Source: Pantoea deleyi
GTDB lineage: Bacteria; Pseudomonadota; Gammaproteobacteria; Enterobacterales; Enterobacteriaceae
Length of the DNA stretch: 64,000 nucleotides
Direction: 5' to 3'
Assembly (NCBI RefSeq): GCF_022647325.1
Contig: NZ_CP071405.1
Coordinates: forward strand, 992,001 to 1,056,000
The notes beneath the pieces were generated by a model. That model was not told where the DNA came from and did no database searches. It worked only from the letters and a program-made list of their open reading frames with translations. Positions within the stretch are counted from its first letter, which is position 1; each line of letters opens with the position of its first letter. Position numbers and translations under genes: made by a program. This document shows, piece after piece, positions 1-64,000 of the stretch.

Positions 1-663
1 AATGATCACCTGACGCGCCCCTTTCCGATGCAGCACCGCCGCGGCACGGCGGGCGCTGTCGAAATCGGTGACGGTCACGCCGCTGAGCTGGCTCGCTTCG
101 GTGCTGTTAGGCGTCAGCAGATCGACCTTTGCCAGCAGCGCATCGCTGACTTTCTGCCAGGGGGCCGGATTGAGGATCACGAAGGTGCCGCTGGCACGGG
201 CGTTATCGATCATACGCTGAATGGCGCTGAGATTATTCTCCAGCTGCACCAGCAGGATATCTGCGGCGGCTACCGTCGGCTGGCAGCGTGTCACCTCTGC
301 GGCAGTCACGGTGGTATTGGCACCGGGATAGACCGAAATCATATTTTCCGCATCATCGCCTGCGACATAGATTAGCGCGTTACCGGTGGGCTTCTCCTTG
401 CAGGTAAACAGCGTAATGGCGTCGAAGCCGGTTTTCTCCAGATGACGACGCGCAAAGAGGCCGAAATCGTCGTTACCCACCTTGCCGATGTAGTGCACCC
501 GCGCGCCTGCGCGCAGCGCCGCCGTGGCCTGATTCGCGCCTTTACCGCCCGCGCCCATCATGCTGTGGTGCGCCGTCAGCGACTCACCCGGTAGCGGAAA
601 GCGACGCATTACGGCCACGACATCGAGGTTAAACGAGCCGAAAACACACACTTTTCCTTTCAT
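1..663 (-). CDS. rbsK: Ribokinase-family sugar kinase (partial, C-terminus beyond window)
   Basis: PfkB/ribokinase-fold kinase, expected to phosphorylate ribose or a related sugar in the cytoplasm using ATP. The 221 codons visible begin MKGKVCVFGSFNLDVV and show the N-terminal PfkB signature GAGGKGANQA (about residues 40-49) and the substrate-lid region; the catalytic C-terminal GAGD motif lies beyond the left edge. The ATG overlaps the TGA of the upstream kinase gene (ATGA at 660-663), so it is translationally coupled as the last visible gene of the alsE/alsK operon. Assignment to the family is firm; ribose as the true substrate is not shown, and in this context it may act on another pentose or hexose. 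Confidence 0.85.
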   Translation of the reverse strand, partial: MKGKVCVFGSFNLDVVAVMRRFPLPGESLTAHHSMMGAGGKGANQATAALRAGARVHYIGKVGNDDFGLFARRHLEKTGFDAITLFTCKEKPTGNALIYVAGDDAENMISVYPGANTTVTAAEVTRCQPTVAAADILLVQLENNLSAIQRMIDNARASGTFVILNPAPWQKVSDALLAKVDLLTPNSTEASQLSGVTVTDFDSARRAAAVLHRKGARQVII

Positions 664-1556
664 CCTGCGCTCCTGAACAGGCGTTCGGCGGCAAGACAGG
701 CACCGCGACAGCCCGTGTAGTCGGTTGAGTGGCTGAAAATAATCTTCAGGTTTTCGCGTGTGACCGGTGGCCGCAGATGCTGCTGGATCTGGCTGCGCAG
801 CAGGGCCAGCGGAAAATCTGCCATCGCCAGCACGCCGCCGCCGAGGATCAGATATTCCGGGTCGAGTATATTCATCTCGGTGGCGATCAGCTGCGCCAGC
901 CGTCGCACAAACGCCTGAAGCTCTGGCTGTTCACCGTGGCGGGTAAACAGCGCGGCGATCGGCGTGTCGGCAGCGTTCTGCGCGGCCCAGTGACTCAGCC
1001 AGTGGCCTGAGGTCAGGGTCTCCGCACAGCCGCGATTGCCGCACGGGCAGGGGAGATCGTTCCCCGCGACCGGCACATGGCCCAGTTCACCGGCGCCGCC
1101 ATGCTCGCCGTGATAAAAGTGGCCATTCAGCCACAGGCTGTTGCCCATCCCGGTGCCGGGATAGAGGCCCACGGCGTTATCCGGCAACTGCTCCAGCTGC
1201 AGCAGGTCCCACAGCATCAGATGGTTCACATCCTTGTCCATCGCGACCGGCACGCCGAGCTGCGCCGCCAGACGCGCCGCCACCGGCTGGTGATCCAGCG
1301 CCTGAATAAAGGGCAGCGAGATCACCTGTTTCCTGTCGCGGCTGAGGATGCCGGGCAGCCCCAGCATGATGCCGCTGACCGGCTGCTGCTCCAGCGTTTC
1401 ATCAATCAGCTGTGCCAGCGCCTGCAGCGCGTCGGGCTGCTGCGCCCAGCTGGCGGTAGCCACCTTGCGAAAGCTGCTCCAGACGCCTCCCTCTTCCATC
1501 AGCTGCAGCCGGGTACCGGTGCCGCCGATATCGATACCGAGCCAGCGTGATCTCAT
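660..1556 (-). CDS. alsK: ROK-family sugar kinase, AlsK-like (D-allose/allulose kinase)
   Basis: ROK-family hexokinase of 298 aa (E. coli AlsK is about 309). The phosphate-binding motif DIGGTGTRLQ lies near residues 9-18, the catalytic Asp in the DKDVN motif at about 107, GTGMGNS at about 134, and the zinc/ROK signature GELGHVP followed by CPCGNRGCAET at about 157-180. It should phosphorylate the imported sugar at C6. Its start overlaps the end of alsE by ATGA (1553-1556) and its own stop overlaps the ribokinase start, so the three are translated as a coupled set. The closest family I recognise is D-allose kinase; without an isomerase gene in view, D-allulose is an equally reasonable substrate (inference). 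Confidence 0.8.
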   Translation of the reverse strand: MRSRWLGIDIGGTGTRLQLMEEGGVWSSFRKVATASWAQQPDALQALAQLIDETLEQQPVSGIMLGLPGILSRDRKQVISLPFIQALDHQPVAARLAAQLGVPVAMDKDVNHLMLWDLLQLEQLPDNAVGLYPGTGMGNSLWLNGHFYHGEHGGAGELGHVPVAGNDLPCPCGNRGCAETLTSGHWLSHWAAQNAADTPIAALFTRHGEQPELQAFVRRLAQLIATEMNILDPEYLILGGGVLAMADFPLALLRSQIQQHLRPPVTRENLKIIFSHSTDYTGCRGACLAAERLFRSAG

Positions 1557-2248
1557 GCGGACACCTTCGTCAGCCCCTGGGCCTCATCAATGCTGTCGCG
1601 CATCATCTCCCACGCGGTGGCCAAATCCTCATGAATATTGAACAGGCCGGAGGTGCCGACAATCAGCACTTCCGCACCCGCGCCGAGCAGCTGGTGATAG
1701 GTTCGGGTATTGCAGGAACCGTCGATCTCGATCAGATAGTGATAGCCGTGCTGCTCTTTGAGCGCCTTCAGCTCACGCACCTTCTCCACCATCTCCGGGA
1801 TAAAGGGCTGGCCGGCGTAGCCGGGATCGACCGTCATCACGGTGATCTTATCCAGCAGATGGATATAGTGCTGGATGTAGGACACCGGCGTGGCCGGATT
1901 CAGCACCACGCCCACCTTTTTACCGAAGCTGCGGATCAGGTTGATGACGCGGAACGCATCGCGGTTGATGGTCTCCGCGTGTGGACAGATATAGTCCGCG
2001 CCCGCCCTGGCGACCGCCTCGATAAAATCGGTTGGCGCTTCCACCATCAGATGCACGTCGATCGCCACGCGGGTAAAGGGACGGATCTGCTCAATAAAGA
2101 AGGGGGAGAGCGTAATGTTCTTAACGTAGTGACCATCCATGATATCCACATGAAGAAAGTCAGCGCGCGAGTCGAGAACCTGCAGCTGGTGCTTGATCTC
2201 CATCAGGTTCATACACATCAGTGACGGGGAGATTTGAGTACGCATCAT
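1553..2248 (-). CDS. alsE: D-allulose-6-phosphate 3-epimerase
   Basis: Ribulose-phosphate 3-epimerase superfamily TIM barrel of 231 aa, the same length as E. coli AlsE. It interconverts D-allulose 6-phosphate and D-fructose 6-phosphate and so feeds the sugar into glycolysis. Visible motifs are ISPSLMCM at the N-terminus, the metal-binding HVDIMDGHYV near residue 35, HLMVEAP near 67, TVMTVDPGYAGQPFIPEM near 138 with the catalytic Asp, and EIDGSCN followed by VGTSGLF at the phosphate-binding end. AlsE is distinguished from Rpe by the INRDAFR and GQPFIPEM surroundings, which follow the E. coli AlsE sequence. It overlaps the upstream permease stop by ATGA at 2245-2248. Confidence 0.9.
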   Translation of the reverse strand: MMRTQISPSLMCMNLMEIKHQLQVLDSRADFLHVDIMDGHYVKNITLSPFFIEQIRPFTRVAIDVHLMVEAPTDFIEAVARAGADYICPHAETINRDAFRVINLIRSFGKKVGVVLNPATPVSYIQHYIHLLDKITVMTVDPGYAGQPFIPEMVEKVRELKALKEQHGYHYLIEIDGSCNTRTYHQLLGAGAEVLIVGTSGLFNIHEDLATAWEMMRDSIDEAQGLTKVSA

Positions 2249-3297
2249 ACTTCCTTCTTTTCAGTCAGAGGATTAAGCACCGCCGCCAGCCTGCTGAGCT
2301 TTACGGCACGGTGTTCGTTGAATCGGGTTTTGAATTGTTTGAAGGCGAGAACCACAATCAGCACCGCGCCCCACATGGCCAGACTGACGTGCTGGCTGAT
2401 GTTCATCAGATTGAAACCGGTAGAGAGCACCTGCAGCGCAATCAGCGCCAGCACCACGCCGGTCACACGGCCGAAGCCCCCGTTGGGATCGGTACCGCCG
2501 AGAATAATGGCCAGCACCGTCAGCAGCAGATAGGCGTCACCGTAGCCCATGCGGGCGGAGTTGAAGCGCGCCATCATGATCAGCCCGGCCAGCACGCAGA
2601 GCAGGCTGGAGATCACATAGACCAGCATCACCATACGATGGGTATTGATCCCGCTGAACCAGGTGGCGTTGATGTTGCTGCCGCCCATATAGATGCATTT
2701 ACCGGCGCGGGTTTTACCGAGGAACAGCGCCAGCAGCGCGGCGGCGACCAGGAACACCCAGAGCGGCAGCGGCATACCCAGCAGCGTGTCGGCGCCCAGC
2801 GCCTGCACCACCGGCGGCATACCGCTGACGGCCGCGCCGTGGGTCAGCCAGATCCCGATGCCGTTCAGCGTCATCATCGTCGCCAGCGTCACCAGAATCG
2901 GGTGTGCGCCAATCCGCGTTACCATCAGCCCCGTTACCACGCCGATGGCGGCCGCGATCAGCATGGCACCCAGGATGGCGATGAACAGCCACAGCAGCTG
3001 CAGCGCCATTCCGGCACCCGCGGGCAGGGCGCTCATCAGCGTCCAGGCGATAAACAGCGCCGTAAGGTTCGCGGTCGCGATGATCGCCAGGTTCAGGCCG
3101 CCGCTGAGGATGGCGATAAACATTGCCAGCGTCAGTAATCCGAGTTCCGGCAGCTGAAACGCCATACTCATAAAGGTGGAGTCGGTCAGGAAGCGACCCG
3201 GCAGCATCACCGTGAAGGTGGCCAGCGCCAGCGCGATCAGCAGCATCAGGCCGATGTTGGTTCCGTCGGGTCGCAGTGCAGTCAGTGATTTCATCAT
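2245..3297 (-). CDS. Sugar ABC transporter permease 2 (RbsC/AlsC family)
   Basis: Inner-membrane permease of 350 aa of the BPD_transp_2 (ribose/galactose-type) family with about eight to ten hydrophobic segments. The conserved cytoplasmic loop that contacts the ATPase is visible as GKCIYMGGSNINATWFSGIN (about residues 205-224), and the C-terminal GGTDPNGGFGRVTG segment is typical of the family. It probably forms a heterodimer with the second permease encoded 12 bp upstream (3310-4299). The C-terminal tail is longer and more basic than in RbsC. Substrate specificity comes from the binding protein and cannot be read here. It starts with ATGATG; either Met is possible. Confidence 0.85.
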   Translation of the reverse strand: MMKSLTALRPDGTNIGLMLLIALALATFTVMLPGRFLTDSTFMSMAFQLPELGLLTLAMFIAILSGGLNLAIIATANLTALFIAWTLMSALPAGAGMALQLLWLFIAILGAMLIAAAIGVVTGLMVTRIGAHPILVTLATMMTLNGIGIWLTHGAAVSGMPPVVQALGADTLLGMPLPLWVFLVAAALLALFLGKTRAGKCIYMGGSNINATWFSGINTHRMVMLVYVISSLLCVLAGLIMMARFNSARMGYGDAYLLLTVLAIILGGTDPNGGFGRVTGVVLALIALQVLSTGFNLMNISQHVSLAMWGAVLIVVLAFKQFKTRFNEHRAVKLSRLAAVLNPLTEKKEV

Positions 3298-3309
3298 CAG
3301 TGCCCTCGG

Positions 3310-4299
3310 TCACACGAAACTGACGTCAGTTTCTTTGCGTTTCTTGTAGTGGGTCACGGCGATCGCAATCATGATGACGCCGCCGACCACGATGTTCATG
3401 AAGTAGTTCGAGACGCCGACCAGGTTGAGGCCGTTCTTCAGGATGGCGATCAGGAAGACCCCCATCAGCGTGCCGCTCACCGTGCCTTTGCCGCCCATCA
3501 GGCTGGCACCGCCCAGCACCGTGGCGGCCAGTACGTCCAGTTCGCCGCCAACCAGCGCATTAGGCACCACCTCTCCCATGCGATAGACCTGCACCAGCCC
3601 GCCGATGGCCGCCATCGCGCCCAGCCAGCCGTAGGCGAACACATGAATCAGACCGACGCGGATACCGATACGGCGGGCCGACTCCGCATCGCCCCCGACG
3701 GCGTAGAGCTGGCGTCCGAGGTTGGTTTTGTTCAGCAGCAGAGCGGTGATCGCGGCGATCAGCAGCATGGTGACCAGCGGCAGTCCGACCTGGAAGCTCT
3801 CACCCTGCCAGCTGAACGGCAGCACGTTGCGCAGCGTGATCCACCACTCCGGCAGCGAGTAGAGGCTGCGGCCGCCGGTAACCCACATCAGCAGCCCGAA
3901 AAGCAGCGACTGCATGCTGATGGTGATGATGATGGAGACCACCCGCAGCGTGGTGATCAGCAGCGCGTTGATCACTCCGAACAGCGTGCCGCACATCACG
4001 GCCAGCAGGATGCTGAGCAGCGCATTGTCGAACTGGAACTGCACAAACAGCGACGCCAGCAGGTACTGCACCACCGAGGCGACGGCCGCAAACGAGATAT
4101 CGATCCCGCCGGTGACCAGCACCACAAACAGGCCCAGCGCGAAGATGCCGGTGACGGCGTAGCTCTCCGCCAGATCCAGCAGATTCTGCATGGTGAGAAA
4201 CTGATCGCTGGCGACCGAGAAAAACAGAATGAACGCCAGCAGCACCCAGGCGAGCCAGCCCTGGCTGGAGTGCGGACGGAAACGGGAAAAGTCAGGCAT
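3310..4299 (-). CDS. Sugar ABC transporter permease 1 (RbsC/AlsC family)
   Basis: Inner-membrane permease of 329 aa, the same family as its neighbour but clearly a different paralogue. Family hallmarks are ALGLFVVLVTGGIDIS near residue 56, the coupling loop GRQLYAVGGDAESARRIGI near 195, and the C-terminal GGASLMGGKGTVSGT near 268. The start overlaps the end of the ATPase gene by 8 bp (4292-4299), indicating coupled translation. E. coli's als and rbs systems use a single permease; having two adjacent, unequal permeases is as in the Lsr and rhamnose-type importers, which fits the type of binding protein encoded here. Confidence 0.85.
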   Translation of the reverse strand: MPDFSRFRPHSSQGWLAWVLLAFILFFSVASDQFLTMQNLLDLAESYAVTGIFALGLFVVLVTGGIDISFAAVASVVQYLLASLFVQFQFDNALLSILLAVMCGTLFGVINALLITTLRVVSIIITISMQSLLFGLLMWVTGGRSLYSLPEWWITLRNVLPFSWQGESFQVGLPLVTMLLIAAITALLLNKTNLGRQLYAVGGDAESARRIGIRVGLIHVFAYGWLGAMAAIGGLVQVYRMGEVVPNALVGGELDVLAATVLGGASLMGGKGTVSGTLMGVFLIAILKNGLNLVGVSNYFMNIVVGGVIMIAIAVTHYKKRKETDVSFV

Positions 4300-5797
4300 T
4301 AATCACCTCCGCCAGCTGCTGCTGTTCGACGCTATCGGGTTGGTATTCGGCATGGATCGTGCCATCACGGAAGTGCAGGATCCGGTCGCAGTTGTACCAG
4401 ACCTCCGGCACCTCATCGGAGATCAGGATGATCGACAGCCCCTCTTTCGCCAGCTCGTGGATCAGCTGGTAGATGCTGGCCTTGGCACCCACGTCAACGC
4501 CGACGGTGGGAGAATCCAGGATCAGAATGCGCGGCTGGGTCAGCACCCATTTCGCCAGCACAATTTTCTGCTGGTTGCCGCCGGAGAGGGTGGAAATAGC
4601 CAGGTTCGGATCGGCGACGCGCACGCCAAGCTGCTGGATCCACTGCAGGATCAGCTTGTTTTTGCGGTACTCATCGATCAGGTGAAAGCGGTTCTGCAGC
4701 TTGTCGAGGATCGGCAGCACCATGTTGTCCGCCACTGACTGCTGCTGCACCAGGCCCAGCGTCAGCCGATCTTCGGAGACGTAGCCGATGCCCGCCTTGA
4801 TCGCATCTTCATGGCCGCGAAAGCGCACCGGCTTGCTGTCGAGCCAGATCTTACCGCTGTCGGGACGGGTCATGCCGAACAGCGACAGCGCCAGCTCCGT
4901 GCGGCCGGAACCGAGCAGGCCGCACAGCCCCAGCACTTCGCCTTCATAGAGTTTAAAATTGACGTCGTGATACTGCCCGGCGCGGCTTAACGACTCGATT
5001 TCCAGAATGGCGCGATCGCCGTTGCGCGTCGGGGCTTTGAGCTGGTAGTCGAGCTTCAGGCCGGTCATCAGCTCCGTCAGGTGGTGCGGCGTCATCTCCC
5101 GCGCAGGCCAGCAGCCCATCCTGCGTCCGTCGCGGATCACCGTGACGCGGTCGGAGATCTCCAGCACCTCATCCAGCCGGTGGCTGACAAACACCACGCA
5201 GATATTTTTGTCCTTCAGGTAGCGTACGGTACGCAGCAGCTGATTGACCTCAGTGCGGGTCAGCGAGGCGGTCGGCTCATCCATGATCACCAGCCGCGCA
5301 TCGGCGACCAGCGCCCGGCAGATCGCCACCTGCTGACGCTGCGCGATAGAGAGCGCTGCGACCTTCTCATCCAGATCGAGATCGAACTTCAGTTCGGTAA
5401 TGATATTGCGCGCGCTCTCCCGCAGGCGGGCGCGGTGGTGCCAGCGCAGCAGGCCGTTGAGGTTATGCTCGAAGGCGATGTTCTCTGCCACGCTGAGGTT
5501 GGGAAACAGCGACAGATCCTGATAAATCACCTGGATACCGAAGTCGCGCGCCTGCCGGGTGGTGAGGCGCGGCAGCGTCGGGCCGTCGCCCAGCGTGATG
5601 CGGCTGCCGCTGTCCGGGGCGTGCACCCCGGAGATAACTTTGATCAGAGTGCTCTTGCCACAGCCGTTGGTACCAGCGAGACAGTGCACTTCGCCTGCCA
5701 GCAGGGTCAGGGAGATATCGCTCAGCGCGCGGTTACCACCAAATGTTTTCGACAGATTCTCGAGCGCAATCAGTGTCTGTGGAATGACCTCTTGCAT
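4292..5797 (-). CDS. Sugar ABC transporter ATP-binding protein (two fused nucleotide-binding domains)
   Basis: Cytoplasmic ATPase of the RbsA/AlsA/MglA type, about 501 aa from the chosen start. The N-terminal domain has Walker A GTNGCGKST, an ABC signature reduced to LSIAQRQQ, and Walker B LVIMDEPTASL. The C-terminal domain has a degenerate Walker A (GLLGSGRTE), signature LSGGNQQK and LILDSPTVGVDVGAK. This asymmetry is normal for sugar ABC ATPases. I start it at ATG 5795-5797 (MQEVIPQTLIALENLSK), which places it 1 bp after the binding-protein stop; a longer frame to 5884 reads back inside the binding-protein gene and has no homologous N-terminus. It energises the two downstream permeases. Confidence 0.88.
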   Translation of the reverse strand: MQEVIPQTLIALENLSKTFGGNRALSDISLTLLAGEVHCLAGTNGCGKSTLIKVISGVHAPDSGSRITLGDGPTLPRLTTRQARDFGIQVIYQDLSLFPNLSVAENIAFEHNLNGLLRWHHRARLRESARNIITELKFDLDLDEKVAALSIAQRQQVAICRALVADARLVIMDEPTASLTRTEVNQLLRTVRYLKDKNICVVFVSHRLDEVLEISDRVTVIRDGRRMGCWPAREMTPHHLTELMTGLKLDYQLKAPTRNGDRAILEIESLSRAGQYHDVNFKLYEGEVLGLCGLLGSGRTELALSLFGMTRPDSGKIWLDSKPVRFRGHEDAIKAGIGYVSEDRLTLGLVQQQSVADNMVLPILDKLQNRFHLIDEYRKNKLILQWIQQLGVRVADPNLAISTLSGGNQQKIVLAKWVLTQPRILILDSPTVGVDVGAKASIYQLIHELAKEGLSIILISDEVPEVWYNCDRILHFRDGTIHAEYQPDSVEQQQLAEVINA

Positions 5798-5798
5798 A

Positions 5799-6782
5799 TC
5801 AGAGCCCCATTTTGACCAGTTTTGGCAGGTTGTCTTTGTCCAGACTTTCGGTGCTGTTGCCCAGGATGGTGTGGGTGGCTTCATCCACTTTGACTTTGCC
5901 CAGCCCCTCGATCGTCATGCCGTCGGTGATCGGCTCTTTCTTCTGCATCATGTCGGCGATGCGGACAAAGACCTCGCCAGCGGTCTGCGGATTCCAGATG
6001 TAGCCGCCTTTAATGGCGTTACGCTGCACCAGCGAGGCACCCTGGCCCGGACTGAAGGAGCCAATCACGCAGACCTGGTCGATTTTTTTCCGGTTCATAA
6101 CCGCCCGTCCGGCGCCGATCGGCCCCTGTGAGCCAAACGCCAGGATCCCTTTCAGATCCGGGTATTTGGACATCAGCTCATTGGTGGTACGGATGGAGTC
6201 ATCCAGCGATTCGCCGACGCCAAATTTGTCGGTGACCAGCTGCATTTTGGGGTAGTGCGCTTTCTGATAAGTGAGCGCGGCATCGGTCCACTGCTGATGC
6301 AGCGGCACCGTCAGGCTGCCGACATACATGGCATATTTGCCTTCGTCGTGCATGCAGCTCGCCAGGGCTTTCATGTGGTTGATGCCGTGGGTGGTCGCAT
6401 CGACCAGTTCGAAGTCCCAGTTGGCGCCCTGCTGGCCGGGTGACTCATGCGTAATCACTTCGATACCGGCGTCACGCGCCCGTTTCAGCACCGGCTCCAG
6501 CACTTTCGGGTCGTTGGGAACGACACCGATGATATCGACCTTCTGCGCAATCAGATCTTCAATGGCACGTACCTGAAGCGCCGGGTCAGCGGCGGTCGGC
6601 CCGACCATCCACGCATCGATACCGCGTTTGGCGGCTTCGCTTTTAATGCCCGCTTCCATGGCATTAAACCAGGGAATGCCGCCTATTTTGACCACGATAC
6701 CCATACGTAATTTCTCTGCGGCATGGGCACCGGTGGCGGCAAACAGGGCAAGCAGAGAGCAGGCGATAAGATGTTTTTTCAT
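5799..6782 (-). CDS. Sugar ABC transporter periplasmic substrate-binding protein
   Basis: Periplasmic binding protein of 327 aa, class I fold (peripla_BP_4). A typical signal peptide is visible (MKKHLIACSLLALFAATGAH, cleavage after AHA). The mature part begins KLRMGIVVKIGGIPWFNAMEAG, and the segment QVRAIEDLIAQKVDIIGVVPND is the usual first-domain core of rhamnose/AI-2/ribose-type binders. It lies 12 bp downstream of the regulator stop and 1 bp upstream of the ATPase start, so it is the first transport gene of the operon. It defines the imported sugar; the enzyme genes downstream suggest D-allulose or D-allose, but this is inference. Confidence 0.85.
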   Translation of the reverse strand: MKKHLIACSLLALFAATGAHAAEKLRMGIVVKIGGIPWFNAMEAGIKSEAAKRGIDAWMVGPTAADPALQVRAIEDLIAQKVDIIGVVPNDPKVLEPVLKRARDAGIEVITHESPGQQGANWDFELVDATTHGINHMKALASCMHDEGKYAMYVGSLTVPLHQQWTDAALTYQKAHYPKMQLVTDKFGVGESLDDSIRTTNELMSKYPDLKGILAFGSQGPIGAGRAVMNRKKIDQVCVIGSFSPGQGASLVQRNAIKGGYIWNPQTAGEVFVRIADMMQKKEPITDGMTIEGLGKVKVDEATHTILGNSTESLDKDNLPKLVKMGL

Positions 6783-6794
6783 ACAGACTCCTGG

Positions 6795-7625
6795 TTAATT
6801 TTTAATTAGCTGCATGGATTGATAACGCTGAGAACAGACAATGACGTTGACACCATTCCATGCCAGTTCCTGTTCAAGCTCTTTATCTTTTAATTGGTCG
6901 GTAATAAGAAAATCGACATCACGGTAGTGACAGATGCGGGCAAAAGAGGGGCGCAGAAATTTACTGCCATCCATTAAAAGATGTTTTCTTTCTGCGGCCA
7001 GCAGCATCTGTTGTTTCAGGTGCGCATTATTCTCATTGCCTTCACGTAAATATCCGTCGTTGCCCAGACTGCTACAGGAAAAAAAGATTTTATTAATCTG
7101 AAATTCGCGCAGCGGCTGCTCGGCCACCACGCCGTGAAAATCTTCATCGCGATCGGAATATTCTCCCCCCAGGCAGATCGTGCGGATACTGCCGCGCGCC
7201 GCCAGCGTCTGCACGATGCGCAGGGAATTGGTTAATACCGTTAACTCAATGTCCGGCAGCTGTCGCGCCAGATACCAGCAGGTGGTGCTGCTGTCCAGCA
7301 GGATGCAGTCGCCGGGGCTGATAAAGTCGAGCGCACGCTTGGCGATGATCATTTTTTCATCAGCGTGTTCATTAATACGCTGACGAAATGATAATTCGTT
7401 CTCTTTAGCGATCCTGTTATTTCCCGCCGAGCCGGTGCTCTGTTTTTTTATCAATACCGCGCCGCCGTGGCTGCGCTGTAATAAACCGCGCTTTTCGAGC
7501 TGGCTTAAATCCCGGCGAATGGTTTCCTGTGAAACCTGACACAGCGTGACCAGTTCTGAGACAATTACCCGGCCGTTAATATTAATCTCATTAATAATTC
7601 TTTGCTGTCTTTCAATCGGCAACAT
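6795..7625 (-). CDS. DeoR/GlpR-family transcriptional regulator of the sugar operon
   Basis: DeoR-family repressor of about 276 aa. The N-terminal winged HTH reads MLPIERQQRIINEININGRV with the recognition part CQVSQETIRRDLSQLEKRG (about residues 28-46) and RSHGGAVLI after it; the C-terminal part is the phosphosugar-sensing DeoR_C domain (ALDFISPGDCILLDSSTT; LTNSLRIVQTL; DGSKF). I choose ATG 7623-7625 because a strong GGAGG lies 6 bases upstream; a longer frame to 7694 lacks such a site. It is promoter-proximal and only 12 bp before the binding protein, so it heads and probably autoregulates the whole operon, responding to a phosphorylated intermediate made by AlsK/AlsE. Confidence 0.85.
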   Translation of the reverse strand: MLPIERQQRIINEININGRVIVSELVTLCQVSQETIRRDLSQLEKRGLLQRSHGGAVLIKKQSTGSAGNNRIAKENELSFRQRINEHADEKMIIAKRALDFISPGDCILLDSSTTCWYLARQLPDIELTVLTNSLRIVQTLAARGSIRTICLGGEYSDRDEDFHGVVAEQPLREFQINKIFFSCSSLGNDGYLREGNENNAHLKQQMLLAAERKHLLMDGSKFLRPSFARICHYRDVDFLITDQLKDKELEQELAWNGVNVIVCSQRYQSMQLIKN

Positions 7626-7989
7626 ACATTTCCTCCGATGGAGATAAATTACTGGAAGCGAACACGGGAAAATGTGGACTGGGCAGGAGTCCACGCGGGC
7701 AAATAACGCTGCCCTTTGTTAAGTGATGAAGTCGAAATAAAACATGCAAAGCCATGCAATAAATTGCATTTAAAGGTGATGTCACTCACGTATTTTCGCT
7801 CTGCGGGCCGGTAAAAATAAAATACCGGACGGACAGATTACACCGCTATCGCGGTAACGCCATGACTGTTTATGACCGTTTGTGTGGGTTTGACCGTTTT
7901 GGCTCACGCTTTCACATTTTCAGGCAGCCGACGGCACCCTCGGGGAAACCGGCAGGGGAGAGCATGCGGCCTTCAAATGTAAATCGAAT
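7626..7989. promoter_or_regulatory. Intergenic regulatory region between the sugar operon and the siderophore genes
   Basis: No gene is seen here. It holds the promoters of two divergent units. Candidate operators for the DeoR regulator are a palindrome at 7754-7769 (ATGCAAT-AA-ATTGCAT, with a further ATGCAA at 7744-7749) and three direct copies of TGACYGTTT at 7863-7871, 7873-7881 and 7891-7899. Which of them is bound by which regulator cannot be decided from sequence alone. Confidence 0.5.
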
Positions 7990-8008
7990 TGATAATAGTT
8001 ATCGTTTC
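7990..8008 (+). promoter_or_regulatory. Fur box
   Basis: TGATAATAGTTATCGTTTC closely matches the 19-bp Fur consensus (GATAATGATAATCATTATC type), 48 bases before the start of the siderophore binding-protein gene. Iron repression of that gene, and possibly of cirA behind it, is therefore expected. Confidence 0.75.
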
Positions 8009-8056
8009 TTTTATTGTTTGCGCTTCTTCAGGGAAACGTAAAGGAATCGGCAGAAG

Positions 8057-9208
8057 ATGACTCTTTATCAGAAAACAGACAACGCGTTTTTCGGCAGACG
8101 GCTGGCTGCCGGATTCGCCGGACTGACGCTGGGCCTGCTCAGCCTGACGGCGCAGGCGGTTACCGTTACCGATGTGGCAGGGCGCACCGTCACCGTGCCG
8201 GATGACGTTCAGCGCGTGGTGCTCGGCGAAGGGCGGCTCTTCTTCGCGCTTTCGCTGCTGGAAGGGCAGAAACCCTTTGACCGCATTGTCGGCTGGCAGG
8301 GCGATTTTCGCAGGCTGGACCCGCAGACCTATGCCACGTATCGGGCGAAGTTCCCGCAGATCGACAACATCCCGCTAATCGGCACCACCAGCGCCGACAG
8401 CATCAGCCCGGAAAATGTGCTGAAGCTGAATCCGCAGCTGGCGATTTTCGGGTTGTCGGGTCACGGGCCGGGCCGCGAAAGCGAGCTGGTTAACCAACTG
8501 CAGAAGGCGGGCGTGCCGGTGGTGTTTGTGGATTTCCGCACCTCACCGCTGAAAAATACGCTGCCGAGTATGGCACTGCTGGGCAAGGTGCTGAACCGCG
8601 AGAAACAGGCGCAGGACTATATCCGCTTCTATCAGGAGAACATCAGGCGCGTCACCGAGGTTACGCAGACGATCCCCGCGCAGGATAAACCTGCCGTCTT
8701 TATCGAGCTGCGCGCCTCCACGGCGGATGAGTGCTGTCGCTCGGCCGGCAAGGGCAACATGGGCGATTTTATCGACCTGGCGGGCGGGGTGAATATCGCC
8801 AGGCCGCTGCTTCCCGGCCCGCTTGGTCAGGTGAACCTGGAAAAGGTTATCGACGCGCAGCCGGATGTCTATCTGGTCAGCGGCGGAGCCAGACCCCCGA
8901 AAGCGGGCGATCCGCAACCCACCGGTTTAGTGCTGGGTGCGCAGACCACGCCAGCGCAGGCGAGCGCCAGCCTGAAGCCACTGCTGGCACGCAAAGGCAT
9001 CAGCACGCTGAAGGCGGTGGAAGCGGGCCGCAGTTTCGGCATCTGGCATAACTACTACAACTCCCCCTATAACGTGCTGGCCGTTCAGCTGTTCGCCAAA
9101 GCGTTTTATCCGCAGAAGTTTGCCGATCTCGATCCGCAGCAGACACAAAAACAACTTTATAAACAGTTCCTCGCCGTCGAACCGACCGGCACTTACTGGA
9201 CAGAGTAA
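8057..9208 (+). CDS. Iron-siderophore ABC transporter periplasmic binding protein
   Basis: 383 aa protein of the FepB/BtuF (Peri_BP_2, cluster III) family. After an N-terminal signal segment ([18 protein letters not shown], cleavage near residue 35) the mature domain opens [21 protein letters not shown], the family hallmark. The segment [16 protein letters not shown] and the later GGVNIA and [17 protein letters not shown] are standard lobe elements. It captures an iron chelate in the periplasm after passage through a TonB receptor; the neighbour cirA, a catecholate receptor, suggests a linear or monomeric catechol chelate. No FecCD permease or ATPase gene lies beside it, so the inner-membrane partner must be encoded elsewhere. 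A Fur box lies upstream. Confidence 0.82.
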
Positions 9209-9263
9209 AAAGGGACGCGGCTCCGGTCTGCCGGGGCATTTTTACCTCACGGAGAGAAAAAGA

Positions 9264-11231
9264 GTGAAGATTTCCATGACACCGGCAGTGAAAGCCGGGC
9301 TGCTCGCACAGCTGATTGCCGCCGCGATGCCGGTGATGGCGGAGGATGCCCGCGAAGCAGACAGTGAAGATCAGATGGTGGTGACGGCCTCCGCGATCGA
9401 ACAGAACCTGAAGGATGCGCCAGCCAGTATCAGCGTGATTACCCGCGACGATCTGCAGAAAAAACCGGTACAGAACCTTAAAGAGGTGCTGAAGGATGTG
9501 CCCGGCGTGCAGATTACCAACGAAAGTGACAACCGGCAGGGCGTCAGCCTCCGCGGGCTGGGCAGCAGCTATACGCTGATCCTGATCGATGGCAAACGCG
9601 TTAACTCCCGCAACGCCGTCTTCCGCCACAACGATTTTGATCTGAACTGGATCCCGGCCGACGCGATTGAACGGATCGAAGTAGTGCGCGGGCCGATGTC
9701 CTCCTTATATGGCTCCGATGCGCTGGGCGGCGTGGTCAACATCATCACCCGTAAAGTGGGCACGGAATGGCACGGCACGCTGAGCGCCGACACCACCGTT
9801 CAGGCGCACCGCGACCGCGGCGACAGCGGCAACGGAAGCTTCTTTACCAGCGGGCCGCTGGTGGAGGATCTACTGGGCGTGAAAGTGTATGGCGCGCTGG
9901 GTAAACGCAACAAAGATCAGGCCCGCTCCGCCAGCGGCAGCACGGGTCAGCCGCGCATCGAAGGCTCGACCTCCCGTAACGCCAACGTCGAATTCTCCCT
10001 GACGCCGGACAAGGATCAGGACATCACATTCGGCTATGGAAAGGATCGTCAGGATCGGGATTCCGATACCCTGGATAAAAACCGTCTCGAACGCGAAAAC
10101 TACTCGCTCGGCCATACGGGCCGCTGGGGCGGGGCGAATACCGAACTGCGTTTCTACGGTGAGAACATCAAAAATAAAAACGCGGAAACCATCACGTCAA
10201 AAAACAACTCACTCGACGGCAAAGTGGTTATCCCGCTGGGCGAATATACTCAGTTCCTGACGTTTGGCGGTGAATACCGTAACGATAAGCTGGAAGATGC
10301 CTTAAACATGAAAAACGGCGGCAGCACGCAGGCAAATCAGTATGCGCTGTTCCTGGAAGATGAGTGGCACATCCTGGAAAATCTGGCGCTGACCGGCGGC
10401 GTGCGCATGGATGACCACGAAAACTATGGCGTCAACTGGAGTCCGCGTGCGTATCTGGTCTATGACGCGACGGACAGCATCACGATGAAAGGGGGCTGGG
10501 CATCTGCCTTTAAAGCGCCGTCGCTGCTTCAGCTCAGCCCGGACTGGCAGAGCACCTCCTGTCGCGGCAGCTGTAACGTCGTCGGCAGTAAAGATCTGAA
10601 AGCGGAAACCAGCGAAAGTCTGGAGTTCGGCCTCTATTACACCGGTCAGAAAGGGCCGCTGGAGGGCGTCACCGCCAGCGCGACGGTGTTCCAGAACGAC
10701 ATCGACGATATGATCACGGTGATCCGTACCGCTAACCGCGGTCTGGCCCCGACCTATCAGAACTTTGCTGGCTTCGACGCCAGCGGCAATCCGATCTTCC
10801 GTTATTACAACGTAAACAAAGCGCGTATCCGCGGGCTGGAAACCGAGCTCGGCCTGCCGTTGAGCGACACGCTGAACCTGAAGCTCAATTACACCTACAA
10901 CGACGCCCGCGACCTGAGTAATGGCGGCAATAAACCGCTGTCTGAACTGCCGTTCCACACCAGCAACGCCACGCTCGACTGGACGCCGCTGGTGGACTGG
11001 AGCTTCTACCTTTCCGCGAATTACAAAGGTCAAAGCCGCACCGTCACCAACGGCAACGCCACGCCAGGCGGCTACACGATCTGGAATGCGGGCGGGTCAT
11101 ATCAGGTGAGTAAAGCGGTGAAGATCCGGGCCGGGGTGCTGAACCTGACCGATAAAGATCTCAATCGCGACGACTACAGCTACAACGAAGATGGCCGCAG
11201 ATATTTCGCGGCGGTGGATTACAGTTTTTAA
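9264..11231 (+). CDS. cirA: Catecholate siderophore receptor CirA (TonB-dependent, outer membrane)
   Basis: 655 aa TonB-dependent receptor that follows E. coli CirA (663 aa) throughout. Visible in order: signal peptide, TonB box region DQMVVTAS, plug domain (SVEQ-like [69 protein letters not shown]), then the 22-stranded barrel with [13 protein letters not shown] and a C-terminal [15 protein letters not shown] ending in Phe. GTG 9264-9266 is chosen because GGAG lies 9 bases before it; ATG 9276 lacks a spaced ribosome site. In E. coli CirA takes up monomeric catecholates and serves as receptor for colicins Ia/Ib and some microcins. Its 3' end is duplicated at 13203-13330. Confidence 0.93.
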
Positions 11232-11265
11232 GGGGAAGTGCTGGCCGGGGCTTCGGGTCCCGGCT
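11138..11265 (+). repeat. Direct repeat copy 1: 3' end of cirA plus hairpin
   Basis: 128 bp comprising the last 31 codons of cirA and the following hairpin; it recurs with two mismatches at 13203-13330. This copy is the functional gene end. Confidence 0.9.
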
Positions 11266-11273
11266 GTTTTAAT
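11243..11273 (+). terminator. Intrinsic terminator of cirA
   Basis: GCCGGG-GCTTCGGGT-CCCGGC followed by TGTTTT, directly after the cirA stop codon. The second repeat copy has the stem but not the T tract. Confidence 0.65.
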
Positions 11274-11516
11274 AGGGTTATCCGCGAGTCTGACAGGTTC
11301 GCCATCTGGTTTACGGTTTTGTCAGGAGAGCGGGAGAGGCAGAAAGACTTACCGTACTGGATAAACAGGAACAGCGGACGCTGGTTGAACTGACGTCCTC
11401 ATCTCCTGATAGAGTTTATGGCTGATATGGCTGCTACACCCGACCGTATGTCAGTCTCTTTTCTGTCTTTTGGCTTAATGCATAATCTGTCGAATGCAAC
11501 AGCCCCGGATTATGGC
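11274..11516. other. Intergenic region downstream of cirA
   Basis: No convincing gene. A plus-strand frame at 11418-11699 runs antisense through the following gene and has neither a recognisable domain nor a good ribosome site. The region separates the cirA terminator from the convergent toxin/immunity-type pair. Confidence 0.5.
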
Positions 11517-11990
11517 CTAACGACGACGATCAATTTTAGCGGGGGCGGGATCGGCAGAGATATCAATAAATTTCCTGACTCCCATTGGGCGGTTTACCCC
11601 ACGAGGATCAGAGAAGGGCAGTTTGAGGATGGGAGATGTCGAGACTTTTACTGTCCATGTGGTATCCCCAATAAAGCGGAAGCTGGCGGAGTGGGATGAA
11701 ACGTTCAGCTCCTCAAAGTGACCCGACATGTAAGCACCACCGAGGGTCAGTTTCTCTACGACGCCCTGTGAGAGATTCAGCAGCAGAAGTGTCAGCATCT
11801 CCTCATAAACGATGTCGTCCGTTACGAATAAAAGATAGTGACGCGAATCGATCTTTATCGCTGCTTCAAGCACTTTACCTGGAATGATAATCCCTGTCGG
11901 ATGACCGCTTATCAGGACTTCAGAGCGAGCCTGAGACACATCTGTGGCTTCGCTAATTTCTGATAGCGTCAGCGTCGTGACTTCTTCCAT
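11517..11990 (-). CDS. Hypothetical protein, putative immunity partner of the adjacent toxin-like gene
   Basis: 157 aa from ATG 11988-11990 (MEEVTTLTLSEISEATDV). I do not recognise the family. It is predicted soluble: no signal peptide, no long hydrophobic span apart from LLFVTDDIVYEEMLTLLLLN, mixed alpha/beta character. It starts 2 bp after the stop of the upstream 240-codon gene, so the two are surely co-translated. A small acidic-to-neutral protein placed immediately after a membrane-active toxin-like protein is the usual layout of toxin-immunity pairs, hence the tentative call; a chaperone or adaptor is the main alternative. A longer frame to 12083 would overlap the upstream gene and is rejected. 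Confidence 0.5.
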   Translation of the reverse strand: MEEVTTLTLSEISEATDVSQARSEVLISGHPTGIIIPGKVLEAAIKIDSRHYLLFVTDDIVYEEMLTLLLLNLSQGVVEKLTLGGAYMSGHFEELNVSSHSASFRFIGDTTWTVKVSTSPILKLPFSDPRGVNRPMGVRKFIDISADPAPAKIDRRR

Positions 11991-11992
11991 CG

Positions 11993-12715
11993 TTATTTCC
12001 ACCTGTTCCCCATTTCCCATGCGGCTAATGCGCCGCCGGCAAACCCGCCGAGCAGAACGCAGACTGGCGCACCGGGCCCGCACATCAGACCCGCAATAGT
12101 ACCGCCAGCCCAGCCGCCTGCAATACCCGCCCCATTAATAGCAAACTGCCTGCCGGTTTCTGAAACTTTATTATCGGAGGTATAGATTTCATACATGGCC
12201 ACTCCGACAGAAAGAACAATTAACCCTTTAGCTGCCCGTGAGAGTTTCATCATCTTCAGGTTAACCTGAGGATTTGATTTGCCTGCAGACTCTACTATTT
12301 CGGCATAGACCTGATTTTTCTGCATTTCTGATAAGCTGGTAAAATTGGACTTTGGCCCGAATATCGAAGCCGTTTTCCTGGCGACTAACTCATTCAGCGT
12401 TATCCCTGAAGTCTTCATTCTTTCAGCCATAGCTCTGCCCAGCGGCGTACTTCGGGTGCGCACCATTTCCATGATCAGATTTCTGGTTTCCTGAGCCTCA
12501 AGTGCTGCTTTTTCCCAGCTGATTAAGCCGCTATTTGCTTTAGCCCGGAGATCATTAGCCATTTCTTTAATGCGTTTAGAGTACTCAAGACGTAGTCGGG
12601 GATCGACAGACAGCCTCGCGGCCGCCGCCGCTACATCTCCCTGTAAAGAGTTTACTGCGCTTTCAAATTTTGCTTTTCCCTCTGAGTCCAGTGCACTAAG
12701 TAAAGACGTATCCAT
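11993..12715 (-). CDS. Glycine-zipper protein, putative membrane-active bacteriocin/effector toxin
   Basis: 240 aa from ATG 12713-12715, preceded by AGGAA with 6-base spacing; an ATG two codons earlier would sit directly on the ribosome site. The N-terminal half is helical and charged (SLQGDVAAAAARLSVDPRLR; RSTPLGRAMAERMKTSGITL). The C-terminal quarter has a hydrophobic segment GLIVLSVGVAMYEIYTS (about residues 162-178) and then a glycine-zipper hairpin with GAGIAGGWAGGTIAGL and VLLGGFAGGALAAWEMG. Such helical hairpins occur in pore-forming effector and colicin-type toxin domains (family knowledge), and the layout recalls C-terminal toxin modules of polymorphic toxins. It has no signal peptide or secretion domain of its own. 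Toxin activity is inference. Confidence 0.55.
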   Translation of the reverse strand: MDTSLLSALDSEGKAKFESAVNSLQGDVAAAAARLSVDPRLRLEYSKRIKEMANDLRAKANSGLISWEKAALEAQETRNLIMEMVRTRSTPLGRAMAERMKTSGITLNELVARKTASIFGPKSNFTSLSEMQKNQVYAEIVESAGKSNPQVNLKMMKLSRAAKGLIVLSVGVAMYEIYTSDNKVSETGRQFAINGAGIAGGWAGGTIAGLMCGPGAPVCVLLGGFAGGALAAWEMGNRWK

Positions 12716-13202
12716 CGTCATTTCCTGTAATTGACCAATGTTCCGAATATAACAAATATAACAAGCAGAATAAAAACAGCCCCTTAAAAAATGTGATAGC
12801 AGTCCCTCGTGGTATTTTTTATTAAATTAAATCAGCTGGTTGTGGTGGTGGCCTGGATTGAGGGTAAAATAAGTTGATACTGTGTAGTAACGGAAGAATA
12901 GGTTGTGCATTGCAAGGCGATAACAATTTTATCGTAGCTTTAACTTATTAAAAAATAATTAACAGTGGTTTCCTGTGCGTTTCTGTAACCCTGCTTCCAG
13001 AAATCTTCTGCCTGAATTAAAAAAGAATAATAGCCTTTTGTATCCACCAAAGTAAACGAGCGCGATATGAGTTATGGTTCGGCTTATGAGGAGGAACGAG
13101 TGTAATCATCAGATAACCAATCAGGCGCTCCCGGTTTCAACAAGTAGCCAGCCTGAACGTAATGGTTCCGGGTGTAATTGAAGACACGCGTGATGCCAAT
13201 AC
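12716..13202. other. AT-rich region upstream of the toxin-like gene
   Basis: No gene is supported. It is visibly richer in A+T than the flanks (runs such as ATTTTTTATTAAATTAAATC near 12815-12834) and probably contains the promoter of the minus-strand pair. A short open frame runs into the cirA repeat ([10 protein letters not shown]... up to 13202) but has no start signal that I trust. Confidence 0.45.
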
Positions 13203-13330
13203 GCTGAACCTGACCGACAAAGATCTCAATCGCGACGACTACAGCTACAACGAAGATGGCCGCAGATATTTCGCGGCGGTGGATTACAGTTTTTAAGGGG
13301 AAGTGCTGGCCGGAGCTTCGGGTCCCGGCT
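13203..13330 (+). repeat. Direct repeat copy 2: displaced 3' end of cirA
   Basis: Repeats 11138-11265 with two substitutions (GAC for GAT, GGAG for GGGG). It encodes [12 protein letters not shown] to the terminal YSF and stop, in frame but without the rest of cirA, so it is a gene fragment. The repeat ends exactly at the base of the terminator stem; the T tract is missing and the sequence then diverges (AAGCCC). Confidence 0.9.
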
Positions 13331-13529
13331 AAGCCCATCATGTTTGAGTTGGCAGCGTCCATTCCGGCCAGCCTTCGCGGGGCAGGGCAGCACTGAATAC
13401 GGCAGATGCTATCTGCTTCGCCGGACAATCATCTGACATCCTTATCAACCGGTGAACCAGCCGCCTGGGCTGACAGCGCCATCTGAGATTCCACAGCAGG
13501 CAGGCGACCGGGGTTCGCGGCTTTTAAAA

Positions 13530-14792
13530 TTACTGCTGCGCACGCATAAACCGTGCCCGCCACGGCTTAAGAACCCATAACGCCAGCCCGGCAGTGATAA
13601 AGTCGAAGGTGATCGCGCAGCCAAAAACTAAATGCCAGTTATGGGTGTGCTGATACATCAGCGCCGCCAGCGGGCCGCCGAAGATCGAGCCGATTCCCTG
13701 AGAGATATAGAGCCAGCCATAGTTGGCTGAGGCATTTTCACTGCCGAAGGTGTCGGTGAGCGTGGAGGGGAACAGCGAGAAGATTTCACCCCAGCCGAAG
13801 AAGACGACGCCTGACAGCAGGACGAACAGCAAGGGGTCTTCGCGGCATGCAAGCCACAGCGTCATCGCCACGCCTTCCAGCGCGAAGGCAATAAACATGG
13901 TGTTTTCGCGCCCATAACGGTCGGAGATAAAACCAAACAGCGGTCGCGTTAAGCCGTTGGTGAAACGATCAATGGTGAGCGCGAGCGGTAACGCGGCCAT
14001 ACCGAAAACCACCGCCTTACTGATGCCGAAGTCTTCGGCAAAAATCGCCATCTGCGACGTCACCATCAGTCCCGAGGTCGACATCATCGTCATCATCATG
14101 AACATCAGCCAGAACAGCGGCTGGCGCAGCATTTCCCCGGATTTAAACTGGCGCTGCCCCACTACGGGTGCGGATTTTCTGCTGACCGGTGTCATCATGC
14201 TGGCTTCAGGCAGCCTTAAGTTCTGGCTGGCGAGAAGACCCACGGCGGCGAAGATCAGGCCAAAGACCGTCATGGTCTGTTCGAGGCCGTAACTGTTAAG
14301 CGAGATGGAAATGGGGAAGGTGGTAAAAATCGCGCCCATGCCGTAGCCCGCTGCCACGGTTCCCGCAGCAAAACCGCGCTGCTGTGGAAACCACTTCATC
14401 ACCAGGCCAACCACGCCAATATAAACGATCCCCGTACCCAGTCCGCCCAGGCAGCCATAGACCAGGTAGAGTGATGCCAGGCTGTCGACTCGTGCGGCAA
14501 TCACCCAGCTGAAGCCAGCCATCAGCGTACCGATAGAGATCAGCAGTCGCGGGCCAAAACGCTCGACCAGCCGACCCTGAAAGGGTGAGAAAAAGGTCTG
14601 CAGAATAATCAGCAGCGAGAAGGTAACCTGCAGTTCCGCCAGCCCCACGCCGAGTTTGGCAATCATCGGTTTGGTCAGCAGCGTCCAGACATACTGCGGG
14701 CTGGAAATCGCCGCCATGCAAAGTAAGCCAAGCAGAAGCTGCACCCATTTACTGTGTTTCGCTATTACTACCGGTTCGCTAATTGAGGTCAT
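13530..14792 (-). CDS. MFS transporter, oxalate/formate antiporter (OFA) family
   Basis: 420 aa inner-membrane protein with twelve hydrophobic spans in two halves. The first loop motif GRLVERFGPRLLISIG and the long family motif GGLGTGIVYIGVVGLVMKWF-PQQRGFAAG (about residues 113-142) are typical of OxlT/YhjX-like carriers; the second half has TRPLFGFISDRYGRE. Family members exchange small carboxylates (oxalate/formate in OxlT; YhjX is pyruvate-responsive), but the substrate here cannot be read. It stands alone on the minus strand, flanked by the cirA fragment and by an intergenic region, with no frc/oxc genes nearby, so oxalate is not supported by context. GC content resembles the chromosome rather than the island. 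Confidence 0.75.
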   Translation of the reverse strand: MTSISEPVVIAKHSKWVQLLLGLLCMAAISSPQYVWTLLTKPMIAKLGVGLAELQVTFSLLIILQTFFSPFQGRLVERFGPRLLISIGTLMAGFSWVIAARVDSLASLYLVYGCLGGLGTGIVYIGVVGLVMKWFPQQRGFAAGTVAAGYGMGAIFTTFPISISLNSYGLEQTMTVFGLIFAAVGLLASQNLRLPEASMMTPVSRKSAPVVGQRQFKSGEMLRQPLFWLMFMMMTMMSTSGLMVTSQMAIFAEDFGISKAVVFGMAALPLALTIDRFTNGLTRPLFGFISDRYGRENTMFIAFALEGVAMTLWLACREDPLLFVLLSGVVFFGWGEIFSLFPSTLTDTFGSENASANYGWLYISQGIGSIFGGPLAALMYQHTHNWHLVFGCAITFDFITAGLALWVLKPWRARFMRAQQ

Positions 14793-15306
14793 TGCACTCT
14801 CTCCCAGAATTACGCTCTGTTATGCAGCCAGATTCAGCCTGCTCTGTGCAGAATTTGCTGATGTCGTCTATATCCAGACGGTTAATGGCTGATACAGGTC
14901 TGAGATCCTCAGCCCTGCAGAGCTACGTAATTAAAAAGTTTGCAGGAACTGTGCCAATGTAAAAAACGTTTATTATCAATGGGTAAGTGGATGAGTGAAG
15001 TGATAAGTGTGATGCAGTGCAAAATATCAGTGCGCTGGGTTGGTGCGGGTGAAAGGGGTGCGCGCGGGAAGCGAAGCGGGGATAACTGTGCTTAAGTTGG
15101 GCAGGTTAAGTGGTTTTTGGGAAATTAAAGAGACGAAAAAGCCCGCGGGGTTGCAGGGTTTTTAGGGAGAGGTGGAGGGTGATTGTTAGTCAGGGCTGGT
15201 GGAGTGCAAACAGATACGTCGAGTTGTCCTCTTGCGGGTTATTCGATTCTTTTTTTGCGCCTCACCGGGCACTTATTTTTCCTCATCAAACTCACCTCCC
15301 AGACGT
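14793..15306. other. Intergenic region, no gene seen
   Basis: Holds the probable promoter of the MFS gene (minus strand). A plus-strand frame at 15110-15430 has no recognisable protein. TGGTGGAG at 15198-15205 matches the ssrA 3' end over 8 bases only and is not called as an attachment site. Confidence 0.4.
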
Positions 15307-15603
15307 TTATTTCATAGACGAAAGCTTTCGTACTGTCATCAGAAATTCGCGTGCAGTGGTTTCCCAGAGTTCAGGCGAGAAGTCAAACTCGTATCGTTGC
15401 CTGAATGCCTCTTCAACACCAGAGCCATAAGCGGCGATAAATTCGTCCACCTCTTCGATAAGATCGTTAAGCATCCAGTCTGGCGCAGACTTTTTGTATA
15501 ACCGGATGATTCCCTCAATCGTATCCTCACCATCATTGATGATGTCAGCGTCCTGGTTGAAGTAACCAAAAACCAGTTGATCAAGAAAATAGAAGTTTTG
15601 CAT
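15307..15603 (-). CDS. Orphan CdiI-like contact-dependent inhibition immunity protein
   Basis: 98 aa from ATG 15601-15603, preceded by TAGGT at suitable spacing. The N-terminus MQNFYFLDQLVFGYFNQDAD and the core IEGIIRLYKKSAP... DLIEEVDEFIAAYGSG... YEFDFSPELWETTAREFL resemble the CDI immunity-protein family in which a small acidic protein neutralises the toxin tip of CdiA. No cdiA or cdiB lies beside it, so it is an orphan immunity gene, as commonly found downstream of CDI loci together with IS fragments; an IS3-type remnant lies about 120 bp away. It would protect against a matching CDI toxin of neighbours. The frame extends upstream to 15672 but without a ribosome site. Confidence 0.6.
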   Translation of the reverse strand: MQNFYFLDQLVFGYFNQDADIINDGEDTIEGIIRLYKKSAPDWMLNDLIEEVDEFIAAYGSGVEEAFRQRYEFDFSPELWETTAREFLMTVRKLSSMK

Positions 15604-15723
15604 TTTGTACCTATCAATCCGGGAACGCGGTGAGAATGTAATAAGGTTTGCCGTTATAACGTTGAAACTCAATGATGATTCTCACGTTTGTCATAACTAT
15701 TCCGCATCTGCGTCAGGATACGA

Positions 15724-16165
15724 CAAACTAACATGGTCGATGGATTTCGTTATGGACGCACTAGCCAACTGTAAAAGGATTACGTGCCTGACCTGTGTGG
15801 ATGATTTCACGAAATAGTGTCTGACGATCACCGCTACTTTCGATTCTTCAGGCGTTCAGGTCACGCGTATTCTGGACAACATCGCACTGTTTAGGGGCTG
15901 CTCGGCGACGATAAGAACCGATTAGGGCCTAGATTTTACCTGTCGCGCGCTCGATCAATGGGCTTTTGAGCATAGTGTGGAGTTGCGACCTATTCAGCCA
16001 GGTAAGCTAACGCAGAACGGATTTGTTGAGAGTTTCACCGGTCGCTTTCGAGATTAATGCCTGAATGAACACTGGTTCAGCGATATTCTTCATGCCCGAA
16101 AAATCATTAATGACTGGCGGCAGGACCATAACGAGAGCAGGCCTCATTCATCGCTATTGAGCGTT
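15724..16165 (+). pseudogene. IS3-family transposase OrfB fragment (decayed)
   Basis: The frame reads KLTWSMDFVMDALAN... CVDDFTK, then LDNIALFRGC, TD-stop-GPRF, LRLIQPGKLTQNGFVESFTG, and finally LHARKIINDWRQDHNESRPHSSL. These are the DDE integrase-core landmarks of IS3-group OrfB (first Asp in SMDF, second in the DxGP motif, Glu in GFVESF). Three in-frame stop codons (after DDFTK, in the DxG motif, and after GRFRD) and the missing N-terminus and OrfA show it is dead. It marks past IS activity at the edge of the island. Confidence 0.85.
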
Positions 16166-16698
16166 GTATCTAATACAGGGGACAAGTTACTTGATTATTT
16201 TATAAAAAATAAGCGAGGAGCTTGAGGCTCATTACTTTATCTACCTAAGAGCATATTTTAACCGGTGAAACTATGGTAAAAAATAATCTGACTGGCCATT
16301 CTTATCGATTTTCGGACATTAAATTTAAAGCAACGAGCAGCAAAGCAGTCCAATTGACTTCTTTTATTATGTGCTGAACTCATTGTTTGCTAACTATTGT
16401 AAACAATTGAGGTATATAGAATTGATTATTAGCCTAATTTAGAGGCCTTGGCTGTATGGCACTGTATGTCCAAGGCCCTTTGTAGGCGATATCAATAGTT
16501 TATTGTATACAGATTACAATAAAAGTACATATGCACAGACGACAAGACGCTCTCCCATACTAACAAGAAAAATGAACATCGAGAGTTAAATGACGATCGA
16601 TAAACATACATCTCCCAACTCCGCGACAGTACTGTATTGAGGGATACCAATGAATCCAGTGGGTCTTGAACAACCACTGAATCCTCGATATATACAGG
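16166..16698. other. AT-rich region downstream of rdrB
   Basis: No gene is supported; a 61-codon minus frame at 16492-16677 has low-complexity hydrophobic residues and no ribosome site. An inverted repeat at 16444-16482 (AGGCCTTGG...CCAAGGCC) could end transcripts from either side. Confidence 0.4.
16444..16482. terminator. Hairpin, possible terminator of the rdrAB transcript
   Basis: Eight-base-pair arms GGCCTTGG and CCAAGGCC around a 21-base loop, about 215 bp past the rdrB stop. The T tract is weak, so termination is uncertain; it might equally be the relic of an element end. Confidence 0.35.
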
Positions 16699-19098
16699 TT
16701 AGTTGATGTCATGAAAGCGATAAATCCGTCCATTCTCGTTCACCTCTGCCACCTTTCTTAAAGCCTTCGCTGGCGACAAACCGAATTTTCGAGTTAACAC
16801 AACAAACAGATGATAAAACTCGGATTTCAAATCCGCAGCGAAGATCCCCGGATCATCAGATCCAAGACAAATAGACATAGGAACATCACCTTCAATCGCC
16901 TCACCCGGCAAACCCATCCAGCGAAAGATATGGTGCTCGCTGACATCTCGATACTGGCTGATACGAGTATTGCTGGTCGGAGGGCATTCTATCGCAATGT
17001 TTCGGTCTGCCATTTTTGCCATTACAGCTTGTTGTAAAGCAACAACTGCTTCATCTGGCAAGTATTCTAGGGCAACTTCAACATATTCAGCACGCTGCTT
17101 TCGAATATCGTTAGATGTAAGCCATTGCTTATACAACTTCAGCGGCCTTATCATGTCCGCAGTTTTAGCCAACTCTCTGGCGCGCTCGTACTCTTCCAAC
17201 CAGAGGGATTTAGGTTGAAATGGCCTATTTAGTTCACCCAGTAACCCTTCCGATTCCGCCAACACTCCCCGCATTTGAAATACCTGATCAAGAGTCATAA
17301 TCGAGACTTCTTCTTCCAGCGAAAACACCTTATGAGCAAGACAGACAGCTTCAATCGCTGCATCATTGGCGTAACGCAGCAATTCTGGATGACTTCGAAG
17401 TTCCCGCCAGATAAATACCAAATCGAGCAATCGCGTCTCTTTGGTCATGGACAAAGACAATGGCAAAGAGCGTTTCCAGATGTCAGGTGTGATGCCAATC
17501 GCCGTGCAGTGACCAAGACGGTCGCCATTACGCAATGGCAAAAACCTCAAGGCATCATCAATGGATCGAATACCACTGATCAGATGCGGGAAATCCTCGC
17601 CAACATGATAGGTAAAATGAGCAATACCTGATTTGGCTAACACCCGAAACAATGGGCCAAACAACTCTGGTGGTGCGTGCATCTCATTTGCTGCGGCATC
17701 CACTCCTCGAATCCAGCCTGTCAGGCGCGGTTCATACTTTAGCATGTCCATCAGATTAGCTGCCTGCTTCTTCAGGTCCTTGAATAGCAATGCGTAAGGA
17801 TAGACCTCACCATTTTTTGGCTTTCTTTTGATAAAGTGCGGCACTAGCGCCAGCTCTGCACACTTGCCATGAGGTTCAACCAAGTCGAGATTATCGAGCA
17901 CTTGCGACATAGTCAGGGGCTTTTCATGCACCCATTCCAGAGACATATGAGCACTCAGATATTCCCAATATCCTCTTAACACACTGAAGAGCAGGTTTTG
18001 CATTTTGCTGGGGTCGCTCTTTGGTGCAAAACGTCCTTCCAGATAACGCACCTGAGAGTACACACCAGACCCATGGGCATGTCTAAAACGAGACAAATAA
18101 GATTTCTCGGTTTCCTCTCTTAGCTCTGTCATGGTGTAATTCTGGAACTGATCAAAACCAAAAAAGTCGTCTCGCTGAACCAGTAAGGTCAAGTACTGAT
18201 TTTGAATCAGAAGATAAATCCAAAGCAGTCGTTCCAATCCTTCGGGCGCACCATACCGCCATTTTTCGAACAACCCGATTAACCAGCAAAATTCAGATTC
18301 CTGACTGTATTTGTCGTCTGTTGGCCAAACAGTCCTAAACCCATACTCCTGGCCATGATGCAGAATCGTGCTATCCGCCAACTGCTGCGGGTTCTGCAGT
18401 GATACAATCCACTCTGGCAACTCCACTCCCTGAGAGACCCGACAAAGAATTTCGCGAATATTGCTGGCGATCTGCAAACGATCATTAAAGATTTTAGGTG
18501 TCAGAGAGGGATCAATCTGGGCGCAAAGTTGTTTCATCTCTTGAGATGACCAACCCTTCTCGAAATCACTGACGCTAACTTCTGGATGCTTAAGCGCATC
18601 CAGCCAACACTCTTCCGCACTGGTACTGCCATTCAAATGTTGGTGAGTTTCGTGTAGGTGTTCACGGGTAATGTAGTCCTCAACAGCCGGATGATATGGA
18701 TATAAAGGCCAGCGAAAGCTATATCCCTGACTGGAAGGTCCAGAGTTAAATATCTGATGACACGCCATAATTGGCAGGTACGACACTCGGCTCATTAGCG
18801 TTTGCCATTCCGAAAACAAAGATAGGTTGATTTTGGGGCCACCTTTCTCATTTTTAATAAACTTTTCAGCTACTAGGCGTAGGGTTGCTACTGGGCCAAG
18901 TTTCATATTCCGTTGTTTGATTTGCTGCACTAAAGATGACCATGCCGATTTGCTAACATGATCAGGCAAACTATGCACTCGTTCATATTGAGCAAGGAAC
19001 ACCGATGATTCCACCCGCTCATCAATTGATGCCTCATCCAAAGAGACGGTGCTCAGCCTATGCAATAGTACTGTTGAGTTAAGAAGAAAGCTTTCCAT
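16699..19098 (-). CDS. rdrB: RADAR antiphage system, adenosine deaminase subunit RdrB
   Basis: 799 aa, roughly twice the length of housekeeping adenosine deaminase, with all metal and catalytic motifs: zinc ligands in HQHLNGS (about 152-158), the catalytic Glu in HVGED (about 498-502), RLGHC (about 527-531), CPPTSN (about 705-710) and the metal-binding Asp pair in LGSDDPGIF (about 746-754). RdrB of RADAR assembles into a dodecameric shell and, with RdrA, deaminates adenosine in RNA or adenine nucleotides after phage infection (established for the family). ATG 19096-19098 is chosen because AAGGA lies 6 bases upstream; a TTG two codons earlier is less likely. It follows rdrA by 26 bp on the same strand, and its base composition is AT-richer than the core genome. 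Confidence 0.9.
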   Translation of the reverse strand: MESFLLNSTVLLHRLSTVSLDEASIDERVESSVFLAQYERVHSLPDHVSKSAWSSLVQQIKQRNMKLGPVATLRLVAEKFIKNEKGGPKINLSLFSEWQTLMSRVSYLPIMACHQIFNSGPSSQGYSFRWPLYPYHPAVEDYITREHLHETHQHLNGSTSAEECWLDALKHPEVSVSDFEKGWSSQEMKQLCAQIDPSLTPKIFNDRLQIASNIREILCRVSQGVELPEWIVSLQNPQQLADSTILHHGQEYGFRTVWPTDDKYSQESEFCWLIGLFEKWRYGAPEGLERLLWIYLLIQNQYLTLLVQRDDFFGFDQFQNYTMTELREETEKSYLSRFRHAHGSGVYSQVRYLEGRFAPKSDPSKMQNLLFSVLRGYWEYLSAHMSLEWVHEKPLTMSQVLDNLDLVEPHGKCAELALVPHFIKRKPKNGEVYPYALLFKDLKKQAANLMDMLKYEPRLTGWIRGVDAAANEMHAPPELFGPLFRVLAKSGIAHFTYHVGEDFPHLISGIRSIDDALRFLPLRNGDRLGHCTAIGITPDIWKRSLPLSLSMTKETRLLDLVFIWRELRSHPELLRYANDAAIEAVCLAHKVFSLEEEVSIMTLDQVFQMRGVLAESEGLLGELNRPFQPKSLWLEEYERARELAKTADMIRPLKLYKQWLTSNDIRKQRAEYVEVALEYLPDEAVVALQQAVMAKMADRNIAIECPPTSNTRISQYRDVSEHHIFRWMGLPGEAIEGDVPMSICLGSDDPGIFAADLKSEFYHLFVVLTRKFGLSPAKALRKVAEVNENGRIYRFHDIN

Positions 19099-19124
19099 AC
19101 CCAATCCTTATACGAAGGCCATTA

Positions 19125-21968
19125 TTATTTTTCTACGCCGTCACTTGATGAAGGCAATTTGGATTTCCTGGCTGGTGTAGCCTTATCGTACAATGCTCCG
19201 ACGATTGTAGCAGAATTAAGCGATGTTATAGTGTTTTGAGATGTTTGTTGTTTGATGTCTAATTGTCGACTATCATTTTTAGATAGATACTCCCATTCTT
19301 CTTCAGAAAGTAATTTATTGCCAATAATTTCATTAATCAGTTTAAGGAAATTTTTTTCCTTGCTCAGTGCTTTGGCTGAACAATTAACTCCACCTACTGG
19401 AAAAATGAACGGATGCAGGATTGGACAGCTAATTAATAAAAAAAATAATGGGTGGGTGTCTTTCCATTTTTTATTATCCGCTTTCAATTCTAAATTCATT
19501 ACATTTATTTTTTTTTCAAATTCATCAACCGAAGTAACTGGGTTTAATCTTAACCCTTCACCGATATATTCCCTGTCACTAGCCGAATGATATAAGCTTT
19601 CTTCAACCAATACCGCATGAAGAAAAGCCAAAACATTAAAACGCATAATTTTTGCAGCATTTGATTGACTAGCCATTTTTCCATGCTCTGCATCATTATA
19701 GAGCCTAGTTTTATGCTGATCAGCCACATTATTGAGGTTGAAATAGAACCGAGTCCATACTTTACCAATCAAAAGCGCCGATGGACGAATTTTAACCTCA
19801 ATTTCATTTACTTTTTCAAGCCATTGCTCAACTTTTTCAATTGCATTAGAGAATTCTGTTGTGTCATCCTGCTGACTGTCATCAGTTATGCCATCATCCC
19901 TGGGATCAAGATCAAAATCCAAAACAGCAGTATTGTTATCCGCACTTTTACTTGCACCTTTCATTTCTGCACGAGTAGCAGCCTCGCTCCACGGGGGAAC
20001 AATACATGTTGTCTGAGCTATAATTTTATTAAAAGCATTAGCGATGGCAGGCCTTTCACGACCGCAAGCAGAGATATCTGCAATAGCACCAATCAGATTA
20101 AAAACACTACTGAAATCCATGAGATTACTTGAAGCTACTGTACTTAAGGAAGCCGCCATTGCAGCTTTTGCCAAGCCATGCTCTGTATCAATGTTAAATT
20201 TTTTGTAACCCTCAGGCATCTTTTGGCGTGATTTACGATTTAACTGCACCATGCCAAGAAAAACGCCAACCTTTTCATCATTAGGGTTGTTTGCAACCAC
20301 AGCACAACATCGATTAGCCCAATGTGAGGCGCTTTCAATTCTACCAACAGACATATAGGCCACATATTCACTAACAAGCTGTTCGAATTTTTCTCTATTA
20401 TTTTCAGCCTGTGCTAACTCGGTCACAAATTGGTTGAATATGCTTACGGAACCACAACCAACCAAAAACATCTGTAGGAACTTTGACAGACTGCCCTGAC
20501 AGTTTTCACTTACCTGAGACGCCAAATAAATAGAGCAATTTCTTAATGCCTCACTTTCAGACTGAGGCCGCAAATAAAAGCCGGTATTAAAATCACGATC
20601 CTGCTTTACATAGGTGAATATATCCTTACAAAGCGAATCCATACCAAACCGATGTTGTTCATAATTCAACCCCGCACGATAAATGCTGCTTAGCATCGAA
20701 CCATATAAGGCATTTCTAAGTAAATTCGGAACTGATAACTCATCAGGTCTTTGATTTCTGCCTTGTTTAAAATCATGTTTTACCGATGTAGCATGAAATT
20801 TTTTGGTATAAAAGTCTTGAAGCACCTGCATCAACAACCGCACTGGCTGCTTCAGCAGTTCATTCACATACATGTCTGCATCAGAGCCCTCTCTCAAATT
20901 AAGGCCTTCCCTAACAGCATCACCAATCGCTTGCCGAATATCTATGGCTGCAATATCCTGCATGCCAAGCTCGGTTTTAACCTTGATTTTCTCTTTACTG
21001 ACTTTTCCCTTTTCGCCGACCAGTTGCAACATGGTTTTCAATTGAATACGCTTTTGTACTGGGAACAGTTTTAATAAATATTGCTGTTCAAGGTGTTCGA
21101 CCATGTAGCCTCGCTCTGCTAAGCGGGCGCTTTCTTTTTCCTGATCGAGCAAAGTTTTGCTGTAATTTTCGTATTGCTTACCACGAATCAATTGGGAATA
21201 TAAGCGCAAGTCACCTGTCGCCACCACCACCAAATTCTGGCTGTTAAAGAATTTACGTATAGATTCAAGTACATCCCAACCCGTTTCAAACTGAGTATCA
21301 ATATCATCAAACGAGATTAAAATGGCTTTGCAGCCGAGAATTTTACATGCATGCTCAACTAGCTTCTCAAAGATTTCTGATAAATCCTGGCCACCAATTG
21401 AGTAATCAAGCTGTGCATCCAGCTTCAAAGCATCACTGAAATATTCCGGCTTATATTCCTTGTCTGTAAGCAGATGTAAACCACGCTGGAGCTGCGCAAG
21501 ATAATTCTGCCATTGTTCCTTTTGTTTTGTATGGCCATTCGACGACCAGTATCCTTTTAACTTGTCGGACACCATTTTATTCAGACGGGCAGTCACAGTG
21601 ACCAAAATGGGCTCATGACGCGGCAACTTGGTAGGGTCGATGGTCGGCAAACACTTGATGCTGACTTTGACATCACCTTCGTCACTGTTCAGAGCTTTGA
21701 CCACACTATTGATAAAAGTGGTTTTACCCGCGCCACGAGTACCATCCACAAAAAATACATTACGTCCGGACTCATCAATAAATCGTGTTAGCTCAGCAGA
21801 CTTATCTGCGTCAGAAGGGGTAACTGAGTTCCGGATACTCACGACCAACTGATCACGCAGAGATTTCTGAATGAGATCATCTTCTTTTGTACTGCCCGGA
21901 AGGTTGGGTGCAAACAAGTTGATGATGATATTTCTCTCGGTATTTGTAGTCTGTAAGCTGTCTGTCAT
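19125..21968 (-). CDS. rdrA: RADAR antiphage system, AAA-type ATPase subunit RdrA
   Basis: About 947 aa. A P-loop ATPase domain lies near the N-terminus: Walker A GTRGAGKTT (about residues 76-84), Walker B ILISFDDIDTQ (about 216-226) and a sensor-like LVVVATGDLRLY (about 246-257). The remainder is a long helical region with no other enzyme motif. This size, fold order and placement directly before rdrB are those of RdrA, the heptameric ATPase that works with RdrB in phage defence (established). Start ATG 21966-21968 (MTDSLQTTNTERNIIINLF) is preceded by GGA 11 bases away; the frame stays open to an ATG at 22037 without a ribosome site, so up to 23 extra residues remain possible. First gene of the operon unless the small gene at 22235-22504 is real. 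Confidence 0.88.
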   Translation of the reverse strand: MTDSLQTTNTERNIIINLFAPNLPGSTKEDDLIQKSLRDQLVVSIRNSVTPSDADKSAELTRFIDESGRNVFFVDGTRGAGKTTFINSVVKALNSDEGDVKVSIKCLPTIDPTKLPRHEPILVTVTARLNKMVSDKLKGYWSSNGHTKQKEQWQNYLAQLQRGLHLLTDKEYKPEYFSDALKLDAQLDYSIGGQDLSEIFEKLVEHACKILGCKAILISFDDIDTQFETGWDVLESIRKFFNSQNLVVVATGDLRLYSQLIRGKQYENYSKTLLDQEKESARLAERGYMVEHLEQQYLLKLFPVQKRIQLKTMLQLVGEKGKVSKEKIKVKTELGMQDIAAIDIRQAIGDAVREGLNLREGSDADMYVNELLKQPVRLLMQVLQDFYTKKFHATSVKHDFKQGRNQRPDELSVPNLLRNALYGSMLSSIYRAGLNYEQHRFGMDSLCKDIFTYVKQDRDFNTGFYLRPQSESEALRNCSIYLASQVSENCQGSLSKFLQMFLVGCGSVSIFNQFVTELAQAENNREKFEQLVSEYVAYMSVGRIESASHWANRCCAVVANNPNDEKVGVFLGMVQLNRKSRQKMPEGYKKFNIDTEHGLAKAAMAASLSTVASSNLMDFSSVFNLIGAIADISACGRERPAIANAFNKIIAQTTCIVPPWSEAATRAEMKGASKSADNNTAVLDFDLDPRDDGITDDSQQDDTTEFSNAIEKVEQWLEKVNEIEVKIRPSALLIGKVWTRFYFNLNNVADQHKTRLYNDAEHGKMASQSNAAKIMRFNVLAFLHAVLVEESLYHSASDREYIGEGLRLNPVTSVDEFEKKINVMNLELKADNKKWKDTHPLFFLLISCPILHPFIFPVGGVNCSAKALSKEKNFLKLINEIIGNKLLSEEEWEYLSKNDSRQLDIKQQTSQNTITSLNSATIVGALYDKATPARKSKLPSSSDGVEK

Positions 21969-22701
21969 GTCTGTATCGATCCATTTATTTTGATTTTTTG
22001 CCAGCCCACTCATCAGAGCTGGTGCTTCAAATACCATTGCATTGATTTATGCAATAGTCGATGCCCTTAGCTTCAATCAGTTGGGGGGCGCCACGATCCA
22101 AGCCTCGGCTAGCACCTCAGCAAGCAGCAGTCGTCGCATGACCTCGATATTTTGTCATCAAGCTCCTCCCGTCAAGTGCAGCAAAGGCCCCACGTAAACG
22201 ATGCAAAGCATTATTCAGCGACTTTAACTGGATTTCAGGTGATTCCATTGTCATTTTTATCGTCTGCAAGTGTTAAATTTTCATCTTTATCGGTCGGGCC
22301 GGGGCTTAGAACGATAAAATCAGCTGCGGTTGGTTTTGAATTTGGAGTGAGTGACGTCCTTTTCAAAAGACCTTTTGGCCTAGTGGCATCGAGGACAGTT
22401 TCTGAAAAGGTCACCAGCACTGCTGCCAGCAGTACAAGTGGACATGCGCTTAAAAGAGCAATGGAGGCTATAATATTTATCGGCAAGGTTCCTGTAAATC
22501 TCATTGTACCAGCCAATTTATATTATAAATATGACCTGCACTCCATTGATTTATACATTAGCAACGTTAAAAAAGTCCGTTGCTGACACAAACTAAACTA
22601 TCAGATTCGATTGCGTTCTACCTATTAAGTCTGCAGCGACGTTTAGAGCCCATGCATTTTTACTTCAATAAAAGCACTAATAAACCAATTCATCTTGAAA
22701 C
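21969..22701. other. Region between rdrA and the integrase remnant
   Basis: Probably contains the promoter of rdrAB. The only frame with protein-like features is the small minus-strand one listed next; a second short minus frame (about 22250 down to 22125, MESPEIQLKSLNNALHRLRG...) and an overlapping plus-strand Ser/Val-rich frame (22152-22586) are not supported. Confidence 0.4.
22235..22504 (-). CDS. Possible small single-span membrane protein upstream of rdrA
   Basis: 89 aa from ATG 22502-22504. MRFTGTLP is followed by one strong hydrophobic stretch (INIIASIALLSACPLVLLAA, continuing VLVTF; about residues 9-33) and then a polar, acidic tail (TDKDENLTLADDKNDN). No family is recognised and no good Shine-Dalgarno sequence is seen; a TTG 12 bases further upstream is an alternative start. 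It lies on the same strand as rdrAB, ending about 266 bp before rdrA. Some RADAR loci carry an accessory membrane protein (Csx27- or SLATT-type, called RdrC/RdrD), which makes it worth noting, but it is much shorter than those and could be a chance frame or a gene remnant. Confidence 0.3.
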   Translation of the reverse strand: MRFTGTLPINIIASIALLSACPLVLLAAVLVTFSETVLDATRPKGLLKRTSLTPNSKPTAADFIVLSPGPTDKDENLTLADDKNDNGIT

Positions 22702-23943
22702 TCAGACTACAAGTTTTAACTCTCTTTTCCCGGAATCCGCAATGTTTCTACTTTCGGCTTTGTTCAAAAAGTCATCCCATTATTGCATCATTGGAAGACG
22801 TTGCTCAAGATAATCAATGCGGTTATAAGCATGACGTGCCTCTTTTTTGTCTATATGAGCAAGCGCAGTCTCAATAACATCAGTAGGAAAGCCTTCTTTA
22901 TTGAGTGCCGTACTGGCGATAGAACGCAAACCGTGAGATACGAGTCCCCCTCCTAATCCAGCGAGCTTGAGTGCTGCATTCACTGTCAGGCTGTTGATCT
23001 GCTGGGTTGCTTTGATGCGACTACGAAAGATAAACTCTCGGCTACCACTGAGAGGCTTTATAATTTCCAGAATAGCGAGAGCTTCATCAGATAATGGAAA
23101 CGTATGGCCTCGGTTCATTTTCATTCGAGTAGCAGGAATCTTCCATTCGCTGGCATTGAAATCGATCTCATCTCATAGAGCTCCAGCCGCTTCGGCAGGG
23201 CGGGTAATAGTAAGAAGTTGCCACATTAATAAGCAGCGTGTGGAAAGGCTTATGCTGGCTGTTCGCATAGTCTGCCTCAGTTGAGGTAGCTGATCCAGTC
23301 GAATGCTGTGCATGTTCTTTTTCTGCGGCTTCTCGAATGCTTTGCCAATATTAACGCTGGGTACCGCATCAATGAGCCCTGTATTCTGGGCATAGATCAT
23401 GACCTCATTTATGCGCTGGCACAGGCGACGAACGGTCTCCAGCGCTCCTCTGGCCTGAACAGGTTGCACGGCCTGAACCAAAGTATGAGCTTTAATATCT
23501 GTAACGCCAACGTCGCCAATCGCAGGAAAGACATCTCTTTCCAGAGCTCGCCAGATATCCTCCGCATAGCCCTCTTTCACACTGGCTTTCTTCACATACC
23601 ACCAACGTTCTGCCACGAGCTGGAAAGTATTGGTTTTGGCTTCAAGCGAACTACGCTGTTGTTCTTGCTGTTGTTCCTGGGGAGCGATTTGTTTCGCCAG
23701 GAGAGAACGAGATTCTGCCCTATAGCTTCGAGCATCGGCAAGCGTAACTGACGGGTAGGGGCCAATGCTCTTTTTCGCTCACTTCTTGGTGACGGGACGA
23801 ATGTAGCGAAATTGCCAGATTTTACTCCCGCCGGATTTGATGAGTAACTCAAGGCCATCGTCATCATAGAGCACATAGTCCGCTTCCTTAGGTTTGGCAG
23901 ATTTGATTTCCTTAACGGAGAGAGGTTTCGTTTGTCTTGCCAT
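22702..23943 (-). pseudogene. intA: CP4-57-type P4-family integrase (IntA/SlpA), inactivated by three nonsense codons
   Basis: Read through, 413 codons, exactly the length of E. coli IntA of prophage CP4-57, which it follows closely: MARQTKPLSVKEIKSAKPKE at the start, AERWWYVKKASV, QPVQARGALETVRRLCQRIN in the core-binding domain, TITRPAEA with the first catalytic Arg, SHGLRSIAST (His-x-x-Arg) and AYNRIDYLEQR with the Tyr nucleophile. In-frame stops are TGA at 23779-23781 (codon 55), TGA at 23173-23175 (codon 257, where Trp is expected) and TAA at 22780-22782 (codon 388, where Trp is expected). No frameshift is seen. It abuts the 3' end of ssrA, the known CP4-57 attachment gene, so it is the relic that installed this island. 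Confidence 0.92.
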
Positions 23944-24068
23944 TGCCGGGTTTCCATAGTTTTAGGCACCTCAAAAACAATAAAGCTTTATGAGGTGCCT
24001 AACAAGGTGCCCAAAAGGTTCGGATTTAATTAGTTGAGTTCGAACTTTGCGGGATAAATTGAGGGCAC

Positions 24069-24100
24069 AAAAAAACCCGCAAAGCTTTCACCTTGCGGGC
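24069..24100 (-). terminator. Intrinsic terminator of ssrA
   Basis: On the minus strand, CCCGCAAGG, a short loop, CTTTGCGGG, then a run of seven T. About 47 bp downstream of the mature tmRNA 3' end. Confidence 0.8.
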
Positions 24101-24146
24101 TTTCAGGACTTCGTTGAAGGTTCTGGTAACCGTCAACCAAGAATTT

Positions 24147-24508
24147 TGGTGGAGCTGGCGGGAGTTGAACCCGCGTCCGAAATTACTACACCGTCGGCAC
24201 TACATGCTTAGTCAGTTTTTACATTCGCCGGTTAGCTGCGAACAGACACGCCACTAACAGACTATCCTGATTGGATTTAACGCTTCAACCCCAGGCAAGG
24301 CATCCACGCGATCTCTTTTGGGTTTGACCTCTCTTGATCCCCGTCTTAAGAGCGGAAGCTAGGGAGAGAGGGCTCAGAGCAGGTTATTAAGCTGCTAAAG
24401 CGTAGTTTTCGTCGTTTGCGACTATTTTTTTGCGGCTTTTTACGAGGCAAACCGCCCCTCGGCATGCTCCTAAGGCTTCACAATCCCGTCGAGTCCAGAA
24501 TCAGCCCC
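24147..24508 (-). ncRNA. ssrA: tmRNA (transfer-messenger RNA)
   Basis: 362 nt. The 5' end reads GGGGCTGATTCTGGATTCGA and the 3' end carries the tRNA-like T arm GGGTTCAACTCCC, the acceptor GCTCCA and an encoded CCA. The mRNA-like part encodes the proteolysis tag ANDENYALAA (24390-24419) followed by TAATAA, identical to the E. coli tag. With SmpB it rescues ribosomes stalled on broken mRNAs and marks the nascent protein for degradation. The 3' end is the integration target of CP4-57-type integrases; the intact T arm and CCA show that integration preserved gene function. Confidence 0.97.
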
Positions 24509-24551
24509 AGAACTTCAAATACTAGCAATTAAACAGCTTAAAATCCAGTGG

Positions 24552-25034
24552 TTAGCGCGCTGAATTCTTCATAATACGTGCTTTATCCAGCTTCCATTCA
24601 CGGTCTTTGATATCGTCACGCTTGTCGTGCTCTTTCTTACCGCGTGCAACACCAATCTTCAGTTTGCACCAGGCGTTCTTCCAGTACAGCGACAGCGCCA
24701 CGATGGTGTATCCTTCGCGGTTGACGCGGCCATAAAGGGAGTCAAGTTCACGTTGCTTCAGCAGCAGCTTACGGCTGCGCGTCGGGTCACAGACCACATG
24801 GCTGGAGGCAACGGCTAAGGGTTGAAAGGTTGAACCGAACAGAAAGGCTTCCCCATCGCGCAGCAGAATGTAGCTGTCGCTGATGTTGGCTTTACCGGCA
24901 CGAAGCGATTTGACTTCCCATCCTTGTAACGATAATCCCGCCTCATACTCCTCTTCGATGAAGTATTCGTGACGGGCGCGTTTGTTCATGGCAACAGTGG
25001 CAGAACCGGGTTTGTGTGCTTTTTTCTTTGTCAT
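24552..25034 (-). CDS. smpB: SsrA-binding protein SmpB
   Basis: 160 aa, the same length as in E. coli. OB-fold RNA-binding protein that escorts tmRNA into the empty ribosomal A site. Visible: [20 protein letters not shown] near residues 17-36, [19 protein letters not shown], and the basic C-terminal tail [20 protein letters not shown] that becomes helical in the ribosome and mimics mRNA. It is transcribed in the same direction as, and immediately before, ssrA, separated by 43 bp, as in other enterobacteria. Confidence 0.97.
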
Positions 25035-25192
25035 AGTGCGGCGTATTTTACATCACTTAGTCGGTTATCGCATCCCCAGTCCAGCAGGGCGGCAGGAAAC
25101 GGGATATTCTAGCACACCCTTACTCAGGGACATTTTTGTTTAATCGCTGAAAATGCTATTATTCAGCGGTTTCGTGATGAACAGGAACCATT

Positions 25193-25627
25193 ATGGCTCA
25201 GATTAGTCGTTCGGCGCTGGTCCCGTTTAGTGCCGGGCAGATGTACCAACTTGTAAATGATGTGGATGCCTATCCGCAATTCCTGCCGGGCTGCACCGGT
25301 AGCCGCGTACTGGATGCGTCTGAAAATGAGATGACCGCGTCGGTGGACGTGTCGAAAGCGGGCATCAGCAAAACATTTACCACCCGCAACACCCTGACCG
25401 ACAACCAGAGCATTCATATGCAGCTGGTTGACGGGCCGTTCCGCAAGCTCACCGGCGGCTGGAAGTTCGTCTCGCTGGGCGATGATGCCTGCAAGGTTGA
25501 GCTCAGCCTGGAGTTCGAATTCACCAATATGCTCGTTGAGATGGCCTTTGGACGCATCTTCAAAGAACTGGCCAACAGCATGGTGCAGGCGTTCACGCAG
25601 CGCGCCAAAGAGGTCTACCGTGCCTGA
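25193..25627 (+). CDS. ratA: RatA, START-like ribosome-associated toxin / coenzyme Q-binding family protein
   Basis: 144 aa, Polyketide_cyc/COQ10 family (SRPBCC fold). [34 protein letters not shown] is the family N-terminus, with the core [12 protein letters not shown] and a long C-terminal helix. In E. coli RatA binds 50S subunits and blocks subunit association when overproduced; the family's mitochondrial member Coq10 binds ubiquinone, so the true role may be quinone-related. It overlaps ratB by 8 bp (GTGCCTGA), implying coupled translation, and is divergent from smpB. Confidence 0.92.
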
Positions 25628-25913
25628 TATCACCGTCGAGGTGGTCTATGCGCTGCCCGATAAGCAGTATCAACTCTATGTGAAGGTGGAGCAGGGCAGC
25701 ACGGTCGAACAGGCCATCAACGCCTCCGGATTACTTGAGCTGCGTCGGGAGATCGATCTCAGCAGCAACAAAGTGGGCGTTTACAGCCGGCCGGTGAAGC
25801 TGGATGACGTGATTAATGAGGGCGATCGTATCGAGATTTATCGTCCGCTGATTGCCGATCCTAAAGAGCTGCGGCGTCAGCGCGCAGAGCGCGCGGCGGA
25901 AAGCAAAAAGTAG
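25620..25913 (+). CDS. ratB: RatB (RnfH family ubiquitin-like protein)
   Basis: 97 aa from GTG 25620-25622, E. coli RatB being 96 aa. Beta-grasp fold family Rnf[20 protein letters not shown] at the N-terminus, [19 protein letters not shown] in the middle and the highly conserved [20 protein letters not shown] at the end. The longer frame starting at 25428 is the shadow of ratA. Although paired with ratA it is not an established antitoxin; members of this family sit in rnf operons elsewhere. Function unknown. Confidence 0.92.
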
Positions 25914-25948
25914 GGCCGTGTCGCGCCAGTGCTGGCGGATAACGGCCA

Positions 25949-25977
25949 TAAAAAAGGCGCTCAGTGCGCCTTTTTGC
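25949..25977. terminator. Bidirectional terminator between ratB and bamE
   Basis: AAAAAAGGCGC-TCA-GTGCGCCTTTTTG, symmetrical A and T tracts, between two convergent genes. Confidence 0.85.
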
Positions 25978-26023
25978 TGTCTGTCGTGCAGACTCTCCGG
26001 GATGCAGACGGTCTGCTGTTCGA

Positions 26024-26371
26024 TCAGTTGCCGCTCTGGGAGAGATTCTGCTTGTTATCGATGTTGGTCAGTACACCGTTGCCATCGAAGGTCAGCGTCA
26101 GCGTCTGCTGTTTCACATCTTCATGACCCGGTTCCTGACGGAAAATGTAATACCAGACGTTGCTGCCGAACGGATCTTTCATCATCGGTGTGCCCAGCGT
26201 ATAGGCCACCTGCTGCTGTGTCATACCGTTATGGATTTTGGCCACATCGTTGGCAACCAGGTAGTTGCCCTGGTTGATATCAGGACGATAGACCACGCGC
26301 TCTAAGGTGGAACATCCGGCGGTCATCATTAACATTACCACTGCCGCGGCAGTCAGCGTTTTACAGCGCAT
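26024..26371 (-). CDS. bamE: Outer membrane protein assembly factor BamE
   Basis: 115 aa lipoprotein (E. coli 113). Signal peptide with lipobox MMTAGCS, the Cys near residue 20 becoming lipidated; the mature part [18 protein letters not shown] and the segments [21 protein letters not shown] and [15 protein letters not shown] are conserved. BamE is a subunit of the BAM complex that folds beta-barrel proteins into the outer membrane and binds phosphatidylglycerol. It sits downstream of recN on the same strand with its own 186-bp upstream region. Confidence 0.95.
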
Positions 26372-26557
26372 CTAAACATTCCTTTTCCGGGGCCAAACGC
26401 CTTTAGCAGGCGGTTTTCTTGCCATCAAAATCTGAACTCTGCCTGCGGCAGGCTTTATTACTCTGGCGACATAAGTGCCGATGATAATAAACCTTTTCGC
26501 TGTTGGAAACCTCTACAGAGCAAGCATATGACCACGGTGGGTTAAAAAAGTGCGCTG

Positions 26558-28219
26558 CTATGCGGCTAAAAGTTCTTTTGCGTTCGCCAGGGTATTGCGG
26601 GTGACCTCGCTGCCGCCCAGCAGTCGCGCCAGTTCCTGCAGACGCGCCCGCTTGTCCAGCGGCTGCATGTGCGTTTCGGTCATCGCGCCATCGGTCTCTT
26701 TACTCACGTAGAAGTGCTGATGACCACACCCCGCGACCTGCGGCAGATGCGTCACACACATGACCTGCGTGGACTCGCCCAGCTGACGCAGCAGTTTACC
26801 AACCACCGCAGCGGTCGGGCCGCTGATCCCGACATCGACTTCATCGAAAATCATCGCCGGAGTTTCCATTTTCTTCGCGGTAATCACCTGAATCGCCAGC
26901 GCGATACGGGACAGCTCGCCACCGGAGGCAACTTTACCCAGCGGCTGCAGAGGCTGGCCCGGGTTAGTCGTCACCTGGAAATCGACGCGGGTGGCGCCGT
27001 CTGCGGTAAGCTGGTCCGGATTAAAGGTCAGCACGATGCGGAACTGGCCGTGCGGCATAGAAAGCAGGTGCATACTCTGGGTAATCAGCTGTTGCAGTTC
27101 GTCGGCGTAGTGACCGCGCTGCAGATGCAGCTGCTCCGCGCTTTTCAGCGCGGCCTGATAGTGCTCACCAACCAGCGACTGCAGGCTCTCCTGGTCGCTC
27201 TCATGCTGAGACAGCAGCTCGGCTTCTGCCAGCAGTTGCTGATGCAGTTCAGGCAGCCCTTCCGGCGTGACGTGATGCTTACGCGCCAGAGCAATCTGAC
27301 GCGAAATTCGCTGTTCCAGTTCATACAGGCGGTTCGGATCCAGATCCAGGCTGTCGCAGTAGTGGCGCAGCTCGTCGCTGGCTTCGCTCAGCTGAATCGC
27401 CGCCTCTTCCAGCAGGTTGTGCACGCCATTCAGCTTCTCATCCAGCGAGGTGAGTTCAGCGATCATTTCACGCGCGCTGTAGAGCAGGCTGTGAAGGTTG
27501 TTGTCGTCACTGTCGGCCAACAGTTGCAGCGCCTGCTGACTGGTGGAGAGCAGCTGGCCGCTGTTGGCCAGGCGCTTGTACTCTTCGTCGATCTGCTCAT
27601 ATTCGCCCTGCTGCGGCGCAAAGTCATTCAGCTCTTTCAGCTGATACTGCAGCAGCTCGCGACGTGCTTCGCGCTCCTGCGCCTGCTGCTGATGCAGCGC
27701 CAGGGTGCGGCAGCTCTGGTGCCAGGTCTGATAACTGGCGCGCATCCGCTGCAGCAGATCGTCATGACCGGCATAGGCATCCAGCAGATGTTTCTGGTGA
27801 TCGGGCTTAAGCAGAAGCTGATGGGCGTGCTGACCGTGGATCTGAATCAGTAACTGGCCGAGATCGCGCAGCTGAGAAAGCGGCACGGCCGTGCCGTTGA
27901 TAAAGCCGCGGGAGCGACCGTCTGCACTGATGACGCGGCGCAGCAGACATTCGTTGCCGTCATCCAGATGGTTTTCTGTCAGCCAGCGCTGGGCAGAAGG
28001 GGAGGATTTAAGCTGGAAGCGGGCGCAGAGATCGGCCCGGCTGGCACCCTGACGCACCATGTCGGCATCGGCACGACCACCCAGACATAACCCCAGCGCA
28101 TCGATCGCAATGGACTTACCGGCACCGGTCTCACCCGTGATTGCTGTCATACCGCGTTGGAAATCAATGTCGAGCTCACGAACGATAGCAAAGTTACTGA
28201 TGGTCAGTTGGGCCAGCAT
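26558..28219 (-). CDS. recN: DNA repair protein RecN
   Basis: 553 aa, exactly the length of E. coli RecN. SMC-like ATPase for double-strand break repair: Walker A GETGAGKS near residue 32, two long coiled-coil arms rich in Gln/Glu/Leu in the centre, and the C-terminal signature [15 protein letters not shown] with Walker [17 protein letters not shown] 28217-28219 ([16 protein letters not shown]) is chosen; the frame stays open a further eight codons without homology. Two LexA-type boxes lie directly upstream, so it is an SOS gene. Confidence 0.97.
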
Positions 28220-28245
28220 AGGTTCACCTGTACGAATAAACACAT

Positions 28246-28283
28246 ATGGTTTTTCATACAGTATAAACTGGTTTTTTATCCAG
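28246..28283 (-). promoter_or_regulatory. Tandem LexA (SOS) boxes of recN
   Basis: On the minus strand CTGGATAAAAAACCAG (28268-28283) fits CTG-N10-CAG, and CTGTATGAAAAACCAT (28246-28261) fits with one mismatch. They flank and overlap TATACTGTAT, the probable -10 region, as in E. coli recN. Confidence 0.8.
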
Positions 28284-28303
28284 TAAAGAGGGGAGGCCGG
28301 ATT

Positions 28304-29182
28304 TCAGAACAATTTTTTTGACCAGCCCAATTTAGAGCTCAGCGTATTGAAATAACTGTAATTTTTTGGGTGTATCAGGTTGAGATGATTGGCGCTGCGC
28401 CGGATAAGCACATCCTCACCTTCCTGGATCGGCAGTGCGATCTGGCTGTCGCAGCTGATTTCCAGGTCGCTGCGGCGCGAAGAAAAGCGCAGGCGAATGG
28501 TGCTGCTGCTGTTGATCACCAGCGGTCTTGCCGAGAGCGTATGCGGGAACATCGGCACCAGCACGATAGCTTCCAGAGAAGGTGTCAGGATCGGCCCGCC
28601 CGCAGAGAGAGAGTAGGCTGTCGAGCCGGTCGGCGTGGAGATAATCAGTCCGTCGGAGCGCTGAGAGAAGGCGAACACTTCATCGATATAGACTTCGAAT
28701 TCGATCATGTGCGCGACTTTACCGGGATGCAGCACCACTTCATTGATGGCTGAGCCGATGCGCGGCGAGCAGTCCGACTTGCAGACCTGCGCTTCCAGCA
28801 GAAAGCGGCTCTCGACGAAATAGTTGCCCTGCAGCACCTCATCCAGCTGCTGCTGCGCATTGTCCGGGTCCAGGTCAGTCAGAAAGCCCAGGTTGCCGCG
28901 GTTAATGCCGATCACTTTGATGTCATAACGCGCCAGCACGCGCGCCGCGCCCAGCATGTTGCCGTCACCGCCGACCACGACCGCTAAATCCGCCTGCTGA
29001 CCAATCTCCGCCAGCGTGCCCGTTTCTGCGTCGTGAAGCGACAGCTCCTGCGTAATCTGCTTCTCAACGATCACTTGATAACCTTTGGCCGTCAGCCAGC
29101 GCCAGAGCATCTCATGCGTGGTCAACGCGGTGGGATGGCGCGGATGACCCACAATACCAATGCAGTTAAAGTGTTTGTTCAT
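28304..29182 (-). CDS. nadK: NAD kinase
   Basis: 292 aa, E. coli length. ATP-dependent phosphorylation of NAD to NADP, the only route to NADP. Visible: [13 protein letters not shown] near residue 71 (GGDG motif), [10 protein letters not shown] near 95, [20 protein letters not shown] and [21 protein letters not shown] near 180, [15 protein letters not shown] near 210. ATG 29180-29182 ([16 protein letters not shown]) matches the enterobacterial start; the frame's extension to 29269 is not conserved. Divergent from grpE. Confidence 0.97.
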
Positions 29183-29233
29183 CTGGTCGGTGTTCCTTAT
29201 AAGCCAAAACGGCAAGGCAATGTGATAGGTTCC

Positions 29234-29260
29234 CTTGAATCCGTCATACCAATCCCCATA
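29234..29260 (+). promoter_or_regulatory. Sigma-32 heat-shock promoter of grpE
   Basis: CTTGAA (29234-29239), 14-base spacer, CCCCATA (29254-29260), a near-perfect RpoH promoter about 45 bp before grpE. Confidence 0.85.
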
Positions 29261-29304
29261 ATAAGCCAACCAGCGAAATGAATGTGCAAAACGCGGAGAA
29301 ATTC

Positions 29305-29886
29305 ATGAGTAGTAAAGAACAGAACACCCCAAACGAGCAAGTCTCAGACGAAATTCAGCAGGATCAGCAGCAACCTCAGGACGCGGAGACAGCAACAGAG
29401 GTGGATCCGCGTGATGAGCGTATCGCTCAGCTCGAAGCTGAATTAGCGCAGTCGCAGACCGGTGTACGCGATGCCCAGCTACGTGCGCAGGCTGAAATCG
29501 AGAACATTCGTCGTCGTACTGAGATGGACGTTGAGAAGGCGCACAAGTTCGCGCTGGAAAAGTTTGCTAACGAACTGCTGCCGGTTATCGACAGCCTGGA
29601 ACGTGCGCTGGAAGTCGCGAACAAAGAAGATCCACAGCTGGCGTCGATGATTGAAGGGATCGAACTGACCCTGAAAGGCCTGCTGGGTGCCGTGCGTAAG
29701 TTCGGTGTCGAAGTGGTCGGAGAGACAGGCGTGCCGTTCAACCCGGAAGTGCATCAGGCGATGTCGATGATGGAGTCTGAAGAGTTTGAGCCGAACCATG
29801 TCATGCTGGTGATGCAGCGTGGCTATACGCTGAATGGTCGCCTGCTGCGTCCGGCGATGGTGGCGGTGGCCAAAGCCAAAAGCTGA
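29305..29886 (+). CDS. grpE: Nucleotide exchange factor GrpE
   Basis: 193 aa (E. coli 197). GrpE releases ADP from DnaK. The N-terminus is acidic and unstructured ([19 protein letters not shown]), followed by a long dimerisation helix ([20 protein letters not shown]), the four-helix bundle, and the C-terminal beta domain with [15 protein letters not shown] and [21 protein letters not shown] 29305 (MSSKEQ) is preferred over the in-frame ATG at 29278 by homology. Preceded by a sigma-32 promoter. Confidence 0.97.
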
Positions 29887-29904
29887 TTCATCCCGGAATC
29901 CCTG

Positions 29905-29932
29905 ACACGGCCGCGCACTGACGCGGCCGTGT
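29905..29932. terminator. Hairpin between convergent grpE and ung
   Basis: Eleven-base-pair perfect stem ACACGGCCGCG / CGCGGCCGTGT with a six-base loop. It lacks a T tract but is well placed to end both transcripts. Confidence 0.55.
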
Positions 29933-29943
29933 GCGTTCTGGCG

Positions 29944-30624
29944 TTAAGCCGGTAACACCGGCGTCCAGTCCACCGGCGTTTTACCGGCCGCAGTCAGCAG
30001 TTCATTGGTGGTGGAAAAGTGTCTGCTGCCGAAAAAGCCGCGATGCGCGGAGAGCGGCGACGGATGCGGCGCCTGCAACACATGGTGGCGCTGGCGATCG
30101 ATGATGCTGCCTTTCTTCTGCGCGTGGGATCCCCACAGCAGGAAAATCACCCCTTCGCAGTGCTGATTGATCGCCGCGATCACGTTGTCCGTAAACGTCT
30201 CCCAGCCAAATTTCGCATGCGAATGCGCTTTCCCCGCCTCAACCGTTAACACCGTGTTCAGCAGCAGCACACCCTGTTTAGCCCAGCTTTCGAGAAAACC
30301 GTGGTCAGGCTTCTCAAAGCCGGGGATATCCTGCACCAGCTCTTTGTAGATATTCTGCAGCGATGGCGGCACCTGAACGCCAGGCAGCACCGAGAAGGCC
30401 AGGCCGTGCGCCTGATGGGGGCCGTGATACGGATCCTGACCCAGGATCACCACGTTAACGTCTCCCAGTTCCGTCAGGCGAAAGGCGTTGAACACATCTT
30501 TCTGGGGCGGATAGACGGTCACGCCCGCCGCACGTCGATCGGCGACCTGTTTCAGCGTCTCGACAAAATAGGGTTTCTCTTTCTCTTCGGCCAGCACGTC
30601 GTGCCAGGTCAGCTTCTCAGCCAT
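29944..30624 (-). CDS. ung: Uracil-DNA glycosylase
   Basis: 226 aa (E. coli 229). Removes uracil from DNA to start base-excision repair. Family 1 motifs: water-activating [18 protein letters not shown] (about residues 61-78), [23 protein letters not shown] near 120, and the minor-groove loop [13 protein letters not shown] near 186-198. N-terminus [20 protein letters not shown] matches the family start. Convergent with grpE. Confidence 0.97.
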
Positions 30625-30778
30625 ATTTCACTCCCTTCGCGTTAATGTCAGTAAGCTTAGCGGTTCCGGGCACAGAGCAGAAGGTAAAATAATTTGAAAA
30701 AATACAAATTAAGTTGAAGGCGAGGGCGTTGTGAGATCAAGGGGTTAGCGTGAAAGGCGATGTTATGGCTGATTAATA

Positions 30779-30792
30779 TTGATACAGGTCAA
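30779..30792 (+). promoter_or_regulatory. FNR-type site upstream of grcA
   Basis: TTGAT-ACAG-GTCAA, one mismatch from the FNR consensus TTGAT-N4-ATCAA, about 76 bp before grcA and just upstream of a TATACC -10-like element. E. coli grcA (yfiD) is FNR-activated. Confidence 0.65.
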
Positions 30793-30867
30793 AGCTGCCA
30801 TAAATTTAGGGTGGTATACCGGAGCCTCAAAATTGATTTATTCACGTATTACCCGGGAGACGCAATT

Positions 30868-31251
30868 ATGATCACTGGAATCCAGATCACTCAATGCAGT
30901 AATGCAGAATTACTGAACTCATTCTGGCTGCTGGACGAAGAGAAAGGCGAAGCACGCTGCCTCTGTGCCAAGGCGGGCTATGAAGAAGATCAGGTCGTCG
31001 CCATCCGTGAACTGGGCGAATTCACTTATCGTGAAGTGCCGGTTGAAATCAAGCCTCAGGTTCGTGTGGAAGGCGGACAGCATCTGAATGTCAACGTTCT
31101 GCGCCGCGAAACGCTGGAAGATGCCGTTAAGCATCCGGAAAACTATCCGCAGCTGACCATCCGTGTTTCGGGCTACGCGGTGCGTTTTAACTCCCTGACG
31201 CCAGAGCAGCAGCGCGACGTTATTACCCGTACTTTTACTGAAAGCCTTTAA
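30868..31251 (+). CDS. grcA: Autonomous glycyl radical cofactor GrcA
   Basis: 127 aa, the E. coli YfiD length and sequence pattern ([48 protein letters not shown]). The C-terminal RVSGYAVRF contains the Gly that carries the radical. It acts as a spare part for oxygen-damaged pyruvate formate-lyase, replacing its C-terminal glycyl radical domain. The upstream FNR-type site agrees with anaerobic induction. Confidence 0.97.
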
Positions 31252-31420
31252 GCGCCTGAGTTTACGGGTGCTGAAAAAGAGCGCAAAGCGCACACAGCAA
31301 CTATTAGCAGATAAATTAAGGGGATAGGGCATCTGACTCCGGATGCCCGGCCAGCACTCTTTTAAAGCGCGTACGCTGACCGTAAAAACGGGATGAAAGG
31401 GCTGTTACTCTCTGTTAAAT

Positions 31421-31453
31421 AAAAAAAATCGCCTCCTGTGAGGCGATTTTTTT
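31421..31453. terminator. Bidirectional terminator between grcA and srmB
   Basis: AAAAAAAATCGCCTC, CTGT loop, GAGGCGATTTTTTT; symmetrical, between convergent genes. Confidence 0.9.
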
Positions 31454-31467
31454 ATTGCGGCGACGAT

Positions 31468-32796
31468 TTATTCCGCGTTCTCGTTCGCTGGTGCACTGCC
31501 GCTTGCCTTGCGGCGTTTGCCGACATTTTTTGCGTCGCGATGACGTTTCTTCACGCGCGGTTTTTCCGTTTCGCTTGCTTTCTTCTCGGCACGCTTCGCC
31601 AGCACCTTTTTCGACGGTTTTCCGGTGGTTTTAGGACTCGGTGCACGCGTGACCGGACGCAGCTCATCAATCACACGCGCTTTGATCGGCTCGTTCACGT
31701 AACGGGTGATTTTGCCCAGCAGAACGAAGTCATGCGCCTCAACCAGCGAAATGGCGATGCCTTTACGGCCCGCACGACCGGTACGGCCGATGCGGTGCAG
31801 ATAGGTATCGGCGGTGCGTGGCATGTCATAGTTGAAGACGTGGCTGACCTCCTCAACGTCGATACCGCGTGCGGCGACGTCGGTCGCTACCAGCACGTTT
31901 ACGCGGCCTTCGCTCAGGCGTTTGATCGCTTCGTTACGCTTGGCCTGCACCATTTCGCCTTCGAGATAGCTGGTGCGAATCCCCGCTTCGTGCAGCCAGC
32001 TCACCAGCTCATGCAGACGTTCACGCTTGCGCACGAAGACGATGCTGCGCGTCACGTCCTCCTGCTTCAGCAGGTGGATCAGTAATTTGGTCTTGTGGTC
32101 CAGATCGTCCGCGCGGTAGTACCACTGCTGGATCTTTTTGCGTTCGCGGCGGCTCGGATCGGCCTCCAGCTCCACCGGATCGTTCAGCAGACGCTCCGCG
32201 AAGTCGCGGATGTTGTCGCCTTCCAGCGTGGCGGAAAAGAGCAGCGTCTGTTTGCGCCAGCGGGTTTCTGCCGCGATGGTTTCGATATCCTGGGCAAAGC
32301 CCATATCGAGCATGCGGTCCGCTTCATCCAGCACCAGCGTCTCCACGGCGCGGCAGTCGAAGTTCTCTTCTTTGATGTACTGCAGCAGGCGGCCGGTGGT
32401 CGCGACCACGATGTCCTGGTTTTCGCTGAACACTTCGGCGTGGTTCATATAGGCCACGCCGCCCGTGATGGTGGCGATATCCAGATGGGTATGTTTCGCC
32501 AGTTCACGCGCATGGTCGGCAACCTGCATCGCCAGTTCGCGGGTCGGGGTCACGATCAGGATACGTGGCGGGCCGGATTTCTTGCGCGGAAAATCAAGCA
32601 GGTGCTGCAACGCCGGTAACAGATACGCGGCCGTTTTCCCGGTCCCGGTAGGTGCCGAACCCAGAACGTCGCGGCCCTCCAGTGCGGGCGGAATTGCAGC
32701 AGCCTGAATCACTGTTGGGCGCGTAAAGCCTTTTTCCTGCAACGCTTGTAGCAGGCTTTCGTCAAGTTCGAGTTCGGAAAATGTGGTTACTGTCAT
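31468..32796 (-). CDS. srmB: ATP-dependent RNA helicase SrmB (DEAD-box)
   Basis: 442 aa (E. coli 444). DEAD-box helicase for early 50S assembly. Motifs in order: Q motif GFTRPTVIQAAAIP, motif I APTGTGKT (about residue 47), ATGRLLQYI, motif II VLDEADRMLDMGF, motif III SATLEGD, and in domain 2 VATDVAARGIDVEEVSHVFN and motif VI HRIGRTGRAGRKG. The basic C-terminal tail (KKVLAKRAEKKASETEKPRV) is the rRNA-binding extension typical of SrmB. Divergent from trmN6. Confidence 0.96.
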   Translation of the reverse strand: MTVTTFSELELDESLLQALQEKGFTRPTVIQAAAIPPALEGRDVLGSAPTGTGKTAAYLLPALQHLLDFPRKKSGPPRILIVTPTRELAMQVADHARELAKHTHLDIATITGGVAYMNHAEVFSENQDIVVATTGRLLQYIKEENFDCRAVETLVLDEADRMLDMGFAQDIETIAAETRWRKQTLLFSATLEGDNIRDFAERLLNDPVELEADPSRRERKKIQQWYYRADDLDHKTKLLIHLLKQEDVTRSIVFVRKRERLHELVSWLHEAGIRTSYLEGEMVQAKRNEAIKRLSEGRVNVLVATDVAARGIDVEEVSHVFNYDMPRTADTYLHRIGRTGRAGRKGIAISLVEAHDFVLLGKITRYVNEPIKARVIDELRPVTRAPSPKTTGKPSKKVLAKRAEKKASETEKPRVKKRHRDAKNVGKRRKASGSAPANENAE

Positions 32797-32960
32797 GGTC
32801 TACCTCAGTTTGGGGCGCTGATTATAGACAGATCAGACTGAATCTTCATCTGTTAATCGGTTTCGGCTGTGCCCGGCGTTGTCTGTTGCGTGAAATCACG
32901 CTGTTGTCACGTTACACTCATGCGCTGCCGGACGGCAGGAAAAATCGATGGTAGTGACGA

Positions 32961-33710
32961 ATGATGCAGGATAAGCCGCGCAAACGGCCACAGTTAAACA
33001 ATAACGGATTTACCTTTAAACAATTTTTTGTCGCGCACGATCGCTGTGCAATGAAAGTGGGCACCGATGCCATCCTGCTGGGGGCCTGGGCGCCGGTCGC
33101 CGGTGTCAGGCGCATTCTCGATATCGGCAGCGGCAGCGGGCTGATCGCGCTGATGCTGGCGCAGCGTACGCCGTCAAATGTTGCCATCGATGCGGTGGAG
33201 CTGGATGCCGACGCCGCGCAGCAGGCGCAGGAAAATGTGCAGCAGTCACCCTGGCCGGCGCGTATTGCAGTTCATCAGCAGGATATCGCCAGATGGGCGG
33301 AAGCGTGCGATAAACGGTATTCGCTGATTGTCAGCAATCCTCCCTATTTTGCGCCGGGCGTAGCCTGCGCCAGCGCGGCCCGCGACAGCGCCCGCGCCAC
33401 GGGCACGCTGGACCATCAGACGCTGTTGCGCAGTGCGGCGTTACTGATCGAAGAGGAGGGGATGTTCTGCGTGGTGCTGCCCGTGGAGATTGGTCAGACA
33501 TTTATCACCCTGGCGCAGGCCGATGGCTGGCATCTGCGCTTCCGGCTGGATGTGGCGGAGTATGCTCATCGTCCGCCACACCGCGTCGTGCTGGGTCTCT
33601 CGCCGCAGGCCGGAGAAACGCTGCTGGAGCGCCTCGCTATCCGCGCGCCCGACACCCGCTATTCGGATGAGTGGTGCGGCCTGACGCAGGCGTTCTACCT
33701 CTTTATGTAG
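32961..33710 (+). CDS. trmN6: tRNA1(Val) (adenine(37)-N6)-methyltransferase TrmN6 (YfiC)
   Basis: 249 aa. Class I SAM-dependent methyltransferase that methylates A37 of tRNA-Val1. Visible: [27 protein letters not shown], the SAM-binding motif [17 protein letters not shown], acidic loop [15 protein letters not shown], and catalytic SNPPYF (N-P-P-Y) near residue 125. The 3' end overlaps the convergent nadB by 16 bp. ATG 32961 or the ATG 3 bp later are both possible. Confidence 0.93.
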
Positions 33711-35314
33711 CCAGAAGGGGCCAGCACGGTCGGCAGCGCCTCCGGCAGTAATGCCGGATAGTCGCGGATAAAGTGCAGGCCGCGACTCTCTTTCCTCGCC
33801 AGCGCACAGCGCACCATCAGTTCCGCCACCTGCACCAGGTTCCGCAGCTCCAGCAGATTATTGGAGAGGCGGAAATGACGATAATATTCATCTATCTCCT
33901 GCTGAAGCAGATTAATGCGGCGTAACGCCCGCTCAAGCCGCCGGGTCGTGCGGACAATACCGACGTAATCCCACATGAACAGCCGCAGCTCGTGCCAGTT
34001 GTGCTGGATCACCACGCGCTCATCCGCATCATCCACCTGGCTCTCATCCCAGGCGGGCAGCTCCGTGACGGGCTCAATGGCGGGCAGGGTACGCATCAGC
34101 TCTTCGGCGGCGGACCAGCCGTAGACCAGACACTCCAGCAGCGAATTGGACGCCATGCGGTTTGCGCCGTGCAGGCCGGTATAGCTCACTTCACCGATGG
34201 CAAACAGGCCGCTGACGTCGGTCTGCCCATGCTGGTCCACGACCACGCCGCCACAGGTATAGTGCGCGGCGGGCACAATCGGGATCGGCTCTTTGGTGAG
34301 ATCAAAGCCAAAGGTCAGCAGCTTCTCGTAGATCATCGGGAAGTGGGCGCGCACAAAGGCTTCAGGCTGGTGGCTGATATCCAGATACATACAGTCGACG
34401 CCGAGCCGCTTCATCTCATGGTCGATGGCCCGGGCGACGATATCGCGCGGGGCCAGCTCTGCGCGTTCATCGAAGTCGGGCATAAAACGGCTGCCGTCGG
34501 GACGCAGCAGCCAGGCTCCCTCGCCGCGCAGGGCTTCGGTTAACAGGAAATTCTGCGCCTGCGGATGAAACAGGCAGGTCGGATGAAACTGATTGAACTC
34601 CAGATTGGCGACCCGGCAGCCCGCACGCCACGCCATCGCGATGCCGTCGCCGGAGGCGATATCGGGGTTGGTGGTGTACTGGTAAACTTTGGCCGCGCCG
34701 CCGGTGGCGACCACCACGGCCCGCGCCCGACAGGTTTCAACCTGCTCGCGGTTCCGGTTCCAGATCCAGGCGCCAATCACCCGGCGGGGGCCAGGCAGCC
34801 CGCTTTTGTCTGAAAGGATCAGATCGACCGCGTTGGTGCGCTCCAGAATCCGGATGTTGGGGTGGCTCAGCGCCTGGCTTACCAGGGTGGTTTCCACCGC
34901 GTGGCCGGTGGCATCAGCGCTGTGCAGGATACGGCGATGGCTATGGCCGCCTTCGCGCGTCAGGTGATAACGCATGTCGCCAGCGGCCTGGGGATCGAGG
35001 TCAAAGGCCACGCCGTTGTCGATCAGCCACTGCACGCAGTGACGCGCATTGCTGGCCACAAAGGAGACGGCTTCGCGGTCGCACAGCCCGGCGCCCGCAA
35101 TCAGCGTATCTTCGATGTGTGACTCAATGCTGTCCGTCTCATCAAAAACCGCAGCGATGCCGCCCTGCGCGTAGAGCGTCGAGCCTTCATTAACCTGCGC
35201 TTTACTGAGAACGGTCACCTGATACTGCTTTGCCAGCCGCAACGCCAGCGACAGGCCGGCCGCGCCGCTGCCGACAATTAAAACATCACACTGATAATCC
35301 GGGGTTGTTTTCAT
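33695..35314 (-). CDS. nadB: L-aspartate oxidase
   Basis: 539 aa (E. coli 540). FAD enzyme converting L-aspartate to iminoaspartate, the first step of de novo NAD synthesis with NadA. Visible: dinucleotide-binding [19 protein letters not shown], substrate-site segments [15 protein letters not shown] and [50 protein letters not shown] with FAD-binding [22 protein letters not shown], and the C-terminal helical cap. Start at ATG 35312-35314 ([12 protein letters not shown]); the ATG one codon earlier or another at 35338 cannot be excluded since no clear ribosome site is seen. Confidence 0.95.
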
Positions 35315-35317
35315 CAT

Positions 35318-35622
35318 AATGTTTAATTTACTAAACAAGACCTGGTCCGAGCATAAGCCCGAACGGGGCGGCTGTGAAGTATTTTAAACAGTGTGCGCTG
35401 TTTTTCGGCAGAGGATTTTCTGAAATGACCTACAATCAAAGCGTTAAAATGACGCGCTTATTCGTCCTGTTTTTTATAGCAAACCTATAAAACCTGACGG
35501 ATTTAATGATGAAAAAGCTGTTGTCATAGGTTACTCTGCCTGCGATTTGTGCTCCTTACACTGAACGAAAACGAACAACCCGTGTAGCGGCCACCGGAGC
35601 AGTAAATATCAGGGCGAAAAGT
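35318..35622. promoter_or_regulatory. nadB-rpoE intergenic region
   Basis: No gene seen. It must carry the nadB promoter and the upstream promoters of rpoE (in E. coli several housekeeping promoters precede the sigma-E one). TATAAAAC repeats around 35479-35493 are possible -10 elements. Confidence 0.4.
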
Positions 35623-35649
35623 GAACTTCGCACCACATCACAACTCTAA
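35623..35649 (+). promoter_or_regulatory. Sigma-E autoregulatory promoter of rpoE
   Basis: GAACTT (35623-35628), 16-base spacer, TCTAA (35645-35649). This aligns with the E. coli rpoE sigma-E promoter in spacing and in the TCTAA -10 element. Confidence 0.8.
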
Positions 35650-35653
35650 GCGC

Positions 35654-35794
35654 ATGCTTGCTCAGAATGATGAGATGTGCTGGCAGTTACTTTATGCATT
35701 TAGAATTTGGGGAGACATTACCTCGGATGAGCGAGCAGTTAACGGATCAGGTCCTTGTCGAGCGGGTACAGAAGGGAGATCAAAAAGCGTTTAA
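35654..35794 (+). CDS. rseD: RseD-type leader peptide overlapping rpoE
   Basis: 46 aa frame MLAQNDEMCWQLLYAFRIWG..., running 68 bp past the rpoE start in a different frame. The segment MCWQLLYAFRIWGDITSDE is preserved as in the E. coli leader ORF rseD, whose translation is coupled to that of rpoE. From a sigma-E-dependent transcript starting near 35656 only the internal ATG (35675) would be available, giving 39 aa. Preservation of the coding frame across genera is the main support; no ribosome site stands out. Confidence 0.65.
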   Translation: MLAQNDEMCWQLLYAFRIWGDITSDERAVNGSGPCRAGTEGRSKSV

Positions 35795-36302
35795 CTTACT
35801 GGTGATTCGTTACCAGCACAAAGTGGCGAGTTTGGTTTCACGCTATGTTCCTTCGGGCGACGTGCCAGACGTAGTACAGGAATCCTTTATTAAAGCGTAT
35901 CGCGCACTGGACTCATTCCGGGGCGATAGCGCGTTTTATACCTGGCTGTACCGCATTGCGGTTAACACAGCGAAAAATTACCTGGTTGCTCAGGGGCGTC
36001 GTCCGCCATCCAGCGATGTGGATGCGATTGATGCGGAAAATTTCGAAAGTGCGAGTGCATTAAAAGAAATTTCGAACCCTGAGAACTTAATGTTGTCTGA
36101 CGAATTGAAACAAATTGTCTTTCGTACCATCGAGGCGCTACCCGAGGACTTGCGTATGGCAATCACCCTCAGGGAACTGGACGGTCTGAGTTATGAAGAG
36201 ATCGCCGTCATTATGGATTGCCCGGTAGGCACTGTTCGATCACGTATCTTTCGTGCGCGAGAGGCCATTGATAACAAAGTTCAACCGCTTATCCAACGTT
36301 AG
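35727..36302 (+). CDS. rpoE: RNA polymerase sigma factor RpoE (sigma-E)
   Basis: 191 aa, nearly identical to E. coli sigma-E. ECF sigma factor for outer-membrane stress: region 2 FNLLVIRYQHKVASLVSRY to RGDSAFYTWLYRIAVNTAKN, region 4 LPEDLRMAITLRELDGLSYE with the helix-turn-helix IMDCPVGTVRSRIFRAREAI. ATG 35727 (MSEQLTDQVL) is the established start; the frame's upstream extension to 35658 is not used. Followed by rseA, rseB, rseC in one operon with a sigma-E promoter upstream. Confidence 0.98.
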   Translation: MSEQLTDQVLVERVQKGDQKAFNLLVIRYQHKVASLVSRYVPSGDVPDVVQESFIKAYRALDSFRGDSAFYTWLYRIAVNTAKNYLVAQGRRPPSSDVDAIDAENFESASALKEISNPENLMLSDELKQIVFRTIEALPEDLRMAITLRELDGLSYEEIAVIMDCPVGTVRSRIFRAREAIDNKVQPLIQR

Positions 36303-36332
36303 TGATAACGGCTACTGGAAGGGTACATAGGC

Positions 36333-36986
36333 ATGCAGAAAGAAAAACTTTCCGCTTTAATGGATGGTGAGACCTTAGACAACGAGCTGTTTTCCGCCTT
36401 GTCGAAGGACGCAGAATTACAGAAAAGCTGGGCGAGCTATCATCTGATTCGCGATACGATGCGCGGCGATGTCGGTGAACATCTGCATTTTGATATCTCT
36501 GCGCGCGTCGCGGCGGCCATTGAAAAAGAGCCTCTGCGCACCGTGACTACGCTGATCCCTGAAGCTCAGCCAGAACCTTCCCGCTGGGAAAAAATGCCAT
36601 TCTGGAAAAAAGCGCGTCCGTGGGCGGCGCAGCTGACCCAGGTTGGCGTGGCGGCCTGTGTTTCTCTGGCGGTGATCGTGGGCGTTCAGCACTACAACCA
36701 GCCGCAGGGCAGCGCCACACAGACGTCTGACTCGCCGGTCTTCAACACGCTGCCGATGATGGGCAAAGCCTCTCCGGTCAGCCTGGGCGTGCCGTCTGAT
36801 GCGTTTGACACTAACAGCGCCAATCAGCAGGTTCAGGACCAGCGTCGTCGCGTGAATGCGATGCTGCAGGATTATGAACTCCAGCGTCGCCTGCATGCGG
36901 ATCAGCTGCAGTTTGAAACCAGTGCGCCAAAACAGGCACAGGTTGATGTTCCCGGAAACCAATCTTTAGGACAGCAACAGCAGTAA
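36333..36986 (+). CDS. rseA: Anti-sigma-E factor RseA
   Basis: 217 aa (E. coli 216). Single-pass inner-membrane protein. N-terminal cytoplasmic domain MQKEKLSALMDGETLDNELF binds and holds sigma-E; transmembrane span LTQVGVAACVSLAVIVGVQH around residues 102-121; periplasmic part rich in Gln binds RseB. Degraded by DegS and RseP on envelope stress. Its TAA overlaps the rseB ATG by one base (36986). Confidence 0.96.
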   Translation: MQKEKLSALMDGETLDNELFSALSKDAELQKSWASYHLIRDTMRGDVGEHLHFDISARVAAAIEKEPLRTVTTLIPEAQPEPSRWEKMPFWKKARPWAAQLTQVGVAACVSLAVIVGVQHYNQPQGSATQTSDSPVFNTLPMMGKASPVSLGVPSDAFDTNSANQQVQDQRRRVNAMLQDYELQRRLHADQLQFETSAPKQAQVDVPGNQSLGQQQQ

Positions 36987-37942
36987 TGAAGCCGCTTTGG
37001 TATGCTGTTAGCCTGCTGGCAGGCAGCCTGTTATGGTCATCTGCGGCCCCGGCGCAAACCTCTGCGTCCGGGGCGCTATTACAGCAGATGGAGCAGGCAA
37101 GCCAGAATCTCAACTACGAATTCGCCTATATCAACGTCTCACGCATCGGCATCGAATCGCTGCGTTATCGTCACGCGGTGATCGATAACCGGATTTTTGC
37201 GCAGCTGCTGCAGATGGACGGGCCGCGCCGGGAAGTGATCCAGCGTGGCAACGATATCAGCTACTTCGAACCGGGGCTCGATCCCTTTTCCCTGCCTGGC
37301 ACGCACATCATCGATGCACTGCCTTCGGTGATTTTTGCGGATTTCACCAAGCTCTCCTCCGCCTACGATTTCATCACGGTTGGCCGCTCGCGCATCGCCG
37401 ATCAGATGTGCGATGTGCTGCGCATCGTGTCGCGTGATGGCACCCGCTACAGTTATGTGGTCTGGCTGGATGTGGACACCAAGCTGCCGCTGCGCATCGA
37501 CCTGCTCGATCGCGATGGCGAAACGCTGGAGCAGTTCCGCGTCATCAGCTTTGCAGTGGATGAGGGCGTGCGTAACCTGATGCAGGGGCTGGAAAAGGCG
37601 AATCTGCCACCGTCGCTCTCCGTGCCGAAAGGCGATGCGGTGACGCTCAGCTGGCAGCCTGGCTGGATACCCGCCGGGATGACGCTGGTGTCGCAGAACC
37701 GCCGTACGCTGCCGGGCCTGAATAAAAATATGGAGTCAAAGCTCTACAGCGATGGTCTGTTTAGCTTTGCGATTAACGTGACGCCAGCCGATAAAACCAG
37801 TAATACGCAGACATTGCGCACTGGGCGTCGTACGGTCCAGACCGTTGTGCGCAATAATAGCGAAATTGCGGTAATCGGCGAACTGCCGCCGTCTACTGCG
37901 AAACGTATTGCGGACAGCATCGACCTGGGGTCACAAAAATGA
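36986..37942 (+). CDS. rseB: Sigma-E regulatory protein RseB
   Basis: 318 aa, E. coli length. Periplasmic, with signal peptide LWYAVSLLAGSLLWSSAAPA. Two MucB/RseB domains: the first (ALLQQMEQASQNLNYEFAYI; VYWLDVDTKLPLRIDLLDR-like VVWLDVDTKLPLRIDLLD) resembles LolA and binds LPS, the second binds RseA (SWQPGWIPAGMTLVSQNRR). It protects RseA from DegS until LPS displaces it. Overlaps rseC by ATGA (37939-37942). Confidence 0.96.
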   Translation: MKPLWYAVSLLAGSLLWSSAAPAQTSASGALLQQMEQASQNLNYEFAYINVSRIGIESLRYRHAVIDNRIFAQLLQMDGPRREVIQRGNDISYFEPGLDPFSLPGTHIIDALPSVIFADFTKLSSAYDFITVGRSRIADQMCDVLRIVSRDGTRYSYVVWLDVDTKLPLRIDLLDRDGETLEQFRVISFAVDEGVRNLMQGLEKANLPPSLSVPKGDAVTLSWQPGWIPAGMTLVSQNRRTLPGLNKNMESKLYSDGLFSFAINVTPADKTSNTQTLRTGRRTVQTVVRNNSEIAVIGELPPSTAKRIADSIDLGSQK

Positions 37943-38403
37943 TGAGAGAATGGGCCACCGTGGTGGCATGGCAGGATGGCATCGCCACGCTGCACACTGA
38001 AGCAAAAACCTCCTGCAACAGCTGCCAGGCGCGCAAAGGCTGCGGCAGCCATATGCTCAACAAGCTCGGCCCGAAGAATGCACATGTGATGCAGATTGCC
38101 AGCAGCAAGCCGCTGCAGCCGGGTCAGCGCATTGAGCTGGGCATCAAAGAGAGCAGCCTGCTTGGATCGGCGCTGCTGGTCTACATGACGCCGCTCTTTG
38201 GCCTGTTTCTGGTGGCGGGGCTGTTTCAATCGCTCTTCGGCAGCGACCTGGCGGCCGCCTGTGGTGCGCTGCTGGGCGGCATCGGTGGATTCATCGTCGC
38301 CAAAGGCGTTTCAATGAAATTTGGCGATCGCGAAGCCTTTCAGCCCGTCATTCTCAACATCGCCTTACCGCCCGATGCGCTGCGTGTTGAAAGCGAAGCG
38401 TAA
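37939..38403 (+). CDS. rseC: SoxR-reducing system / sigma-E modulator protein RseC
   Basis: 154 aa (E. coli 159). Inner-membrane protein with a cytoplasmic Cys-rich motif CNSCQARKGCGSH (about residues 23-35), which may bind an Fe-S centre or metal, followed by two transmembrane spans (SALLVYMTPLFGLFLVAGLF and LAAACGALLGGIGGFIVA). It contributes positively but weakly to sigma-E control and to SoxR reduction in E. coli. Last gene of the rpoE operon. Confidence 0.93.
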   Translation: MMREWATVVAWQDGIATLHTEAKTSCNSCQARKGCGSHMLNKLGPKNAHVMQIASSKPLQPGQRIELGIKESSLLGSALLVYMTPLFGLFLVAGLFQSLFGSDLAAACGALLGGIGGFIVAKGVSMKFGDREAFQPVILNIALPPDALRVESEA

Positions 38404-38412
38404 CGCACGTCC

Positions 38413-38437
38413 AGGCCGCGCACTCCGCGGCCTTTGT
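38413..38437 (+). terminator. Probable terminator of the rpoE-rseABC operon
   Basis: GGCCGCG-CACTC-CGCGGCC followed by TTTGT directly after the rseC stop. The T tract is short. Confidence 0.55.
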
Positions 38438-38621
38438 CTGTTCTGCCCTGCGCAGATATCTGTTTCGCTTCCACCACGTTCCATTCTTTTATGCGCGGCG
38501 TTAACAGTGTAATATGCGTCGTCATTAATGAGGCTGACAGGATTGTGGGTAAAGAGCGATCTTCCTGAATGTGTCTGTGCTCAGATTTTCAACTGAATTT
38601 TAAGCGAAGATATCCCAATAA

Positions 38622-40421
38622 ATGAAGCACATAAGAAATTTCTCCATCATCGCTCACATCGACCATGGTAAATCTACGCTCTCTGACCGCCTTATTCAGA
38701 TCTGTGGTGGCCTCACTGACCGTGAGATGGCTGCGCAGGTTCTCGATTCAATGGATCTGGAGCGCGAGCGTGGCATTACCATCAAAGCCCAGAGCGTGAC
38801 GCTCGATTACCACGCGAAAGACGGCGAAACTTACCAGCTCAATTTCATCGATACCCCGGGCCACGTTGACTTCTCTTACGAAGTTTCCCGCTCACTGGCC
38901 GCCTGTGAAGGTGCACTGCTGGTGGTGGACGCCGGTCAGGGTGTTGAAGCGCAGACACTGGCGAACTGCTACACCGCGATGGAGATGGATCTGGAAGTGG
39001 TGCCGGTTCTGAACAAGATTGACCTGCCCGCCGCCGATCCCGAGCGCGCCGCGCAGGAAATTGAAGATATCGTCGGTATCGACGCTGCCGATGCGGTGCG
39101 CTGTTCCGCCAAGACCGGCGTTGGCGTACCGGACGTGCTGGAACGCCTGGTGCGTGATATTCCGCCGCCGGAAGGCGATCCGGATGGCCCGCTGCAGGCG
39201 CTGATCATCGACTCCTGGTTCGATAACTACCTGGGCGTTGTCTCGCTGGTGCGTGTGAAAAACGGCACCATGCGCAAGGGCGACAAGATCAAAGTCCTGA
39301 GTACCGGTCAGACCTACAATGCTGACCGCCTGGGGATCTTCACGCCGAAACAGGTCGACCGCACTGAACTGAACTGCGGTGAAGTGGGCTGGCTGGTCTG
39401 CGCGATCAAAGACATTCTCGGCGCGCCCGTGGGCGATACGCTGACCACCGCGCGTAACCCGGCGGACAAAGCACTGCCGGGCTTTAAGAAAGTGAAGCCG
39501 CAGGTTTATGCCGGTCTGTTCCCGATCAGCTCTGATGACTATGAAGCCTTCCGCGACGCGCTCGGCAAACTGAGCCTGAACGACGCCTCCCTGTTCTATG
39601 AGCCGGAAAGCTCAACGGCGCTGGGCTTTGGTTTCCGCTGCGGCTTCCTGGGTCTGCTGCACATGGAGATCATTCAGGAGCGTCTGGAGCGCGAATATGA
39701 TCTCGATCTGATCACCACTGCCCCGACGGTCGTGTATGAAGTTGTGACCACCAGTGGTGACGTGGTGTATGTCGACAGCCCGTCCAAGCTGCCGCCGCTG
39801 AACAACATCGAAGAGCTGCGTGAGCCGATTGCCGAATGTCACATGCTGCTGCCGCAGGAGTATCTGGGCAACGTCATCACGCTCTGTATCGAGAAGCGTG
39901 GCGTGCAGACCAACATGGTTTATCACGGCAAGCAGGTTGCGCTGACCTACGAAATTCCGATGGCGGAAGTGGTGCTCGACTTCTTCGACCGTCTGAAATC
40001 GACCTCACGCGGTTACGCCTCGCTGGATTACAACTTCAAACGCTTCCAGCCGTCTGACATGGTGCGCGTTGACGTTCTGATTAACAGTGAACGTGTGGAT
40101 GCGCTGGCGCTGATCACGCACCGCGACAACGCCCCTTATCGCGGACGCGATCTGGTGGAGAAGATGAAAGATCTTATCCCGCGTCAGCAGTTCGATATCG
40201 CGATTCAGGCTGCCATCGGCAACCACATCATCGCGCGTTCGACGGTGAAACAGCTGCGTAAAAACGTGCTGGCCAAATGTTATGGCGGCGACGTGAGTCG
40301 TAAGAAGAAACTGTTGCAGAAACAGAAAGATGGTAAGAAACGCATGAAGCAGGTAGGTAACGTTGAGCTGCCACAGGAAGCGTTCCTCGCCATTCTGCAT
40401 GTCGGTAAGGACAGCAAATAA
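38622..40421 (+). CDS. lepA: Elongation factor 4 (LepA)
   Basis: 599 aa, the E. coli length. Ribosome-associated GTPase: G1 AHIDHGKST near residue 12, switch [10 protein letters not shown] near 77, NKIDLP near 131; domains resembling EF-G II, III and V ([23 protein letters not shown]), and the specific C-terminal domain ([35 protein letters not shown]). Involved in initiation/30S biogenesis and stress recovery. Forms an operon with lepB, 9 bp downstream. Confidence 0.97.
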
Positions 40422-40430
40422 GGATTTCTG

Positions 40431-41405
40431 ATGGCTAATATGTTCGCCCTGATTCTGGCGATAGCGACGCTGATTACTGGCATCGTCTGGGTTATTGATC
40501 GGTTTAAATGGGCGCCTGAGCGTCGTGCGAAACAGGCGGCGGCCCAGGCGCAGACCGGTAATGCGCTCGACAGCAAAACGCTGGCGAAGGTCTCTTCTCA
40601 GCCAGGCTGGGTGGAAACCACCGCCTCCGTGTTCCCGGTGCTGGCCGTGGTCTTCATCGTGCGTTCGTTTATCTACGAACCGTTCCAGATCCCGTCGGGT
40701 TCGATGATGCCGACCCTGCTGATCGGCGACTTCATCCTGGTGGAGAAGTTCGCCTACGGCATCAAGGATCCGATTACCCAGACCACGCTGATCCCGACCG
40801 GTCAGCCAAAACGCGGAGATATCGCGGTATTCAAATACCCGAAAGATCCGAGTCTGGACTACATCAAGCGCGTAATTGGCCTGCCGGGCGACAAAGTCAT
40901 CTATGATCCTTACAGCAAAACGCTGACGGTGAAACCGGCGTGTGCCGATGAAAAAGCCTGCGTGTCGGCGTTACCGGTGACCTACACTGACGTTGAGCCG
41001 AGCAATTTCATTCAGACCTTCAGCGGCTTTGATGGCAACGAAACCGGCAACGGCTTCTACCAGGTGCCGCAGGGCGACACGCTGCGTGGCGGACTGCGCC
41101 TGGGCACCCGCAAAGAGACGATCGGCAACGTCACGCATGACATCCTGCTGGTTAACGAAGCGCAGAGTCAGGCGGGCATGTATTATCAGCAGCCGGGTCA
41201 GCCGCAGGCGACCTGGGTAGTGCCGAAAGGGCAATACTTCATGATGGGCGACAACCGCGATAACAGCGCCGACAGCCGCTACTGGGGCTTTGTCCCGGAG
41301 CGCAATCTGGTGGGTAAAGCGGTCGCTATCTGGATGAGCTTTGAGAAACAAGAAGGGCAGTGGCCAACCGGCGTGCGATTCAGTCGCATCGGCGGTATCC
41401 ACTAA
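40431..41405 (+). CDS. lepB: Signal peptidase I (LepB)
   Basis: 324 aa, E. coli length. Inner-membrane serine protease that cleaves Sec and Tat signal peptides. Transmembrane helices LILAIATLITGIVWVIDRF and ASVFPVLAVVFIVRSFI; catalytic Ser in PSGSMMPTL (about residue 91), general base Lys in DYIKRVIGLPGD (about 146), and the conserved GDNRDNSADSRYWGFVP box near 273-289. Co-transcribed with lepA. Confidence 0.97.
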   Translation: MANMFALILAIATLITGIVWVIDRFKWAPERRAKQAAAQAQTGNALDSKTLAKVSSQPGWVETTASVFPVLAVVFIVRSFIYEPFQIPSGSMMPTLLIGDFILVEKFAYGIKDPITQTTLIPTGQPKRGDIAVFKYPKDPSLDYIKRVIGLPGDKVIYDPYSKTLTVKPACADEKACVSALPVTYTDVEPSNFIQTFSGFDGNETGNGFYQVPQGDTLRGGLRLGTRKETIGNVTHDILLVNEAQSQAGMYYQQPGQPQATWVVPKGQYFMMGDNRDNSADSRYWGFVPERNLVGKAVAIWMSFEKQEGQWPTGVRFSRIGGIH

Positions 41406-41421
41406 ATCATTGTCTGTTTAA

Positions 41422-42216
<795 letters not shown>

Positions 42217-42357
42217 CTCTGCCGGCGTCACGGCGTCCGCAGTGGCGCGATAACACCGGACACAGAGCTGTCCCGGCGTCAGCAGACGCTGAATGACACA
42301 CGATTCAAATAGCACTCTTTCGGCGCCTTCTCAGGCGCTGAACAATTCAGGACTCGA

Positions 42358-43263
42358 ATGAGCGAAAACGTTACTTATTGCGGCTTTGTCGCGATTGTTG
42401 GCCGACCCAACGTCGGTAAATCCACCTTACTGAACCAGTTACTGGGGCAGAAGGTGTCGATCACCTCGCGCAAGCCGCAAACCACGCGCCACCGCATCAT
42501 GGGCATTCACACCGAGGGTGACTATCAGGCGATCTACGTCGATACCCCGGGCCTGCACATGGAAGAGAAGCGCGCCATTAACCGTCTGATGAACCGCGCA
42601 GCCAGCAGTTCAATCGGTGACGTCGAGCTGGTGATCTTCGTGGTTGAAGGTACGCGCTGGACGCCCGATGACGAGATGGTGTTGAACAAACTGCGCGACA
42701 ACAAAGTGCCGGTGGTACTGGCGGTCAACAAGGTCGACAACATCCAGGACAAAACCATTCTGCTGCCGCATCTGCAGTTCCTGAGCCAGCAGATGAACTT
42801 CCTGGATATCGTGCCGATCTCGGCGGAAAGCGGCAAGAACGTCGATACCATTGCGGCGATTACCCGCAAGCATCTGCCGCAGGCCGATCATCACTTCCCG
42901 GAAGATTACATCACCGACCGCTCTCAGCGTTTCATGGCGTCGGAGATGATCCGCGAAAAACTGATGCGCTTCCTGGGCGCGGAACTGCCTTACTCGGTCA
43001 CCGTAGAGATCGAGCGTTTCGTGACGAACGAACGTGGCGGTTACGACATCCACGGCCTGATTCTGGTTGAGCGCGAAGGCCAGAAGAAGATGGTGATTGG
43101 CAACAAAGGGGCCAAAATCAAAGTTATCGGAACCGAAGCGCGCAGGGATATGGAAGAGATGTTTGAAGCCAAAGTGCATCTCGAACTGTGGGTGAAAGTG
43201 AAATCCGGTTGGGCAGACGACGAACGTGCGCTGCGCAGCCTGGGTTATACAGACGATCTCTGA
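42358..43263 (+). CDS. era: GTPase Era
   Basis: 301 aa, E. coli length. Essential GTPase for 16S rRNA 3'-end maturation and 30S assembly. G1 [12 protein letters not shown] near residue 15, DTPGLH near 62, NKVDN near 124, and the C-terminal KH domain [18 protein letters not shown] near 240. Separated from rnc by 141 bp, whereas in E. coli the two genes overlap. Confidence 0.97.
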
Positions 43264-43267
43264 TTCA

Positions 43268-43996
43268 ATGGAAGGCTGGCAACGCGCCTTTGTGCTGCAT
43301 AGTCGTCCCTACAGCGAAACCAGTCTGCTGCTCGACCTGTTCAGCGAAAGTGAAGGGCGGGTGCGGGTGCTGGCCAAGGGCGCCCGGTCGCGGCGCTCGC
43401 AGCTGAAAGGCGCGTTACAGCCTTTTACCCCGCTGCTGGTACGCTGGAGCGGGCGCGGCGAAGTTAAAACCCTGCGCAATGCCGAAGCGGTGTCGCTGGC
43501 CTTACCGCTCAGCGGCATCACGCTCTACTGCGGTCTTTATGTCAATGAGCTGGTCTCCCGCGTGTTGCAGCAGGAGTTTCCCTTCTCCGAACTCTTCTTC
43601 GATTATCTCAACTGCCTCCAGGCGTTAGCCTCGACCCACGGTCAGCCGGAACCGGCGCTGCGCCGCTTCGAGCTGGCGCTGCTCGGTCATCTGGGCTACG
43701 GCGTCGATTTCCTGCACTGCGCTGGCAGTGGCGAGGCGGTCAGCGATGAGATGACCTACAGCTACCGTGAAGAGCGCGGGTTTATCGCCAGCCTGGTGGT
43801 GGGTCAGCGCAGCTTTACCGGCCGCGAACTGCGCGCCCTCTATGAGCGGGACTTTCCGGATGCCGCCACACTGCGCGCCGCCAAGCGATTTACCCGCATC
43901 GCCCTGAAGCCCTATCTGGGTGGCAAGCCGCTGAAAAGTCAGGAGCTGTTCCGCCAGTTTGTCCCGAAGAAAAAGCCTGAACAGGCAGATGAATAG
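43268..43996 (+). CDS. recO: DNA repair protein RecO
   Basis: 242 aa, E. coli length. OB-fold mediator that loads RecA on SSB-coated ssDNA in the RecFOR pathway. N-terminus [27 protein letters not shown], then [20 protein letters not shown]; helical C-terminal domain with [25 protein letters not shown] 43268 lies 4 bases after the era stop; the frame's earlier ATG at 43226 reads back into era. Confidence 0.96.
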
Positions 43997-44067
43997 CGCG
44001 GGTTGTACCGCCTGCGGGGTCTGCGCGGTACACTCAACATCACGATGGAAAAGAAGTGAGGATGGTC

Positions 44068-44799
44068 ATGGCTGAGTTGCTGTTAGGCGTCAATATCGAT
44101 CACATTGCCACGGTGCGAAACGCCCGTGGCACAAACTATCCCGATCCGGTGCAGGCGGCGTTTATCGCCGAGCAGGCGGGCGCGGATGGCATTACCGTTC
44201 ACCTGCGCGAAGATCGTCGTCACATCACCGACCGCGATGTGCGCATCCTGCGTGACACCATCCAGACGCGCATGAATCTGGAGATGGCGGTTACCGACGA
44301 GATGATCGGCATCGCCTGCGATATCCGTCCCCATTTCTGCTGTCTGGTGCCGGAAAAGCGTCAGGAAGTGACGACCGAAGGCGGTCTGGATGTGGCGGGG
44401 CAGCAGGAGAAGATGAACGCGGCCGTGCGTCTGCTGAGTGACGCGGGCATTCTGGTGTCGCTGTTTATCGATGCCGATCATCGCCAGATCGAGGCGGCGG
44501 TGGCCAGCGGCGCGCCCTACATCGAGATTCACACCGGCGCCTACGCCGAAGCTCCGGAGGGACTGGCGCGCGACGCCGAGCTGGCGCGGATCCGTCACGC
44601 CGCGACCTTTGCCGCCAGCCTGGGGCTGAAGGTGAATGCCGGCCACGGCCTGACCTACCACAACGTGCTGCCGATTGCGGCGCTGCCGGAAATGCACGAG
44701 CTCAACATCGGCCATGCCATTATCGGCCGTGCCGTGATGAGTGGCCTGCCGGATGCCGTGAAAGAGATGAAACAGCTGCTGCGTGAAGCGCGTCGCTGA
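44068..44799 (+). CDS. pdxJ: Pyridoxine 5'-phosphate synthase
   Basis: 243 aa, E. coli length. TIM-barrel enzyme that condenses 3-amino-1-hydroxyacetone phosphate with deoxyxylulose phosphate to PNP. Motifs: [48 protein letters not shown] [32 protein letters not shown], and [14 protein letters not shown] 44068 (MAELLLGVN) chosen over the frame's first ATG at 44056. Its stop overlaps the acpS start by one base. Confidence 0.97.
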
Positions 44800-45179
44800 T
44801 GGCTATTCTGGGACTGGGCACCGACATCGTGGAGATTGAACGCATCGCCGGGGTGATCGAACGCGCCGGTGACAGGCTGGCGCGTCGGGTCCTGAGCGAA
44901 GCGGAATGGCAGCAGTATCAGGCCCATCATCAGCCGGTGCGCTTTCTCGCCAAGCGGTTTGCGGTCAAAGAGGCGGCCGCCAAAGCCTTTGGCACCGGCA
45001 TTCGCGGCGGGCTGGCGTTTAATCAGTTCGAAGTTTACAACGATGAGCTGGGTAAACCGGGATTACGTTTCTTTCAGCATGCGGCGGAAGTGGCGCAGAA
45101 CCTGGGGGTTAACCGGGTTCATGTGACGCTGGCCGATGAGCGTCACTACGCCTGTGCCACGGTGATTATCGAGAGCTAG
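44799..45179 (+). CDS. acpS: Holo-[acyl-carrier-protein] synthase
   Basis: 126 aa, E. coli length. Transfers 4'-phosphopantetheine from CoA to apo-ACP. Magnesium-binding [12 protein letters not shown] at residues 5-16, and [21 protein letters not shown] around 48-68. Translationally coupled to pdxJ. Its stop overlaps the convergent yfhL gene by 4 bp. Confidence 0.97.
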
Positions 45180-45424
45180 CCGTGCAGCAGCACAAACTTC
45201 TCCCACAGCGCATCGCGTGATTCGATGTGCTGTGGGTTTGTGATAATGGTGTTGTCGATAGGGCAGACCTGCTGGCAGGTCGGCACCTCATAGTGACCGA
45301 CGCATTCGGTACAGCGACTGACATCGATTTCATAGATCGCATCGCCCAGCGAAATGGCCTGGTTCGGGCACTCCGGTTCACACATATCGCAGTTAATGCA
45401 TCTGGACGTAATCAACAGCGCCAT
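45176..45424 (-). CDS. yfhL: YfhL family 4Fe-4S dicluster ferredoxin
   Basis: 82 aa. First cluster motif [12 protein letters not shown], second [18 protein letters not shown] with the enlarged loop typical of the Alvin-type ferredoxins, plus a C-terminal helix ([14 protein letters not shown]). Low-potential electron carrier; its partners are not established. Start ATG 45422-45424 ([12 protein letters not shown]); three codons longer is possible. Confidence 0.93.
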
Positions 45425-45479
45425 CTTTCCCACCTGATAACAACAGAAAAAGCGCGGGTATTATACGCGCTGCCGCTGA

Positions 45480-46319
45480 TCAGACCAGCTTTTTCACCAG
45501 CGCCTCGCTGTGGCGGATATGGCTGGAGGCGCGTTCCGGATCGTTCTGCACCAGCGCCATAAACAGCAGGTCGGTCAGGGCCAGCTGCGCGGTGGTGGAG
45601 GAGATCGCCGCGCTGCGTGTGCTCTGCTCTTCGGCCACCGTATAGAGGCAGTAGCTGGCGCTCTGCTGCAGCGTGTTGGGGGTAAAGCCGGTGAAGGCCA
45701 CCACATCAGCGCCCACCTGCGCGGCTTCCTGCGCCGCCAGATTGATCTCGCGCCGCTCCCCGGTGTAGGAGATGGCAAGCAGCACATCGCCGGGCCCCAT
45801 CGCCTGAACGCTGGCCAGCAGCGCGTGCATGTCCTGCTCCGCGACCGCATTAATCCCAATCTTCATCAGCTTCCAGGAGAAATCCTTTGCCACCAGGCCC
45901 GAGGCGCCGATACCCACCAGCAGAATGCGCCGGGCATTCTTCAGTAATTGCAGCACGTCGTTAAGCTTCTCTTCGCTGTTGATATCCAGCGTGGCGCGGA
46001 TCGCCGAGAGCTTTTCGGTCAGCAGCTTCTCGCCCACCATCTTGAGCGGGTCGTCGCTGAGAATATGGTTGTGCACGGTAATGGCATCCTTGTCCGCCAG
46101 TGACTCACTCAGGGCCAGCTTCAGCGCCGGAAAGCCTTTGTATCCCAGTTTCTGGGCAAACTTGACGACGCTCGACTGGCTGACGCCGGACTCTTCCGCC
46201 AGCTTCTGCGAACTCAGGTGGCGCGCCCGATCGGGTTGCGACAGTAAAAAATCCGCCAGCCGACGCTCGTTCAAGGCCAGACGTGGATAAAGCTGGCGAA
46301 TGCGCAGCAGTGAACTCAT
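45480..46319 (-). CDS. yfhH: MurR/RpiR-family transcriptional regulator YfhH
   Basis: 279 aa. N-terminal RpiR HTH domain (LRIRQLYPRLALNERRLADF; LAEESGVSQSSVVKFAQKLG) and C-terminal SIS sugar-phosphate isomerase domain (RRILLVGIGASGLVAKDFSW; VLLAISYTGERREINLAAQEA). It should sense a phosphosugar, but no adjacent metabolic gene indicates which; E. coli YfhH is likewise unassigned. Start MSSLLRIRQ at 46317-46319; ATG 46325 two codons upstream is the alternative. Confidence 0.9.
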   Translation of the reverse strand: MSSLLRIRQLYPRLALNERRLADFLLSQPDRARHLSSQKLAEESGVSQSSVVKFAQKLGYKGFPALKLALSESLADKDAITVHNHILSDDPLKMVGEKLLTEKLSAIRATLDINSEEKLNDVLQLLKNARRILLVGIGASGLVAKDFSWKLMKIGINAVAEQDMHALLASVQAMGPGDVLLAISYTGERREINLAAQEAAQVGADVVAFTGFTPNTLQQSASYCLYTVAEEQSTRSAAISSTTAQLALTDLLFMALVQNDPERASSHIRHSEALVKKLV

Positions 46320-46473
46320 GCCCAATCCTCATCGTTCAGGAATAATCGGAGAAGAATAAACTATTCATCAGGCATTGTAGTCATCGGAATTAAAAATGAC
46401 ACGCATCGCCGAGCCGCCTGATGATGGCTACACTACTCTTTATCATCCCGGAATCTGTCTGAAGGAGAGCTGT

Positions 46474-47112
46474 TTGACCAGGGGAACACATCGTCGCATC
46501 GTATTTTTTGACCTGGATGGCACATTGCACCAGCAGGATATGTTTGGCACCTTTATGCGCTATCTGCTGCGTCGCCGCCCGCTTAACCTGCTGCTGGTGG
46601 TGCCACTGCTGCCGGTGGTGGGGATCGGCCTGCTGCTGAAAGGGCGGGCCGCCCGCTGGCCCATGAGCCTGTTGCTCTGGTCGATTACCTTCGGCCGCTC
46701 AGAACAGACCCTGCTGCGGCTGGAAGCGGAATTTGCGCAGTGGTTCCGCCTGCGCGTCAGGGCCTTTCCGGTGGTGCAGCAGCGCCTGACCGAATATCTG
46801 GGCAGTGATGATGCGGATGTCTGGCTGATCACCGGATCGCCGCAGTCGCTGGTGGAGCAGGTCTATTACGACTCGGCGTTTCTGCCACGGGTAAAACTGA
46901 TCGCCAGCCAGATGCAGCGCGGCTGGGGCGGCCGGGTGCTGTCGATGCGCTGCCTGGGGCATGAAAAGGTGGCGCAGCTCGAAGAGAAAATCGGCACGCC
47001 ATTGCAGCTCTACAGCGGCTACAGCGACAGCAAGCAGGACAACCCGCTGCTGTTTTTCTGCCAGCATCGCTGGCGCGTGACGCCCGCGGGTGAGCTGCAG
47101 CAGCTGGAATAA
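46474..47112 (+). CDS. pgpC: Phosphatidylglycerophosphatase C
   Basis: 212 aa, following E. coli PgpC (YfhB, 211 aa). HAD-superfamily phosphatase: nucleophile motif VFFDLDGTLHQQDMFG, transmembrane stretch LNLLLVVPLLPVVGIGLLL, motif II VWLITGSPQSLVEQVYYD, and GYSDSKQDNPLLFFCQHRWR at the end. It dephosphorylates PG-phosphate to PG. I start it at TTG 46474, behind AAGGAG at 46462-46467, because homology begins there (TRGTHRRIVFF); an ATG at 46396 would add 26 unrelated residues. Confidence 0.9.
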   Translation: MTRGTHRRIVFFDLDGTLHQQDMFGTFMRYLLRRRPLNLLLVVPLLPVVGIGLLLKGRAARWPMSLLLWSITFGRSEQTLLRLEAEFAQWFRLRVRAFPVVQQRLTEYLGSDDADVWLITGSPQSLVEQVYYDSAFLPRVKLIASQMQRGWGGRVLSMRCLGHEKVAQLEEKIGTPLQLYSGYSDSKQDNPLLFFCQHRWRVTPAGELQQLE

Positions 47113-47142
47113 GTTTCGACACGCAGGAGGAGCTCGCTATAA

Positions 47143-49121
<1,979 letters not shown>

Positions 49122-49285
49122 ATAGTTATCTCTCGCTGGCTCTAAGGCCTCTGTCTTTTAAAGGCAGTATTTATCTTCTTTGAACTCCCAGAGCGAGGGG
49201 CATTCTGCGCAACAAAATGACGCTGAGCAACTTTTATAGCAGCTTTTGCGCAAAATTCAGGCAAATCCGGGTCGCCAAAAATTCT

Positions 49286-49301
49286 GCGCAAACGGTTTCG
49301 T
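49286..49301 (+). promoter_or_regulatory. PurR operator of purL
   Basis: GCGCAAACGGTTTCGT, close to the PurR consensus ACGCAAACGTTTGCGT, about 87 bp before purL, followed by TATAATACG at 49318-49326 as probable -10. Confidence 0.8.
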
Positions 49302-49387
49302 CGCGAGGTCGCTTTCTCTATAATACGCCCCGTTTTCCCTGTTGCGCCCAATTTGCGTCGCCCGGCGCCCTGACGAGAGACTTATTA

Positions 49388-52300
49388 ATGGAAATTCTGC
49401 GTGGTTCGCCCGCCCTGTCGGCATTTCGTGTAAACAAACTGCTGACCCGCTTTCAGGACGCTCATCTGCCGGTGAGTGATATTTACGCTGAGTACATCCA
49501 TTTCGCTGATGTCAGCACGCCCTTAAGCGCCGACGAACAGAGCCGTCTGCAGCGCCTGCTGAAATATGGTCCCTCTCTGGCTGAACATGCCCCGCAGGGG
49601 CGTCTGCTGCTGGTGACGCCACGTCCCGGTACCATCTCCCCCTGGTCCTCCAAAGCCACCGACATTGCCCATAACTGCGGCCTGCCGCAGGTGCGCCGTC
49701 TGGAGCGCGGTCTGGCCTTTTATGTGCAGGCACCGCAGCTGACAGAAGCGCAGTGGCAGACGCTGGGTACACTGCTTCACGATCGCATGATGGAAACGGT
49801 CTTCAGCGATCTGGCGCAGGCGGAGCAGCTCTTCGCGCACCATACGCCGCAGCCGGTGAAAAGTGTGGATCTGCTGGGCGAGGGCCGTGAGGCGCTGGTT
49901 CAGGCAAACACCGCGCTGGGTCTGGCGCTGGCCGACGATGAAATCGACTACCTGGTGGCGGCGTTTACTGCCCTGGGCCGCAATCCAAACGACATCGAAC
50001 TCTATATGTTTGCTCAGGCGAACTCGGAGCACTGTCGTCACAAGATCTTCAACGCCGACTGGGTGATCGACGGCGAGAAGCAGCCGAAGTCGCTGTTTAA
50101 GATGATCAAGAATACGATGGAGCAGACGCCGGACTACGTGCTCTCGGCTTATAAAGATAACGCCGCCGTCATGGAAGGCTCCGAAGTGGGCCGCTTCTTT
50201 GCGGACGCCGGCGAAGATCAGTATCGCTGGCATCAGGAAGCGGCGCATATCCTGATGAAGGTCGAAACGCACAACCACCCAACGGCGATCTCACCGTGGC
50301 CGGGTGCGGCGACCGGTTCCGGGGGGGAAATCCGTGATGAGGGGGCCACCGGACGCGGCTCCAAGCCAAAAGCGGGCCTGGTCGGCTTCTCGGTCTCTGA
50401 CCTGCGTATCCCGGGCTTCGAACAGCCGTGGGAAGAGGACTTCGGCAAACCGGCCCGCATCGTCAGCGCGCTGGAGATCATGACCGAAGGCCCTCTGGGT
50501 GGCGCGGCGTTTAACAACGAATTTGGTCGTCCTGCCCTGAACGGTTACTTCCGTACCTATGAAGAGCAGGTGACCAGCCACAACGGCACCGAACTGCGCG
50601 GCTATCACAAGCCGATCATGCTGGCGGGCGGCATCGGTAACATCCGTGCCGACCACGTCCAGAAAGGGGAGATCGTCGTCGGCGCGAAGCTGGTGGTACT
50701 GGGCGGTCCGGCCATGAATATCGGCCTGGGCGGCGGCGCGGCGTCATCAATGGCCTCGGGTCAGTCGGATGCCGATCTCGACTTCGCCTCGGTGCAGCGT
50801 GACAACCCGGAGATGGAACGCCGCTGTCAGGAAGTGATCGACCGCTGCTGGCAGCTGGGTGACAAAAACCCGATTCTGTTTATCCACGACGTGGGTGCAG
50901 GCGGTCTCTCCAACGCCATGCCGGAGCTGGTCAGCGACGGCGGTCGTGGCGGCCGCTTCAACCTGCGCGACATCCTGAGCGATGAGCCAGGCATGAGCCC
51001 GCTGGAAGTCTGGTGCAACGAATCGCAGGAACGTTATGTGATGGCCGTGGCCCCTGAGCAGCTGGCGCAGTTTGAGGCGATCTGCCAGCGCGAGCGCGCA
51101 CCGTTTGCGGTCATCGGTGAAGCAACCGAAGAGCTGCACCTGAGCCTGGAAGACAGCCATTTCGGCAATAAGCCGATCGATATGCCGCTCGATGTCCTGC
51201 TGGGCAAAACGCCGAAGATGACGCGCGATGTGGTCACTCAGCAGGCTCAGGGCGTGGCCCTGCAGCGCGACGGGATCACGCTGGTCGACGCGGTGAACCG
51301 CGTCCTGCATCTGCCCGCTGTGGCAGAGAAAACCTTCCTGATCACCATCGGTGACCGCAGCGTGACCGGCATGGTGGCGCGCGACCAGATGGTCGGTCCG
51401 TGGCAGATCCCGGTGGCCAACTGCGCGGTCACCACCGCCAGCCTCGACAGCTACCACGGCGAAGCCTTTGCGCTGGGCGAACGTTCGCCGGTGGCGCTGC
51501 TGGACTTTGCGGCATCGGGACGTCTGGCGGTCGGTGAAGCCCTGACCAACCTGGCGGCTACGCAGATTGGTTCACTGAAGCGCGTGAAGCTCTCGGCCAA
51601 CTGGATGTCCGCAGCCGGTCATCCGGGGGAAGATGCCGGGTTATATGCAGCGGTGAAAGCGGTCGGCGAAGAGCTTTGCCCGGCGCTGGGGATCACCATC
51701 CCGGTCGGCAAAGATTCAATGTCGATGAAAACCCGCTGGCAGGAAGGCACCGAGCAGCGTGAGATGACCTCACCGCTGTCGCTGGTCATCACCGCCTTTG
51801 CGCGTGTCGAAGATGTCCGCCGCACGGTTACGCCACAGCTGCAGGCCGATCAGGATAACCTGCTGCTGCTGATCGATCTCGGCAACGGCGCGAACACGCT
51901 GGGCGCAACCGCGCTGTCGCAGGTCTATCGTCAGCTCGGCGACAAACCGGCCGACGTGCGCGATGCCACGCAGCTGGCCGGTTTCTTCAATGCGATTCAG
52001 GCGCTGGTTGCGGAGCAGAAACTGCTGGCCTATCACGACCGTTCCGACGGTGGTCTGCTGGTGACGCTGGCGGAGATGGCCTTTGCGGGTCACTGCGGCG
52101 TCGACGTGGATATCGCTTCGCTGGGCAGCGATGCCCTGGCCGCGCTGTTCACCGAAGAGCTGGGCGCGGTGATCCAGATCAACGCCGCCGATCGCGCAGT
52201 GGTTGAGCAGATCCTGGCGGATCACGGTCTGGCGGCCTGCACTCATCTGCTGGGCAGCGCACAGCCGGGCGATCGCTTCGTGATCCGTGCCGGAGAGAGC

Positions 52301-53275
52301 GCGGTGTACAGCGAAAGCCGGACCACGCTGCGCACCTGGTGGGCCGAAACCACCTGGCAGATGCAGCGCCTGCGCGACAACCCGGCGTGTGCCGATCAGG
52401 AGCACGAAGCGAAGAAAAACGACAGCGATCCTGGCCTGAACGTTCATCTGACCTTTAATCCGCAGGAAGATGTGGCGGCGCCGATGATCGCCACGGGCGC
52501 ACGGCCAAAAGTGGCGGTGCTGCGTGAGCAGGGCGTTAACTCACATGTGGAGATGGCGGCCGCCTTTGATCGGGCCGGTTTCACCGCGATTGACGTGCAC
52601 ATGAGCGATCTGCTGGCCGGACGCCGCGATCTGGATGGCTTCCAGGCGCTGGTTGCCTGCGGCGGCTTCTCTTACGGCGACGTGCTGGGTGCCGGTGAAG
52701 GCTGGGCGAAATCGATTCTGTTTAACCCGCGCGTGCGTGATACCTTCGAAACCTTCTTCCACCGTCCGCAGACGCTGGCGCTGGGCGTCTGTAACGGCTG
52801 CCAGATGATGTCGAATCTGCGTGAGCTGATCCCGGGCAGCGACCTCTGGCCGCGCTTCGTTCGCAACCAGTCAGAGCGCTTTGAAGCGCGCTTCAGCCTG
52901 GTCGAAGTGGCCGCCAGTCCGTCGCTGCTGCTGGATGGCATGGCCGGTTCACACATGCCGATTGCCGTTTCGCACGGCGAAGGCTTTGTAGAGGTTCGTG
53001 ACGCTGCGCATCTGGCGGCGCTGGAGTCGAAAGGCCTGGTAGCCCTGCGCTTCGTCGATAACTTCGGCAAGGTGACTGAAACCTATCCGGCCAACCCGAA
53101 TGGCTCACCGAACGGCATCACCGCCGTGACCAACGAAAGTGGTCGCGTCACCATCATGATGCCGCATCCGGAGCGCGTGTTCCGTACCGTCAGCAACTCC
53201 TGGCATCCGGCAGAGTGGGGCGAGGATGGTCCGTGGATGCGCATCTTCCGCAATGCGCGCAGGCAGCTGGGGTAA
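49388..53275 (+). CDS. purL: Phosphoribosylformylglycinamidine synthase
   Basis: 1295 aa, exactly the E. coli length. Fourth step of purine synthesis, FGAR plus glutamine to FGAM. N-terminal linker domain, FGAM synthase domains with [23 protein letters not shown] and [17 protein letters not shown], second half with [20 protein letters not shown], and the C-terminal class I glutaminase with catalytic Cys in LGVCNGCQM and the His-Glu pair in [12 protein letters not shown] 49388 ([13 protein letters not shown]) is the conserved start. A PurR box precedes it and a strong terminator follows. Confidence 0.98.
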
Positions 53276-53287
53276 TCTCACCCGCTG

Positions 53288-53323
53288 AAAAAAACAGGAG
53301 GCCGCAGTGCCTCCTGTTTTTTT
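53288..53323 (+). terminator. Terminator of purL
   Basis: AAAAAACAGGAGGC, CGCAGT loop, GCCTCCTGTTTTTTT immediately after the purL stop. Confidence 0.9.
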
Positions 53324-53528
53324 GTGATGCTGTTGGCAAATGGCGACAGCAGGCCAGGGTCACTGTCGCTGTATGGCGACATCTATCCCCTTGATTTTCA
53401 ATGCCGGTGCCAGGCGTGCCAGTTTATGTCGCCTGACGGAGACAGATCGGACGACTGCCATGAGAATTTTCGCAATGCCCGCAGGGCAGGCTGATTCAAT
53501 CTGCTGAAAAATATAATGATTTATTTTC
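53324..53528. other. purL-glmY intergenic segment
   Basis: No gene seen. In E. coli the corresponding stretch carries GlrR and IHF sites for glmY; TGTCGC motifs at 53364, 53375 and 53428 (consensus core of GlrR sites TGTC-N10-GACA-like, inferred) may serve here. Confidence 0.4.
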
Positions 53529-53549
53529 TGGCACGGAACTTGCTATAAT
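53529..53549 (+). promoter_or_regulatory. Overlapping sigma-54 and sigma-70 promoters of glmY
   Basis: TGGCAC-GGAAC-TTGCT (53529-53544) is a textbook -24/-12 sigma-54 promoter, and TATAAT (53544-53549) directly overlaps it as a sigma-70 -10 box. The same double promoter is known for E. coli glmY. Confidence 0.85.
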
Positions 53550-53555
53550 TCTGTC

Positions 53556-53766
53556 ACTGCTCATTCACCTGTTTATGATTGCCCCGCCTGGCGGAAAAGA
53601 GCTCATAAAGCCCGAATGACGCACCAAACGGAGCCTGCCGTCCACCTGACCGATAATCGCTTGCGTTATCAACCACCGGACGTCACGTTGAGTAAGGCTC
53701 CACCCATTTTTACGCGATGCCTCACGCGTCGCGCCAGCGGCAGGCCATTGAGCCTGCCGTTTTCTT
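53556..53766 (+). ncRNA. glmY: Small RNA GlmY
   Basis: Placed between purL and glrK as in E. coli. The 5' part (ACTGCTCATTCACC...TTATG) resembles the start of E. coli GlmY, and the RNA ends in a clear terminator, CGGCAGGC/GCCTGCCG (53738-53759) followed by TTTTCTTTT. Length near 210 nt compares with about 184 in E. coli. GlmY sequesters the adaptor RapZ and so protects GlmZ, raising glucosamine-6-phosphate synthase (GlmS). Its sigma-54 promoter should be activated by GlrR encoded downstream. The open frame at 53616-53801 is not a protein gene. Confidence 0.8.
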
Positions 53767-53835
53767 TTCTTCCCCTTTCTTCCGCCGACAGAGTCCGCTA
53801 GCATCCAGACAGCAAATTTCTGAGGAAACGGCTGC

Positions 53836-55263
53836 GTGAAAAAATGGCGTTTATTTCCCCGTTCGCTGCGTCAGCTGGTGCTGATGGCGTTTGTGCTCGT
53901 GCTGCTGCCCTTGCTGGTGCTGGCCTGGCAGGCGTGGGAGAGTCTCTCGGCGTTAAGCGAACAGGCTGCGGACACTAACCGCAACACCTTCACTGACGTG
54001 CGCAGAAGTGAGGCGATGGCACGAACGGCTGTTGAGCTGGAGCGCAGCTACCGCCAGTATTGCGTGCTGGATGACGCCTCGCTGGCGCGTCTCTATCAGA
54101 CTCAGCACACCCGCTACAGTCAAATGCTGAACTCGCACAGCGCCAGCCTGCCCGAACTGCCGGTGTTCCGGATTCTGCAGGCGACCCTGCCGCTGCTGAC
54201 ACCGCTGCAATGTGATAACGGTAACCCGGTGCCGCGGGCCGCAGAGGCGCTGGACCGCTTCTCCGCCACCAACGCGCAGATGGTGCAGGATACGCGCGAG
54301 GTGGTCTTTTCGCGCGGCCTGCAACTACAGCGCGAAATCGCCGATCGCGGCCAGTTCTTCGGCTGGCAGGCGCTGATCCTGTTTATCATCAGTCTGGCGC
54401 TGATGCTGCTGTTTACCGGCATGATCATCGGCCCGGTTAAGCGCATCGAACGGATGATTAACCGGCTGGGAGAGGGACGGGAGCTAGGCAACAGCGTGAA
54501 ATTCCGCGGCCCGCGTGAGCTGCGCTCGCTGGGGCAGCGCATCGTCTGGCTGAGCGAACGACTGCAGTGGCTGGAGTCGCAGCGTCACGAGTTTCTGCGC
54601 CATCTCTCTCACGAGCTGAAAACGCCGCTGGCCAGCCTGCGTGAAGGCACCGAGCTGCTGGCGGATGAAGTCGCCGGCGCGCTGAACGCCGACCAGAAAG
54701 AGGTGGTGACCATCCTCGACGGCAGCAGCCGCCACCTGCAGCGCCTGATCGAGCAGCTGCTGGATTACAACCGCAAGCTGGCGGATGGCCCGATTCAGCT
54801 GGAACCCGTCAGCGTGACGGAGATCGTGGAGAGCGTGGTAAACGCCCACGCGCTCTCAGCGCGTGCCAAACTGATGCAGACGGTGGTCGATCTCCGGGTC
54901 GCCCACTGCCTTGCCGAACCGACGTTACTGATGCGGGTCATCGATAACCTCTATTCGAACGCCGTGAACTACGGCAGCGAATCCGGTACCATCTGGCTGC
55001 GCAGTCAGCAGCAGGGCGATCGGATATGGATTGAGGTCGCAAACAGCGGAGCGCCGATTCCGCCGGAAGAGCAGGCGATGATTTTCGAGCCCTTCTTCCA
55101 GGGCAGCCAGCAGCGCAAAGGGCCGGTCAAAGGCAGCGGGCTGGGACTGAGTATTGCCAAAGATTGCCTGCGCCGGATGCACGGCGACCTGACGCTGGTC
55201 CCCTGCGAGCAGGCTGACGTCTGTTTTCGAATTGAACTGAACACCACAGCCGGGAATGTCTGA
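53836..55263 (+). CDS. glrK: Two-component sensor kinase GlrK (QseE)
   Basis: 475 aa. Inner-membrane histidine kinase: N-terminal span LVLMAFVLVLLPLLVLAWQA, periplasmic sensor region, second span ALILFIISLALMLLFTGMII near residue 180, HAMP, phospho-acceptor HisKA (FLRHLSHELKTPLASLREG, His near 259), and HATPase_c (VIDNLYSNAVNYG; GSGLGLSIAKDCLRR). Phosphorylates GlrR. First of the glrK-qseG-glrR operon, directly behind glmY. Confidence 0.94.
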   Translation: MKKWRLFPRSLRQLVLMAFVLVLLPLLVLAWQAWESLSALSEQAADTNRNTFTDVRRSEAMARTAVELERSYRQYCVLDDASLARLYQTQHTRYSQMLNSHSASLPELPVFRILQATLPLLTPLQCDNGNPVPRAAEALDRFSATNAQMVQDTREVVFSRGLQLQREIADRGQFFGWQALILFIISLALMLLFTGMIIGPVKRIERMINRLGEGRELGNSVKFRGPRELRSLGQRIVWLSERLQWLESQRHEFLRHLSHELKTPLASLREGTELLADEVAGALNADQKEVVTILDGSSRHLQRLIEQLLDYNRKLADGPIQLEPVSVTEIVESVVNAHALSARAKLMQTVVDLRVAHCLAEPTLLMRVIDNLYSNAVNYGSESGTIWLRSQQQGDRIWIEVANSGAPIPPEEQAMIFEPFFQGSQQRKGPVKGSGLGLSIAKDCLRRMHGDLTLVPCEQADVCFRIELNTTAGNV

Positions 55264-55266
55264 CCG

Positions 55267-55926
55267 ATGAAATATTTACCCGCTTTGCTGCTGAGCACGC
55301 TGCTGCTCTGCGGCTGTACGACCTCCCCGGCCACCTCCTCTCTGCCGTCAGGCCATCAGGTGGCGGAACCCGAGGTCAGAGTCGCTGATTATCTGGCGAT
55401 CCGCTGCAGCGACCTGTGGCCGGTGGAGAAGGGCGAGGCGCTGGACAATCCCCTCTACTGGATGCGGGCGATCGACTGCGCGGAGCATCTTTCGCCCGCG
55501 GAAGCCCGGGCAGAAGCCCACCGCTGGCCGGCAGAGAACTGGTCGCGCGCCTTTAAGCAGGGCGTGCTGATGTCCAACGGCAACGTGACGCCCGTCGAGC
55601 GCCGTCGCTATGTGGAAACCCTGGATCGCTATAGCAGCGACTTCCCCTCCTCTTTGCGCCCGCTGATTCAGCTCTGGCGCAGCAACCAGACGGCGCAGCT
55701 CGACCTCAGCGAGGCGCGCACCCGCTATGCGCATCTTCAGCAGAGCAGCGATGCCCAGCTGGAGGCGACGCGCCAGCAGATGGTGAAACAGCAACAGCAA
55801 CTCAGCGACACACAGCATAAGCTGGAGCGGCTGACTGACATTGAGCGTCAGCTCTCTTCACGCAAAGCGCCGGATGTCTCTGACAACGGTCACGGCACGG
55901 CACTGCCGCAGGATGAGGAACAGTAA
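55267..55926 (+). CDS. qseG: Outer-membrane lipoprotein QseG
   Basis: 219 aa. Lipobox LLCGCTT in the signal peptide, then a mature region with CSDLWPV and DCAEHLSPAEARAEA, and a C-terminal coiled coil rich in Gln (EATRQQMVKQQQQLSDTQHK). In E. coli QseG interacts with the sensor kinase QseE/GlrK and stimulates its activity. Starts 3 bp after the glrK stop; its stop overlaps the glrR start by one base. Confidence 0.9.
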   Translation: MKYLPALLLSTLLLCGCTTSPATSSLPSGHQVAEPEVRVADYLAIRCSDLWPVEKGEALDNPLYWMRAIDCAEHLSPAEARAEAHRWPAENWSRAFKQGVLMSNGNVTPVERRRYVETLDRYSSDFPSSLRPLIQLWRSNQTAQLDLSEARTRYAHLQQSSDAQLEATRQQMVKQQQQLSDTQHKLERLTDIERQLSSRKAPDVSDNGHGTALPQDEEQ

Positions 55927-57260
55927 TGGTCAGACAGGCGGCAAAACTGCTGCTGGTGGATGACGATCCCAGCCTGCTCAAGCTGCTGGGAATGCGTCTG
56001 CGCAGCGAAGGTTATCAGGTCACCACGGCGGCCAGCGGGCCCGAAGCGTTACGTCTGCTGCAGAAAGAGAAAATCGAACTGGTGATCAGCGATCTGCGGA
56101 TGGATGAAATGGATGGTCTGGCGCTGTTTGGCGAGATCCAGAAACGCCATACCGGTCTGCCGGTGATTATCCTGACCGCGCACGGCTCCATTCCGGACGC
56201 TGTTTCTGCTACCCAGCAGGGCGTCTTCAGCTTCCTGACCAAACCGGTGGATCGGGATGCGCTCTACAAAGCGATCGATGAGGCGCTGGCACAGCAGGCG
56301 CCGGTCAGCGACGACCGCTGGCGCGAGGCGATCGTCACCCGCAGCCCGCTGATGCTGCGGCTGCTGGAGCAGGCGCATATGGTGGCGCAGTCAGACGTCA
56401 GCGTGCTGATCAACGGCCAGAGCGGCACCGGTAAAGAGATGCTGGCACAGGCGATCCACGCCGCCAGCCCGCGCAACGGTAAACCCTTTGTGGCGATCAA
56501 CTGCGGCGCGCTGCCGGAGCAGCTGCTGGAGTCCGAGCTGTTCGGACATGCGAAAGGGGCCTTTACCGGGGCGGTCAGCGCCCGTGACGGCCTGTTTAAA
56601 ACCGCAGGCGGCGGCACGCTGTTTCTGGATGAGATCGGCGACATGCCCCAGCCGCTGCAGGTGAAGCTTCTGCGGGTGTTGCAGGAGCGCAAGGTGAGGC
56701 CGCTGGGCAGCGACCACGACATCGACATCGATGTGCGCATTATCTCCGCGACGCACCGCGATCTGCCCAGGGCGATGGAGAAAAAAGAGTTCCGCGAAGA
56801 TCTCTTCTACCGCCTCAACGTGGTGAACCTGAAAATCCCGGCGCTGCATCAGCGAACGGAAGATATCCCGCTGCTGGCGAATCATCTGCTGCGCCAGGCC
56901 GCGGAGCGCCATAAACCGCAGGTGCGCAGCTTTTCGGTCGACGCGATGAAGCGCCTGATGGCCGCCAGCTGGCCGGGCAACGTTCGCCAGCTGGTAAACG
57001 TGATTGAGCAGTGCGTTGCGCTCAGCTCATCGCCGGTGATCAGCGATGCGCTGGTGGAGCAGGCGTTAAGTGGCGAAAACAGCGCCTTGCCGACCTTCGC
57101 GGAGGCCCGCAATCAGTTCGAGCTGAACTATCTGCGAAAACTGCTGCAGATGACCAAAGGCAATGTCACCAACGCCGCACGCCTGGCCGGACGCAATCGC
57201 ACCGAGTTCTATAAGCTGCTGTCCCGCCATGAACTGGATGCCAGTGATTTCAAAGAGTAG
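55926..57260 (+). CDS. glrR: Sigma-54-dependent response regulator GlrR (QseF)
   Basis: 444 aa, E. coli length. Receiver domain (LLLVDDDPSLLKLL; phospho-acceptor Asp in VISDLRMDEMDGL near residue 56; LTKPVD), AAA+ domain with Walker A GQSGTGKE, sigma-54-contact loop GAFTGA, LFLDEIGDMP and FREDLFYRLNVV, and a Fis-type HTH (GNVTNAARLAGRNRTEFYKL). Activates the glmY sigma-54 promoter seen upstream in this window. Confidence 0.95.
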   Translation: MVRQAAKLLLVDDDPSLLKLLGMRLRSEGYQVTTAASGPEALRLLQKEKIELVISDLRMDEMDGLALFGEIQKRHTGLPVIILTAHGSIPDAVSATQQGVFSFLTKPVDRDALYKAIDEALAQQAPVSDDRWREAIVTRSPLMLRLLEQAHMVAQSDVSVLINGQSGTGKEMLAQAIHAASPRNGKPFVAINCGALPEQLLESELFGHAKGAFTGAVSARDGLFKTAGGGTLFLDEIGDMPQPLQVKLLRVLQERKVRPLGSDHDIDIDVRIISATHRDLPRAMEKKEFREDLFYRLNVVNLKIPALHQRTEDIPLLANHLLRQAAERHKPQVRSFSVDAMKRLMAASWPGNVRQLVNVIEQCVALSSSPVISDALVEQALSGENSALPTFAEARNQFELNYLRKLLQMTKGNVTNAARLAGRNRTEFYKLLSRHELDASDFKE

Positions 57261-57319
57261 CCTGGCCAAACTCCGCACGCGGGCGGGGTGCCCGGATGGG
57301 ATTGCGGTACCCGGCGTAG

Positions 57320-57772
<453 letters not shown>

Positions 57773-57790
57773 TTTCCTCTTCGGCAGAAC

Positions 57791-57820
57791 AAAAAAAGCC
57801 CGCGCTGCGGGCTTTTTTTA
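57791..57820. terminator. Bidirectional terminator between glnB and hmp
   Basis: AAAAAAAGCCCGC-GCT-GCGGGCTTTTTTT, symmetrical, between convergent genes. Confidence 0.92.
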
Positions 57821-57828
57821 TGGGGTCA

Positions 57829-59013
57829 TCACATCCCTTTGTGCGGGCCAAAGAGTTCGTAGTGGATACGCGGCGCGGCGACACCGGCATCACGCAGCTG
57901 CGCCACCACATGCTGCATAAAGGGCAGCGGGCCACAGAGGTAAAAGTGCGTTTCGGGTGAGGCGAGCCGCCCGGAGAGCTGGCTGATATCCATCACGCCC
58001 TGCGCATCATAGCGACCGGCATCCTCCGCCGTGGGATGGCGATACCAGACCCGGCTGACGAAATCGCTGAGCGGGGCGCCCGTGTCGCGCACTTCTTCTG
58101 CAAAGGCGTGCTGTTTGCCATTCTCCGCCGCGTGCAGCCAGCTGACAGACGCCGCATGGTGAGCGGCCGCCAGCGCATGCAGCATCGCCAGCATCGGCGT
58201 CTGCCCGACGCCCGCAGAGATCAGCGCCACCGGGGTGAGCGGCTCGATATCCAGGAAGAAGTCGCCGTGCGGCGCGGCCAGCTGCAGCACATCGCCCACC
58301 CTGCCGTGCTCATGCAGCCAGCCGGAGACCGTACCCTGCGGCTCGCGTTTTACCGCGATACGATAATCCTGGCCGTTGCTGAGGTGCGTCAGTGAATACT
58401 GACGAATCTGGTGATGATCGAAGCTGGCGGGCTGCAGATGCACCGTCAGATACTGGCCCGGTTTAAAGGCGGCAACCGGGCCGCCACCGACCGGCGCAAA
58501 GGTAAAACTCTTGATCGCTTCGCTCTGCGGCTCGATGGCGCTGATGCGAAAGGCGCGGGTGCCGCGCCAGCCGCCAGGCTGCTGTTCCGTCGCCTGATAG
58601 ATCTCCGCTTCCCGCCTGATAAACAGATCCGCCAGCACGCCATAGGCCCGTCCCCATGCCGCCAGCACCTCATCGCCCGGATTCAGCAGCGCCTCAATGG
58701 TCGCCAGCAGGTTCTCGCCAACGATGGCGTACTGCTCAGGCTGAATATTCAGGCTGGTGTGCTTCTGGGCGATCTTCTCCACCGCAGGCCGCAGCACGGC
58801 CAGACTCTCCAGATTGGCGCCGTAGGCGCAGATCGCATTGAACAGCGCTTCACGCTGATCGCCGTTACGCTGGTTGTTCATGTTAAAGACATTTTTGAGT
58901 TCCGGATGGCGCGACAGCATGCGGTCATAAAAGTGTGCCGTCAGCGCCGGGCCGCAGGCGGCAATGGCTGGCAGGGTCGATTTAACGGTGGCGATAGTCT
59001 GTGCATCAAGCAT
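57829..59013 (-). CDS. hmp: Flavohemoprotein, NO dioxygenase
   Basis: 394 aa (E. coli 396). Globin domain [20 protein letters not shown]... with [13 protein letters not shown] (distal region) and proximal heme His in [17 protein letters not shown] near residue 85; FAD domain RQYSLTH; NAD domain [15 protein letters not shown] and [13 protein letters not shown]. Converts NO plus O2 to nitrate using NAD(P)H. ATG 59011-59013 is conserved; the longer frame to 59115 is not. An NsrR site overlaps the promoter. Confidence 0.97.
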
Positions 59014-59032
59014 AAAAAGAGCCTCACAGTAA

Positions 59033-59055
59033 AAGATGTATTTTAAATGCATCTT
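59033..59055 (-). promoter_or_regulatory. NsrR operator of hmp
   Basis: AAGATGCATTT-A-AAATACATCTT on the minus strand, an 11-1-11 inverted repeat fitting the NsrR consensus, 20 bp upstream of hmp. Nitric-oxide induction is expected. Confidence 0.85.
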
Positions 59056-59212
59056 ATGGCGGCACGGCCCATCCTGTAAATATGAAGATCGTTTTTCCGG
59101 CCAACAGAGTGGCAACTTTTATGTGCATTTAACTAAAAGGGCGCGCACTGGCTGGCGTTAAACGCCGGGCGGCAGGCGGGGGAAAAGGTGTAAAAAAGCG
59201 GTGCCAGTCGCC

Positions 59213-59228
59213 AGCCAATCGTTTGCGT
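59213..59228 (+). promoter_or_regulatory. PurR operator of glyA
   Basis: AGCCAATCGTTTGCGT, very similar to the PurR site of E. coli glyA, in the 327-bp hmp-glyA divergent region. Confidence 0.7.
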
Positions 59229-59340
59229 AAAAAGAGGCGGTTCACCCTACCTTCACCTGTTAAAACGGTTTACACTGTGGGCCTTCGCCCCTGAAGAGGG
59301 GTAAATACCGTCAGAAAGTTAGCTGAGTCAGGAGATCCGG

Positions 59341-60594
59341 ATGTTAAAGCGTGATATGAACATTGCCGATTACGATGCCGAGTTATGGCAGGCAATGGAG
59401 CAGGAGACAGTGCGTCAGGAAGAGCACATTGAACTGATTGCTTCTGAAAACTACACCAGCCCGCGTGTTATGCAGGCGCAGGGTTCTCAGCTCACCAACA
59501 AATACGCTGAAGGTTATCCGGGCAAACGCTACTACGGCGGTTGTGAATACGTTGATATCGTTGAGCAACTGGCTATCGACCGCGCTAAAGCGCTGTTTGG
59601 TGCCGATTACGCTAACGTGCAGCCACACTCCGGTTCCCAGGCTAACTTCGCGGTTTACACGGCGCTGCTGCAGCCGGGCGATACCATTCTTGGCATGAAC
59701 CTGGCGCACGGTGGACACCTGACCCACGGCTCACCGGTTAACCTGTCAGGCAAACTTTATAACGTCGTGGCTTACGGTATCGATGAAGCCGGTAAGATTG
59801 ACTACGATGAGCTGGCTGAACTGGCGAAAACCCACAAGCCAAAAATGATCGTGGGCGGCTTCTCGGCTTACTCCGGCGTCTGCGACTGGGCGAAAATGCG
59901 CGAGATCGCGGACAGCGTCGGCGCATGGCTGTTCGTCGATATGGCTCACGTTGCCGGTCTGGTGGCCGCTGAGGTCTACCCAAGCCCGATCCCGCATGCG
60001 CATATCGTGACCTCCACCACCCACAAAACCCTGGCGGGTCCGCGCGGCGGCATCATCCTGGCAAAAAACGGCGACGAAGATTTCTACAAGAAACTGAACT
60101 CGGCGGTCTTCCCTGGCGGGCAGGGTGGTCCTCTGATGCACGTTATCGCCGGTAAAGCCGTTGCCTTCAAAGAGGCGATGGAGCCGGAATTCAAAACCTA
60201 CCAGCAGCAGGTGGCAAAAAACGCCAAAGCGATGGTGGAGGTGCTGATCGCGCGCGGCTACGACATCGTTTCGGGCGGCACGCACAACCATCTGTTCCTG
60301 ATCGATCTGGTGAGCAAAAACCTGACCGGTAAAGAGGCGGATGCGGCGCTGGGCCGTGCCAACATCACCGTGAACAAAAACAGCGTGCCAAACGATCCGA
60401 AAAGCCCGTTTGTCACCTCCGGTATCCGTATCGGTACGCCGGCAGTGACCCGTCGCGGCTTTAAAGAAGCCGACGTGCGTGAGCTGGCGGGCTGGATCGC
60501 CGACGTGCTGGACAACATCAATGACGAAGCGACCATTGAGCGCACCAAACAGAAAGTGCTGGATATCTGCAGCCGTCTGCCGGTCTACGCCTGA
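59341..60594 (+). CDS. glyA: Serine hydroxymethyltransferase
   Basis: 417 aa, E. coli length. PLP enzyme interconverting serine plus THF and glycine plus methylene-THF, the main one-carbon source. Visible: [43 protein letters not shown], and the PLP-lysine motif [15 protein letters not shown] (Lys near residue 229). Purine demand links it to the PurR site upstream. Followed by a strong terminator. Confidence 0.98.
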
Positions 60595-60619
60595 TCGATA
60601 ACCCGTTGTGACACCGTAT

Positions 60620-60650
60620 AAAAAGGATGGCATCTGCCATCCTTTTTTAT
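60620..60650 (+). terminator. Terminator of glyA
   Basis: AAAAAGGATGGC-ATCT-GCCATCCTTTTTT shortly after the glyA stop. Confidence 0.92.
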
Positions 60651-60722
60651 TGCCTGTCCCGCGGCGCTCTGCCAGAGTAGCGCCCACTTATGCTGCCATG
60701 CGGCACACCTGCTGGAGGGAAT

Positions 60723-61871
60723 ATGGCAATCGCGTCTGCCAGATGGCTCGGACTGGGCTACTTCACATACTTCTTCTGTTACGGCATCTACCTGCCATTC
60801 TGGGGCGTCTGGCTGAAAGGCACCGGGCTGGATGCGGAAAAGATCGGCCTGCTATTGGGCTGCGGCATGGTGGCGCGTTTTGTCGGCAGCCTGCTGATCG
60901 CCTCTCAGGTCCGCAACCCTGGGCGGCTGATCACCGCACTGCGCCTGCTGGCGCTGATGACCTGCCTGTCTGCCGCCGGTTTCTGGGCAGGGGAGCAGTG
61001 GATGTGGCTGCTGACCGTGATGATCGGCTTTAACCTCTTCTTTTCGCCACTGGTGCCGCTCAGCGATGCGCTGGCCGCCACCTGGACGCAGCAGATTGGC
61101 CTGGCGTACGGGCCGGTCAGGTTGTGGGGATCGCTGGCCTTTGTCGTCAGCTCGGCGTTAACCGGCATGCTGGTCAGCGCTTACTCCTCTCAGGCGATCC
61201 TGCAGCTGCTGTCCGCTGGCGTCATCGCCATGCTGGGCGGCATGATGCTGAACCCCGTCACGCAGCCGCAGGGCAGCGAACGGCAGAGCGCCGCAGGCGG
61301 CGGCTGGGCGGTCTGGCGCGACCTGCTGCGGGAAAATGCGGTCTGGCGATTCATGCTCTGCGTGACGCTGCTGCAGGGCGCACATGCCGCCTATTACGGC
61401 TTCAGTGCAATCTGGTGGCAGGAGAGCGGCTATTCTGCCTCGATGGTGGGCTATCTCTGGTCGCTGGGCGTGGTGGCGGAAATCATCGTTTTCGCCCTGA
61501 GCAACCGTCTGTTCCGCCGCTGGAGCGCGCGCGATCTGCTGCTGCTCTCGGGCGTCTGTGCGCTGATCCGCTGGAGCCTGCTGGGAGCCAGCACTGCGCT
61601 GCCGCTGCTGGTTGTGGCGCAGATTCTCCACTGCGGCAGCTTCACCGTCTGTCATCTGGCGGCGATGCGCTTTATCGCGGCGCGGCAGGGCGCAGAGGTG
61701 ATCCGGCTGCAGTCGCTCTATTCGGCGCTGGCGATGGGCGGTGGGATTGCGATCATGACCATGATCTGTGGGGTTCTGTTTGCCCATCTGCAGGGGCATC
61801 TCTTCTGGGTGATGGCACTGGTCGCGCTGCCTGCGCTGTTTCTGCGTCCGGGTTACGATTCCAGCAAATAG
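60723..61871 (+). CDS. hcaT: MFS transporter HcaT-like (3-phenylpropionate permease family)
   Basis: 382 aa (E. coli HcaT 379) with about twelve hydrophobic spans. ARWLGLGYFTYFFCYGIYLP at the N-terminus, MIGFNLFFSPLVPLSDALAA, VRLWGSLAFVVSSALTG and LLQGAHAAYYGFSAIWW follow HcaT closely. The E. coli substrate is 3-phenylpropionate, but the hca dioxygenase genes are not beside it here, so the substrate may differ. ATG 60723 is chosen (GGAGG 6-7 bases before); the frame opens at 60690. Overlaps the convergent csiE by 19 bp. Confidence 0.9.
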   Translation: MAIASARWLGLGYFTYFFCYGIYLPFWGVWLKGTGLDAEKIGLLLGCGMVARFVGSLLIASQVRNPGRLITALRLLALMTCLSAAGFWAGEQWMWLLTVMIGFNLFFSPLVPLSDALAATWTQQIGLAYGPVRLWGSLAFVVSSALTGMLVSAYSSQAILQLLSAGVIAMLGGMMLNPVTQPQGSERQSAAGGGWAVWRDLLRENAVWRFMLCVTLLQGAHAAYYGFSAIWWQESGYSASMVGYLWSLGVVAEIIVFALSNRLFRRWSARDLLLLSGVCALIRWSLLGASTALPLLVVAQILHCGSFTVCHLAAMRFIAARQGAEVIRLQSLYSALAMGGGIAIMTMICGVLFAHLQGHLFWVMALVALPALFLRPGYDSSK

Positions 61872-63124
61872 CGAATCCGCTGCTGATGATGCAGCGTCAG
61901 CGGCAGTTCAGCATGCACCAGCGGCGGAGAGAACAGCGGCAGGGAGGTCGGGTAGGGTGAGATGATGATGTCCACGTCCCGCGGTGCGCCCTCCCGCTGA
62001 AACAGTTTCACATCCTGATAGGTGATGTTGACGGGCAGCAGGGTAATCTCGCGGATCTGCTGCTCAACATCCTGTTCCAGTTCGGCATCGTCGCCGGTCA
62101 GCAGCAGCACCTGCTTCTCCTGCAGCGCGCTGCCCTGCATCAGCCAGGCACCAAAGATAACGGTGACGAGGCTGACCTCTTCCTGAGAAAACGTCACCTG
62201 ATAGTGCTGCTCAAACCGCTGCAGCGCCTGCTGCGTGGTGCGCAGCAGCCGGGGATAGAGGCGGCTGACATCCAGGGCCACGCTATTATCGATACCGATA
62301 GTGAAATGGGTGCGGTCCAGCGCCTGGGTCAGATGAGGGTAGAGTTGATGAAGCAGTTCATCACGGTTGGCAAAGGTGACCCCGGCGCACTGCTCAAAGT
62401 CATCGATCAGCTGCTGAGTCGCCTGCATGAGCTGCTCTTCCGCAGGATGGGCAACCGTCTCCACGCCAGGCGTATGGATCTGGCTGAACAGCAGCGTCCA
62501 GAAATCCGTCTCACTGACGGGCGGCGCAGGATGGCAGCGTTTTCGCCAGTGATGAATGACATCCTCCGCGGCCTGTCGTTCCGCTTTATGCTGCAGCCAT
62601 GCGCGCTGGGTTTCACTGAACAGCACCGGCTGACGCTGACACAGGCCATACTTCATATAGATCTGCAAAAACAGCCGATCGCGATCGCTGAAATCACGCT
62701 TCATGCGCAGGCTGCAGTGCTGGATAAGTGCCTGCAGATTGGTCTCATCCCACAGCGCTTTCTCAATCTTCATCACTCTAAGACGCTGACGCAAAGGCGC
62801 GGCAAACTGCTCGCAGACGAAATCCGGCGACAGACGCAGACTGCGTCGCAGGTTGTGCAGAAGACAAAGGCGTCGATCCAACTCTGTACCATGAAGGCGA
62901 AAGCTGCCATCGACCATCTGGTGCAATTCCAGCTGGTGATATCGCTGTATCTCAAGGCCCACATCCGCGATATCCTGTCGGGCAACAGCAGGATCGACGC
63001 CATTCAGCTGGCAGACTTTCTCAAGTGTAAGCGCGGGTGATGGCAGAAATAGCAGTAATAAAAGATGGCACTGACGCTGTGAACGGGTGAAGAGTGGTGC
63101 CAAAGGGGTAGCAGAACTCATCAA
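61853..63124 (-). CDS. csiE: Stationary-phase inducible protein CsiE (PRD domain)
   Basis: 423 aa (E. coli 426). N-terminal HTH-like part (TLEKVCQLNGVDPAVARQDI), a PTS regulation domain (LYPHLTQALDRTHFTIGIDN with the His residues typical of PRDs) and a C-terminal region resembling antiterminator/EII-B receiver modules. In E. coli it is induced in stationary phase by sigma-S and cAMP-CRP; its target is unknown. It faces hcaT as in E. coli, which supports both assignments. Confidence 0.9.
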   Translation of the reverse strand: MMSSATPLAPLFTRSQRQCHLLLLLFLPSPALTLEKVCQLNGVDPAVARQDIADVGLEIQRYHQLELHQMVDGSFRLHGTELDRRLCLLHNLRRSLRLSPDFVCEQFAAPLRQRLRVMKIEKALWDETNLQALIQHCSLRMKRDFSDRDRLFLQIYMKYGLCQRQPVLFSETQRAWLQHKAERQAAEDVIHHWRKRCHPAPPVSETDFWTLLFSQIHTPGVETVAHPAEEQLMQATQQLIDDFEQCAGVTFANRDELLHQLYPHLTQALDRTHFTIGIDNSVALDVSRLYPRLLRTTQQALQRFEQHYQVTFSQEEVSLVTVIFGAWLMQGSALQEKQVLLLTGDDAELEQDVEQQIREITLLPVNITYQDVKLFQREGAPRDVDIIISPYPTSLPLFSPPLVHAELPLTLHHQQRIRYLLES

Positions 63125-63255
63125 TCAGATTTCCAGCAGGCTATTTTGAGCTAAGAATAGTCAACCCCGTTAGCCGTTGCGCGGTTTACGCGGTTTATTT
63201 GCCGGAGGTTTAAGGCGGGTCACAAAATTTTGTTACCTGTGGATCCTTTTCATCG

Positions 63256-63278
63256 GGAACGTTACTTTATAACATTAT
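63256..63278 (+). promoter_or_regulatory. Zur-like operator overlapping the start of the ZevA-like gene
   Basis: GGAACGTTACTTTATAACAT (63256-63275) and three further bases match 16 of 22 defined positions of the enterobacterial Zur consensus (GAAATGTTATANTATAACAT TTC). It reaches the ATG at 63277, so repression would act on a very short or absent leader. Confidence 0.45.
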
Positions 63279-63903
63279 GAAACGTGCATTTTTTCTTTTG
63301 CTGATGACCGTGAGTCCGGCTCTGCTGGCCCATCCACACAGCTTCATCGACATGAAAACCGAGCTGGTGGCGAAGGATGATACCTTTACCGGCCTGAAAA
63401 TGATCTGGACCATGGATGAGATTACCTCTGCCGACCTGCTGTATGACGCGGGCGAGGCGAAGCCTGGTAGCGTGGTGTGGAAGAAGCTGGCGGCGGAGGT
63501 GATGGCCAACGTGCTGGGACAGCACTACTTTTCGGAAATCTGGCACAACCAACAGCGGGTAAAGTTTTTGAATCTGCCAACGGAATACAACCTGTCGCGC
63601 AGCGGCCACAAGGCGGTGCTGGAGTTCATTCTGCCGCTGGCGGAACCGCCGACGCTGACCGGACAGCGCTTTGAGATCCTGACCTTCGATCCCACCTATT
63701 TTGTCGATATGTTCTATGACAATGCGGGCGCGCTGACCCTGCCAGCAGCGCTGCAGACGCGCTGCCGGTTTACGCTGAATACGCCAAAGCCTGACGACTC
63801 GCTGAAGCAGTATGCGCTGTCACTGGACAAGGCGGACGCACCGGCTGAAGAACTCGATCTGGGTCGTCAGTTTGCGCAGACGGTGGTGCTGACATGTCAG
63901 TGA
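63277..63903 (+). CDS. zevA: DUF1007-family periplasmic protein, ZevA-like zinc uptake component
   Basis: 208 aa. Signal peptide MKRAFFLLLMTVSPALLAHP, the mature protein opening HPHSFIDMKTELV, a His-rich motif typical of DUF1007. Family member ZevA of Haemophilus influenzae works with the permease ZevB in zinc uptake (established there). The next gene begins within its 3' end (ATG 63894) and opens like a membrane permease, as expected for ZevB. A Zur-like site overlaps the start. No Shine-Dalgarno sequence is evident. Metal specificity (zinc versus nickel/cobalt) is inference. Confidence 0.7.
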   Translation: MKRAFFLLLMTVSPALLAHPHSFIDMKTELVAKDDTFTGLKMIWTMDEITSADLLYDAGEAKPGSVVWKKLAAEVMANVLGQHYFSEIWHNQQRVKFLNLPTEYNLSRSGHKAVLEFILPLAEPPTLTGQRFEILTFDPTYFVDMFYDNAGALTLPAALQTRCRFTLNTPKPDDSLKQYALSLDKADAPAEELDLGRQFAQTVVLTCQ

Positions 63904-64000
63904 TCTCCCCGTCGCGCCAGGTGGCCCGGCGCTGGCCACTCTGGCTGATGGCGGCACTGTTTATCAGCGCGGCGGGGCTGGTCTGGCTCAGCTGGCCGCA
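63894..64000 (+). CDS. zevB: Nickel/cobalt/zinc transporter family permease, ZevB-like (partial)
   Basis: The first 35 codons only: MSVISPSRQVARRWPLWLMA then a hydrophobic span AALFISAAGLVWLSWP, cut by the right edge. It overlaps the ZevA-like gene by 10 bp, indicating coupled translation. The call rests on this context; the N-terminus alone is not diagnostic. Confidence 0.5.
   Translation, partial: MSVISPSRQVARRWPLWLMAALFISAAGLVWLSWP

Follow-up and report, generated by a model that had tools for sequence, protein, structure and literature searches.

How does RADAR notice phage, and what can one more copy of a solved system say about it? The question is raised by a locus on contig NZ_CP071405.1 of Pantoea deleyi, where a stretch of 64,000 nucleotides (positions 992,001 to 1,056,000, numbered here from 1 and called the window) carries rdrA and rdrB. 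According to the available text of PMC9994260, the E. coli system converts ATP and dATP to ITP and dITP during phage infection and performs no RNA editing in vitro, and its heptameric RdrA docks on an RdrB dodecamer. The same text states that the trigger is unknown and hypothesizes that the C-terminal domain of RdrA is the sensor (sections 9 and 14). The wording "acting on RNA", with which the initial annotation introduced the system, belongs to the founding name only, the published substrate of the deaminase being ATP/dATP.

The two genes stand in tandem on the same strand, as RADAR requires, both are full length, and neither contains a stop or a frameshift; the coordinates in the initial annotation, which named no strand, were exact, and positions, sizes and spacing are listed in Table 1. 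RdrA matched the solved E. coli RdrA (8hr7) with 1862 bits over residues 1–947, and RdrB matched the solved E. coli RdrB (8fnw) with 1684 bits over residues 1–798 of 799 (phmmer). Matches of such size exclude chance. The proteins of the E. coli MSI001 copy, which are 87.3% (RdrA) and 90.1% (RdrB) identical to those of the window, scored 2126 and 1855 bits against the solved chains. In a search with PADLOC, the best profiles were RdrA (70.5 bits) and RdrB (89.1 bits), with no unrelated pair. The earlier identification as a complete RADAR operon thus holds, on near end-to-end matches to the solved chains and open reading frames, and as judged from sequence the operon is an intact RADAR of the E. 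coli type, a further copy of the solved system. Its genes had also been described as AT-richer than their surroundings, and the GC content was indeed 42.9% in 16699–21968 against 55.9% in the whole window.

Table 1. Features of the RADAR locus and of the adjoining ssrA region, in window coordinates.
Feature	Position	Strand	Basis
rdrB, 799 aa, adenosine-deaminase-like	16699–19098	minus	ORF; 8fnw match; PADLOC RdrB; Pfam A_deaminase
rdrA–rdrB gap, 26 bp, with AAGGATTGGGT stretch ahead of the rdrB start	19099–19124	minus	
rdrA, 947 aa, class I C-terminal module	19125–21968	minus	ORF; 8hr7 match; PADLOC RdrA
rdrA codons 284–947, exchangeable: AAA+ lid with sensor 2 R377 and alpha-helical C-terminal domain	19125–21119	minus	
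Inferred recombination switch, RdrA residues 278–286, relative to class II copies	21111–21137	minus	Synonymous-site change point
rdrA codons 1–283, backbone: Walker A/B, sensor 1, RdrB-docking crown	21120–21968	minus	Residues; silent-site change point
Integrase gene, broken: 22780–23124, 23173–23616, possibly 23592–23969	22780–23969	minus	ORFs
ssrA (tmRNA), tag ANDENYALAA	24147–24508	minus	ARAGORN

The NCBIfam families NF041743 and NF041744 have cut-offs that the window proteins missed (134.1 of 600 and 115.5 of 800 bits), and these proteins were not assigned to the two equivalogs. The E. coli MSI001 copy missed the same cut-offs with 128.8 and 118.6 bits, and since this copy matches the solved chains, the two families exclude the E. 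coli type. In the records examined, proteins of this type were named "archaeal ATPase", "adenosine deaminase" or "hypothetical protein".

The claim that the active-site residues are intact was borne out: 18 residues with catalytic or interface roles were checked, the zinc ligands of RdrB among them, and each was present at the numbering of the structure paper (residues for ATP hydrolysis, docking, zinc binding, catalysis and dodecamer assembly as given in the available text of PMC9994260). RdrA has the AAA+ core (Walker A G81, K82 and T83; Walker B D221 and D222; sensor 1 D253; sensor 2 R377) and the crown residues that dock RdrB (K150, E151 and R162). RdrB has the zinc histidines H152, H154, H498 and H530, the catalytic glutamate E501, and the three-fold interface glutamates E595, E596 and E597 for dodecamer assembly.

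When the window was compared with related loci by BLASTN, every locus was similar without interruption through rdrB and the initial third of rdrA, and the rest of rdrA fell in a similarity gap in five (L004, L005, L010, L015 and L016). The RdrA proteins carry one of two C-terminal versions: class I, found in the window and the solved structures, and class II, found in a Pantoea plasmid, some E. coli, Klebsiella and others. In class II relatives the DNA similarity to the window returned at about position 19110, in the rdrB start region. The copy on plasmid pPAT9B05 of Pantoea sp. At-9b has the same gene order as the window and is 94% identical to it in RdrA 65–310 and 88.2% in RdrB. Unlike the window, it has a class II module, with RdrA 331–947 only 48% identical when codons are aligned (41% counting gaps) and saturated at silent sites. 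Four-fold silent divergence between the window and this copy (L016) was 18% in RdrA 65–310 (90 sites), 67% in RdrA 331–947 (103 sites) and 26% in RdrB (302 sites), and the corresponding values for a class I copy from Edwardsiella were 18, 19 and 19%. A change point at synonymous codons was placed at residue 284 against At-9b (2-lnL interval 278–286, delta lnL 67.6) and at residue 283 against E. coli W284 (277–284, delta lnL 63.0), whereas three class I controls gave a delta lnL of 2.4, 1.2 and 1.8, i.e. no jump. Synonymous codon differences rose from 11% to 57% at residue ~284. Because silent sites diverge too, mere fast protein evolution is ruled out. At the protein level, class differences begin only past residue 320, and residues 269–298 are 96–97% identical within as well as between classes. 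The third-position GC was 0.40–0.55 in codons 1–283 and 0.31–0.38 after them in all 14 copies measured.

The same partition was found across the family, in protein lists that held the best 120 of 430, the best 120 of 153 and the best 120 of 200 matches, so that further classes are possible. Nearly all listed copies were 86–95% identical to the window in RdrA 65–310, the exceptions being two short proteins (P0046 and P0121) and the window's own cluster (P0001). In RdrA 330–947, class I proteins among the matches listed were 60–99% and class II proteins 39–42% identical to the window, and the truncated P0121 was 51% identical. Pairwise comparison of the matches listed gave 80–99% identity in the N-terminal part and 44–51% in the C-terminal part for 1,320 between-class pairs, 80–100% and 59–99% for 1,770 class I pairs, and 81–98% and 68–97% for 231 class II pairs. 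Fixed class differences among these matches numbered 0 before residue 321 and 69 later, counting aligned residues from 29 on. P0002 and the Serratia marcescens protein P0141 were 99.3% identical in the N-terminal part and 47.2% in the C-terminal part. E. coli has copies of both classes, as do, by the listed names, Aeromonas veronii, Shewanella algae and Klebsiella variicola. It is unlikely that class II is an assembly error because its genes stand in complete records (E. coli W284 and plasmid pPAT9B05). A query with the N-terminal part of the Salinivibrio protein returned no third C-terminal class among the best 120 of 200 matches, the nine new proteins (P0133–P0141) all being class II, and alignment of the module alone returned solely RdrA-like proteins in the best 120 of 153, with candidates limited by length. 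The class II protein of At-9b matched the solved RdrA with 1121.6 bits (query 1–867 to chain 1–886, the last ~50 residues remaining unaligned). A predicted structure of this protein, from a 24-row alignment, was unusable (mean pLDDT 46.7, pTM 0.37), and the case for class II being homologous to the solved RdrA is therefore a sequence-based one.

Trees of the separate parts disagreed about the classes. One group in the N-terminal DNA tree (14 rows), with support of 100/99, united the window with Rosenbergiella, Edwardsiella, two E. coli copies of class I and the class II copies of W284 and At-9b; a single class II clade cost 91.6 lnL (p-AU 2.2e-5). In the RdrB tree (12 rows, leaving out Kluyvera and E. 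coli 1303 with their broken rdrB), six of those seven again grouped together (100/99), and a single class II clade was rejected, being 118.1 lnL lower (p-AU 2.1e-7). The C-terminal tree in turn rejected the seven-member enterobacterial clade of the N-terminal tree (305 lnL lower, p 9.6e-4). The clades tested were named after the mosaic was known from BLAST, and these AU p-values are thus optimistic. The enterobacterial clade is shared by the RdrB and N-terminal trees, which disagree elsewhere (Idiomarina moves).

The recurrence of the exchange was counted on a protein tree of the N-terminal parts of 82 RdrA (60 of class I and 22 of class II), thinned from 149 rows of the matches listed by removing near-copies. 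P0001 (the window's cluster), the short or cut P0046, P0121 and P0134, and P0024, in which the cut motif was not found, were left out of this tree, and L014 and L100–L102 were outside its set. The tree required 17 class changes (bootstrap 16–18), at least 10 of them forced by well-supported (starred) branches. With class shuffled on the same tree the mean was 19.7 changes, and 29 and 54 of 500 shuffles gave as few as 17. A hand-picked subset of 38 rows (25 class I and 13 class II, mostly species-named but including P0002, which has no species name) required 9 changes, 5 of them forced. Class differentiation was −0.053 in the N-terminal part, below 298 of 300 label shuffles, and 0.479 in the C-terminal part, a value that none of 300 label shuffles reached. 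Taken at the level of these trees, module exchange has occurred many times. Recombination is well supported as the process by which the back two thirds of RdrA, in two versions, has been exchanged repeatedly over a shared machine.

By homology with the E. coli system, the window RdrA would form a heptameric AAA+ funnel whose crown docks on the RdrB dodecamer, and upon phage infection RdrB would make ITP and dITP from ATP and dATP and phage growth would halt. For the family as a whole, the sequences show one recombining backbone, made of RdrB and RdrA from residue 1 to ~283, that bears either of two RdrA C-terminal modules; recombination has exchanged these modules many times, switching near residue 284 and returning at the rdrB ribosome-binding region. 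Taken as one explanation, an intact E. coli-type RADAR in the window together with such a mosaic family is very probable. The exchanged module probably recognizes phage, in which case its replacement would alter the phage signal to which an unchanged effector responds. We incline slightly toward the further reading that the C-terminal two thirds of RdrA is a swappable phage-recognition cassette, with two ancient classes of module reshuffled by recombination on a common chassis for ATPase docking and deamination, and the trigger being changed by cassette exchange and not by point mutation. A shared crown, Walker motifs and RdrB combined with an exchanged lid and C-terminal domain is the pattern expected of a phage-recognizing domain, and supports, without proving, the published sensor hypothesis. 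The exchange bounds the swappable unit to residues ~284–947, and this unit, which includes the AAA+ lid, is more than a candidate sensor alone.

In type I restriction HsdS and in NLR-like receptors, a conserved effector machine is combined with an exchangeable recognition part. If the cassette reading is true, RADAR retargets by cassette exchange as restriction specificity subunits or NLR receptors do, a likeness limited in that the recognition role of RdrA is hypothetical and only two module classes were seen among the matches listed. What is new is the mosaic pattern of the family; the locus itself is ordinary, yet it gives a handle on how RADAR notices phage. Natural pairs with N-terminal parts 97–99% identical and modules ~47% identical, such as P0002 and P0141, make the sensor hypothesis testable, and the window and Pantoea At-9b are a class I/class II pair within one genus for asking if the module sets phage recognition. 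In the available text of the literature searched, which included PMC9994260, PMC12948488 and PMC10952713, an exchange of RdrA modules was nowhere mentioned.

A different function for the exchange would be counter-defense: both modules may recognize the same phage signal, with exchange favored as an escape from phage inhibitors of one form. The same sequence pattern would be expected, and the divergence between the classes is strongest at the far C-terminal end and in residues 659–718, but no phage inhibitor of RADAR was found in the available text of the literature searched, and we regard this account as unlikely. It is unlikely that the exchange is without function, two old alleles being reshuffled neutrally by homologous recombination in conserved flanks. 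Such reassortment is consistent with a switch in the near-invariant stretch 269–298 and in the conserved region of the rdrB start, and with the nearly random placement of class on the N-terminal tree, but both classes are found in the same species without intermediates (C-terminal identity of 44–51% between and at least 59% within classes). Co-occurrence of the classes without intermediate modules suggests that something keeps both forms.

The window copy could also be a relic with open reading frames that is silent or inactive. The adjoining integrase is broken, and related loci include a broken rdrB, with rdrA open, in Kluyvera (L010, split ORFs) and in E. coli 1303 (L014, two annotated CDS), but both window ORFs are full length with every checked residue in place, and the differences between close class I copies are largely silent (dN/dS 0.06 in residues 65–320), which makes a relic very unlikely; this predominance of silent change means that the RADAR family is under constraint. 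That there was no exchange, rapid evolution of the C-terminal part under selection on a single shared backbone being enough, is scarcely credible, for although C-terminal parts vary more within class I too, silent sites jump at ~284, the class I controls do so nowhere, and the trees conflict.

Within class I, the dN/dS was 0.58 in residues 881–947, compared with the low value in 65–320, and this is read as weaker constraint and not as proof of positive selection. Positive selection is not claimed, as the Nei–Gojobori dN/dS of six copies was below 1 in all nine regions, residues 881–947 being the highest. In four class I copies, a crude ratio of amino-acid to silent-site change rose above 1 in some bins of 40 residues.

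Compared with the E. coli RADAR (8hr7, 8fnt and 8fnw; PMC9994260), the window copy shares the gene order, the lengths of 947 and 799 aa, the 18 residues and the class I module, and differs in host genus, in its neighborhood of ssrA and a broken integrase, and in 10–13% of residues. The RADAR systems of Citrobacter rodentium and Streptococcus suis are alike in the pair of AAA+ ATPase and deaminase and in their sites, as described in the available text of PMC9994260, which gives 22–28% identity in conserved regions for the systems tested. The type III CRISPR protein Cad1 is, like RADAR, an ATP-to-ITP deaminase effector, but unlike RADAR it is activated by cyclic oligoadenylate via a CARF domain in one protein and has no AAA+ partner, by the available text of PMC11645235. 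The window RdrB has a weak profile match (31.4 bits) to PADLOC CARF5--CARF_ADA.

The system had been called uncommon, and the surveys agree. Of 79 genomes searched, two had RdrB: the window's own and G022, the latter being the only one with it among 47 others of the genus, while 31 further genomes of the order had none; the G022 copy is placed as on plasmid pPAT9B05. Operon DNA occurred in 4 of 5,426 complete E. coli genomes. A search with the N-terminal part of RdrA gave three close matches of the E. coli type (the window, G350 and G111) and five distant ones at 25–37% among 394 genomes of the order, and none besides the window's own among 369 genomes of the class. Ten named genome loci with 68–91% RdrB identity came from enterobacteria, Shewanella, Salinivibrio, Neiella, Oceanobacter and Idiomarina, together with one distant fragment (38%). 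Among 72,556 plasmid records, 7 had a relative of RdrB, a single one of which was more than 60% identical; none of 50,697 phage records had one at E 1e-5. Three IMG/VR contigs carry RADAR. Holin, endolysin and spanin genes lie near the class I copy on L101, and repressor and replication genes near that on L102; because these neighbors are phage genes, some RADAR copies ride in prophages.

The initial annotation had placed the operon in an "ssrA-anchored island", which is borne out only in part. A broken integrase does sit next to ssrA, between it and rdrA and upstream of the latter, its first two pieces matching Pfam Phage_integrase and positions 274–387 and 111–255 of NCBIfam PRK09692, and the DNA past ssrA varies among relatives, but no attachment repeat was found. 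The window holds no second copy of the ssrA end within 3 mismatches, and neither 9000–17200 nor 26500–34000 contained an exact direct repeat of 14 bases from the region of the ssrA end; in the whole genome the ssrA-end sequence recurs at one place only, far away and with 2 mismatches. In seven same-genus genomes compared, RADAR was absent beside ssrA, and similarity to the window ended at or just past the ssrA end, to be followed by differing DNA (the L083 contig ends early). No tmRNA gene was found in the examined stretches of 16 related RADAR loci. The surroundings of ssrA would fit an integration hotspot.

Several smaller features lie on the other side of the operon. A lone immunity gene of the CdiI_2 type (15307–15672, minus strand; Pfam, 84.8 bits) and an MFS transporter gene (13530–14792) have counterparts near ssrA in G016 and G025. 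The 456 bases at 15700–16155 are 86.7% identical to 5167–5623 of the Enterobacter locus L005 and have no long ORF; by eye, they look like a putative transposase remnant. Two overlapping ORFs of 242 and 188 aa at 11517–12721 (minus strand) had no Pfam or PADLOC match, and a similar stretch lies near ssrA in G025; they are possibly a candidate effector–immunity pair.
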